40,657 nucleotides of DNA, taken from Bacillus sp. J37 (GTDB lineage: Bacteria > Bacillota > Bacilli > Bacillales > Bacillaceae). Below, in pieces: positions 1-40,657 of the stretch. The translations under genes and the position numbers were made by a program. How positions within the stretch are numbered: the stretch's first letter is position 1; every line of letters begins with the position of its first letter. The stretch covers positions 1 to 40,657 of the forward strand of contig NZ_JAEK01000046.1 of assembly GCF_000518865.1 (NCBI RefSeq), read 5' to 3'. The notes beneath the pieces are model-generated. The model was not told the origin of the DNA and ran no database searches. It saw nothing but the letters and a program-made list of their open reading frames with translations.

Positions 1-225
1 GAGTTTTTTGAGCTTATTAAATCCAGAAGTAGAGGAATCTATATCAAAAGGTTTTACTAAGATATCACCAAAGAATGTAGCGATTATAGCTTTAGGCGTG
101 TATTTCGCCGCGTCTATAGCCACGAGTAAGATATTCTCTGATCCAGTCTCTCTCACAAGTTGCGCCCATCGACTTCCAATTTTGCCTTGAATATGATTAA
201 ATGTTGAATATACCACCGTATTCAT
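1..225 (-). CDS. IS110-family transposase, 5' part (runs off window edge)
   Basis: Only the first 75 codons lie in the window; the frame is open to base 1. The start ATG at 225-223 follows a good ribosome site (AAAGGAG). The fragment reads VAIDAAK near residues 35-41, then a beta-strand-rich GDILVKPFDID stretch and GFNKL. This is the usual start of the DEDD RuvC-like domain of IS110 transposases, with Asp38 as the probable first acidic catalytic residue. IS110 enzymes are DDE-unrelated recombinases that act with a structured bridge RNA encoded in the non-coding end of the element, and they leave no target duplication. The non-coding stretch upstream (226 to about 560) is therefore relevant. 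The other catalytic residues and the C-terminal Tnp_20 domain are outside the window, so whether the gene is intact cannot be judged. Family call made by recalled motif similarity only. Confidence 0.8.
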   Translation of the reverse strand, partial: MNTVVYSTFNHIQGKIGSRWAQLVRETGSENILLVAIDAAKYTPKAIIATFFGDILVKPFDIDSSTSGFNKLKKL

Positions 226-330
226 CTCCTTTGGTCGGGAATGTAATGTTGGAAGTTCTGTGATAGGTTCTTCTATTTTACAATGAAAACGGTGGTTTTT
301 TTATGTCTTTCAGCTATTATTTACTATACT

Positions 331-348
331 AGGTTCATTGTCCCAAAA
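331..348. repeat. Truncated copy of a REP-like palindrome (copy 1 of 2)
   Basis: The 18 bases here, ending in TTCATTGTCCCAAAA, are identical to 7803-7820. In the second copy the motif is the right arm of a palindrome (GGGACA...TGTCCC); here the left arm is missing and is replaced by the sequence that leads to the transposase gene. The motif lies 106 bases upstream of the transposase start. Confidence 0.6.
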
Positions 349-386
349 CCCAAAAGTAAAAAGTTAGACTTAATCACAATAGAAAA

Positions 387-540
387 GCACTAGGCCCCTT
401 GATCAGCCTAGTGCAAAAAAGGGTTCTTTGCCTTCTCGGTTAAAATCGAGAGGTCAATCTCCACGACTGCCCATGCACGTCCTGGGCTTAAGGGCTTGGC
501 CTTGGTACTAGACACTAAAGCTAAAATACAAATTTATACA
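387..540 (-). ncRNA. Candidate structured RNA upstream of the IS110 transposase (possible bridge RNA)
   Basis: This stretch is visibly richer in G+C than its AT-rich flanks and holds several short stems: GCACTAGGC (387-395) with GCCTAGTGC (406-414), TCTCG (434-438) with CGAGA (447-451), and GCCCA (469-473) with TGGGC (483-487). Read on the minus strand, the order is two small hairpins, then a strong final hairpin followed by TTTTCTATT, like a weak intrinsic terminator. No reading frame of note crosses it. It lies 5' of an IS110-family transposase on the same strand, where IS110-group elements encode their bridge RNA of roughly 150-250 nt. Strand and limits are inferred. It might instead be an unrelated riboswitch-like element or a small insert, since TAGAAAAG is duplicated at 380-387 and 564-571 around it. 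Confidence 0.4.
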
Positions 541-582
541 CTTTCTTATCTATTAAAAGGAACTAGAAAAGTATTATTGCTA

Positions 583-622
583 AAAAACCCCTTCACAATT
601 ATAAATATGTGAAGGGGTTTTT
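583..622 (-). terminator. Intrinsic terminator of the signalling operon
   Basis: A perfect 10-bp stem CCCCTTCACA (588-597) / TGTGAAGGGG (608-617) is flanked by A5 and T5, so it can work in both directions. It lies about 120 bases downstream of the substrate-binding protein gene and closes the 744-7412 operon. A close relative of this hairpin stands at 7869-7904. Confidence 0.8.
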
Positions 623-743
623 CCTATGGGACTACTTAACGATGCCAATTTCAGTAAGTGAAATTCAGCAATGATCTCCTGCAAACCATTCTCGAATACA
701 AAAGGAAAGTTGATAATGATTCAAGAAGTAATGAGGCATCTTT

Positions 744-1715
744 TCATTTTTCTAATGCATCTTTTAGAAATTTCAATCTCTGTGCTGCATTCCCTTTAAC
801 AATAATATCAACACCACTATCTATGTTTTTTTCAACCTTTTCACCTTTTATAGCTTTCGCTGCAGCTTCTACACTTAAATATCCCATATCATAGGGATTT
901 TGAGAAACGGAACCTGATAACGTCCCATCTTCTATTAACTCTAGCATGTCAGTTATTCCATCCGCTCCAGTTACAGGAATACTAAGTCCATGTTTTTTTA
1001 GAACATCTTGTACATGTAAGGCTACTGTGTCAGTAACAGCCATCACCCCTTTAAGGTCTGGGTGCTCTTGTAACAATTCCTCCATGCCCTTTTTTACAAG
1101 TTTTTCTTCATTACGATAATCACTTACATTTATTGTGGTCACAACATCAATTCCTACTTCTTTTAAGCTATTTTCAGCCCCTTCTATTCGCTCACTTATT
1201 AACCTTACTCCGACATCTCCCCCAAACAAAGCTACTTTATCTCCCGGTTGTAACTGGGAAGCTAATAATTGGCCCGCTCTTTTCCCAAGCTCTATATTAT
1301 TAGTACCAATATAAGAAGTCTTATTCTTCCAAGGATCATCAGTGTCTACTAGCAAAGTTGGCACACCATTTTCAACAAACTTATTTAAAATCGGAATGAC
1401 TCTATCTGGTTCAACAGGTGAAGCTATTAATACATCTGGATTTTCCTTTAACTTTCTTTCCAATAATAAGAGCTGTTCTTCTGTCGTTCCATTTTTAGGA
1501 GCAATAACTTCACCCTCTATTCCAAAGTCTTGAAAAGCCCTTTCACTTCCTGCTTTAATAATCTTCCAATATTCAGAGTTTACTTCTTTTAGAACCACTA
1601 CAACCTTCGGCTTCTCATCTGCAAATGATTTATATATGATACCTACAGTTCCGATAATAATGAAACTTAAAATGATGAGATAAATTTTCATTTTTTGATT
1701 CAAAGATCTCCACAC
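744..1715 (-). CDS. Substrate-binding protein (Peripla_BP_4 / RbsB-like), membrane-anchored or secreted
   Basis: A protein of about 323 residues with an N-terminal hydrophobic segment (about residues 11-30), then a type-I periplasmic binding protein fold of the ribose/galactose class. The pattern KVVVVLKEVNSEYWKIIKAG, a GDKVALFGGD strand, VKKGMEELLQEHPDLKGVMAVTD, and GADGITDMLELIEDGTLSGSVSQNP are typical of the two lobes and hinge. There is no lipobox cysteine; SFA-D could be a signal peptidase I site, otherwise the segment anchors the protein. No permease or ATPase gene lies nearby. It is the last gene of a kinase-methyltransferase-kinase operon, so I infer a ligand-sensing role for one of those kinases rather than uptake. 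Start is uncertain: GTG at 1715, TTG at 1703 (after GGAG) and ATG at 1691 are all in frame. Confidence 0.8.
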   Translation of the reverse strand: MWRSLNQKMKIYLIILSFIIIGTVGIIYKSFADEKPKVVVVLKEVNSEYWKIIKAGSERAFQDFGIEGEVIAPKNGTTEEQLLLLERKLKENPDVLIASPVEPDRVIPILNKFVENGVPTLLVDTDDPWKNKTSYIGTNNIELGKRAGQLLASQLQPGDKVALFGGDVGVRLISERIEGAENSLKEVGIDVVTTINVSDYRNEEKLVKKGMEELLQEHPDLKGVMAVTDTVALHVQDVLKKHGLSIPVTGADGITDMLELIEDGTLSGSVSQNPYDMGYLSVEAAAKAIKGEKVEKNIDSGVDIIVKGNAAQRLKFLKDALEK

Positions 1716-1835
1716 TCCTAACTCTTAAACACATTGAAGATCACCTTTTTTTATAATGATAATAAGTTCTCTACATTCTTTATCTTTATACTTTTATCTT
1801 AAGGAGCAAGACAAAGGCTGCTTGACCTTTGTTCT

Positions 1836-3839
1836 TCATTCATTCACTTTAAAGTGAACGGAAAACGTTGTCCCGCTGTCACCTGTGTGTATATTTATAT
1901 CCGCATTATGACGTTCTGCAACACTATAACAAATAGCTAACCCCAAGCCGGTACCAGTTTCTTTTGTTGTGAAAAATGGGGTTCCTATTTTCTCTAGTAC
2001 CTCCGGGCTAATTCCCACACCTTGATCACTAATTTCCAAGATGACCTCACCCATTTTTTCATATGTTTTTATCGTGAGTTGCCCCCCTGAATCCATCGCA
2101 TCAAGTCCATTTAAGGCAATATTTAATATCATTTGCCTAATTTCCTTTTGATCAATAAAAATATCACTGCATTTATTTAATTCTAAGATAGTGAGTTTAC
2201 TTGAGCGCAATGCCTCAGCCTTGATTAAAGGAGATAAGGCATTTATTATTTTATTTATACTTTGCTTCTTTTTAAGACTAACCTTATTCTTAGCTAGATT
2301 TAGAAATTCAGTAATTATTGTATTAGCCCTATTTAATTCCTCAAGCATTAAATCAAGAATTTCTTTTGAAAAACCACTGCTATTTTTCGTTAATTGTAAA
2401 AATCCATGGACTGTTGTCATTGGATTTCGGATTTCATGAGCAATACCAGCAGCCATTTCTCCTATTAAATTCAAACGATCTAATCGATACATTTCCTTTT
2501 CCAAGTGAAGTCTTTCTGTTATATCTGTTACTACAATTAGTGTACATGGTTCATCTTGTATCTCTATCATTTCTGTGGACATTAATCCATAACGCACATC
2601 ACCATTCTTTGTCTTGTAGCAAATCTTTTCGTTTCGGAACGTTAGCTCAAGATCGATTTGATTTTTTTCAGAATCAACTACATAATCTAAGCCTTTGGTT
2701 TTCATTATCTCATCAAGAGAATACCCCGTGAACATTACCCAGTTTGTATTAACATCAAGAATTGACCTGTATTTCAATGAGTAAATAGCCATTAAGCATG
2801 GGCTAGATTCAAAGATCTTCTGGAATCTATCTTGGGAAAGATATAAATCATCCGCTATTTTTTTTCGTTCCTTGATTTCTTTTTCTAACTCTTTATTCGC
2901 TATAACGAGTTCCATTGTACGTTTTTCTACGATGTGTTCCATATAGTTGAATTTTTGCTCTTTCAATTTTTCCATTTGCTTTCTCTCAGTAACATCACGT
3001 ATTGTACAAACAAATATTAGCTGATTTTCCACTATTGTTTTCCCAATTTGAATATCAGCAGGAAAGGAGCGGTTATCCTTACGCAAGGCATCTATCTCTA
3101 TAACCTTTCCCATTGAACCTTTTATAGAAGAAAGCTTAGTCTTGATAGACTCATCTTCAGCCTGAAAAAGCATCATTGTGTTTTTTCCAATTAATTCATC
3201 GGGGTAATACCCAAACATATTTTCAACAGCTGGGTTTACCGATAAAATATATCCCTCTTCATCAAATGTAATAATTGTGTCTAGTATAGTTTCACCTATT
3301 ACTTTTGTTAAAGCCTCAGATCTTTGTAAGTTTATTTTCACCCGGTCTAATCTGTTATGAACTTCATTCATTTCAGCCTTTTGTTTCTTTTCATTTTCAA
3401 CTAGTGTTTCTTCATGATTTTGATGAAGCCGAACAAATTGTTCAATTTTCTGTCTTAGCGTTTCCGGATGAAAAGGCTTAAAAATATAATCAATTGCACC
3501 CACAGAATAGCCTTGTTTTACATGCTCTACTTCCTGACTTATAGCTGTGACGAAAATAATCGGTATATTTCTTGTTTTCTCTCGTGATTTAATAAGCTTT
3601 GCCGTTTCAAAACCATTTATACCAGGCATTTGAACATCTAGTAAGATAACAGCAAAATCCTGTTTCAGCATACATTTTAATGCCTCTTTCCCAGAAGTTG
3701 CACTGACTAAATGATAGTTTGGAGATGTTAGTACGGCTTCCAATGCTAGTAGATTCTCGGGATGATCATCCACCATTAAAATATTAACCTTTCTACTAGG
3801 TTTATTATTTATATTTTCGATACAGCTTTTGCTGACCAT
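1836..3839 (-). CDS. Response regulator-PAS-PAS-histidine kinase protein (cytoplasmic)
   Basis: Domain order, numbered from the longer ATG at 3863: a receiver domain (about 26-145; phosphoacceptor Asp76 in LLDVQMPG, and the KPF lysine motif), a coiled coil, a first PAS (about 185-300, with NPAVENMFGY), a second PAS (about 345-455), a HisKA dimerisation helix with His476 in AGIAHEIRNP, and an HATPase domain ending with DQGVGIS and GTGLGLAI. No membrane segment is visible, so it acts in the cytosol. The protein starts with a receiver and ends with a kinase, so it probably takes phosphate from, or is tuned by, the membrane kinase encoded first in the operon. It has no DNA-binding output. I prefer the start ATG at 3839, preceded by GGAG at 6 bases; the ATG at 3863 has only a distant GAGGGG. 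It overlaps the cheR-like gene either way. Confidence 0.87.
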   Translation of the reverse strand: MVSKSCIENINNKPSRKVNILMVDDHPENLLALEAVLTSPNYHLVSATSGKEALKCMLKQDFAVILLDVQMPGINGFETAKLIKSREKTRNIPIIFVTAISQEVEHVKQGYSVGAIDYIFKPFHPETLRQKIEQFVRLHQNHEETLVENEKKQKAEMNEVHNRLDRVKINLQRSEALTKVIGETILDTIITFDEEGYILSVNPAVENMFGYYPDELIGKNTMMLFQAEDESIKTKLSSIKGSMGKVIEIDALRKDNRSFPADIQIGKTIVENQLIFVCTIRDVTERKQMEKLKEQKFNYMEHIVEKRTMELVIANKELEKEIKERKKIADDLYLSQDRFQKIFESSPCLMAIYSLKYRSILDVNTNWVMFTGYSLDEIMKTKGLDYVVDSEKNQIDLELTFRNEKICYKTKNGDVRYGLMSTEMIEIQDEPCTLIVVTDITERLHLEKEMYRLDRLNLIGEMAAGIAHEIRNPMTTVHGFLQLTKNSSGFSKEILDLMLEELNRANTIITEFLNLAKNKVSLKKKQSINKIINALSPLIKAEALRSSKLTILELNKCSDIFIDQKEIRQMILNIALNGLDAMDSGGQLTIKTYEKMGEVILEISDQGVGISPEVLEKIGTPFFTTKETGTGLGLAICYSVAERHNADINIHTGDSGTTFSVHFKVNE

Positions 3840-4683
3840 CAAATTCTCCGTAACAGTTCTCATAACTTGTAAATTTAATCCCCTCTCTTTTACCTAAACC
3901 AAGAAATCCCGAAACACTCAGGCTATCATAAATCAGCTTATGGACATCATTTTGAAGACGTTTATTAAAATAGATTAGGACATTTCGACAAATAATAATA
4001 TCAAACTCGTTAAATGAATGATCCGTTACTAAATTATGCTGTGCGAACACAACATTTTTTAGAAGAAAGGGGTGAAAAAAGACCTGATCATCAACTGCCT
4101 TATAGTATTCAGAAAATGATCTTTTTCCACCTGCTTCAAAGTAATTTTTTGTGTAGAGCTGCATTCCATCTAATGAAAATATGCCGCTTTTTGCTTTTTC
4201 TAAAACATGAAAATTTATATCTGTAGCAAAAATCCTCGTCTTATCATATAGTCCTTCCTCTTGTAACAAGATTGCCATAGAATAAACTTCCTCACCCGAA
4301 GAACACCCCACATGCCAGATCCGTATTTTAGGTAAATTCTTTACAATCGGGATTACATTTCTTCGGAAGCTGCTAAAAAATTGGGGGTCTCTGAACATTT
4401 CTGTTACATTTATGGAAAAATCCGAGATTAGATCTTCCATTGCATCCTTATCTCGAAGCACGCTTTCTTGTAATGCGGATATGCTACTCAAATTTTCCTT
4501 TTTCACTCGTTGCACGATTCTCCTTTGAATAAAGGGAGAGGCATAGTTCCTGAAATCATAACCACAATAACGAAAAACAGCTTCTAATAGTAAATCTATT
4601 TCTATCTCCTCGACCTCATTAACTAGTAAGTGATGTTGAATACCTTTTCTTAAAATCCCTAACCCTCCTTGCTGTACAACCAA
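3805..4683 (-). CDS. CheR-family protein methyltransferase (RsbM-like)
   Basis: This SAM-dependent glutamate O-methyltransferase has the CheR layout: an N-terminal helical domain (IDLLLEAVFRYCGYDFRNYASPFIQRRI), then the Rossmann domain with the SAM loop HVGCSSGEE, the acidic ATDIN strand end, and the family motif CRNVLIYF. No chemoreceptor genes are nearby. In the B. cereus group a CheR-type enzyme, RsbM, methylates the adjacent hybrid kinase RsbK and tunes the sigma-B response; the partner gene here (4659-7412) has the same architecture, so I infer an RsbM-like role. The longest frame opens with TTG at 4683 and has no ribosome site. A perfect AAGGAGG lies inside the end of the upstream gene and is ideally spaced (7 bases) from an in-frame ATT at 4656, a possible rare start giving 283 residues. 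Confidence 0.85.
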   Translation of the reverse strand: MVVQQGGLGILRKGIQHHLLVNEVEEIEIDLLLEAVFRYCGYDFRNYASPFIQRRIVQRVKKENLSSISALQESVLRDKDAMEDLISDFSINVTEMFRDPQFFSSFRRNVIPIVKNLPKIRIWHVGCSSGEEVYSMAILLQEEGLYDKTRIFATDINFHVLEKAKSGIFSLDGMQLYTKNYFEAGGKRSFSEYYKAVDDQVFFHPFLLKNVVFAQHNLVTDHSFNEFDIIICRNVLIYFNKRLQNDVHKLIYDSLSVSGFLGLGKREGIKFTSYENCYGEFDGQQKLYRKYK

Positions 4684-7412
4684 ACATGCATTAAAGAGAA
4701 TAACTGATCCAGGTTAATAGGCTTACTAATATAATCCGTCGCTCCAACCTCTAAGCATTGCTCTCTGCTATGTTTCATCGCCTTTGCCGTTAATGCAATA
4801 ATTGGTATATGATTAAACTTTTGTATTTTCCTGATCTCTCTCATTGCCTGAAATCCATCCATCTCTGGCATCATAATGTCCATAAGAACTAAATCCACAT
4901 CTGGATTATTTAGTAACTCTTCTATCCCTTCTTTTCCGTTTTCTGCAATAACAATATTCAGCTCATATTTTTCAAGAGCTACAGTTAACGCATATACATT
5001 TCGAATATCATCATCAACTATAAGGATTTTCTTACCTTTGAGTAATGACTTCCCCTGTTCTTCCTTTATATGATGTTCCATATCCCCATTCTCGTTATTT
5101 TTTACTACCAACGTGTAGTTTTCCTCACGTGTCACTGCAGCCTCTTCTATCGAGAAACGATCAATCATCGTGTTTTTCTGTTCATCATAAGGTAAGTATA
5201 AAGTAAAGGTACTCCCCTTTCCTTTCTTACTGTTCACATCTAAAAATCCACCTAATAAGTGAGCTATATTTTTACTTATTGAAAGTCCCAGTCCAGTACC
5301 ACCATATTGCCTACTCGTTGTTCCATCCGCTTGTTTAAACGCCTCAAAAATTACTTCTTGTTTTTCTTCATCAATTCCAATTCCAGTGTCAGTGACAGAA
5401 AAAGCAATCATCGATGTTACTTGGTTACTTCCTATGTTAAATTGTTTTAAGCTTTCTTTATTTACTTTTTGAACAGATAATAAAATGCTTCCATGCTCAG
5501 TAAATTTAAAGGCATTTGATAAAAGATTTTTTAAAATTTGATGTAATCTTTGTTCATCTGTTAAAAGAATTTCTGGTAAATCACCATGAAACTGGATTTT
5601 AAAGTCTACGTTTTTTTGGCGAGAAATCGGAGAGAATTGCCCAATAATAAATTCTTTTATTGTTTGCAGTTTTACCTCCTTAGGTATTACCTCTAACTTT
5701 CCAGATTCAACTTTTGCTAAATCTAAAATATCGTTAATGAGTTTCAATAAATCATTACCTGAAGAGAAAATCGTACTAATATACTCTTGTTGTTTAAAAG
5801 TAAGGTTACCCTCACGATTTTCTGATAAGATTTTTGCTAATATTAATAAACTATTAAGTGGCGTTCTTAATTCGTGGGACATATTCGCCAAAAACTCAGA
5901 TTTATATTGCGAGCTTATCTCTAGTTGTTGAGCTTTTTCTTCAAGTGCCTCTCGAATCCTTTCAACTTCTTGTTTCTTCTGCTCAGAAGTTTCATACTGC
6001 TCCTCAAGCTTTTCATTTGTCGTTCTTAATTCTTCTTGTTGAACCTGCAATTCTTCTGATTGCGCTTGGAGCTCTTCTGTAAGTGCTTGTGACTCTTGTA
6101 ACAATTGATCTACTTTCATCCTGTTCATAATACTATTAATTGTAATGCCTATATTACTACTCACTTCTTCTAGAAGTTTAATATGAGAACTACTAAATAC
6201 ATTAAATGAGGCAACCTCTATAACTGCTAACACATTACCTTCAAATTGAACAGGCAGGATCATTATATTTTTAGGTGTTCCCTTTCCCAAGCCTGAATGT
6301 ACATTTATATAATCATCTGGAATACTTTTAAGTAAAATTGGTCTTTTTTCAGCTGCACTTTGCCCAATAAGCCCCTCTCCGAAACGAAAATACTCTAATG
6401 AATTATTTTCATCAAACAAGGCATATGAAGCCATTTTCTTTAAATACTTGTCACTATTTTTCACTTCCTTAACATAAAAAACACCTAAACTTCCTCCTAC
6501 CATAGGAACAAGCTTCGTTATCAACCTTTCTGATAACATCTTGATATTTTCAACTTCAGGATACATCGTAGCTATTTCGGCAAACTTCGTTTTAAGCCAG
6601 CTATTTTCCTCTGCTTCTTCCTTTAATTTCTTTTCGAGCTTACTATGATTCTCTAAGGCAATGGCCATTTTATTAAACGCAATGGCTATTTCACCAATTT
6701 CACCTTTTTGAGTTATCTCAATTCTAGGTAAATGATCAAAATGACTATTTGTAGCACTTTTCATTACTGAAGTAACATGATTAAGATTATTTGTCATCCG
6801 TTTGATAATCCAAATCGTGTATCCAACTCCAATAAGTAAGCCAATGGCTAAAAATACATAAATGTTTTTAACAGCCCAATTATATGTATCTCTCGATCTT
6901 AAAAGTTCATTTTTCATTTCTTGTTCTTGTAGTCCTTGAAGAAGTTCCGCAATGTGAATCATTCTCTTTCTTATAAGATCTGCTTCATTCCATAGCGAGG
7001 AATTGACTTCAGTTTCTTGTGCTGATAAAAGTTGCTGAACAATAGCTAAATAAGACTCTTGTAATGTTTTATACTTTACAATTAATTCTTTGGATTTCTC
7101 TTGAGTATCTTTATCTTCAAGTTCCTCCAACGACTGCTTTAAGTTCGTCTGCGACTCTTCCCAAGCATTAAGTACTTCTCTATTGCTTGTGGATGACTGA
7201 TTAAGGGCAGTAAGTTCCCTTAAATGTCTATCAATATTTGCAGTCTCGTACTTAATATTTGTAGCCAAATTTATTCTATTATTTAAATCATTTACAACTA
7301 CATTCATGTTAACTGTTGAATGCTCAAGCATGCCCATTAATATCACAACTATGATTGAAATGAGCAGCAGCAATGACACTATACTCATATAAAGCTTTGT
7401 TTTAAACTTCAT
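4659..7412 (-). CDS. Membrane hybrid histidine kinase (CHASE3-like/HAMP/GAF/HisKA/HATPase/REC), RsbK-like
   Basis: The 917 residues divide into a first membrane helix (about 8-28), an extracytoplasmic all-helical segment of about 150 residues (CHASE3-like), a second helix (about 183-203), HAMP (about 203-258), GAF (about 295-430), a Gln/Glu-rich coiled coil (about 432-505), HisKA with His513 in ANMSHELRTPLN, an HATPase with DTGIGID and GGTGLGLSIS, and a C-terminal receiver with Asp845 in VLMDIMMPEMDGF. This matches the architecture described for B. cereus RsbK, the input kinase of the sigma-B pathway, and the CheR-type gene next to it strengthens the comparison. No RsbY-type PP2C phosphatase gene and no sigB lie in the window, so the output is unknown. 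The start ATG follows CGGAGGTAAC. It is the first gene of the operon. Confidence 0.9.
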   Translation of the reverse strand: MKFKTKLYMSIVSLLLLISIIVVILMGMLEHSTVNMNVVVNDLNNRINLATNIKYETANIDRHLRELTALNQSSTSNREVLNAWEESQTNLKQSLEELEDKDTQEKSKELIVKYKTLQESYLAIVQQLLSAQETEVNSSLWNEADLIRKRMIHIAELLQGLQEQEMKNELLRSRDTYNWAVKNIYVFLAIGLLIGVGYTIWIIKRMTNNLNHVTSVMKSATNSHFDHLPRIEITQKGEIGEIAIAFNKMAIALENHSKLEKKLKEEAEENSWLKTKFAEIATMYPEVENIKMLSERLITKLVPMVGGSLGVFYVKEVKNSDKYLKKMASYALFDENNSLEYFRFGEGLIGQSAAEKRPILLKSIPDDYINVHSGLGKGTPKNIMILPVQFEGNVLAVIEVASFNVFSSSHIKLLEEVSSNIGITINSIMNRMKVDQLLQESQALTEELQAQSEELQVQQEELRTTNEKLEEQYETSEQKKQEVERIREALEEKAQQLEISSQYKSEFLANMSHELRTPLNSLLILAKILSENREGNLTFKQQEYISTIFSSGNDLLKLINDILDLAKVESGKLEVIPKEVKLQTIKEFIIGQFSPISRQKNVDFKIQFHGDLPEILLTDEQRLHQILKNLLSNAFKFTEHGSILLSVQKVNKESLKQFNIGSNQVTSMIAFSVTDTGIGIDEEKQEVIFEAFKQADGTTSRQYGGTGLGLSISKNIAHLLGGFLDVNSKKGKGSTFTLYLPYDEQKNTMIDRFSIEEAAVTREENYTLVVKNNENGDMEHHIKEEQGKSLLKGKKILIVDDDIRNVYALTVALEKYELNIVIAENGKEGIEELLNNPDVDLVLMDIMMPEMDGFQAMREIRKIQKFNHIPIIALTAKAMKHSREQCLEVGATDYISKPINLDQLFSLMHVWLYSKEG

Positions 7413-7797
7413 GTTACCTCCGATATGATTAGGAAAAACAAGATTTTAATTATTCAGATAATAACCTTTGCACTCTTACATATTTTGTTATAATCATACT
7501 TTAAATGATGAAATTTCGTCTAGTGAATCTTCAAAAAATATTATATTTTAGATAATATTTTTCTATTAAAGTATTTATCATATTACTTTTATTTATTTCA
7601 AAATATTAATATAGCAACTCACGAAACAAGGATGAATTCGTTACTTTGTCCCTATATGTTTAAAAACTCTCCTTTCTACGCTTCTATCAACAGGGTACTT
7701 ATCTAACCAACCACTTTTCTCAAAAGCTATACCAAGATAGTTTATTTAACTACTTTTTAATTTTCAGAAAAAGGTGAAAAAACTCGAATGGGACGGA

Positions 7798-7820
7798 GGG
7801 ACAGGTTCATTGTCCCAAAA
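7798..7820. repeat. REP-like palindrome (copy 2 of 2, complete)
   Basis: GGGACA (7798-7803) and TGTCCC (7811-7816) form the arms of a small palindrome with the 7-base loop GGTTCAT; the 18 bases from 7803 are repeated exactly at 331-348. Related GGGACA/TGTCCC intergenic palindromes are, to my recollection, common in Bacillaceae genomes. The similarity to the copy-1 region continues loosely into the AT-rich flank and the terminator hairpin. Confidence 0.6.
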
Positions 7821-7868
7821 ATAAATAGTTTAGATTTATTCTCATAAAAAACTTAGAAAATCAGTATT

Positions 7869-7904
7869 AAAACCCCCTTCACTACAAATTGTGAAGGGGG
7901 TTTT
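7869..7904 (-). terminator. Intrinsic terminator of the bacteriocin operon
   Basis: A perfect 10-bp stem CCCCCTTCAC (7873-7882) / GTGAAGGGGG (7891-7900) with an 8-base loop, bordered by A and T runs. It stands about 70 bases downstream of the last small membrane protein gene. Confidence 0.8.
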
Positions 7905-7972
7905 CCTCTCTTAAACAACACGGCTTATTCAATGTCGATAAACCGCTACAATTTTCAACATCCATTCTTACA

Positions 7973-8260
7973 TTATTGCGAAGACCATAAGATCGTAATA
8001 AAAAGGAGAAACAATAGATACAACAAACTAACCACCCGAAATAGCCCTTTCTTCGTTTGAAAAGGTGGTCGGAACACCATTATTAGGATTGCAGGAGCGA
8101 ACAATGTAAGCAGGAAATATTCCACCCTAATAAAAACCATACAAACAGCAGCAACTATAGAAATAAAAAATATGGCTATATAAGCTGTACTATTATTCCC
8201 AGTACTTTCTTCTTCTGTTTCATTCAACAGCTGATCTACCTTTAATTTTTTAAATAACAT
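7973..8260 (-). CDS. Small basic membrane protein, candidate bacteriocin immunity protein
   Basis: The 95 residues begin with a short polar stretch (to about residue 26) and then contain three strongly hydrophobic segments (about 27-45, 46-64 and 76-93) separated by basic loops (RPPFQTKKGLFR). No conserved domain is recognised. It is the last gene of the circular bacteriocin operon, 17 bases after the DUF95 gene, with a good ribosome site (AAGGAGATTGTC before ATG). Circular bacteriocin clusters normally include a small, hydrophobic, cationic protein that protects the producer, often beside the DUF95 gene; size, charge and position fit that role. The assignment is inference from context and not from sequence similarity. 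Confidence 0.7.
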   Translation of the reverse strand: MLFKKLKVDQLLNETEEESTGNNSTAYIAIFFISIVAAVCMVFIRVEYFLLTLFAPAILIMVFRPPFQTKKGLFRVVSLLYLLFLLFITILWSSQ

Positions 8261-8277
8261 GACAATCTCCTTCTCTA

Positions 8278-8835
8278 TTAAAGTAATGTTAATAAAAATG
8301 GGGTTACTGTTGCCTCTATTACAGCAGCTATTAGGGTGAAGCAGACAATCATCACAAGAAAGATACTAATATCTTGGATTAGATAGATTTTACTCTTTCC
8401 TTTCAATTTCATCATAACCGTATCTAATAGTTTAAACCCAATAGCCCCTGCTACAATCATAGACGGAATTTCAAAAACTCCATGCGGTAATAAGGCGACT
8501 AAGACATATGGCATGCTATTGCCTAATTCTAAGCTATGAACAGCGGATAGGCCAACAAGAAAGCCGTTCATGACAAGAAGAACCATCGTAAAAATACCAA
8601 AAGTAAAAATAGTAAAGCTAATGAGTAAATCCGCTACTAAGTTATGAATAAAAAACTCCATAATCGTAGGGTTTTCACTAGTTACAGGTTGATCAACCGG
8701 TAAGACATTACTAAATATAATTCCTAATAACAGTCCCACAACATAGCAACTACTCGCTACCACTAACACTCTACTATTTCGCTTAAAAAATATCTGCATT
8801 TGTAGTTTCCATATCACGAATGATGAGATTTTCAA
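8278..8835 (-). CDS. DUF95 / SpoIIM-family membrane protein of the bacteriocin cluster
   Basis: A polytopic membrane protein of up to 185 residues with about five hydrophobic segments. The middle reads FGIFTMVLLVMNGFLVGLSAVHS and LLPHGVFEIPSMIVAGAIGFKL, which is the hallmark LxPHGxxEIPA-like motif of the stage II sporulation protein M (DUF95) family. Family members are a constant part of circular bacteriocin clusters (for example the CirC-type proteins), where they work with the ABC ATPase in secretion and immunity. The longest frame starts with TTG at 8835 (AAGGG close upstream) and overlaps the ATPase gene by 53 bases; ATG at 8799 is another in-frame choice. Translational coupling with the ATPase is likely. 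Confidence 0.82.
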   Translation of the reverse strand: MKISSFVIWKLQMQIFFKRNSRVLVVASSCYVVGLLLGIIFSNVLPVDQPVTSENPTIMEFFIHNLVADLLISFTIFTFGIFTMVLLVMNGFLVGLSAVHSLELGNSMPYVLVALLPHGVFEIPSMIVAGAIGFKLLDTVMMKLKGKSKIYLIQDISIFLVMIVCFTLIAAVIEATVTPFLLTLL

Positions 8836-9499
8836 AATCCCTTAGGTCCTCTAAATGTTCGTATTCTTTTAAAATACGCCCATTTAGCAAAATGCCAACC
8901 CGATCACATAGGTGTTGGGCAATATCTACTAGATGAGTAGACATAAATATAATATTCCCTTTGCTAGCATAGTCCTTTAAAAAGCTTTTCATAAACTTAG
9001 TTGTGGGAGGATCAAAAGAGCTCAATGGTTCATCTAACAATAAAACATGCGGCTTATGAACAATCGCTCCTGCTACTGACAACTTATGCCTCATCCCATG
9101 AGAAAATGTTGAAATCATATCATCCTGACGTTCCAGTAACGAAAACTGCTCGAGCAAGTAATTAATATTGTTATGCTTTTGTCCAGCCGGCACTCCCTGT
9201 AAATCAGAAATAAACTCTAGGTATTCTCTAGGTGTTAGATAATTATATAAAAAAGGTGAATCAGGAACATACCCAATATTCTTCAAATAATCAGACCTTT
9301 TTGCATCAACCTTACAATTTCTAATGATAATTTCACCTTCATCTTGCTTAACCATACCTAGTATACATTTAATTAGTGTAGATTTCCCTGCACCATTAGG
9401 ACCAAGTAAACCATAAATTTCTCCTTCTCTAACTGTTACATTCACTTGATTTAAAACATTTTGATTCCCATAGCTTTTCGCAACATTATGAACAATCAC
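8783..9499 (-). CDS. ABC transporter ATPase of the circular bacteriocin cluster
   Basis: A 238-residue single nucleotide-binding domain: Walker A GPNGAGKST (about 34-42), a Q-loop region, the signature FSHGMRHKLSVAG (SHGM in place of the usual SGGQ), Walker B VLLLDEPLSSFDP, and the switch STHLVD with its histidine. It lies in the cytoplasm and should pair with the large membrane protein at 9496-11217, whose stop overlaps this start (ATGA). Circular bacteriocin loci such as circularin A and amylocyclicin carry such an ATPase for export and self-protection. The altered signature is common in this ABC-2-like exporter branch. Confidence 0.9.
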   Translation of the reverse strand: MIVHNVAKSYGNQNVLNQVNVTVREGEIYGLLGPNGAGKSTLIKCILGMVKQDEGEIIIRNCKVDAKRSDYLKNIGYVPDSPFLYNYLTPREYLEFISDLQGVPAGQKHNNINYLLEQFSLLERQDDMISTFSHGMRHKLSVAGAIVHKPHVLLLDEPLSSFDPPTTKFMKSFLKDYASKGNIIFMSTHLVDIAQHLCDRVGILLNGRILKEYEHLEDLRDFENLIIRDMETTNADIF

Positions 9500-11217
9500 C
9501 TCTTAACCTCCCAATTTGTCGTTCCGATTCGTTTAATCCAATAGTAGTAAAATACAAAAAAGGCTATAAGCAAGCTGATTGAGCTTACACAAGTAATAAC
9601 AGCGAAAGTGCTCGTTCCGATGAAGTTTCTCCATAATAAAAAACCGAGCACTCCATATATATTTAAATTCAATGTTAACACAATCCCAAGAATGGAATGC
9701 TCAAAGACAGAAGCTTTAAGTGATGACCCAATGTCTTCGTAGTTCTCCCAATCAAGCCTAGGGTAAAGAAATGTACCAATAACCTGTGCTGAACTTAGAA
9801 TCAGAGTCATAGAATTAATCGCTATAAATATAATAAGAGCTGTTTGAGCCTCTAATCTGAAGCCACCTAACACCCCTATGAACAAACAATTCACCATTAT
9901 TAAAATAATGACTACATGAATAGTCGCTTTCGCAGTAACTAGTTGATAGAGTGAGGCGCCACTATTTTTATACAAAAATAAATTTTCCCTCTCGGCATCA
10001 GCAGATGTGATTCCAAGCAAACCATCTCCTAATAATGACACATTGTAGGTTATTGCAAATAATATCGGATAAATGATCAGTAGTTTGGGAAAGTCAAACC
10101 ATTGTTGCAACACACTTAACCCTATTAATGCCCCTATCTCGGTAGCGAGCATATACGCTGCTAAATATAATCGTTTTTTGATAACAAAATTCGCTCTGCT
10201 GATCGCCAACAGATCTTTTCTCATTATCGCGACCAAATTGATCGGCATGATTCTTTCGAGCCTTCGACTAAGCTTAAAAATAATACCTCTTTTTTGTGTA
10301 AAAAGCTCTCTACTGGTTTCAGATAACGTGGCAACATCTTGTATTTTCACTTTTTTTAATACAACTTGATTAGCTATAAATATCGAGCTAACACCAATAA
10401 GCAAGAAAAGACTTACATAATAAATAACACGATTATTATTCACCACAAGATTAAACACCCAGTTTGTCGGTAGGTATTCACTAGTGAAAACTCGATCTAA
10501 ATAAAAAGTCTCTACAAATTGAGTAACCGCTAAAAAGAGATCCTGGTTCCCAAAATAATGATAACCTCCCCAACCGATCACCAGTGTCGTAATAGCTGAC
10601 ATAGCTGATACAAAAACTAACGTAAGACTTCTTTTTACTAAAGAACTTAGAGCATAGTGAATTATTCTAATATAGATTATGTATGTAATAGATGAATATA
10701 AAGAAATCATTCCTATCAAAAAAATGATAAAACAGACGAACACAACCATCAGAAGGATGCCTTGTTTAAAGGTGAGATGAAGATACATTGCAATCCAAAA
10801 TAATACAGGAAGCAAAATCAGGATATAAGAAAAAATAACATGTAATACAATTGATGTCATAAACCTGACAAACAGTACTTCATATGGATTTGCTCTAGCT
10901 GTATATAGAATGACATAGTCTTCCGGAAAAGCGTATCTTTGTAGTGTAGTTGTAGAAGACCTCAGACTATTCATGAAAGACCAAAAAATAACTAAATTTA
11001 CAATAATATGAATCATACTAGTAGAAAAATATGACCCTATAATCGAAACTAAATGATAAATAATAAATTGGTACATAGCGAAAAGACCAATAAATATAAG
11101 GTATAACCGTTTTTGTTTCAGCAATCTTTCCCCTGTTGGAAAAAAGAACAGAAGCCTATTTAGATTTCTTCTATATGTTAAATAGATATTTGCTCGAACA
11201 ATCTCTCTATTAATCAT
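9496..11217 (-). CDS. Large polytopic membrane protein (CirB-like maturation/export component)
   Basis: A 573-residue protein with roughly eleven to thirteen hydrophobic segments in two halves, separated by a basic cytoplasmic loop at about residues 285-345 (LKKVKIQDVATLSETSRELFTQKRG, with more basic residues after it). No catalytic motif is obvious. It resembles no standard ABC permease that I can name, but its size, topology and position directly after the precursor gene match the large membrane protein found in circular bacteriocin clusters and proposed there to take part in cyclisation or export together with the ATPase. The ATG at 11217 follows AAGGAGAAAAT. A hairpin in the 70-base gap upstream may lower expression relative to the precursor. 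Confidence 0.78.
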   Translation of the reverse strand: MINREIVRANIYLTYRRNLNRLLFFFPTGERLLKQKRLYLIFIGLFAMYQFIIYHLVSIIGSYFSTSMIHIIVNLVIFWSFMNSLRSSTTTLQRYAFPEDYVILYTARANPYEVLFVRFMTSIVLHVIFSYILILLPVLFWIAMYLHLTFKQGILLMVVFVCFIIFLIGMISLYSSITYIIYIRIIHYALSSLVKRSLTLVFVSAMSAITTLVIGWGGYHYFGNQDLFLAVTQFVETFYLDRVFTSEYLPTNWVFNLVVNNNRVIYYVSLFLLIGVSSIFIANQVVLKKVKIQDVATLSETSRELFTQKRGIIFKLSRRLERIMPINLVAIMRKDLLAISRANFVIKKRLYLAAYMLATEIGALIGLSVLQQWFDFPKLLIIYPILFAITYNVSLLGDGLLGITSADAERENLFLYKNSGASLYQLVTAKATIHVVIILIMVNCLFIGVLGGFRLEAQTALIIFIAINSMTLILSSAQVIGTFLYPRLDWENYEDIGSSLKASVFEHSILGIVLTLNLNIYGVLGFLLWRNFIGTSTFAVITCVSSISLLIAFFVFYYYWIKRIGTTNWEVKR

Positions 11218-11240
11218 ATTTTCTCCTTATTCACAAACAA

Positions 11241-11275
11241 GAAAGGGAAAAAATAGATATTTTCCCCTCCCTCAA
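11241..11275 (-). promoter_or_regulatory. Hairpin between precursor and maturation genes (possible attenuator)
   Basis: GGGAAAAAATA (from 11245) can pair with TATTTTCCC (to 11266), with a small bulge, on the minus-strand transcript 20-45 bases after the bacteriocin stop codon. A partial terminator or RNA-stabilising hairpin here would favour the abundant precursor over the membrane machinery, as is usual in bacteriocin operons. Strength is only estimated by eye. Confidence 0.45.
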
Positions 11276-11287
11276 TTTCATATATGA

Positions 11288-11641
11288 TTACCATTTTGCA
11301 GCGTAATCTTTTCCTTTTTTCTTTGCTAACGCTTTAGCTGTTTGTACCATTCCAGCTGTGATAAGACCTACACCTCCAAGAACGGCAGCTAGTAAACTTA
11401 ATGCTGTTAGAATATCAGATGTCACTAAAATGACTCCAATCGCAGCATATGCTGTTCTTTCACTAATCTTTAAGTTAGTCGCTAAATCTAGGGCAAAGGA
11501 ATCTGAAATCCCCTGCACAGAAAGCATTGCAGACGATGCATCAGTTGAACCCATCGAATAAGTGACTGCCATTACTAATGAAAGAAATCCTATAACACCA
11601 ATTGCTTTAATCATATTGTTCGTTCTAAGAACCATGCTCAT
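11288..11641 (-). CDS. Circular bacteriocin precursor (uberolysin/circularin A/amylocyclicin type)
   Basis: The 117-residue product has a leader with one hydrophobic segment and a hydrophobic, helical, cationic C-terminal part ending KKKGKDYAAKW. From memory, amylocyclicin begins LASTLGIS and ends KKYGKKYAAAW. Here LATNLKIS begins at residue 53, so I predict a 52-residue leader and a 65-residue core, Leu53 to Trp117, joined head to tail as a Leu-Trp bond. Such peptides fold into a bundle of four or five helices and permeabilise Gram-positive membranes. The core has a Gly-rich turn (GGVG) and basic residues clustered in its last helix, both usual. The ribosome site AAAGGAGGTGAAAAA is the strongest in the window, fitting a highly made product. 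Leader length and cleavage point are inferred by alignment from recall. Confidence 0.88.
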   Translation of the reverse strand: MSMVLRTNNMIKAIGVIGFLSLVMAVTYSMGSTDASSAMLSVQGISDSFALDLATNLKISERTAYAAIGVILVTSDILTALSLLAAVLGGVGLITAGMVQTAKALAKKKGKDYAAKW

Positions 11642-11701
11642 TTTTTCACCTCCTTTCAGTAATGTACGATCGTTGATTTATTTGCCCTTCACCGATGCTT
11701 G

Positions 11702-12361
11702 TTATTTGATGAGCAAAAGTGACGAAACCGAAAGGATACCAAGGATGAACATTCCACCCATTATGACAATCGACCGTACAAATGAAAGGCCATGAGCTTC
11801 TTTCAAAGCGACACACCCAAGAATGGTTGACCACCAAAAGAATGGATCAATGACTAGATTAATTAAGGTAGCTAACGGCCCCTTTTCCTCCGAATAAATA
11901 TAGGAAAAAGAAAAGTCACTTCCTAAGAAAAGAGAAAACATAGTTAATAACACAAATTTAATCCCAGTAGGAATCGTAGCTAATATATAGGTTACAAAAA
12001 ACTTCTTCGCTGTTCCATTTCCTCCAAAAAGCACGCCCGCTATATGTAAGAAAAGAAAACTCATTAAAGTCATTGCTGAAAATTGAAAGACTCCTAAGAA
12101 GGTTAATAGAGTCTTAATCAAATGGTCCACGTTTGCTGAATACTCTAATTGATTTACTTCAAAAACGGTCGTCAACATCTGAACAATAGATGGGAAGATC
12201 GATAGATAAAACCCTAACAATGTAAACTGAATACCAAAGAATAAGATCCAAGCATTTCTATAACTGTTCGTTTTCTGATAAAAATAATTAAAAAAGACAT
12301 GTGGCAAAAAAATAAAAGCATAAATAAAATTGAGTGATTTGCCTGCTTGACTCTGTTCCAT
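11702..12361 (-). CDS. Five- to six-helix membrane protein, Yip1-like, first gene of the bacteriocin operon
   Basis: A 219-residue integral membrane protein with about five hydrophobic segments and a short polar N-terminus (MEQSQAGKSLN). The pattern of a GFYLSIFPSIV segment, a central LFLHIAGVLFGGNGTAKKFFVTY loop and an IDPFFWWSTILGCVALKEAHGLS segment resembles YIP1-domain (PF04893) bacterial membrane proteins, but I regard that as tentative. It begins the operon, 60 bases before the precursor gene, after AGGAGGCCTT and an intergenic region carrying the proposed ComA site. A membrane protein in this place is known in some circular bacteriocin clusters and may assist processing, export or immunity. 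No catalytic motif was seen. Confidence 0.7.
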   Translation of the reverse strand: MEQSQAGKSLNFIYAFIFLPHVFFNYFYQKTNSYRNAWILFFGIQFTLLGFYLSIFPSIVQMLTTVFEVNQLEYSANVDHLIKTLLTFLGVFQFSAMTLMSFLFLHIAGVLFGGNGTAKKFFVTYILATIPTGIKFVLLTMFSLFLGSDFSFSYIYSEEKGPLATLINLVIDPFFWWSTILGCVALKEAHGLSFVRSIVIMGGMFILGILSVSSLLLIK

Positions 12362-12390
12362 AAGGCCTCCTGGATATTTTCCTTATCTGT

Positions 12391-12470
12391 TTCATTTATT
12401 TTCTAAAACAATCGTACCAAGGAATCACTCTTCCTACACCGACATGATTTGTCGGCTGTCCGCCATTATG
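12391..12470 (-). promoter_or_regulatory. Bacteriocin operon promoter region with a ComA-box-like dyad
   Basis: A perfect inverted repeat CCGACA (12439-12444) / TGTCGG (12450-12455) with 5-base spacing lies 78 bases upstream of the first bacteriocin-operon gene. A further TGTCCG half site follows at 12457-12462, in phase with the right arm. About 22 bases downstream on the minus strand stands a TACGAT that could be the -10; no good -35 is present, as in activator-dependent promoters. B. subtilis ComA binds TTGCGG-N4-CCGCAA, which differs, but the ComA encoded here is diverged. A lone TTGCGG occurs at 12493-12498. The assignment is inference from position and symmetry. Confidence 0.5.
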
Positions 12471-12512
12471 AATGTAGCTTATCCATGTTTTTTTGCGGTG
12501 TCTCTTCGTTAA

Positions 12513-12554
12513 ATAAAAAAACTATTCTGGCATGAGCTCAGAATAGTTTTTTTG
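12513..12554 (-). terminator. Terminator of the comQXPA operon
   Basis: ACTATTCTG (12521-12529) and CAGAATAGT (12539-12547) form a perfect stem with a 9-base loop, flanked by A and T runs, 2 bases after the comA stop codon. It separates the quorum-sensing operon from the bacteriocin operon. Confidence 0.88.
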
Positions 12555-12555
12555 G

Positions 12556-13200
12556 TTATCTAATTATAATTTCAGGTATTAATCCTTCTTTTACCCCCTT
12601 TTCAACTGCCTCAATTCGTGAAGCTACTCCTAATTTTTTGTAAATAGAACTTAATTCTCTTTCGACAGAACGTTGACTCAGAAACAGCATCTCTGCAATT
12701 TGAAAATTGGTTGTTCCCTTAGCTACTTCAATCAGCACCTGCTGCTCTCTTTCTGTTAACACAACTCTCTCTTCGGCGTTATTCGCAGTCACTTGTGTTA
12801 CTCTTATTTTCTTAACTAGCTCCAACGGCACTAAAATATGTCCATGTAAAGCTGACTGAACAGCTAGTTTAATCTGGTCACTTGAGCTATTTTTACTAAC
12901 GATCCCGTCTGCTCCCATTTCTAAACATAAGTTAAAATGTGATTCAACATCTAAGCCAGTGTACATGATCACTTTCGTTTTCGGAGATTTTGTTTTAATC
13001 TCCTTCATCCACTCTAATCCATTCTTTCCTGGGAGATGTATATCCATCAGTACGAGATCAAAATACTGAGTTTGCAAAATGTTTGATAACTCTGTTTTTG
13101 TACTAGCAAGCGTTACATTAACGGCTTCAAGCTCATTAATAATTGCTTTCGTTCCAATACCTACAGCTACATGATCATCCACTATTAATAAATTAGTCAT
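12556..13200 (-). CDS. comA: ComA-type response regulator (NarL/LuxR family)
   Basis: At 214 residues it is exactly the length of B. subtilis ComA. An N-terminal receiver domain carries the acidic pair DD (8-9), the phosphoacceptor Asp53 in VLMDIHLPG, the Thr of YTG and the lysine of SKNSSS. A C-terminal LuxR helix-turn-helix follows (LTEREQQVLIEVAKGTTNFQIAEMLFLSQRSVERELSSI shortened here to its motif ends LTEREQQVL and SQRSVERELSS). It should be phosphorylated by ComP and then activate target promoters as a dimer. The nearest candidate target is the bacteriocin operon directly downstream, with a dyad in its leader. It begins 16 bases after comP and ends at a strong terminator. Orthology to ComA rests on length, motifs and operon order. 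Confidence 0.9.
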   Translation of the reverse strand: MTNLLIVDDHVAVGIGTKAIINELEAVNVTLASTKTELSNILQTQYFDLVLMDIHLPGKNGLEWMKEIKTKSPKTKVIMYTGLDVESHFNLCLEMGADGIVSKNSSSDQIKLAVQSALHGHILVPLELVKKIRVTQVTANNAEERVVLTEREQQVLIEVAKGTTNFQIAEMLFLSQRSVERELSSIYKKLGVASRIEAVEKGVKEGLIPEIIIR

Positions 13201-13216
13201 TCCACCAAGTCACCTA

Positions 13217-15433
13217 CTATAAGGGAAGAGTTATATAAATCCTTAATCCAGTTGTTTTTATGTTCGATATGTGAATCGTTCCACCCCTAGCCGAAACACG
13301 CTGTTTCATGCCAAAAATTCCAAAGTGGCCTTCTTTATTCAAATCTTCTTCCTTTTTTATCCCTTTTCCGTCGTCTTCATAAGAAATAAAAAGATGCTCT
13401 CCTTTATCTTCTATTTGAATGTTGATCTGAGTCCCTTCAGCATGTTTGATACCATTACTCACTAACTCTTGGATAAGACGAAAGATTGTTCGATAAAGTT
13501 GAGGTGAAATGGCACCATCAACCTGATAGACTAAGTTGATTTTGTATGATGAGCGTAATACTTTATTGCTAATAAAGCTTTCCAACACTTCTTTTAAATC
13601 CTTAAACCTTTCATCAGGAGGCTGGAGTTCTTGAAGCGTCTCTCTAGTAATCGCAATCATGTCCTCCGCATTCTCCTCAAGCTGTTTAGTCTGTGAAAGA
13701 TAAAACTGCTGATCATATCCTTTTTCCAAATCTATACGGTGACGTTCCAACTGTCTTCTATGAAGAATCATATCCTGTAAAACCGTGTCATGAAGATCAA
13801 GAGCTAGGTTCATTCTTTCCTTTTCAGCCCAATTAAAAAACAAATTTTCGATCCACTGGTCATGCTCCTTCTGATTAACTCGTTTCTCTAACTCAGAAAC
13901 TACCTCTTCTATCTGCTTTAAATTCTCAAACTTCATTGTTAGATAGGAATTTACAATTCTAACCCAGTCATTTTGTATACTGCTTAGCTTTCTCTGTCCA
14001 TGTATTCTTCCCACGATTTCGTAGCGAGTCATTCCCTCTCTACCTATCTCAATTCTAATTTGTTTACTAGAATTAGAATGGTTCGCTTCTTTGTCAGATG
14101 AATTTCTAATTTGTACTATGTGTGCATCCTTCATACCAAGTACGTCTCTCATTTCTAATTCCACTATTTTAAGAATATGATCACGATTGTTTTCTGTTCG
14201 GATGAGGGAATTCAACTTCGTTAAACTCTCTAAGTAAAAGGTGCGATCAGAAAAAAGACGGTTTCGCAATCTTCTGTCTAGCACTTCTTTTATAAATAAA
14301 AAAACCATAGAAATGATCAATAAAATACCAAATAATTGTACAACAGTCGAACCATTTACCGTATGAAATCCAAATGCCAAAATTACGACAATACATAGGA
14401 AGGCTAATATAATCGCGATAAAGAAATAATAAAGCAGCTTGTTTATGGTTAGATTAGCAAAGTAATAGTTATCGGTAACCAATACATACAGTAGTGTGAT
14501 CGGAATAAACAAAAGGAATAGCAATGACAGCTCAAGCGATAAAGAATAGGCTCCCACTACTAAATCCGGAATTAAATAAAGACTGATAAATGGAAGAACA
14601 CTTACCACTAAAGTACGTGACATTACTTGTGTTCTCTTTTCATACATTGTATCTTTCGCTTTATATTTTAGAAAAAGCAAAAGGATAATTGCTAACGCAA
14701 TCGTCAGTAAGAAACAGACCAAAAAGATTTGTCCGGATAAAACAGGGAGAAAGGTTAAAACAGAGTAATAGAGGATAATAAGAACGATTGTACTAAAACC
14801 AGAAAATTGACGTGCCTTCTTTTCCCAACTCTCCTCTACATGCTCAACTACCATATTTAAAACTAATTTAAAATAAAGGTAAGGCAACAGTAAAAGGGAC
14901 AGGGTATAAATATGTCTTATATATAAAAATTGTTTCCCATATAGCCATGCTGTCACTAAGCATAGTGATAAAATTAGTAAGAAGAAAACTAACTCAAAAT
15001 GCTTATTACTTTGAAGTAATCTTTTATTGGAAATGATCATTGCAATTACGGACAACATCAAAACGAACAACGGCATTAATACATATGTAATATACTGATT
15101 CATTAATTTTAAAGAGTGAGTAAATTTAAAATCAAGCTGTTCGTTATTTCTTTCCACCGTGATACTTGAGACTTGCTCTACTCTTCTATTAACAATGAAC
15201 TCGTCAAATGAATCCTGACCATCTATTCTTACGATCTTATCTCCAATTTGCAAACCTGCTATATAACCCGCCCCTACCTCATCTAAATAATTGATCCGAT
15301 AGGTTCCGGCCTCTTCTTTAACAAATACCCCAACATACAACGTAGATATACTAAAGAAATTTAAATATATGATAAAAAACAGCAAGAATCCAATTCCTAT
15401 GACTCTTACTGCTTTTCCCTTTAATTTCTCCAA
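13217..15433 (-). CDS. comP: ComP-type membrane histidine kinase (ComX pheromone receptor)
   Basis: A 738-residue kinase with ComP architecture: a first membrane helix (about 10-30), an extracytoplasmic PDZ-like segment (about 40-105, VGAGYIAGLQIGDKIVRIDG), about seven to nine further membrane helices up to about residue 390, a cytoplasmic linker, a HisKA_3 motif with His548 in LALDLHDTVLQD, and an HATPase with NGIKHAEG and DDGKGI. The PDZ-plus-polytopic sensor region, which recognises prenylated ComX, is typically divergent between strains and co-evolves with comX and comQ. The longest frame begins with TTG at 15433 inside the end of comX (13-base overlap), without a clear ribosome site; coupled translation is likely and the exact start is unsure. 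Confidence 0.92.
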   Translation of the reverse strand: MEKLKGKAVRVIGIGFLLFFIIYLNFFSISTLYVGVFVKEEAGTYRINYLDEVGAGYIAGLQIGDKIVRIDGQDSFDEFIVNRRVEQVSSITVERNNEQLDFKFTHSLKLMNQYITYVLMPLFVLMLSVIAMIISNKRLLQSNKHFELVFFLLILSLCLVTAWLYGKQFLYIRHIYTLSLLLLPYLYFKLVLNMVVEHVEESWEKKARQFSGFSTIVLIILYYSVLTFLPVLSGQIFLVCFLLTIALAIILLLFLKYKAKDTMYEKRTQVMSRTLVVSVLPFISLYLIPDLVVGAYSLSLELSLLFLLFIPITLLYVLVTDNYYFANLTINKLLYYFFIAIILAFLCIVVILAFGFHTVNGSTVVQLFGILLIISMVFLFIKEVLDRRLRNRLFSDRTFYLESLTKLNSLIRTENNRDHILKIVELEMRDVLGMKDAHIVQIRNSSDKEANHSNSSKQIRIEIGREGMTRYEIVGRIHGQRKLSSIQNDWVRIVNSYLTMKFENLKQIEEVVSELEKRVNQKEHDQWIENLFFNWAEKERMNLALDLHDTVLQDMILHRRQLERHRIDLEKGYDQQFYLSQTKQLEENAEDMIAITRETLQELQPPDERFKDLKEVLESFISNKVLRSSYKINLVYQVDGAISPQLYRTIFRLIQELVSNGIKHAEGTQINIQIEDKGEHLFISYEDDGKGIKKEEDLNKEGHFGIFGMKQRVSARGGTIHISNIKTTGLRIYITLPL

Positions 15434-15591
15434 GCTTTTCTTATTGAAGCGTCTATGGTTAAGTTCGATTGAAAGACTTCCTTTAGAAGTTCATTTTCTT
15501 CTACCGTAAGACCAACCATCTGAACGGTCCCAACTTTAATTTTTTCGATTAGATCTGGATTTTCCATCAGAGTTTGTATAATTTCCTGCAT
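15421..15591 (-). CDS. comX: ComX pheromone precursor
   Basis: This 56-codon gene lies exactly in the gap between comQ and comP. Its product starts MQEIIQTLMENPDLIEKIK and ends SIRKAWRN. From recall, B. subtilis ComX starts MQDLINYFLNYPEALKKLK and ends ITRQWGD, so both the MQ-I-N-P-K pattern and a tryptophan third from the end are shared. Trp54 is the predicted residue modified by ComQ with a farnesyl or geranyl group; the C-terminal part, probably the last 6-12 residues, would be the secreted pheromone. AAGGATG precedes the ATG with suitable spacing, 1 base separates it from the comQ stop, and its end overlaps comP. Cleavage site and prenyl length cannot be read from sequence. Confidence 0.93.
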   Translation of the reverse strand: MQEIIQTLMENPDLIEKIKVGTVQMVGLTVEENELLKEVFQSNLTIDASIRKAWRN

Positions 15592-15592
15592 A

Positions 15593-16501
15593 TTAATTCA
15601 TCCTTTCAATGTAACTTATAAAATTCTTTAAGTCATGAGAGTACAGGGGATTTTGTTTCACTGCTTGTATATATTGTTTTTCAAAACGCTTTATATAAAA
15701 GTGACAAAATGGCATCGCACCCTTACATTCAAATTCTCTTATGACATTATTCTTCAATTGAATTAATTCATTATACGTCAGCTCAGATCGATAATACTTA
15801 CCGATTATGCCATCGAAGTCATGCATCATATAAAGGATTGGAAGAATCCTCCGTCTGTTTTGAAGATCTGTGTTCGTAGTCAATTGATAGATTGCATCGA
15901 TATCATTATAAATTTGTGCAACAACACCTAGATAGCGGGAATGGTCCTTAATTTGTTCTAGCAATCGATTATCTTCTACACCTGCAGCAATAGCACCTAT
16001 AGAGCCTGCCAGAGCAAAAAGCGCCCCAGACTTCTGCATAACCATCTTAAAATAGTCCACTTCATTCTGGACTCCATTCTTCAGATCAGAAGCTTGACCG
16101 TTTGCACTATCAACTAACAAATTGCAACACAACTGCTTCATCTTATTAATAGTTAACAAGGGAAACGGGAGCTCGTCCAGCAAGGACAACGCTAGTGGCA
16201 TCAGCATAAATGCCTGATTCATTATTAAACCATTCTCATCATGTATGTCACCATCTTGAATATCATCTAACTGATCAGTCAGATAAACGAGAAGGTCTAC
16301 GATAGCACCAAGCTGTTCATGTCTTTCGTCTGTCGCTGTAATACCATTTACATGTGTCATCATCCAATCACTAAAAAAAAAGGATCGTGAACTCACTTCC
16401 TCTATAACCTGATCTATATCAAAGGAAGTTAGCTGTTCCTGTATTTGTTTCTTTTTTAATAATCGACTGAAGACTATTCTCTTTTGGCTCATTTCTATCA
16501 A
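15593..16501 (-). CDS. comQ: ComQ isoprenyl transferase, modifies ComX
   Basis: A helical protein of about 300 residues of the polyprenyl-synthase fold. The first aspartate-rich motif is DDIQD (79-83), preceded by LTDQL as in ComQ, and a second metal-binding region reads QIYNDIDAI. ComQ proteins transfer a farnesyl or geranyl chain from the diphosphate to a tryptophan of ComX and take part in its processing and release. The gene directly precedes comX and is first in the four-gene operon. The longest frame starts TTG at 16501; an in-frame ATG at 16492 is equally possible. A good sigma-A promoter stands just upstream (16529-16557). ComQ diverges fast, so the call depends on the motif and gene order together. 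Confidence 0.9.
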   Translation of the reverse strand: MIEMSQKRIVFSRLLKKKQIQEQLTSFDIDQVIEEVSSRSFFFSDWMMTHVNGITATDERHEQLGAIVDLLVYLTDQLDDIQDGDIHDENGLIMNQAFMLMPLALSLLDELPFPLLTINKMKQLCCNLLVDSANGQASDLKNGVQNEVDYFKMVMQKSGALFALAGSIGAIAAGVEDNRLLEQIKDHSRYLGVVAQIYNDIDAIYQLTTNTDLQNRRRILPILYMMHDFDGIIGKYYRSELTYNELIQLKNNVIREFECKGAMPFCHFYIKRFEKQYIQAVKQNPLYSHDLKNFISYIERMN

Positions 16502-16528
16502 TCTTTCAATAAAGAAGTCTATAAAAAC

Positions 16529-16557
16529 AGTTTAAAAATTTTTAGATCAATTGTCAA
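16529..16557 (-). promoter_or_regulatory. Sigma-A promoter of comQXPA
   Basis: On the minus strand TTGACA (16557-16552) is followed after exactly 17 bases by TAAACT (16534-16529), about 28 bases upstream of the first possible comQ start. The -35 is perfect and the -10 differs from TATAAT at two positions, so the operon is probably expressed at a basal level throughout growth. Confidence 0.7.
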
Positions 16558-16732
16558 ATTATGTATTAATGTGCAATTCCCAAAAACAACACTTTATCCC
16601 TATTGTAACAGCAACGATAAGTAGAGATCCCCCTTTCACCTCCTCCGAACAAAGTCTATGGACCTAGTTAAAAAATAAGATCTATGTTTCATAATTATAA
16701 AAACAGGACTTTTTCACTCCAAGAAGATTCTA

Positions 16733-16783
16733 AGAAGAACTAAGACTTATCACCAATCTAATGACGAAAGCCTTAGTTCTTCT
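16733..16783. repeat. Long hairpin holding copy 1 of a shared 30-nt motif
   Basis: A perfect 12-bp stem AGAAGAACTAAG (16733-16744) / CTTAGTTCTTCT (16772-16783) encloses a 27-base loop. The segment 16746-16775 (CTTATCACCAA...TAATGACGAAAGCCTTA) matches 34006-34036 at about 27 of 31 positions. It lies 20 bases past the DUF3231 stop and may serve as that operon's terminator, though the T-tract is poor on both strands. Confidence 0.55.
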
Positions 16784-16802
16784 AATACTAATCACCAATA
16801 AG

Positions 16803-17330
16803 CTAATCCTTATAAAAAGGTGGAATACGAAGCCATTCCTTCTTATCTAAATACTGTTTGACAACTAAACCGGCCATTGTTTTCCTATAGATGATTTTTG
16901 AGAAAATCAATCCAACATCTGCACGAATTGATTCTGAAAGTCCTTTAGCTGCAGTAGTTACCCCTTGAGCGAGATTATAGGACATTAAGTTCGCCAATTC
17001 TTCATCGTTTAATTTTGCCCCTTCCGGTATACTCTGAAATTCTCCCATTGGTTTTTCTGAAGTTGACTTGGGTAATGGTACACCTTCCTTTTTAAGAAAT
17101 TCAATAAGTTCATCTCTAATCGGGATATGTAATGTGTTTCTTGTATCCGTTAATATTCTTTTCAACTCCGGGTCTTGAGCCGTATTAATCCCCAGTTCTT
17201 CATTACGTAGTGTTGTTTCAGTACCCAACAGGAAGAACCAAAGGTTTGATACTTCCATTACAGTCAATGGTCTTTTTTCTCCGTCCATAAAAGGTGCAAA
17301 TGCATCATGAATCACTTCAAAAAATCTCAT
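16803..17330 (-). CDS. DUF3231-like protein
   Basis: About 175 residues, mostly helical, with PLTVMEVSNLWFFLLGTETTLRNEE, an internal EFLKKEGVPLP, LNDEELANLMSYNLAQ, and an end reading SIRADVGLIFSKIIYRKTMAGLV then KEWLRIPPFYKD. The repeated 'helix pair, VPLP, SIR-DVG, IPPFY' pattern is that of the DUF3231 family, ferritin-like helical proteins abundant in Bacillus spore formers and sometimes tied to spore coats; their function is unknown. The gene follows the GMC oxidoreductase by about 70 bases and may share its transcript. I choose ATG at 17330, about 10 bases after GGTGGG; a TTG at 17348 is too close to its AAGGA. Confidence 0.72.
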   Translation of the reverse strand: MRFFEVIHDAFAPFMDGEKRPLTVMEVSNLWFFLLGTETTLRNEELGINTAQDPELKRILTDTRNTLHIPIRDELIEFLKKEGVPLPKSTSEKPMGEFQSIPEGAKLNDEELANLMSYNLAQGVTTAAKGLSESIRADVGLIFSKIIYRKTMAGLVVKQYLDKKEWLRIPPFYKD

Positions 17331-17402
17331 ATATAAAATTCCCACCAATCCTTGGATATAATTTGTTATGGTGGTATTTTTTCCATTTTATTAGGAAAAA
17401 TG

Positions 17403-19106
17403 CTAATAAAAATAACTTTCCATTAGTTTTTCAGCAGTACGTACAGCTAATGCTTGTGTAGTAAGAGTAGGATTCGCTCCACCCAAACCATTATAGTGGA
17501 CACTATTATCAGCAATATATAGCTGCTTTACTTGCAGTGATTCACAATTCTCATCAACAACAAAACCTATTCTCATCGTGCCTTCTATATGAATCATCAT
17601 GCCAGGTGGCCAATTGGACCATATAATTCTTTTTGCTCCTGCTTTACGTAAAAGGTCAGCAGCTAGTTTCATCAACTCACTGCGTTTTTTAACTGACTGG
17701 AAAGTTGGAGAATATTTCACAATTGGAACGGGCCCATTTTCATCACTAATCTGAGGATCTACAGTCACTCCGTTCCGCTGATCCACATCATCATCTGTTG
17801 ATACTAAGATACTTAAGGATCTACGATAGGCGTCCATCCATTCACTTAACTCATACCCAGAGGGACTTCCCTTCACATCCCATGGATTATTAGGTTTAGG
17901 AGGATGTAAGAAGGAATATCCAGATTCACTGATTCCATAAAAAGAAGCCGTTAAACCAGGACTCATCCCCACTGACTGCAATGCACCCAAACCTGGATAA
18001 TCCAACCTTGCTCCACATGTATTTCCCACAAACGGATTAATCTCTGTATTTCCAATGATTGAAAGTAAATCTTTTCCACCAAAAATCCCCGTTACCCAGT
18101 CCATATAATGATTGACTAACCCTCTCCCTACCCATGAATTTTCCGGTAATCCTGAATTCATCCAAAGACGCGGAGTTTCAATACTTCCGGAAGCCATTAC
18201 GATGACTTTTGCTCTTACTACCTCCTCTTCCCCTGTCCATGTATTTCTTATTTTTACCCCATTGGCTCTAAGCCCAGTGGCTCCATCTTTTTCAGTAAGG
18301 ATTTTAACAGCAAACGCATTAGGACGTATCCTAACATTTCCTGTTTTTAAAGCTAAAGGGACATAACTAACATTTGTTGACCGTTTTGCGACTTTATCTA
18401 CAGATGGTCCATTTGAACATCCATTGATACAATGTCCGGCAAGTGTACATCCCTCCATCCATGATAATTGTTCATTTGAAATAATAGGATTATTAATCTT
18501 TTCATTGGGAAGTAAAATGGCGTTAGGCTGCGGTCTATACCCAGGGGCTGTCACATCAAGTGTAGGGACCATGGGCAATCCGAGCTTTTTGGCTCCATAA
18601 TAAAATAATTCCTCCTTGGCGGTTACAGGCGCGAAATTCACCGGCAATGCAGCTTCTACATTCTCATAGTAAGGAATAAGTTCTTGATAAGATAGAGGCC
18701 ATTTATTATCAATTGCAATTGGATAGGCACGGGGACAATTGGCTGTATAGACTTGGGTCGTTCCTCCAACTCCAGCACATTGCCAAATCATCCCCTTCTG
18801 GCTCACACCCCGAAACCACTGGGCCCGTCTGCGGTCAGCCGGCCCCCAACGATATCTTCCAGTAACCAAATCATTCATGTTCATTTCATTTTGATCTATT
18901 AATTGTTTATATAAGACTACATCCAAATCAGCTGGTGTAGAGCTATATGTATCCCCAGGTGCACCATTTGGATTCGGCCACCTCTTGTTCCCGAACCATG
19001 GTCCCGCTTCCAGGACTAGTACGTTTAATCCTTTTTCTCCAAGCTCTTTTGCAACAACAGCTCCACCTCCGCCTGCTCCAATGACAATCACATCCTGATA
19101 GTCCAT
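17403..19106 (-). CDS. GMC-family FAD-dependent oxidoreductase
   Basis: The 567 residues start with an FAD-binding Rossmann motif VIVIGAGGGGAVVAKEL and LVLEAGP, followed by the GMC signature region (QCAGVGGTTQVYTANCPR), a Cys-containing CTLAGHCINGCSNGPS loop near residues 217-232, the VIVMASGSIETPRLW segment, and a C-terminal domain with HIEGTMRIG and SVHYNGLGGANPTLTTQALA supplying the catalytic His and the FAD contacts. Members oxidise alcohols, sugars or sterol-like substrates and, when paired with a small subunit, feed electrons to the respiratory chain (gluconate 2-dehydrogenase type). No signal peptide is present. The ATG overlaps the stop of the preceding partner gene (TAATG). Substrate is unknown; the loop with three cysteines could bind a cluster or form disulfides. 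Confidence 0.87.
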   Translation of the reverse strand: MDYQDVIVIGAGGGGAVVAKELGEKGLNVLVLEAGPWFGNKRWPNPNGAPGDTYSSTPADLDVVLYKQLIDQNEMNMNDLVTGRYRWGPADRRRAQWFRGVSQKGMIWQCAGVGGTTQVYTANCPRAYPIAIDNKWPLSYQELIPYYENVEAALPVNFAPVTAKEELFYYGAKKLGLPMVPTLDVTAPGYRPQPNAILLPNEKINNPIISNEQLSWMEGCTLAGHCINGCSNGPSVDKVAKRSTNVSYVPLALKTGNVRIRPNAFAVKILTEKDGATGLRANGVKIRNTWTGEEEVVRAKVIVMASGSIETPRLWMNSGLPENSWVGRGLVNHYMDWVTGIFGGKDLLSIIGNTEINPFVGNTCGARLDYPGLGALQSVGMSPGLTASFYGISESGYSFLHPPKPNNPWDVKGSPSGYELSEWMDAYRRSLSILVSTDDDVDQRNGVTVDPQISDENGPVPIVKYSPTFQSVKKRSELMKLAADLLRKAGAKRIIWSNWPPGMMIHIEGTMRIGFVVDENCESLQVKQLYIADNSVHYNGLGGANPTLTTQALAVRTAEKLMESYFY

Positions 19107-19495
19107 TAGTTTTTCTCCTTTTCATGTGTGATATAGGCTAAGAAACCTCGAAAGTCACGGTATGCATAAGATGGACCTGGATATTTGGCCAGAATCCACC
19201 CTGGTGGAAAATATTCTACCCTTCTCTGATTTGGAGGACATTGACTGGTTGTTCCGTACCCTGTCCATTCTGAATAGAAGCCAAACATTGTCAGTTGATT
19301 TAATACAGCGGTCATTTGGCGGACGAGATCAGGATTATTCTTATAAGGGGGTTTAATATAGTTAATATTTATTTCAAGTCTGTTAATGAGAGTAAGTGCC
19401 CTTAAGCGGTCAATCGGTGATAACTTGGAGAACAATCCGCCATGAGGGAAACTCATAATATTTACGGGGTAAACGTTCTGACAGTTCTTTATCAA
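19106..19495 (-). pseudogene. C-terminal part of a split small-subunit-like partner of the GMC oxidoreductase
   Basis: The 129-residue frame starts at a TTG overlapping the stop of the upstream 88-codon frame (AATTGA) and has no ribosome site. It contains FPHGGLFSKLSPIDRLRALTLI and a C-terminal FGFYSEWTGYGTTSQCPPNQRRVEYFPPGWILAKYPGPSY (quoted in pieces: SEWTGYGTT and PPGWILAKYPGPSY). This resembles the C-terminal half of proteins encoded just before Bacillus GMC oxidoreductases and distantly the gluconate 2-dehydrogenase subunit 3 family. The simplest reading is one gene of about 217 codons interrupted by a single-base loss near 19494. Alternatives are translational coupling of two real subunits or a sequencing error. 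It is followed immediately by the oxidoreductase gene. Confidence 0.55.
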
Positions 19496-19758
19496 TTGAC
19501 TGCTCCATGATCCAACAGTTCAGCAGTAGACAAAGCCATTGATTGGACATTTATTTTCAATTTTACTGGATAAGATATTGAATGATTCAATATCCAAATC
19601 ACATATCTATAGACCTTGAATTCCAATGCTCCCGGATGAAAAACAGCTCCAGATAAATCTATCAAGCATGGAGTTGGTGGAATAATCGCCTGCACTAGAG
19701 CCCGGAAGGTGGATCTTATATAACAATTAACCTTTCTCTCACTTCTTTTACTCTCCAT
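19492..19758 (-). pseudogene. N-terminal part of the split small-subunit-like gene
   Basis: The 88-residue frame has a good start (GGGGTGGAGA before ATG 19758) and reads RSTFRALVQAIIPPTPCL, then a helical stretch ending STAELLDHGAVN at an in-frame TGA. In recalled homologues this part continues directly into the SPxDRLRAL segment found here in the next frame. The reading frames are offset by one base at the junction, and adding one base at 19493-19495 would join them. It starts the GMC operon. No sigma-factor consensus was recognised upstream. Confidence 0.5.
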
Positions 19759-20099
19759 TCTCCACCCCTTTTCAAAAATCCCTTCCCATCCTACATATTA
19801 TTTACGATTTAGTTTTTTATGTCAGGGAGCTTCAGTTACCCACCACAAACTCATACAGGACATCTTTTTGATAAATATTTGAATCTTTAGAAACATATCA
19901 CACATGATAAGTGACTATTTCTAGGGTACGACAGGTACTTAGTCCTATAACTTTAGATAACGCTTTCATAAATAAGTCCATATTTTACTAGAATAGTATT
20001 CTTTATAATTAAAATTCCTCATATTTTATAAATATTCAGTTTTTTGACAAAATAAGGACGAAAAATATATTATATTAATAGAACAAAGGAGGTAGTAAA
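19759..20099. other. Divergent intergenic region
   Basis: These 341 bases separate the leftward GMC operon from the rightward peptide transporter. The right end holds the transporter promoter. The left half must hold the GMC promoter but shows no sigma-A, sigma-E or sigma-K consensus I would defend, and no small gene. Confidence 0.6.
20044..20073 (+). promoter_or_regulatory. Sigma-A promoter of the peptide transporter gene
   Basis: TTGACA at 20044-20049 is followed by an AT-rich stretch offering TATATT (20066-20071, 16-base spacer) or TATTAT (20068-20073, 18-base spacer). Transcription would begin about 20 bases before the start codon, so the leader is very short. Confidence 0.7.
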
Positions 20100-21593
20100 A
20101 TGTCAGACCTAAATAAACAGAAAATTGTGGAAAGTGTCCCACAAAAAGGATTTTTTGGACATCCTAAGGGACTATTCACTCTTTTCTTTACAGAGTTCTG
20201 GGAACGTTTTTCTTATTATGGAATGAGAGCTATTCTCGTTTTCTATATGTACTATGAAGTGTCAAAAGGCGGATTAGGTCTTGAAGAGAGCACCGCTTTA
20301 GCAATCATGTCTATTTATGGGTCACTTGTTTATATGTCGGGAATTATAGGCGGATGGCTTGCTGACCGGATATTCGGAACATCAAAAGCCATTTTTTATG
20401 GTGGAATCTTTATTATGCTTGGTCATATTGCATTGGCAATACCCGGAAGTTTATCTATGTTCTTCGTTTCTATGGTCCTCATCGTAATAGGAACAGGCTT
20501 ACTAAAACCAAATGTTTCAAGTGTTGTTGGTGATATTTACAGCGAGACTGATAATCGCCGTGATGCCGGTTTTAGTATCTTTTATATGGGTATTAACTTT
20601 GGTGGTTTCTTAGCTCCACTAATTGTTGGAGAAGTTGGAATGAAGCATGACTTCCACTTAGGATTTGGTATAGCGGCAGTCGGTATGTTTTTCGGATTAC
20701 TAGTGTTTGTTTTTACAAAGAAGAAAAACCTTGGCTTAGCTGGTACGGTTGTTCCAAACCCATTGTCACCAACTGAAAAGACAAAAGTTTTTGTCACAAT
20801 AGGAATAAGTGCTGTTCTATTAGCAGCATTCATTGCGATTACTATCTCAATGGGTCTTCTTACAATTGATACATTTGTTGCTCTTATTGGTATTTTAGGA
20901 ATCTTAATTCCAACGATTTATTTTATTGTTATGTATCGCAGTCCAAAAACAACAGCAACCGAGCGTTCCAGAATTATCGCATATATTCCGTTATTTATTG
21001 CGGCTGTTATGTTCTGGGCGATTCAGGAACAAGGTTCCACTATTCTTGCTCATTATGCGGATAAACGTACAGATTTAGAGTTTTTAGGATTTATGATTTC
21101 ACCTGCTTGGTTTCAATCATTAAATCCATTATTTATTATCATCTTAGCACCGGTTTTTGCTGGTCTTTGGGTGAAACTTGGGGACCGTCAGCCAACAGTT
21201 CCTCAAAAATTCTCACTTGGATTATTGTTTGCCGGCTTATCCTTTATTGTCATTCTTGTGCCTGGTGCTTTAACTGGTGAAGGTGCATTAGTTAGCCCAT
21301 TATGGCTTGTTCTAAGTTATTTCATTGTCGTACTTGGTGAACTATGCTTATCACCTGTAGGACTCTCAGCTACGACAAAATTAGCGCCAAATGCCTTTTC
21401 AGCTCAAACGATGAGCTTGTGGTTCCTTTCAAGTGCAGCTGCCCAAGCAATTAATGCACAAATTGTAGGCCTCTATACACCTGAAACGGAGAACCTTTAC
21501 TTTGGTATGATTGGAGGAGTAGCCATCATCCTTGCGATCATCCTATTCCTGTTTTCACCAAAAATTCAGGTGTTTATGAAGGGCGTTCGTTAA
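20100..21593 (+). CDS. dtpT: Proton-dependent di/tripeptide transporter (POT/PTR2 family)
   Basis: A 497-residue major-facilitator protein with about 14 membrane segments. Both POT signatures are present: EFWERFSYYG (the ExxERFxYYG proton-coupling motif in helix 1) and FYMGINFGG (FYxxINxG, helix 5). GWLADRIFGT is the MFS motif A-like loop, and the C-terminal half carries FWAIQEQGST and GLSATTKLAPNAF. It imports short peptides with protons across the cytoplasmic membrane, as DtpT/YclF does. It is a single-gene unit with its own promoter, the ribosome site AAAGGAGGTAGTAAA, and a strong shared terminator downstream. Length matches the family; nothing looks broken. Confidence 0.93.
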   Translation: MSDLNKQKIVESVPQKGFFGHPKGLFTLFFTEFWERFSYYGMRAILVFYMYYEVSKGGLGLEESTALAIMSIYGSLVYMSGIIGGWLADRIFGTSKAIFYGGIFIMLGHIALAIPGSLSMFFVSMVLIVIGTGLLKPNVSSVVGDIYSETDNRRDAGFSIFYMGINFGGFLAPLIVGEVGMKHDFHLGFGIAAVGMFFGLLVFVFTKKKNLGLAGTVVPNPLSPTEKTKVFVTIGISAVLLAAFIAITISMGLLTIDTFVALIGILGILIPTIYFIVMYRSPKTTATERSRIIAYIPLFIAAVMFWAIQEQGSTILAHYADKRTDLEFLGFMISPAWFQSLNPLFIIILAPVFAGLWVKLGDRQPTVPQKFSLGLLFAGLSFIVILVPGALTGEGALVSPLWLVLSYFIVVLGELCLSPVGLSATTKLAPNAFSAQTMSLWFLSSAAAQAINAQIVGLYTPETENLYFGMIGGVAIILAIILFLFSPKIQVFMKGVR

Positions 21594-21600
21594 GATTTTT

Positions 21601-21642
21601 AAAACAAAAGGTGCAGTTCAACAGAACTGCACCTTTTGTTTT
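21601..21642. terminator. Bidirectional terminator between dtpT and opuD
   Basis: A perfect 19-bp stem, AAAACAAAAGGTGCAGTTC (21601-21619) with its complement (21624-21642), closes on the 4-base loop AACA. A- and T-rich ends let it stop both convergent transcripts; only 8 bases separate it from the dtpT stop and 10 from the opuD stop. Confidence 0.93.
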
Positions 21643-21651
21643 ATTCACCAT

Positions 21652-23169
21652 TCAGGCTTGCTTTTTACGTGGTTTTGGTTTGTGATATAAACCAAGTTCT
21701 TTCTTTTCTTTTGTTAATGATCGATACAGAGAAATCATCATTAACACAATAATAATTGAAAACGGGAATGCAGCAGCAATTAATGAATTTTGCAGAGCTT
21801 GTAAACCACCGCTATATAAAAGAATTAATGCTACAGTTGACTGTGCAACTCCCCATGTTAGTTTTACTGAATTTGGTGGTGTAAGTGAACCATAAGTTGT
21901 TTGCATTCCCAACACAAATGTTGCTGAGTCGGCAGATGTAATAAAAAATGTACAAACAAGTGTTATTGCTATGATGGACAGGAGTGTCGACCATGGCATT
22001 TCACTAAATATCGCAAATAATACTTCCTCTGTAGCAAAACTTGTTAAATCGATATTCCCCGCATTTTGAACTTCAATCGCTGAAGTACCAAACACAGCAA
22101 ACCAGATAAAGCTTACGAGTGCCGGCAGTAATAAAACACCAATAATAAATTCTCGAATGGTTCTACCTCTTGAAACACGGGCAATAAAGATTCCAACGAA
22201 CGGTGACCATGAAATCCACCATGCCCAATAGAAAATGGTCCACCCGTTAATCCAAGAACGATGTTCCTCATTAAGTGGGGCTATTCGGAAACTCATCTGT
22301 ACAATATTTTGTATATATCCCCCTAATGTATCAGTGAACATATTTAAGATAAGGATTGTAGGACCTGCAAGAAACATTAAAACAAATAAGGCAATTGCTA
22401 AGACCATGTTTGCGTTACTTAAATATTTGATTCCTTTTCCCAAACCAGACCAAGCAGAAATCATAAATAGGACTGTAACAACCACAACAATAATTAATTG
22501 AACCGTGAAATTAATTGGCACTCCCCACAGTAATGATAAACCGCCATTGATTTGCGCTGCACCAAATCCTAACGTTGTCGCAACTCCAACTACAGTGGCG
22601 AAGACTGCAAGAACGTCGATAACAGTTCCTAAAGGACCTTCCACTCTTTTTCCTAATACAGGTTTTAATGTTGCTGAAATAAGACCTGGCTCATCTTTAC
22701 GAAATTGAAAGTAAGCTAACGAAAGGGCTACAATTGCATAAATTGCCCAAGCATGGATTCCCCAGTGAAAGAAGGTATATCTCATCGCCTCTTTATGAGC
22801 ATCAGCTGTTCCACCTTCTGCTAACGGTGGATCCATAAAGTGGGAAAGAGGTTCCGCAGCTCCCCAGAATACAAGACCAATCCCCATTCCGGCACTAAAT
22901 AACATAGCAAACCAAGAGCCTTTCGAGAATTCAGGCTTTTCATCAGGCTTCCCCAGTTTAATGGCTCCAACTGGACTGAAAATAAGAAAAACACAAAAAA
23001 CAACAATGATTGTAACCAATATTAAATAATACCATCCAAAAGCTGATGTCAGAAAAGCTTGGAGATTTCCTGTAGCTTCTTCAAAACTTTCTGGTGCAGA
23101 AACACCAAATATTACTGCTGCAAGAACAATGGCAACAGTGATCCAAAACACGTTTGATACTTTTTTCAT
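21652..23169 (-). CDS. opuD: BCCT-family glycine betaine/choline transporter (OpuD-like)
   Basis: The 505 residues form about 12 membrane helices. The family signature is clear: [14 protein letters not shown] in the third helix (betaine site region), and [22 protein letters not shown] with RGRTIREF in helices 8-9. The short N-terminus and basic KPKPRKKQA tail are like B. subtilis OpuD, a sodium-coupled importer of compatible solutes for osmoprotection; the ligand could equally be choline or another betaine. AAAGGAACATTCG precedes the ATG. No neighbouring gene shares its transcript. The 330-base leader shows no promoter I would assign with confidence. Confidence 0.92.
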
Positions 23170-23498
23170 CGAATGTTCCTTTCTTTCATAATCTTTTTCT
23201 TTAGAAAAACTTCGTTTATTATTACTATTCCCTTAATCACGACAACATTTCCATCAGGAGATGATTTCTTAATCACCACTGCTTTCCAGGGTGTTGACTA
23301 TGTACTTAATAAAACATGATAGATACCGGACCAAAAAAATGTTGACAAAAAAGAATTACCTATACTACCTTAACATAAATTGAAGCCTATTTCCGCTCAT
23401 AGGCATATTCTTTGTACTTTTGTGCTCTCATCATACGTAGAATATTCATTTCCAACACAAAGAGAGCCTATCCACAATGGATTAAGCTCCTTTAGCTT
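23170..23498. other. Intergenic region upstream of opuD
   Basis: No gene was found in these 329 bases. One small dyad, GCCTAT/ATAGGC near 23384-23403, is visible, and a weak ATCCA/TGGAT hairpin lies just after the metallopeptidase stop. A plus-strand TTGACA at 23342 has TATACT only 13 bases later and is not a convincing promoter. Confidence 0.55.
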
Positions 23499-24206
23499 TT
23501 AAACGGTCATCTTCCAGTTTGTTAGTGACAACCAAGTTTCTTTTTCCTTATAGTCAGGCATTATTTTTCCAACCAGGCGCCAGAAGGAACGATCGTGGTT
23601 TAAGTGGACCATGTGACACATCTCATGAACAACTACATAGTCAATTACATCCGGTGGCGCCATTGCCAACCTCCAATTAAATGTTAATTGAAGTTTTGAA
23701 TCACAGGTTCCCCAAGTTGTTTTACTGTCCGTAATACGAATAGAACGTGGTTTTGTTTTGAAGTTACTTTGATAAATAGAGACACTCTTTTCTACTAATA
23801 CCTTACACTGCTGATAATAAAATCGTTTTAAGACTTGTTTATATTTATCATCTTCTAGCTGCTTCACATAGACATACAGCTTTTCTCCTTCAAACACAAC
23901 ATGATCTTGCGTTATCTTTACATCATGAATGATGTTTATTGGATAGGTTTCTCCTAAATAAAGAAAGCTCTCACCATTCTCATATACCTTTTTCTGAGGT
24001 CCATTCAACCTCTCGCTCTTTTCTTTTACTTTTTGTTGAATGAGATCCCAATTATCCTCTAATGTCCGAAGTATTCTTTCATCAGGTGTCTTTTTCGGAG
24101 CCTGCACTTCAATTTTCCCAAAGCTATCGATTGAAACACCTATAGATTTGCGATTTTTGTATTTTATCTCAACATGTATTGTTTCTCCTAAGTATGTATG
24201 TAGCAT
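23499..24206 (-). CDS. YgjP/M48-like zinc metallopeptidase domain protein (DUF45)
   Basis: About 235 residues. The N-terminal part is beta-rich (VEIKYKNRKSIGVSIDSFGKIEV, APKKTPDERI) and the C-terminal part holds the zinc-binding VVHEMCHMVHLNHDRSFW motif, preceded by TWGTCDSKLQLTFNWRLAMAP. This is the signature of the YgjP-like (DUF45, WLM-related) family: HExxH with a third ligand, His, in NHDRSFW. Members are cytoplasmic and their substrates are unknown; some occur beside restriction genes, which is not the case here. The longest frame opens at GTG 24251 without a ribosome site; I prefer ATG 24206 after AGGTGATGAC, which starts MLHTYLGETIHVEIKY. Confidence 0.85.
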   Translation of the reverse strand: MLHTYLGETIHVEIKYKNRKSIGVSIDSFGKIEVQAPKKTPDERILRTLEDNWDLIQQKVKEKSERLNGPQKKVYENGESFLYLGETYPINIIHDVKITQDHVVFEGEKLYVYVKQLEDDKYKQVLKRFYYQQCKVLVEKSVSIYQSNFKTKPRSIRITDSKTTWGTCDSKLQLTFNWRLAMAPPDVIDYVVVHEMCHMVHLNHDRSFWRLVGKIMPDYKEKETWLSLTNWKMTV

Positions 24207-24349
24207 GTCATCACCTGTATTAACAATTAATTTTTTAAAGTAACCTGTCACTTTAAAAGCAACAGGTACGTTAGTGAATAGTATACACAGTATACATCGC
24301 CTATGGAACAGGTGGATATTTCAAGAAGAGCCATATCAAAATATCTCCT

Positions 24350-26128
24350 TTACAAAGCAACTGTATGGTTCTCCATATCAGAATCCTGCAACTGTTGTTT
24401 TGCAAGCTTTTGGTATAATTCATGATGTTTAACTAATTGTTGATGTGTGCCAATACCCGTAATATTTCCGCCATCCAAAACAACAATTTGATCCGCGCCT
24501 ACCACAGTTGATAACCGATGTGCTATAACAAGTGTGGTTCTACCCTTCATTAAATGTTGAAGTGCCTTTTGAACAAGAAGTTCTGATGCGCTATCCAAGT
24601 TAGAAGTTGCCTCGTCTAATAAGAGAATCTTCGGATCACGTATTAATGCCCGGGCGATTGCAATTCGCTGCCTCTGTCCACCTGATAGCTTTATGCCCCG
24701 CTCACCGACCTCTGTATCAAATCCTTGTGGAAGCCGGGAAATAAATTCAATTGCATTTGCGAGTTCTGCCGCTGCTTCAATTTCCTTTTCTGACACATTT
24801 CTTTCCATACCATACATAATATTATCGCGAATTGTCCCTGACATGAGCGGGCTTTCCTGAGATACATAACTAAATTGACTACGCCATGACTTCAAATTAA
24901 ATTGTTTAATAGTTGTATCTCCAAGTAAGATTTCACCTGTATTTGGTACATAAAATCTTTCAATTAAGGCAAATAAGGTCGTTTTTCCACTACCACTCGG
25001 ACCGACAAATGCTGTTGTTTTTCCAGTGGGAATGGATAATGTCATTTGCCTCAGTATAGAGTCACCTTGTTTATAACTGAAGGAAACATCTTTGAAATGA
25101 ATATCTTGAGAGGAGTTTTGGACTACTAGGTTATCTTCACTTGTTTCCTTGTCAAGCGACAGGATGAGTTGAATTCGTTCCGCTCCTCCCATCGCCTTCT
25201 GAAATGCTGTAAAAAAACCAGCCATCTGACTAAAGGGAACAACAATTTGAAACACGTAAATAATAATCGCGACAAGAGAACCTGCAGATAAAGCACCAGA
25301 TGCTACGCGAACACCGCCATACCCAATTAATAGAACCAGTACGAGCATCATAGTAAATGACATTAAAGGAGAAATAATCGCAAGTATCCGCGCCTCCTTA
25401 AGACCATATTGAAATAATTGGTCTATTCGTTCATCTCCTTTTGTTTTTTCCGTTTTCTCAGCATGAAATGCTTTTACAAGCCGGATATCAGACAAAACCC
25501 TCCCTAAATTTGCAGAAAAACCTGCCATTTCATCTTGAGTTAGCTTTGATACTTTATACATTTTTTGTCCAAGTGGCATGATAATTGCGATGGATATCGG
25601 TACAGCGATGAGCATAATCAATGTCATTTTCCAATCAATAATAAGCAGAATAATAATCGAGCCGATAATGGTAATTAACCCGGATATAAACGTAATCAAG
25701 TGCTGAGTAATGAGCGTTTTGATCGTATTCGTATCCTGTGTAATTCTGCTCATCGTATCACCCGACTCTTGTTGATCAAAATAAGGGATGGGGGAATGAA
25801 GAACATGATTCCAAAGTCTTTTTCTAATTGAAGCTACAATTGATTCCCCTAAATAGGTCATAAAATAATAGGATAGACCTGATGAGACAGTTTGTAAAAT
25901 AAATGCAAACAGTAATAAAAAGATAATGGACAATTCTAGAGTAGATTGGGAAAGCTGATCAACCAATGACTTTGTAAATAGAGGAACAATTAGTCCTGCT
26001 CCTGTCTCAAGCAGGCTTAGAATAGCTGCCACACAAAAAATTTTTACAGGTGGCTTGGATTTTTTAATTAAGGACCAGAAAGCTCGAATGTGATCTGCTT
26101 TAGGAGTACTCTTTTGCTCCATCTCCAC
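24350..26128 (-). CDS. bmrA: ABC multidrug exporter half-transporter (BmrA-like)
   Basis: The 592 residues are a type-I exporter half-unit: six membrane helices (about 30-320) and a nucleotide-binding domain with Walker A GPSGSGKTT, Q-loop YVSQESPLMSG, signature LSGGQRQRIAIARA, Walker B ILLLDEATSNLD and the switch histidine in IAHRLST. The stretches YVSQESPLMSGTIR and DTEVGERGI are, from recall, nearly the same in B. subtilis BmrA (YvcC), so it should homodimerise and export amphipathic drugs or lipid-like compounds. It is translated after, and overlaps by up to 29 bases, a MerR-family regulator, which implies drug-inducible control. The start is GTG 26128 or ATG 26122. Confidence 0.9.
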   Translation of the reverse strand: MEMEQKSTPKADHIRAFWSLIKKSKPPVKIFCVAAILSLLETGAGLIVPLFTKSLVDQLSQSTLELSIIFLLLFAFILQTVSSGLSYYFMTYLGESIVASIRKRLWNHVLHSPIPYFDQQESGDTMSRITQDTNTIKTLITQHLITFISGLITIIGSIIILLIIDWKMTLIMLIAVPISIAIIMPLGQKMYKVSKLTQDEMAGFSANLGRVLSDIRLVKAFHAEKTEKTKGDERIDQLFQYGLKEARILAIISPLMSFTMMLVLVLLIGYGGVRVASGALSAGSLVAIIIYVFQIVVPFSQMAGFFTAFQKAMGGAERIQLILSLDKETSEDNLVVQNSSQDIHFKDVSFSYKQGDSILRQMTLSIPTGKTTAFVGPSGSGKTTLFALIERFYVPNTGEILLGDTTIKQFNLKSWRSQFSYVSQESPLMSGTIRDNIMYGMERNVSEKEIEAAAELANAIEFISRLPQGFDTEVGERGIKLSGGQRQRIAIARALIRDPKILLLDEATSNLDSASELLVQKALQHLMKGRTTLVIAHRLSTVVGADQIVVLDGGNITGIGTHQQLVKHHELYQKLAKQQLQDSDMENHTVAL

Positions 26129-26879
26129 CGTTCAGATTCACTCCTTTCCTTTTTAAATAGGCTTTTAAGGCACTCGCTATCCAATCCTCCTCATCGCTAG
26201 AGAAAGGGGAATGGAAAAGCCATGTATCATCCTCTACTTCTTTATCAGCAATCTCTTGAACAAAAGCAAGGTCATCTCCCGTTAAATCTTTTACAAGAGC
26301 CATCATCTCTCCAATGAGTTCTTGAACACGATCATCTTCCGGAGCAAGGTCACTTAATTTTTTAAATTCAGTTGATATTTCGACCCATTTCTTCTCCATT
26401 TCCAATTGCTTGCTCTCAGGAACATCATAAATTACTTCAACAAGCTCTTCATCAATATACCCCTTTAACCATTCCTTTTGCTCATGTTCCATTTGAATGG
26501 TATTAATAAGCGTAATAAATACAGAAGGCTCTATTTCCTTACGATCTTCTACAATATGAAGAGCACGATCCAATGCCTTTATCACATTTTCAATATGTTT
26601 TTTCTTTTTGATCATTTCTTTTCTTTGAAAGGAAAGAGTGTCCTTTAAGTCCCATGTTTCTTTTTGGAAAAACTCCTTAATTTGTTCCAAAGAATATCCT
26701 AAAAATTTTAATGTCAGGATTCTTTGTAAAATAACGAAATCATGATTTGTATAAAAGCGTCTGCCCTTTTCTGTTACATAAGAAGGCTTTAGTAGACCTA
26801 ATTCATCATAATAGTGTAAAGTTCTGATCGTTGTAGCTGTTTTCTTGGAAAACTCACCTATTGAGTATCTCTCTTTCAT
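26100..26879 (-). CDS. MerR-family regulator with C-terminal effector domain
   Basis: The 259 residues open with a MerR winged helix-turn-helix, YSIGEFSKKTATTIRTLHYYDELGLLKP, and a wing GRRFYTNHDFVILQRI, then a dimerisation coiled coil (about 80-120). The remaining 130 residues are acidic and helical, like the TipAS-type antibiotic-binding domain of TipA-like regulators, which binds the inducing drug. The gene directly precedes and overlaps a BmrA-like exporter gene, so the probable role is to activate both when a toxic compound is present. Its own promoter has the 19-base spacer typical of MerR targets. GGAGGG precedes the ATG. Effector identity is unknown. Confidence 0.9.
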   Translation of the reverse strand: MKERYSIGEFSKKTATTIRTLHYYDELGLLKPSYVTEKGRRFYTNHDFVILQRILTLKFLGYSLEQIKEFFQKETWDLKDTLSFQRKEMIKKKKHIENVIKALDRALHIVEDRKEIEPSVFITLINTIQMEHEQKEWLKGYIDEELVEVIYDVPESKQLEMEKKWVEISTEFKKLSDLAPEDDRVQELIGEMMALVKDLTGDDLAFVQEIADKEVEDDTWLFHSPFSSDEEDWIASALKAYLKRKGVNLNGGDGAKEYS

Positions 26880-26895
26880 GAATGATCCCTCCGTT

Positions 26896-26941
26896 TAAGG
26901 TTCTATCACTATCATAAAACCTTACCTAACGTGAGAAGCAA
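26896..26941 (-). promoter_or_regulatory. MerR-type promoter with 19-base spacer
   Basis: On the minus strand TTGCTT (26941-26936) and TATGAT (26916-26911) are separated by 19 bases, the hallmark of MerR-activated promoters. The spacer holds an imperfect dyad CTCAC-N5-GTAAG. A second, perfect dyad TAAGGTT (26896-26902) / AACCTTA (26918-26924) straddles the -10. Confidence 0.6.
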
Positions 26942-27039
26942 GTGGAAATGTAATATCTTGATAAAATTTTCATTTAACAAAATGGTGTGAGGACTATCGA
27001 AGGCTACATGAAGTAAAAAATGGAACACAAGTTATCTTT

Positions 27040-27069
27040 TAAAAAGACCACTTCCATAATGGAGTGGCC
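27040..27069 (-). terminator. Terminator of the nik operon
   Basis: GCCACTCCAT and ATGGAAGTGGTC on the minus strand form a stem with one bulge (27046-27069), followed by TCTTTTTAAAAG. It lies about 40 bases after the nikE stop codon. Confidence 0.7.
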
Positions 27070-27108
27070 TAATCCAGAGTCTACATCACAATTAAAAAAT
27101 TTCATTGC

Positions 27109-27927
27109 CTATATAATTTCACTTTTTGAAATTGAACGGAAGCGTGGGTGTTCAGCAAGAATTGATTCCCTCATTTGTAATACGATGGGATTTTTCGAGT
27201 AAAAAAACTGATCTTTAGAATCATAAAGCTCAATTAACTCTCCTTTTTCTAAAACACCCAATTGATCTGAGATTGTAAAAGCTGCCTTGATATCATGGGT
27301 AATAAATAAATAAGATAATCCAAAATCTTCCTTTAGTTCTTTTAACAATTCTAAGATTAAGCTTTGTGTAACCATATCCAAGCTACTAACTGATTCATCC
27401 AGGACGATTAACTTTGGCTTAAGAGCGATTGCTCTGGCAATATTAATCCTTTGTAATTGACCACCGCTAAATTGATGTGGGTATTTTTTCATATCCCTTT
27501 CACTTAGGCCAACTCTTTCCATTAACTCTCCAACTCTTCTCTTTCGCTCTCCTATGGTCAGCTTTTCATAATTCTCTAACGGCTCGCTTATTATTCGTTC
27601 AGCTGTCATTCGGGGATTGACTGAGGAATAGGAATCTTGAAAAACAACTTGAAGATCTCGACGTAGTTTTTGACGAGTAAGCTTATCCATTTTATAAATA
27701 TCATGCCCTTGAAACAACACCTGACCTTGCTCTGGACGTTGCATGCCAAGTATTACTTTTCCTAACGTACTTTTCCCCGCACCACTTGTACCAAGTAATC
27801 CTAAACATGATCCTTCTTCAATAGAAAAGGAAATATCAACAAGCGCTTTTTTTGATGTTTCTTTCCATTTTAAAAAACTGTTAGAATGATAGCTATGATT
27901 TACTTGCTTTACATCTAATAAGCTCAT
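27109..27927 (-). CDS. nikE: Nickel/peptide-type ABC importer ATPase 2 (NikE/OppF-like)
   Basis: A 272-residue ATPase of the oligopeptide/nickel importer class, with Walker A GTSGAGKST, signature FSGGQLQRINIARAI, Walker B LIVLDESVSSLD and the switch THD. The sequence QVVFQDSYSSVNPRM is the typical Q-loop of the second (F-type) ATPase of such transporters, which forms a heterodimer with the D-type ATPase encoded just upstream. It energises uptake through the two permeases. It is the last gene of a five-gene operon, starts 24 bases after nikD with AAGGAGGGATAACA, and is followed by a terminator. Confidence 0.88.
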   Translation of the reverse strand: MSLLDVKQVNHSYHSNSFLKWKETSKKALVDISFSIEEGSCLGLLGTSGAGKSTLGKVILGMQRPEQGQVLFQGHDIYKMDKLTRQKLRRDLQVVFQDSYSSVNPRMTAERIISEPLENYEKLTIGERKRRVGELMERVGLSERDMKKYPHQFSGGQLQRINIARAIALKPKLIVLDESVSSLDMVTQSLILELLKELKEDFGLSYLFITHDIKAAFTISDQLGVLEKGELIELYDSKDQFFYSKNPIVLQMRESILAEHPRFRSISKSEII

Positions 27928-27951
27928 TGTTATCCCTCCTTGAATTCGTAA

Positions 27952-28782
27952 TCACACCATATAGGTATAAGGATGCTTTTGTAAGTATAAGGTTGGCCTT
28001 GTTCTTAACAGCTTTTTTGTATATTCATGCTGTGGGTTATCAAATAATTCAATCACATTGGCACTCTCTACTATTCTTCCATGCTTCATTACAATTACAT
28101 CATCTGCCATTTCAGAAATAACTCCAAGGTCATGAGAAATGAGTAAAATAGATGTTCCATATTCAGATCGAATTTTATCTAATAGCCGAAGGACGATTAA
28201 TTGGTTATGAGGATCGAGTGCTGTAGTTGGCTCATCAGCAATAATAAGGGAAGGATGTAAGCACGCAGCCATAGCAATCATCACTCTTTGGAGCATCCCG
28301 CCACTCAATTGGAAAGGATAACTTTTTAATAATCTATCAGGATCAGGCAAATTGACTCGCTTCATCACATCAATAACAAGCTCCTTAGCCTGCTTTTTCT
28401 TTAATGAGGTGTGAGTTTGAATCGTTTCAACAAACTGTTGGCCAATTGTAAAAACGGGGGTAAAAGAATTCATCGGATTTTGCATTATAAAGGCAATATC
28501 CTTCCCTCGTATTTTTTGCATTTCTTTATTACCTAATCCATTCAATTCCTTACCCTGCAGTGTAATACTTCCTTCGATATTCATATTTTTTCTATCGTGC
28601 AACTGTAAAATTGACATGCTAGTAACGGTTTTTCCACTACCACTTTCCCCAACAAGACCAAGAATATGTCCTCTTTTCATTTCGAAATTTATATCTTGAA
28701 CAAGTGTTACTACACCATCCGCGGTTCTTACTTTTACATGCAAGTCTTTTACATGCAGAATATCTGAATTATTTATCTCCAT
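27952..28782 (-). CDS. nikD: Nickel/peptide-type ABC importer ATPase 1 (NikD/OppD-like)
   Basis: A 276-residue ATPase with Walker [10 protein letters not shown]-loop [17 protein letters not shown], signature [14 protein letters not shown], Walker [13 protein letters not shown] and switch SHD. The [11 protein letters not shown] region and the GML signature are typical of NikD-type proteins as opposed to OppD. The C-terminus after [16 protein letters not shown] is short and lacks the cysteine-rich tail that marks OppD-like ATPases binding an iron-sulfur cluster. It sits in the cytoplasm at the permease dimer. ATG follows AAGGATTGTTGAATA, 16 bases past nikC. Confidence 0.88.
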
Positions 28783-28798
28783 TATTCAACAATCCTTT

Positions 28799-29632
28799 TT
28801 ACTGACGACGTTTAATTCCAAATCGTTCTGATAGGGCTTCTCCTAATAAGTTAAAGGTAACGACCACTAACAAGATCATTAAGCCCGGATAAATCATTAA
28901 GGTAGGATTCGTTCTTATATATGACTTCCCTTCATGAATCATTGCCCCCCACTCCGGTGTAGGTGGTTGCACACCTAGCCCCAGAAAGGACATAGAAGAT
29001 AAATCCATAATCGCCCATCCCATTTCCAATGTTCCCATTACAGCTATCGGTGGAAGTACATTTGGAATAATATGTTTCTTCATAATTGTCCATTGAGAAG
29101 AACCACTTATTTTGGCTGCAGCAATATAATTTTGTTCTTTAAGGCTTAAAACAATTCCTCGAATTACCCTTGCATAATAGACCCATTGGACGAGAATTAA
29201 TGCTAATACCACTTGTTTAAGACCCGCTCCCCAAATACCGACTAACCCAAGTACTAGTAAAAGACTTGGAAATGCCATCACACCATCGCCCAACCTCATC
29301 AATAACTGGTCCACCCAACCACCTTTGAACCCCGCAATGATCCCAACCACTAAACCGATACTTAATGAGGAAATAAATATCAATGTAGCAAACCCAAGCG
29401 AAATCCGAGCTCCATATAAAATACGGGATAACGTACATCGACCTAAATGATCTGTTCCTAAAGGGTAATTCAAAGAAGGCGGCTGAAGTTTATGAGCTAA
29501 ATTAACCGCGATGGGATCATTAGGTGCTAGCCAGGGAGCAAGGAGTGTGATAAAAAATAACACAAGCATGATAAGAGAACAAATAACAATCGTTTTTTTA
29601 CTTTTTAAATTATCCCGTAACTTCGCAATCAT
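28799..29632 (-). CDS. nikC: Nickel/peptide-type ABC importer permease (NikC-like)
   Basis: A 277-residue inner-membrane permease of the binding-protein-dependent class. An N-terminal helix (about 15-35) precedes the NDPIAVNLAHKLQPPSLNYPLGTDHLGRC segment (a NikC/OppC hallmark, here LGTDHLGRC), then five core helices with the ATPase-coupling EAA loop YIAAAKISGSSQWTIMKKH. It forms the translocation pore with NikB. Start and NikB stop overlap (TAATGA), indicating coupled translation. It ends SERFGIKRRQ. Length is usual for the family. Confidence 0.9.
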   Translation of the reverse strand: MIAKLRDNLKSKKTIVICSLIMLVLFFITLLAPWLAPNDPIAVNLAHKLQPPSLNYPLGTDHLGRCTLSRILYGARISLGFATLIFISSLSIGLVVGIIAGFKGGWVDQLLMRLGDGVMAFPSLLLVLGLVGIWGAGLKQVVLALILVQWVYYARVIRGIVLSLKEQNYIAAAKISGSSQWTIMKKHIIPNVLPPIAVMGTLEMGWAIMDLSSMSFLGLGVQPPTPEWGAMIHEGKSYIRTNPTLMIYPGLMILLVVVTFNLLGEALSERFGIKRRQ

Positions 29633-30573
29633 TAGTGTTGCCTTCCTTTTCTTGAAATACGTGGGTCAATATACATTTGGATAATATCTACAACCAAATT
29701 ACTTATTAAGAATAACCCGGCTGCCAATAGCACATAACATTGAATAACAGGTACATCACGATTAAATGTAGCCTCAATGAAATAACGGCCAAATCCCGGC
29801 CAGGAAAAGACTGCCTCTACAATAATTGCTCCAGTCATTAGTTTACCTATATTCATTCCAAGTCCTGTAATCATAGGAGAAATAGCCATTCTTAACACAT
29901 GCTTTCCCATTATTCCTCTTTCATGAATTCCTCTCGTCCGTGCAAAAAGCACATATGGTTCTTGTAAGTTTTCAAGAACACTTGCGCGTAACAGCCGGGT
30001 ATATAAAGCAATTAAAGGTAATGCCAACGTGATGGAAGGTAAAATCAAATGTTTCCATGTTCCGATCCCTTCAACTGGAAAAAGATCAAGTTTTACAGAA
30101 AAGAAAAAAATCAATAAATATCCAAGCCAAAAAGAAGGGATGGAAGCCCCTAAAAATGAGAGGAACCGACTGAAATGGTCGATTCCACTGTTCTTTTTGA
30201 TACCCGCTAAAAATCCAAGAGGAACACTAACTAAGATTGCGATGATGATGCTGCCTATAGTTAATTGAATGGTCGCTGGCATTCGGGAAGAAACCTCTTC
30301 CCATACGGGTTTATTTGATACAAAAGAGGTTCCAAAATCAAGTTGGCTAATCTTTACAATGGAGTTCATATATTGAACTAGTAGAGGTCGATCTAAGCCA
30401 AACTCATGTCTTTTTTGGGCAAGTATTTCTTCTGTTGGTTGGATATGTGCAGCAGTTAAGTATGCTTCAGCGGGATCCACCGGTGATAAGTGAATCATAC
30501 CAAATGTTAATAAAGTAGCTAAAAGGAATATAGGAATGATTGTTATAATTCTTTTCAGGATATAAGTGCCCAT
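29632..30573 (-). CDS. nikB: Nickel/peptide-type ABC importer permease (NikB-like)
   Basis: A 313-residue permease with six membrane helices. The N-terminus MGTYILKRIITIIPIFLLAT and PVDPAEAYLTAAHIQPTEEIL are typical of NikB. The sequence FGLDRPLLVQY followed by LDFGTSFVSNKPVWEEVSSRMPAT is the periplasmic-side loop common to NikB/DppB, and FARTRGIHERGIMGKHVLR is the EAA coupling loop. It pairs with NikC. The ATG follows TTAGGAGATTTATT, 17 bases after nikA. Whether the cargo is free nickel, a nickel-histidine complex or a metallophore chelate is not decided by the permease. Confidence 0.9.
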   Translation of the reverse strand: MGTYILKRIITIIPIFLLATLLTFGMIHLSPVDPAEAYLTAAHIQPTEEILAQKRHEFGLDRPLLVQYMNSIVKISQLDFGTSFVSNKPVWEEVSSRMPATIQLTIGSIIIAILVSVPLGFLAGIKKNSGIDHFSRFLSFLGASIPSFWLGYLLIFFFSVKLDLFPVEGIGTWKHLILPSITLALPLIALYTRLLRASVLENLQEPYVLFARTRGIHERGIMGKHVLRMAISPMITGLGMNIGKLMTGAIIVEAVFSWPGFGRYFIEATFNRDVPVIQCYVLLAAGLFLISNLVVDIIQMYIDPRISRKGRQH

Positions 30574-30590
30574 AATAAATCTCCTAACGC

Positions 30591-32219
30591 TTACTTCTCG
30601 ATACTAATACCTGTGAATGGATGCTCATCTCGATTAGCAGGGAATGTGAAATTAGAAACATTCTTTTGATAGATTGCTACTTGCTTAATATAAGAGATTG
30701 GTACGATTGCCCCTTGTTCTTGTAGTGAACCCAATATTTCTGTGTAAAGGTTTTGACGCTCATTTTCATCGACGGTTTGTTGAACTTCAGCTATTTGGGT
30801 CAGTAACTCCGCTTTATTCGGATAAGCCGAAATAGATTCCCTAAATCCGAACCCCTCTGTTGCAACGATATTTACAAAAGTATGTGGATCATATGGAGCG
30901 CCATAATTGCTAAAGAAATTCATATCAAACTCATTCGCTTTAAATCTTTCTACTTGAGTCGTGAGCTCTACTCCGTCAATATTTAATTTTACACCTATAC
31001 CCGCCCACTCAGATTGTAATGTTTCTGCCATTGTTTTTTGAATTGATTCAGCCGAGTTATACATTAATTCAATTTCAAGTGGTTGCCCATCTTTTTCACG
31101 AATATCTTTTCCTTTAGGTAACTTCCAGCCTGCTTCATCTAATAATTGTTTCGCTTTTTCACTATCATAATTAACCGTGGTTGCCCTGACATTTGAAGTG
31201 TAAGGGAAGTTAGGAGGTAAAATATAGTCAGCCTTCTCTTCTAATCCAGATGTCACTCCCTCGACCATTGCTTCTTTATTAAACCCATAATGCAATGCTT
31301 GACGAACACGTATATCGGATAGTTGTTCCTTGTTCGTATTCATAACTAATTGTCTGGTAGCAATTGGTTCAGAAATACTAGTTTCATAGGAACCTGTAGA
31401 TTCTAGTTGTTTAAAGGAATCTAGGCTGATTACACCCTCACCATAGACAAGATCTAACTCGCCTTTTTCAAAAGCAAGTACGCGTGTTTCAGCATCCGGA
31501 ATGACTTTTACTTTAATCTTCTCTTCGCTTGGTAGTTCACCCCAATAATTTTCATTACGTTTAAAAATAGCATATTCATCTACTTTATATTCATCCAATA
31601 CCCATGGTCCTGTACCGACAGGTGTTGTTATTCCCTTAGATGTGTCTCCATCTTCAGGGAAACCTGCTTCTCCTAGAAATCGAACTGGCCGAACAACAGC
31701 TAACTCCTGAATAGTAGGATAATAAGGTTCTGTTAATATTAATTTAAATGTAAACTCATCTACTACCTCTGTTTGAGCAACCTTCGGAATAAATCCTAAC
31801 CAACTGTGTAAATCTATATTATTTAAAATAGCATCAAAGTTCTTTTTCACAACTTGAGCATTAAAAACTGTACCATCAGAAAACTTCACATTTTTACGCA
31901 AGTTAAAAATATATTCTCTTCCATCATCAGAAATTTCCCACGATTCAGCCAAATGAGGCTTTAACTCACCATCTTCCTGATAACTAACTAATGGTTCAAA
32001 TACCATAGATTGAGCAAATAATTGAGATGGATTATAAAGGTGCGGATTTAAATCACCAATATCTCTCGGCCAAGCAAAAGTAAGCATATTTTTACTTTCA
32101 TTTGAAGAATCTCCTGAATTATCTATTGATTCACTTGAACATCCTAGTAAAGATAGGGATAGAATAAGCACTATTACAAAAGTAAATAAAGATTGTTTTT
32201 TATTTAATATGTTTGACAT
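30591..32219 (-). CDS. nikA: Metal(-chelate) binding lipoprotein of ABC importer (NikA/CntA-like)
   Basis: A 542-residue cluster C solute-binding protein. The signal LILSLSLLGC ends at lipobox Cys27, so it is a lipoprotein. The mature part reads LTFAWPRDIGDLNPHLYNPSQLFAQ, MVFEPLV, VGTGPWVLDEYKVDEYAIFKRNENYWGE and FFSNYGAPYDPHTF (quoted in short pieces), closely following E. coli NikA (recalled AWPVNVGPLNPHLY, RNENYWGE, WGAPYDPHAF). It captures a nickel or other metal complex for NikBCDE. The Fur-like box on the promoter suggests iron-linked control, so a metallophore-metal or iron chelate is a real alternative to nickel. No metallophore synthesis gene is in the window. ATG follows AAAGGAGCAAGTTA. 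Confidence 0.9.
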   Translation of the reverse strand: MSNILNKKQSLFTFVIVLILSLSLLGCSSESIDNSGDSSNESKNMLTFAWPRDIGDLNPHLYNPSQLFAQSMVFEPLVSYQEDGELKPHLAESWEISDDGREYIFNLRKNVKFSDGTVFNAQVVKKNFDAILNNIDLHSWLGFIPKVAQTEVVDEFTFKLILTEPYYPTIQELAVVRPVRFLGEAGFPEDGDTSKGITTPVGTGPWVLDEYKVDEYAIFKRNENYWGELPSEEKIKVKVIPDAETRVLAFEKGELDLVYGEGVISLDSFKQLESTGSYETSISEPIATRQLVMNTNKEQLSDIRVRQALHYGFNKEAMVEGVTSGLEEKADYILPPNFPYTSNVRATTVNYDSEKAKQLLDEAGWKLPKGKDIREKDGQPLEIELMYNSAESIQKTMAETLQSEWAGIGVKLNIDGVELTTQVERFKANEFDMNFFSNYGAPYDPHTFVNIVATEGFGFRESISAYPNKAELLTQIAEVQQTVDENERQNLYTEILGSLQEQGAIVPISYIKQVAIYQKNVSNFTFPANRDEHPFTGISIEK

Positions 32220-32235
32220 GTAACTTGCTCCTTTA

Positions 32236-32286
32236 ATTGATAATGAGAACTATTGTCAATATAAAGTCTAAACATGTTAATGTCAA
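32236..32286 (-). promoter_or_regulatory. nikA promoter with Fur-box-like dyad
   Basis: On the minus strand TTGACA (32286-32281) and TATATT (32263-32258) are exactly 17 bases apart. Directly downstream, GATAATGAGAACTATTGTC (32239-32257, plus strand) matches the classical 19-bp Fur box at 15 of 19 positions and sits within a longer dyad, 32236-32260. A repressor there would cover the transcription start. PerR or Zur boxes fit less well by eye. Confidence 0.7.
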
Positions 32287-32351
32287 TATTATTTCAAATT
32301 ATTCATTAAATTCACCAAACTATAGTTAATAACCATAAATCACCATTTATT

Positions 32352-32480
32352 CTATTCTGTAATTAACCCATAGGCAGAAATCCTCTTTATTCTGCGAGAG
32401 ACGAGCATTGAGACAATATAGGCTAAAATAATTGGTAGATGAATAATAAAACCGAACACTGAAACAACCCAATCTTTTAT
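32352..32480 (-). other. Open frame continuing in frame after the sipW stop (membrane-protein-like remnant)
   Basis: After the sipW TAA (32483-32481) the same frame stays open for 42 codons and encodes one hydrophobic segment (VFGFIIHLPIILAYIVSML) followed by a basic tail (VSRRIKRISAYGLITE). It has no plausible start with a ribosome site; only an internal GTG at 32456 or ATG at 32405. It reads like the end of a real membrane protein, so it may be a decayed gene end or an ancestral sipW extension. Low confidence that it is expressed. Confidence 0.25.
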
Positions 32481-32495
32481 TTAGATTGGGTTGTT
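32463..32495. terminator. Hairpin at the end of the tasA-sipW operon
   Basis: AACAACCCAATCT (32463-32475) and AGATTGGGTTGTT (32483-32495) form a perfect 13-bp stem with a 7-base loop. The sipW stop codon lies within it. The T-run is better on the plus strand; on the minus strand it is followed by TCAGTG, so termination of sipW may be partial. Confidence 0.6.
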
Positions 32496-33038
32496 TTTAT
32501 ATTTATCTTCTAAATGTCTCAACGTTTTCCGTATAGTCCATATAGAGTACCCTAGTAACAAAATACCAGGTATGATCATAAATAATATATTCCCATTAGG
32601 AGATTGAGCAAAATTTATGAAATAACCCAAAAGAGGAATCGTAAATCCATTGTACACTGCTTCAACATTTTCAGCTAAAACAGGGTTTGTATCTGGCGCA
32701 TTATTATGATCCCCCTTGGTCAAATATTGAATATGACTGTCTGTATGTGTAACTTCAACTATTCGGTGGGTAACAAGTCGATTTTCTTCTATAAAAGTAA
32801 TAACATCCCCTTTTTGGAGGTTTTCCCTTTCCTCTTCGTTAACTGACTTCACAGCAATAACTGATCCTGTTTGAATCCCTGGTTCCATTGACCCAGACAG
32901 TACTGTTTTTAATTGGTAGCCAAATACCGATGGTTCGCCATTCGTAAGTTTTGTGGAAAGCACGAGTCCCGCTACACTCACTAGTAAAAGCACCAATATA
33001 CACGTAACCATACGATTCACCCATTTTAAAAATTTCAT
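32481..33038 (-). CDS. sipW: Signal peptidase I, SipW (ER) type
   Basis: About 185 residues with an N-terminal membrane helix, then VLSGSMEPGIQTGSV carrying the nucleophilic serine, GDVITFIEENRLVTHRIVEV with histidine in place of the usual bacterial lysine base (the ER-type feature), YLTKGDHNNAPD, and a C-terminal membrane helix. SipW removes the signal peptides of TasA and TapA and is needed for biofilm amyloid. It is the last gene of the locus with two TasA paralogues. I take ATG 33038 as start (GGGAGATTGAG before it, giving MKFLKWVNRM); the frame is open to a codon at 33080 that has no better site. Confidence 0.92.
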   Translation of the reverse strand: MKFLKWVNRMVTCILVLLLVSVAGLVLSTKLTNGEPSVFGYQLKTVLSGSMEPGIQTGSVIAVKSVNEEERENLQKGDVITFIEENRLVTHRIVEVTHTDSHIQYLTKGDHNNAPDTNPVLAENVEAVYNGFTIPLLGYFINFAQSPNGNILFMIIPGILLLGYSIWTIRKTLRHLEDKYKNNPI

Positions 33039-33051
33039 CTCAATCTCCCTC

Positions 33052-33312
33052 CTATTCATCAGTAGTATGTTCAGCAGCACTTTCTAACTGAATTTCTTGC
33101 TCTTCTCCAATTTCCTTAGCTCTTTCAATCTCTTTCTCCATTTTTTCTTTTTCATGTTCACTTTCCCAAGTACCAATGGTCATACTTCCGTTTGCTTCTT
33201 TTTGATTACTGTAATATGCACCAGTACTTGTTGTTAATAATCCAGCTGACACTAACAGTAAATACCATATAAGCATTATTTTTATAATTACTATAGTTTG
33301 GTAACTCTTCAA
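33052..33312 (-). CDS. Short TapA-like / SipW-dependent secreted protein
   Basis: About 86 residues. A hydrophobic signal segment (IVIIKIMLIWYLLLVSAGLL) ends in TTSTGAYYSNQKEANGSMTIGTW, the 'TGAYFSD...GxxxxGT' pattern that follows SipW-type signal peptides in TasA, CalY and TapA. The rest is a charged, Glu/Lys-rich tail (EKEKMEKEIERAKEIGEEQE) with no cysteines. TapA of B. subtilis is about 250 residues, so this would be a strongly reduced anchor or nucleator, or an independent small exported protein. It lies between the second TasA gene and sipW. The frame opens at GTG 33324, but TTG 33312 has the better ribosome site (GGTGGAG). Role inferred from signal and position. Confidence 0.65.
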   Translation of the reverse strand: MKSYQTIVIIKIMLIWYLLLVSAGLLTTSTGAYYSNQKEANGSMTIGTWESEHEKEKMEKEIERAKEIGEEQEIQLESAAEHTTDE

Positions 33313-33355
33313 AACGATCTCCACCTTGCTTCATTTCAAACTTAGTTGTTCTCTT

Positions 33356-33919
33356 TTAGAGGTCAGGATCCCCATCTCTTTGTACAGCTTCAAAATTCCA
33401 ATTGAGTAATAATTCATCATCTTGAAAATGATTTTGATCTTCACCGTTATCGATAAATTGAAATTGAACGGCAAACTTCTCTTCTTTACTTCCAACAGGA
33501 AGTTCTTTCAAAATTTGCTGGGGGCTATCTTTTAATTCAGATAACGTTTTCTCGACAATAACTCTTTCCCTAGTGTTTACATTATATAAATACTTCACTT
33601 TTATATGATCACCTAAATCATCATCTTGATTTGACTTCCCCTTATCCACGACTTCATAGGAAGAATGTAAAATGATTTCTTTTATATTAACTGTTCCATC
33701 ATTAGTAAGGACAAAATTACCATGCATTGTATCCCCCGGCACTATGTCTTCAACTTGGATAACGGTATTTTTATTCATCCCAAGCTCTAATAATCCGGTT
33801 GTAAACGTATTATTTGCTAATTTTGTATCATTAAAATAAGCAACAGTACCTCCGGATATGAATGTTAACCCTAGTGCTGCTGTTGCGAAACTTAATGCTA
33901 TATCTCGTTTAAGGCTCAT
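33356..33919 (-). CDS. TasA/CalY-family amyloid fibre protein, second paralogue
   Basis: From ATG 33919 (GGAGGAACTAAAA before it) the protein has 187 residues. A SipW-type signal, SLKRDIALSFATAALGLTFISGGTVAYFNDTKLANNTF, quoted by its ends SLKRDIAL and GGTVAYFNDT, is followed by TTGLLELGMNKNTVIQV, VPGDTMHGNFVLTNDGTVNIKEI and a final FQFIDNGEDQNHFQDDELLLNW, the usual camelysin/TasA beta-sandwich landmarks. It shares this plan with the first paralogue (34140-34721) but has a distinct acidic C-terminus (QRDGDPDL). Probable role: minor fibre subunit, or a protease-like camelysin as in B. cereus. An own promoter is likely because a terminator stands upstream. Confidence 0.88.
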   Translation of the reverse strand: MSLKRDIALSFATAALGLTFISGGTVAYFNDTKLANNTFTTGLLELGMNKNTVIQVEDIVPGDTMHGNFVLTNDGTVNIKEIILHSSYEVVDKGKSNQDDDLGDHIKVKYLYNVNTRERVIVEKTLSELKDSPQQILKELPVGSKEEKFAVQFQFIDNGEDQNHFQDDELLLNWNFEAVQRDGDPDL

Positions 33920-33965
33920 TTTTAGTTCCTCCAAACATAAGATTTTCACTTTGAATCTCATGATG

Positions 33966-34036
33966 AATACTAGACTCATAGTATTTTAAGATTAGAAAAG
34001 CTTGGCTTGTCGCCAAGTCCTAATGGCGAAAGCTTA
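33966..34036. repeat. Structured leader of the second TasA gene with copy 2 of a shared motif
   Basis: The segment 34006-34036 (CTTGTCGCCAAGTCC then TAATGGCGAAAGCTTA) matches 16746-16775 at about 27 of 31 positions. Here TCGCCA can pair with TGGCGA around a loop containing GTCCT, or CTTG with CAAG around GCGA on the minus strand, so two folds compete. Outer AAGCTT arms (33998-34003, 34030-34035) enclose it. A separate dyad AATACT/AGTATT lies at 33966-33985, directly before the gene. The position fits a leader or promoter element. Confidence 0.5.
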
Positions 34037-34090
34037 TTTTTTTATACTATCATCCTTAAAATACATATACTTTCTGTTAGTATAAAAATA

Positions 34091-34126
34091 GTAGAAGAGA
34101 GAGAATATGCTTCTCTCCCTTTCTAC
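34091..34126 (-). terminator. Terminator after the first TasA gene
   Basis: GTAGAAGAGAGAGAA (from 34091) pairs with TTCTCTCCCTTTCTAC (to 34126) with one small interruption. On the minus strand the hairpin is followed by TATTTTTATAC. It lies 14 bases past the stop codon, so the abundant fibre gene can be expressed apart from the rest. Confidence 0.75.
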
Positions 34127-34139
34127 TTAAATAAAAATA

Positions 34140-34721
34140 TTATCTAGCCTCGAAAGCCCATTTGAGACTTAGTTTGTCCCCTTGAAATTGATTTTGATCT
34201 TCACCGTTATCCACAAATTCAAACTCAACATACATTGTGTCTTGCGTACCAGCTGGCAATCCACTACCTTCATTTTCAAATCCAATTACGTTTTTCTCAA
34301 CAGCATCTGGAGTCATTTGTTGCAATTCATATAGAGTTGTTGAAAAAATAATATCATTAGGTCCATATTCTTCACTCTTATCACTGTTTTCAAGAAAATT
34401 CACTCGAATATGTTTACCAAAATCATCTGTATTGTCACCTTTTGCATCTTCGACCTCATAGCTTGTCGATAAAAGAACTTCAGAGATGTCAAGCGATCCA
34501 TTGTTTACTAAATCAAAAGCACGAATCATCCAACTGCCTGGACTTAAGTCATCCACATCAATAATTACTTCAGGATCTACTGCGAGATCTAATGTACCTG
34601 CAGCAAATGTATTACTGGCTTCTGCCGTATCACTAAAATAGGCAAACGTACCTCCACCGATCAATCCCATCCCCAAAACTGCTGTTGCTACACCTAAACC
34701 TAATTTACTCTTAATACTCAT
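34140..34721 (-). CDS. tasA: TasA/CalY-family amyloid fibre protein, first paralogue
   Basis: The 193 residues begin with a SipW-type signal peptide: MSIKSKLGLGVATAVLGMGL, then GGGTFAYFSDTAEASNTFAAGTLDL, where cleavage is expected near AYFSD. The mature part shows LSPGSWMIRAFDLVNNGSLDISEVLLS and VEFEFVDNGEDQNQFQGDKLSLKW, the beta-sandwich core of TasA and camelysin. TasA assembles into biofilm matrix fibres on the cell surface. It is the promoter-proximal gene of the locus, with a strong ribosome site (GGGGAGGAAATGAA) and its own terminator, as expected for a major subunit. Paired SinR-like half sites upstream suggest biofilm-switch control. The protein lacks the long C-terminal region of B. 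subtilis TasA and is closer to B. cereus types. Confidence 0.92.
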   Translation of the reverse strand: MSIKSKLGLGVATAVLGMGLIGGGTFAYFSDTAEASNTFAAGTLDLAVDPEVIIDVDDLSPGSWMIRAFDLVNNGSLDISEVLLSTSYEVEDAKGDNTDDFGKHIRVNFLENSDKSEEYGPNDIIFSTTLYELQQMTPDAVEKNVIGFENEGSGLPAGTQDTMYVEFEFVDNGEDQNQFQGDKLSLKWAFEAR

Positions 34722-34860
34722 TTCATTTCCTCCCCATAATCATATTAAGAATTCTAAAGACACGATCAAATCTACCATTCCATCTCAATTAATTGACATC
34801 TGCCTCTAGGTGTACGGTGAGTAGTGAGCTCCCTTCCTTTTGATAACGATTAGTGAACCA

Positions 34861-34900
34861 TTGTTCTTTTTTAAGAATCTATAAGCAAAATAAAGAACAA
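34861..34900. promoter_or_regulatory. SinR-like operator pair upstream of tasA
   Basis: TTGTTCTTT (34861-34869) and AAAGAACAA (34892-34900) form an exact 9-bp inverted repeat; each arm contains the SinR core GTTCTYT. They lie about 140-180 bases upstream of the tasA start. SinR represses the tapA-sipW-tasA operon in B. subtilis through such cores. The gene for SinR is not in the window. Confidence 0.6.
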
Positions 34901-35304
34901 CACACCTGCATTATAAAGAAATCTATTTTCACTTGAAAAACCTCAAAAATTGACAATTATTTATTTTAGAGACAAGTTTCTCCAGTTTCCTTCTATTTTC
35001 TCCAAATACCATAATATGTTCCATTTTATGTTAATTTTCAGTAAACAATATTTACATTCAATTTACTTTCAAATAGACTGCTTTCTCAAAAGCTGTTGTT
35101 TATTCACATAGCCTTTACATTTTTAATAAAACATTAATATTTTTAATAGATCATTTTATCTTACCTATACTAAATACTTAGTACTTCATCCCTCTCTTTT
35201 TCCCTACTAGTGTACGTAATAATGAATTAACACGGTTTCATTACGACTAAATGACTAATTAAATCTATCCTTTATCTTCCATTACTACATACTTTAGGAA
35301 CATG
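34901..35304. other. AT-rich divergent intergenic region between tasA and phoX
   Basis: Between the SinR-like pair and the phoX promoter these 404 bases are very AT-rich, with many TTTAC and AATAT runs but no reading frame worth calling and no strong stem. Upstream control sites for either divergent operon could lie here; none is recognisable. Confidence 0.6.
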
Positions 35305-35353
35305 TTCATAGTTTTTTCAGGAAATTACATTAAATTAACATACCCTTTATAAT
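35305..35353 (+). promoter_or_regulatory. phoX promoter with PhoP-box-like repeats
   Basis: TATAAT at 35348-35353 has TTACAT 17 bases upstream (35325-35330). Over and before the -35 are TTCATA (35305-35310), TTTTCA (35314-35319), ATTACA (35324-35329) and TTAACA (35335-35340), each close to the PhoP repeat TTAACA; the last two are 11 bases apart, exactly one helical turn. This arrangement is that of Pho-regulon promoters, and the genes served fit phosphate starvation. Confidence 0.65.
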
Positions 35354-35425
35354 TTCCTGTTAAATTTTCTACTAGAGCTAGTTTCATAGATGATTACAGC
35401 CTTAAAAAATAGTAGGGAGGAACAT

Positions 35426-36880
35426 GTGGTGAATTTGGGGAAAAACGAACTGAACAGACGTGATTTCTTAAAAGTCGGTGGAATGAGTACTGTTGCATTA
35501 ACACTAGGAGCAACTGGAGTAATGTCATTAACAGGAGGACCTGAGAGTTTTGCAGCAGCAAGTAATTCAAGAAAAGCAACCAGCGGATTTGAAGGGTTTG
35601 GTCCTTTAGTAAAGGATCCTAATGGAATTCTTGATCTTCCGAGAGGGTTTCAATATCGGATCATTTCAAAAACAGGAGATCCAATGCCTAACGGAGACTT
35701 GGTTCCTGCTATGCTTGATGGAATGGCCGCATATAAGGGTGAGAAAAATACGACAATCCTTGTCCGTAACCATGAGAATGGAACAAACTCTGATTTTCCT
35801 GTAAACGGAAAAAATCCTTGGAGCAAAGGAGCTGCTGGAGGTACGACAACTCTGATTGTGACACCTGACCGGGAAGTCATTGATGAGTATGTAAGCAACT
35901 CAGGAACAATCCGTAACTGTGCTGGTGGCGCTTCTACATGGGGCACTTGGTTAACGTGTGAAGAAACGCGCGAATTAGGTCATGGCTTTGTGTTTGAAGT
36001 AAATCCTCTAGATCCTGAGAATGAAATGTCGAAAACACCTATTCGTGATATGGGCTATTTCTCACATGAAGCATGCGCTGTGGATCCCTCAACCGGTATT
36101 TGGTATTTAACAGAAGATAGCAGCCCAAGCTTCCTGTATCGTTTTACTCCGCATGACCGCAGCCAAACGCTTGGTTCACTTCAAAAGGGTGGAATTCTTG
36201 AAGCTGCAGCGATTGATGAAATTTCTACTTCTTCACCTAGTCAGCTAAACAGCGGACAAAAGTTTGGTATCGTCTGGAAAAAACTAAACCCGGAGCGTGC
36301 TCAGCAGGATGCCAAGGATTTAGGCTGTATTCAATTCAGCCGCTTAGAAGGAGCTTATTTTTCTGCAGGAACATTTTGGTTTGATGACACAAGTGCCGGC
36401 TCTAAAGAACTTGGCCGTGTGTATCGCTATTTCCCTGCGACAAATACACTTGAGCTTTTCTATGAATCTACTGCAAAAAATGAATTGGAAATGCCTGACA
36501 ATATCACGATCACTCCATGGGGGGACCTTTGGATTGCAGAAGATGGCGGCGGAAATGACCGCATCGTCGGATTAACACCGGAAGGCACTATTTATACATT
36601 TGCAGAAAATATGATGAACGGCTCTGAGTTCGCAGGACCTACATTTTCACCAGATGGAAAAACGTTCTTCGTAAATATGCAAACACCTGGAATTACCTTT
36701 GCGATCTGGGGACCTTTCGCCCGCAGAAATACTGCGCGTCAACGTGCAATGGGACTTACCGCTCCACCAGCATCTTTAGCACCTGCTGTTTCTGACAAGC
36801 TTCTCGCTTTTGCTGAAGAGCAAGGAATGTCCCGTTTAGAAGCAGCAGCACTAGAGCGTCATGGAATGCCTATCCTTTAA
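35426..36880 (+). CDS. phoX: PhoX-family alkaline phosphatase, Tat-exported
   Basis: About 484 residues. A twin-arginine signal, ELNRRDFLKVGGMSTVALTL, ends near ESFAAAS, so the folded enzyme leaves through the Tat system. The mature protein belongs to the PhoX (DUF839) six-bladed propeller family, with FEGFGPLVKDPNGILDLPRGF, RNHENG, GTIRNCAGGASTWGTWLTCEE and FSHEACAVDP, plus the later PDNITITPWGDLWIAEDG. The cysteine of NCAGG and the CEE pair belong to the iron/calcium metal site known for PhoX. It releases phosphate from monoesters outside the cell. I choose GTG 35426 or 35429, which follow AGGGAGG; the ATG at 35390 has no ribosome site. tatA and tatC follow directly, apparently as a dedicated export pair. 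Confidence 0.92.
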   Translation: MVNLGKNELNRRDFLKVGGMSTVALTLGATGVMSLTGGPESFAAASNSRKATSGFEGFGPLVKDPNGILDLPRGFQYRIISKTGDPMPNGDLVPAMLDGMAAYKGEKNTTILVRNHENGTNSDFPVNGKNPWSKGAAGGTTTLIVTPDREVIDEYVSNSGTIRNCAGGASTWGTWLTCEETRELGHGFVFEVNPLDPENEMSKTPIRDMGYFSHEACAVDPSTGIWYLTEDSSPSFLYRFTPHDRSQTLGSLQKGGILEAAAIDEISTSSPSQLNSGQKFGIVWKKLNPERAQQDAKDLGCIQFSRLEGAYFSAGTFWFDDTSAGSKELGRVYRYFPATNTLELFYESTAKNELEMPDNITITPWGDLWIAEDGGGNDRIVGLTPEGTIYTFAENMMNGSEFAGPTFSPDGKTFFVNMQTPGITFAIWGPFARRNTARQRAMGLTAPPASLAPAVSDKLLAFAEEQGMSRLEAAALERHGMPIL

Positions 36881-36910
36881 TCAGACCAAAATTCATCTGG
36901 AGGTGAAAAA

Positions 36911-37147
36911 ATGTTATCAAACATTGGAATACCGGGCCTTATTCTCATTCTCGTCATCGCTTTGATTATTTTTGGTCCTTCCAAATTACCTGAAATCGGA
37001 CGAGCTTTCGGAAGCACATTAAAAGAATTTAAAAAAGCAACCAACGATCTGGTAAACGGAGATAATGATCAAGAACAGAAGAATTCTACGAAAGAAAAAA
37101 ACAAGTTAGTCGGAATTGAAAAAACAGATAGTAAGACCGGTAGTTAA
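36911..37147 (+). CDS. tatA: Twin-arginine translocase subunit TatA
   Basis: The 78 residues have the standard TatA plan: a short N-terminus, one membrane helix ([17 protein letters not shown]), the [23 protein letters not shown] hinge and amphipathic helix, and a charged tail. It forms the size-variable pore of the Tat translocase together with TatC. Placed 30 bases after phoX with TGGAGGTGAAAAA, it corresponds to the TatAd role that serves PhoD in B. subtilis; here the linked substrate is PhoX. A long hairpin follows before tatC. Confidence 0.93.
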
Positions 37148-37153
37148 ACACAC

Positions 37154-37194
37154 TGAACGATGTAGGCATAAGTTAAATTTGCCTACATCGTTCA
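37154..37194 (+). promoter_or_regulatory. Perfect 15-bp hairpin between tatA and tatC
   Basis: TGAACGATGTAGGCA (37154-37168) and TGCCTACATCGTTCA (37180-37194) pair perfectly around an 11-base loop. There is no T-run downstream and the tatC ribosome site follows at once, so it is more likely an mRNA stability or processing element than a terminator. It could help keep TatA more abundant than TatC. Confidence 0.65.
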
Positions 37195-37214
37195 CTTGTA
37201 AAAGGAGTTTATTT

Positions 37215-37964
37215 ATGGAAGAAACTAAAATGAAATTCATTGACCATTTAGATGAATTACGTAAACGCCTAATCATCACAAGTATTTCTTTTGTCCTTTC
37301 CTTTATAGTAGCTTTTATTTTTGTGAAAGATATTTATCAATTTTTAGTGAAAGATCTTGACGGTAAATTAGCTTTGCTGGGGCCTGGAGACATCATCTGG
37401 ATTTACATGATGATTGCAGGGGTAATGGCTATTGCTGCCACGATTCCGATTGCAGCATTCCAAATATGGCAGTTCGTCAAACCTGCCCTTACGAAAGAGG
37501 AACAAAAACACTCTTTAGCCTTTATTCCAGCCTTATTTTTCCTATTCATTATCGGGATTGCATTTGGTTACCTTATTCTGTTTCCGATTGTCCTCTCATT
37601 TTTAACAGGACTCATAGATGATCAATTTGCAACTTTCTTTACAGCTGAAAAATACTTTAAGTTTATGTTCAATCTGACAATACCTTTTGGTTTTTTATTT
37701 GAAATGCCTGCGGTTATCATGTTTTTAACAAAGTTAGGAATTATTAATCCTAAAAAACTAGTAAAGGCACGGAAAATCTCCTATTTTTCTCTGATTGTGG
37801 TTTCGATTTTAATTACCCCTCCTGATTTTATATCAGACGTTCTAGTTATTATTCCTTTGCTGCTTTTGTACGAATTGAGTGTTACCTTAAGCAAAGTTGT
37901 TTTTCGAAAAAAACTAGCATCAGAATTGAATGTCTCTCCTAATGATACGGCTTTTAAAATGTAA
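37215..37964 (+). CDS. tatC: Twin-arginine translocase subunit TatC
   Basis: From ATG 37215 (AAAAGGAGTTTATTT before it) the protein has 249 residues and six membrane helices. It starts METKMKFIDHLDELRKRL in essence (MEETKMKFIDHLDELRKRL), the conserved N-terminal signal-recognition segment of TatC, and continues with FVKPALTKEEQK (the conserved first periplasmic loop to second helix), FEMPAVIMFLTKLGI, and DFISDVLVIIPLLLLYE. TatC recognises twin-arginine signals such as that of PhoX. The frame is open further upstream to 37116, but that part overlaps the hairpin and tatA and is not translated. A hairpin begins at its stop codon. Confidence 0.94.
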   Translation: MEETKMKFIDHLDELRKRLIITSISFVLSFIVAFIFVKDIYQFLVKDLDGKLALLGPGDIIWIYMMIAGVMAIAATIPIAAFQIWQFVKPALTKEEQKHSLAFIPALFFLFIIGIAFGYLILFPIVLSFLTGLIDDQFATFFTAEKYFKFMFNLTIPFGFLFEMPAVIMFLTKLGIINPKKLVKARKISYFSLIVVSILITPPDFISDVLVIIPLLLLYELSVTLSKVVFRKKLASELNVSPNDTAFKM

Positions 37965-38006
37965 TCAATCATCAGCTGGGGGATATTCCCCTCTGATGAT
38001 TGATTA
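37963..38006 (+). terminator. Terminator-like hairpin after tatC
   Basis: TAATCAATCATCAG (37963-37976) and CTGATGATTGATTA (37993-38006) pair perfectly, with inner GGGG/CCCC pairing. The tatC stop codon forms its base. The T-tract is lacking, so it may be an exonuclease-blocking 3' end. Confidence 0.65.
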
Positions 38007-38040
38007 CACCTGATGCATATTAGAGGCAATATTTCTTTAT

Positions 38041-38370
38041 TCAATTAACATACCGGGCAATAGTCCAAACAATCGTTGATATTAAGATTGATTGACCGAT
38101 ACCAAATAGAAAACCAGTTATAAAACGAATTGAGTTTGAACTTTGCCTCCAGCCCCATCTTTGTGTAAATCCATCTATTAATAGTGGAATTACCATAATA
38201 ATTGGAACCCAAAAAGGAAGAACCATATGAATAGCTACAACAACCGGAGTGCACATATAGCCAAGCAACATGGCAAAGCATCTAGCACAAAGACGCATAG
38301 GTTTCCCCTTAAAATGCAAACACCTCTCAGGCATACGATGACATGGGATTATATATAAAATTTCATTCAT
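38041..38370 (-). CDS. DUF2085 membrane protein
   Basis: About 109 residues with three membrane helices. The N-terminal IPCHRMPERCLHFKGKPMRLCARCFAMLLGY carries the family hallmark, a CHxxPxRxxxxxGxxxxLCARC pattern (here C-H-R-M-P-E-R and LCARC), which defines DUF2085; the cysteines may bind metal or haem. Function is unknown. I choose ATG 38370, preceded by GGGAGGAAAAACA; the ATG at 38385 is part of that ribosome site. It lies 24 bases after the small Cys-rich protein gene and is probably co-transcribed with it. Confidence 0.8.
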   Translation of the reverse strand: MNEILYIIPCHRMPERCLHFKGKPMRLCARCFAMLLGYMCTPVVVAIHMVLPFWVPIIMVIPLLIDGFTQRWGWRQSSNSIRFITGFLFGIGQSILISTIVWTIARYVN

Positions 38371-38393
38371 TGTTTTTCCTCCCATGCTGACAT

Positions 38394-38684
38394 TTAATTT
38401 GGGCTACAGTCACAATCAAAGCCTTTATCTCCATCACAATCACAATCCATTTTTTTCATCGAGGAGAAATCAGGACAATTCATTGCTGATGAGTTACAAT
38501 CTAAACAGTCCGAACTACTGTTTTCTTTCTTATGATTTCTTTTGCGATAATACCTAATTAAAAAAATCAATAATATAATGGCTGATCCTAATAAAATACT
38601 TCCAATCAAATAAGAAGCTTCTATAAGAAGAACAATACCCGCTATAAGCAAGATTAGAAATACAGTTAGACCAATGAAAAACAT
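38394..38684 (-). CDS. Small membrane protein with Cys/Asp-rich C-terminal tail
   Basis: About 96 residues: two membrane helices (about 2-21 and 25-43) with hardly a loop between them, a basic stretch (RYYRKRNHKKE), then a tail with eight cysteines, reading SDCLDCNSSAMNCPDF and later MDCDCDGDKGFDCDCSPN. Repeated DCDCD and CxxC units suggest metal binding or surface disulfides; no known domain is recognised. By the positive-inside rule the tail is probably cytoplasmic. GGAGGAAACT precedes the ATG at 38684; the alternative ATG at 38699 overlaps that site. It is co-oriented with the DUF2085 gene, which also carries a cysteine motif. Confidence 0.72.
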   Translation of the reverse strand: MFFIGLTVFLILLIAGIVLLIEASYLIGSILLGSAIILLIFLIRYYRKRNHKKENSSSDCLDCNSSAMNCPDFSSMKKMDCDCDGDKGFDCDCSPN

Positions 38685-38774
38685 AGTTTCCTCCAACATA
38701 TTAATTGTTTACTTCTATTATAAAATCATTTGAAATATTTAGCAGTATTCCAGTTTATAAATTTAAGAAAGATT

Positions 38775-38810
38775 AAAAGGCAACAACCTGGAATTAGGTT
38801 CGTTGCCTTT
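38775..38810 (-). terminator. Terminator of the dus gene
   Basis: AAAGGCAAC-AACCT and AGGTT-C-GTTGCCTTT form a 14-bp stem with one bulged base (38776-38810). On the minus strand it is followed by TTTTAATC, about 60 bases after the dus stop. Confidence 0.8.
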
Positions 38811-38867
38811 GTTAAAAGTGAGTTATGTTACAACTATTTGTGCAAGAGAATTACTGTTCCAATGCCA

Positions 38868-39839
38868 TCAAGATTCTTTTGATCCAAAGTTATCAAGCAA
38901 TGCACGCACTTCCATTGTTGACTTTGTACTCATTAATTGATTTCTTAATTCACTTGCTCCCCGAAAACCTTTGACATAGATCTTAAAAAATCGATGAAGA
39001 GCCGTGAACGGACGCAGCTCTAAACCTGAATATTGATCATGAAGATCCATATGCAGTCTTAAGAGATCAAGCAATTCCTCACTGCTATGTTCTTTCGGCT
39101 CTTTTTCAAAAGCAAATGGATTATGGAAGATACCACGCCCAATCATAACTCCATCAATACCGTATTGCTGAGCAAGCCTTAAGCCAGTTTGGTAGTCTGG
39201 GATATCCCCATTAATCGTTATGAGTGTATCTGGTGCCACCTCGTCACGAAGTTTCTTAATTTCCGGAATTAGCTCCCAATGAGCAGGTACTTTACTCATT
39301 TCTTCTCTTGTACGTAGATGGATGGAAAGATTCGCAATATCTTGTTTCAATATGTGTGCCAGCCAGTCGTGCCATTCGTCTACTTCCGTGAATCCAAGCC
39401 TTGTCTTTACACTGACAGGCAATCCTCCTGCTTTTGCTGCTTGTATTAATTCAGCAGCAACTTCCGGACGGAGGATAAGACCACTTCCCTTTCCGTGTTG
39501 CGTCACATTAGGCACAGGACAGCCCATATTGATATCTATTCCCTTAAACCCAAGTTCCGCCATACCAATACTCATTTGCCTAAAGTATTCAGGCTTGTCC
39601 CCCCATATATGGGCAACAATCGGTTGTTCATCTTCTGTAAAAGTCAATCGACCACGAACACTTTTTTTTCCCTCTGGATGACAATAACTCTCCGAATTTG
39701 TAAACTCTGTAAAAAACACATCAGGTCTTGCTGCTTCACTCACTACATGGCGAAAAACAACATCCGTCACTTCTTCCATTGGTGCTAATATAAAAAAAGG
39801 TCGTGGTAATTCACGCCAAAAATTATTGATCATCTTCAA
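38868..39839 (-). CDS. dus: tRNA-dihydrouridine synthase
   Basis: A 323-residue flavoenzyme with a TIM-barrel plus helical domain. The start is [28 protein letters not shown], followed by [24 protein letters not shown], and the catalytic cysteine in [42 protein letters not shown] and [15 protein letters not shown] bind FMN and phosphate. It reduces uridines of the tRNA D-loop with NADPH. The opening and the DINMGCP region follow B. subtilis YfjN closely from recall. The frame starts TTG 39839 after AAAGGA; ATG 39833 is the other choice. It is a single-gene unit, ended by the hairpin at 38775-38810. Confidence 0.93.
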
Positions 39840-40657
39840 ATTTCAAATCCTTTCATTACGGGATGCCAAGGCAAGCCCTTGTCCCAAGGTTAAAAAATAA
39901 TATGTCCATTTACACTTATACCATGCTTAAGCACTTTTTATCAAACTGTAGAAATCCACCCTGTCTACTAGCATTCCACTAATAGAGTTAAAATAAAGTT
40001 TTGATAAAAAACTGATTAGAAAATTGGCAGAACACTGAATTGGCATGGTTTTAACAGGAAAAAGACCCTGAAATCGCAAAAGTATTTTCACGAGAACAGG
40101 GTCGGACTTTTAGGTAGACTTTTTCTGTATACCCCAAATAAACCCTTCCGAAATCCCGCTCCTCAAATCCGCATTCTTCCGTTCGAGTTATAATAAAGAT
40201 TTCCGACTGAACCCCTATTTTGGACCATTTTCGATTCAAATATGACCGTTTTTCCGCCTGTTTTTCCTCATTTTTTTCACCTTTTTTCGAGAGTTAAAAT
40301 AAAGTCCTCCGATTTTGGAAGAAGGAGAAAAGGAGAAAAAGAATAAGGGAAATAAGAAAAAGCATTGAGAAAAGATTGAATGAGACCTTCGGTCTCTTAT
40401 TGAATAAATACCTGAGTGAAATATTGAAAAAAGCCTGAATTGGTAAGGGTTCAAACAGGATTAAGTTAGGATAAAACTATTGAATTTTTATTGATTTCCT
40501 ATTGAATTATAACAGAAAAAAGCCCGGGTTCCTAATGAGGAAAAACCGGGATGATATTGAGTCAGAGTCGAAAATCGGAAATGTTTATTTTCACTGTAAT
40601 CGAGCCTGAATCGGAAATGTTTTTTTTGGTTCGGAAGAGTTTAATATTGGGTTACAT
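39840..40657. other. Long right-hand non-coding region with short repeats and hairpins
   Basis: I find no supported gene in these 818 bases; the minus-strand frames at 40051-40239 and 40236-40454 have odd composition and no ribosome sites. Visible structure: GACCCTG/CAGGGTC arms near 40063-40104, a stem GAGACC-TTC-GGTCTC (40382-40396), a stem around CCCGG/CCGGG (40523-40550), and the 13-mer ATCGGAAATGTTT twice, at 40574 and 40610. The part 40310-40370 is strongly purine-rich on the plus strand. It may be the long leader or tail of an operon beyond the edge. Confidence 0.55.

Follow-up and report, generated by a model that had tools for sequence, protein, structure and literature searches.

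A comQXPA quorum-sensing operon beside a circular bacteriocin operon in Bacillus sp. J37: conservation, recurrence and probable density control

Gene content of the locus

The window analysed here is a 40,657-nucleotide stretch of Bacillus sp. J37 (contig NZ_JAEK01000046.1, positions 1 to 40,657). On its minus strand, between 16501 and 12556, lie comQ, comX, comP and comA in the canonical order. The first gene, comQ (15593–16501), encodes a polyprenyl-synthase-like isoprenyl transferase of 302 aa (PF00348, 4e-12). An Asp-rich motif is expected in such an enzyme, and reading of the sequence shows DDIQD as the DDxxD motif. The pheromone precursor ComX (15421–15591, 56 aa) matches PF05952 (1.8e-13; 50.6 bits, cut-off 25), and its C-terminus reads KAWRN, with the Trp third from the end. 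comP (13217–15433) overlaps comX by 13 bases and encodes a sensor histidine kinase of 738 aa (HisKA_3, 1.8e-6; HATPase_c, 5.1e-12). comA (12556–13200) encodes a NarL-type response regulator of 214 aa (Response_reg, 1.9e-23; GerE, 1.6e-15). The solved ComA 2krf matches the DNA-binding part of the protein (2.8e-11), although over the full length NarL and VraR outscore it. These family matches bear out the ComQ, ComX, ComP and ComA features that a sequence-only reading had assigned to the four genes.

There is a possible sigma-70-type promoter upstream of comQ (16529–16557, minus strand, TTGACA-17-TAAACT), which scored 10/12 in a promoter scan that returned 35 sites overall, fewer than in shuffles (44.6). 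Both hexamers are also present in Metabacillus halosaccharovorans DSM 25387 (G005). The source genome has three comX loci, and a native comQXPA is present at C89 in addition to that of the window.

The comQXPA genes end at an intrinsic terminator (12513–12554, minus strand). The fold of 12505–12562 has an energy of -19.4 kcal/mol (z -6.93) and none of 200 shuffles was as good; a simple terminator scan did not list this terminator. The next operon starts at 12361, 194 bases past the end of comA and 151 past the terminator. The order, strand and coordinates of the two operons are all as the sequence-only reading had described them. The terminator separates the two operons, which we counted against a regulatory circuit joining them.

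The downstream operon consists of six genes on the minus strand. The first (11702–12361) encodes a Yip1-family membrane protein of 219 aa (PF04893, 1.2e-9, above the cut-off), and the three nearest Bacillus clusters likewise begin with a Yip1 gene. The second (11288–11641) encodes a circular bacteriocin precursor of 117 aa (PF09221, 2.7e-6; 27.9 bits, cut-off 23.6). The predicted core is residues 54–117, which is 64 residues (11291–11482), and matches enterocin NKR-5-3B (PDB 2MP8; E 2.8e-9) over 2–64 of 64; from its family, the product is predicted to be closed head to tail into a ring. Against NCBIfam TIGR03651 (circularin A/uberolysin) the precursor scored 25.8 bits, below the curated cut-off of 30.7, so we do not file it under that subfamily. 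These genes are followed by those for a multi-membrane protein of 573 aa that is conserved with the cluster (9496–11217), an ABC transporter ATPase (8783–9499; PF00005, 1.9e-31) and a SpoIIM/DUF95 membrane protein (8278–8835; PF01944, 8.4e-24). The last gene (7973–8260) encodes a hydrophobic membrane protein of 95 aa, p95, weakly cationic by eye, which may be the immunity protein, as suggested by its position and its conservation in the cluster. Immunity proteins of circular bacteriocins are expected to be small, hydrophobic and cationic. Neither p95 nor the 573-aa protein matched a family among the Pfam and NCBIfam profiles. Circular bacteriocin clusters carry a SpoIIM/DUF95 gene and an ABC ATPase gene, according to a 2018 review (PMC6131525), and both are present here. 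Direct reading shows a probable terminator after the operon (7869–7904, minus strand), which is absent from the terminator scan list. An Rfam search of 7000–17500 gave no match. A plasmid origin was considered and rejected: the precursor has no match in the plasmid collection, where the best ComP match is 27.5%.

Conservation in relatives and recurrence of the pairing

All ten genes are present in the same order in M. halosaccharovorans, with 92–98% protein identity, and so the arrangement is not due to chance. In another relative (G013) the entire block is absent at the same site. In a third (G011) the comQXPA and bacteriocin genes are gone together and p95 (L157, 13958–14275) is the sole gene of the block left. 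The block is thus gained and lost as a unit, in agreement with the earlier description of the locus as a self-contained module. Between the window and G011, p95 differs in five synonymous and seven nonsynonymous codons, a hint that constraint on the G011 copy is relaxed. We have not adopted the idea that this copy is a selected ‘immune cheater’ gene.

The region between the terminator and the bacteriocin operon (12362–12512, minus strand) is unusually conserved. It is identical to M. halosaccharovorans at 149/151 positions, compared with 249/301 (82.7%) upstream of comQ. Against this, 375 of 8,894 windows of 151 columns are as conserved, and the short gap after the precursor gene is identical at 67/68. 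Like the gene content, the conservation, the inheritance as a unit and the constraint on the promoter region are direct observations, as is the recurrence of the pairing described below.

It could be argued that the module is decaying and is not expressed, since p95 alone is left in G011 and the bacteriocin was found in just two of 21 genomes of the genus. We find this scarcely credible, because the ten reading frames are all open in two species, the p95 genes of the window and M. halosaccharovorans differ in 12 synonymous and only five nonsynonymous codons, and the promoter region is conserved.

A search for co-occurrence within about 10 kb, which the sequence-only reading had proposed as a check, detected comQXPA at four of 48 circular clusters, compared with none of 20 arbitrary regions taken from seven of these genomes (a small control). 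The 48 clusters are 46 fetched neighbourhoods (two of them paired), several of which end at contig ends, together with G000 and G005. PF09221 matches below the cut-off in G433 and G183:C6 were left out. Of one set of ten loci, six were annotated directly and four (L211–L213 and L216) are clusters already covered as L162–L165. The two additional pairings are in Heyndrickxia coagulans 36D1, where comQXPA lies about 5 kb from the circular bacteriocin, and in G437. The pairing is therefore rare yet recurrent. The adjacency is not a rearrangement confined to one strain, the result that had been named in advance as a refutation. The expectation that circular clusters usually lack such a regulator holds for comQXPA, which was not detected within about 10 kb of 44/48. 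Some circular clusters do have genes for a histidine kinase and a response regulator in their vicinity, according to PMC6131525, where the activator molecules are described as not identified.

The starred branches of a tree of the bacteriocin ATPases force three changes of comQXPA linkage, which could in principle include losses and for which branch support is SH-aLRT alone. The ATPases were picked by position, and the picks may be wrong for long-branched rows; two of the 46 neighbourhoods (L173 and L190) had no ATPase row. In a ComQ tree, the window ComQ falls outside the native Metabacillus comQ clade, and its gene did not arise by copying of the native comQ of the genus (AU p 0.0005). This tree, which has long branches, did not settle whether the ComQ proteins linked to circular clusters arose separately (AU p 0.168), and so we argue the independence of the pairings from the ATPase tree only. 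For both AU tests, the groups were defined after inspection of the tree. Six rows identical to others were dropped from it (G005 is represented by L029 and G020 by L006), and it omits seven loci with no ComQ frame of 200 aa (L027, L028, L231, L249, L251, L252 and L253).

These data bear on the possibility that the two operons are neighbours without a functional tie, sharing an acquired island, with the bacteriocin under global regulators or a native ComA encoded elsewhere. Such an arrangement would fit the terminator that follows comA, and also the finding that close Bacillus clusters lack comQXPA within about 10 kb; the ComA of the native C89 locus could act in trans. However, the lineages in which the pairing recurs have different bacteriocin subtypes, the bacteriocin promoter region is under constraint and both operons are gone together in G011. 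On balance we consider this explanation unlikely.

Candidate ComA sites upstream of the bacteriocin operon

There are candidate ComA sites at 12439–12498 on the minus strand, within the conserved region. They consist of CCGCAA (12498–12493), N27, TGGCGG-ACAG-CCGACA (12465–12450), AATCA and TGTCGG (12444–12439). The inverted repeat matches TTGCGG-N4-CCGCAA at 9/12 positions (23 of 1000 shuffles were as good), and the three-element arrangement was equalled in 11 of 1000 shuffles. A ComA target is expected to carry this inverted repeat with a direct repeat downstream of it; RE3 matches at 4/6 and no RE4 element was seen. The sole exact ComA half-site of the 9-kb block is in this region, in which the promoter scan found no sigma-70-like site on the minus strand. 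These half-sites represent a moderate match to the ComA box. Box counts were dropped as proof: a search of the window allowing three mismatches gave eight sites against 6.37 expected, and a strict pattern, built from the window site itself, occurs once per strand in the draft genome, with a control pattern equally rare.

No inverted repeat of 9/12 was present in the stretches scanned upstream of the operons of B. pumilus, B. swezeyi and Bacillus sp. 28A-2, the three nearest clusters, which have the same operon without comQXPA. On the other hand, the scanned stretches at lanthipeptide-linked and PPTase-linked com loci likewise lacked one. In H. coagulans there are three exact genome copies of TTTCGGTNNTACCACACAAA, all between comA and the bacteriocin operon, with TTTCGG at a 22-base period. 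The two H. coagulans intergenic regions have a longer similar stretch in common, so these shared repeats may stem from duplication. The divergent comX/bacteriocin promoter region of G437 contains CCGCAA-N28-TTGCGG but no inverted repeat of 8/12.

The linked ComQXPA might instead act chiefly on other parts of the genome, the bacteriocin being a passenger that is of minor importance or unrelated. In B. subtilis, about 20 genes in nine units are under direct ComA control, and no ComA box was found upstream of the window comQ. The joint loss of comQXPA and the bacteriocin genes in G011 speaks against this, as does, weakly given its origin and the equally rare control, the absence of the strict pattern from the rest of the draft genome. 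We regard the idea as distinctly improbable.

A proposed circuit and its relation to known systems

Taken together, the data suggest that the two operons probably form a module for density-controlled circular bacteriocin production, in which a dedicated ComX/ComP/ComA circuit switches the bacteriocin on. By analogy with the ComQXPA family, ComQ would attach a prenyl group close to the C-terminal Trp of ComX, and the modified peptide would then be released. ComP would sense ComX, leading to phosphorylation of ComA. ComA-P would then bind the half-sites in 12362–12512 and activate a promoter that may be weak without it, driving the genes from Yip1 to p95; the conservation of the promoter region and the half-sites point to this control. 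From what is known of the bacteriocin family, the precursor would be cut before residue 54 and its ends joined head to tail (L54 to W117). The ATPase, the SpoIIM protein and the membrane proteins would aid its export, and p95 would protect the producer. Since two more distantly related genomes show the same kind of pairing, a build-up of the signal from neighbouring cells probably turns on production of the peptide.

The comQXPA system of B. subtilis (ComX to ComP to ComA, acting on srfA) has the gene order, the families and the C-terminal Trp of ComX in common with the window, and candidate ComA-like half-sites lie upstream of the proposed target. In contrast with B. subtilis, the com genes here would act on a ribosomal bacteriocin operon next to them, and they are a divergent lineage, additional to a native set. 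Systems of the enterocin NKR-5-3B/amylocyclicin type share the ATPase and SpoIIM/DUF95 genes and, for NKR-5-3B, the matching 64-residue core, but the window differs in its Yip1-family first gene and its complete linked pheromone system.

Regulation of circular bacteriocins is called largely unknown in the 2018 review (PMC6131525). The claim that the pairing is new stands for circular bacteriocins, as we found no paper on it in our literature search, but it does not extend to other bacteriocins. Control by comQXPA has been predicted for the cerecidins of Bacillus cereus, which are class II lanthipeptides and not circular (PMC10456417). Similarly, ComX has been reported close to class II lanthipeptide clusters in 22 genomes (PMC12715929); that survey covers lanthipeptides, and the term ‘circular bacteriocin’ is absent from its main text. 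An unusual comQXPA locus has been described in Bacillus (Heyndrickxia) coagulans 36D1 (Dogsa et al., 2014; PMC4008528) and is presumably the one found here; the first part of section 8 of that paper does not mention a neighbouring bacteriocin.

At this locus the gene for the signal is grouped with those for its modifying enzyme, its sensor and the regulator, next to a short candidate target region that is highly conserved. The question of what activates a circular bacteriocin can therefore be addressed with a single peptide and the deletion of two genes. It is an evenly balanced proposition whether ComQXPA is a transferable quorum-sensing cassette that unrelated bacteriocin operons (circular, lanthipeptide and two-peptide) have repeatedly taken up, each of them having a ComX and ComA sites of its own. 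If so, the inducer that has been missing for at least some circular bacteriocins would be ComX with a prenylated Trp, and several private channels could run in one cell. That the pairing recurs in three lineages points to a general design, in which a pheromone kit plugs into different antibacterial operons.

The comQXPA locus and the adjacent circular bacteriocin operon

On the minus strand of the window, comQ, comX, comP and comA are followed by a terminator and then by six circular bacteriocin genes (16501-7973). The sequence-only reading had placed comQXPA directly 5' of a circular bacteriocin operon, and this is borne out, with gene order, strand, terminator and families as described. The precursor passes the PF09221 cut-off (27.9 bits against 23.6) and falls below that of TIGR03651 (25.8 bits against 30.7). 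Its C-terminal 64 residues match enterocin NKR-5-3B (2MP8; E 2.8e-9, spanning residues 2-64) and the Pfam match begins at residue 54, which suggests a predicted core from L54 to W117. The core of amylocyclicin likewise runs from Leu to Trp. All six operon genes are found again in the three nearest clusters (Bacillus pumilus GM3FR, B. swezeyi and Bacillus sp. 28A-2), each of which is headed, as in the window, by the Yip1-family gene that lies 5' of the precursor. None of these three clusters has a detected comQXPA within roughly 10 kb. By eye, one gene elsewhere in the window (32481-34721) resembles a signal peptidase and two encode secreted proteins similar to TasA/camelysin, of a kind known from biofilm-fibre loci.

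The genome has three PF05952 matches, in the window and on contigs C89 and C93. The C89 com locus adjoins genes that resemble, by eye, an Mrp-type antiporter operon, and its comQ belongs to a clade of 46 rows with full support, 45 of the rows coming from the family. The ComQ tree places the window ComQ outside this native clade. As judged from these sequences, the window comQXPA is not the native com locus. Membership of the window ComQ among the Metabacillus native ComQs was rejected (p 0.0005; the group was chosen after the tree was seen). The extra comX-comP-comA set on C93 (L138:7082-11315; also L139 in a relative, G011) adjoins a phosphopantetheinyl-transferase/ABC/BtrH cluster. No comQ was seen beside it at the locus, and an Rce1-like gene (CAAX prenyl endopeptidase family, PF02517) lies upstream of its comX. 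Near the native com locus of Metabacillus halosaccharovorans DSM 25387 there is, by eye, a group II intron reverse-transcriptase-like gene (L141:17030-18304).

Recurrence, gain and loss

Surveys of 80 family genomes and 397 order genomes, which overlap as samples, gave PF09221 in 23 and 26 genomes respectively, with 25 of the latter above the cut-off. With PF05952 alone, neither survey gave a genome beyond that of the window and M. halosaccharovorans with PF09221 within 10 kb. Homologues of ComQ, ComP and ComA were sought in 46 neighbourhoods, spanning the above-cut-off PF09221 places outside these two genomes, and two further pairings were found, in Heyndrickxia coagulans 36D1 and genome G437. 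comQXPA is detected near at least 4 of 48 circular clusters, in three lineages, and this is a lower bound because contig ends cut some of the 46 regions; among 20 arbitrary control regions drawn from seven of these genomes, it was detected at none.

A quick tree was built from the ATPases of 46 clusters. Its well-supported branches require three changes of the linkage label: the window cluster groups with unpaired Bacillus clusters and the H. coagulans cluster with unpaired amylocyclicin-like clusters. The com and bacteriocin operons lie on the same strand in the window, on the same strand with another transport operon intervening in H. coagulans, and divergently in G437. Within the G437 bacteriocin operon a transposase-like gene (by eye; L203:8537-9610) has the precursor on one side and the transport genes on the other.

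Within the genus, treated as Metabacillus from the identity of the second carrier, the bacteriocin is present in 2 of 21 genomes, those of the window and M. halosaccharovorans. The sequence-only reading had allowed for an adjacency confined to one strain by rearrangement, but the ten-gene block is also found in M. halosaccharovorans, with all ten genes in unchanged order and at 92-98% protein identity. At its kinase end the block there borders on another gene. In a relative, G013, the flanking DUF3231 gene and the 917-aa kinase gene stand just some 420 bases apart; this interval, with one 90-aa frame, is other sequence and has nothing of the block. In G011, window position 16710 is joined to 8259 across 2 bases and everything from comQ through SpoIIM is gone. 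The sole remnant is the last gene of the block, encoding the 95-aa protein (L157:13958-14275). Its frame is open and begins with GTG, and it is an orphan putative immunity gene left after the loss of the rest. The block is a unit that comes and goes.

The promoter region and candidate ComA sites

Between the window and M. halosaccharovorans, 149 of 151 bases are identical from the terminator to the first operon gene, compared with 249 of 301 upstream of comQ. The block genes and two neighbouring genes are 92-97% identical, and the gaps flanking the precursor match at 51 of 59 and 67 of 68 bases. The promoter region is on a par with the best stretches of the block, 375 of 8,894 windows of 151 columns reaching 149; the best window upstream of comQ (126/151) is far below it.

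The ComA target of B. subtilis is given in a passage of PMC4797271 as TTGCGG-N4-CCGCAA followed by a degenerate TTGCGG-N5-TTGCGG. Candidate elements in the promoter region are CCGCAA, 27 bases, TGGCGG-N4-CCGACA, 5 bases and TGTCGG. The candidate inverted repeat matches the target at 9 of 12 positions (23 of 1000 shuffles were equally good) and the three-element arrangement at 13 of 18 (11 of 1000). Apart from this CCGCAA, the 9-kb block contains no exact half-site. In the three unpaired Bacillus clusters, no such inverted repeat appears in the scanned stretches (best 8/12, N5). The divergent region of the paired G437 has no inverted repeat of 8/12; two exact half-sites, CCGCAA-N28-TTGCGG, lie between comX and the precursor. 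In H. coagulans, the interval from comA to the bacteriocin operon has two intergenic regions, and in both TTTCGG recurs at exact 22-base steps, with four copies after comA and three before the operon (L191:5062-5133 and 8948-8997). A longer repeat has three exact matches in the genome, all of them in this interval. The two intergenic regions also have a longer similar stretch in common and may be copies of one another.

comQXPA beside other bacteriocins and a proposed circuit

We annotated 39 ComX neighbourhoods outside the family, two of them below the cut-off. Class II lanthipeptide clusters with LanM, a C39 exporter, a subtilase and a mersacidin-family precursor enclose comQXPA in two families, in G158 outside the family (L254:4729-16693) and in G020, a Metabacillus (L143:4823-16813). 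The G020 locus also has, by eye, a ComX-like frame between comQ and comP, encoded on the opposite strand and with a Trp close to the C-terminus; it matches no Pfam family. comQXPA also occurs with small peptides bearing double-glycine-type leaders (by eye), a C39-peptidase ABC exporter and an accessory-type protein in two other genomes. In G129 the peptides and exporter follow on the same strand (L242:9136-18281), and in G341 the interval from comA to the exporter carries the peptides on the other strand (L247:8995-19140). Loci L245 and L250 have weaker matches to the C39 exporter. The link between comQXPA and lanthipeptides is already in print: a passage of PMC10456417 has cerecidins predicted to be under comQXPA control, and one of PMC12715929 counts 22 genomes in which ComX lies close to such clusters of class II. 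No report of ComX or ComQXPA adjoining a circular bacteriocin was found in the titles or abstract openings of the open-licence literature searched.

The gene content, co-inheritance, recurrence and promoter constraint are the observed steps of the circuit that we propose. In it, ComX would be prenylated and its signal sensed, ComA would bind at the candidate sites, the bacteriocin would be closed into a ring and the producer would be immune. On our reading, a dedicated ComX-ComP-ComA circuit probably turns on the circular bacteriocin.
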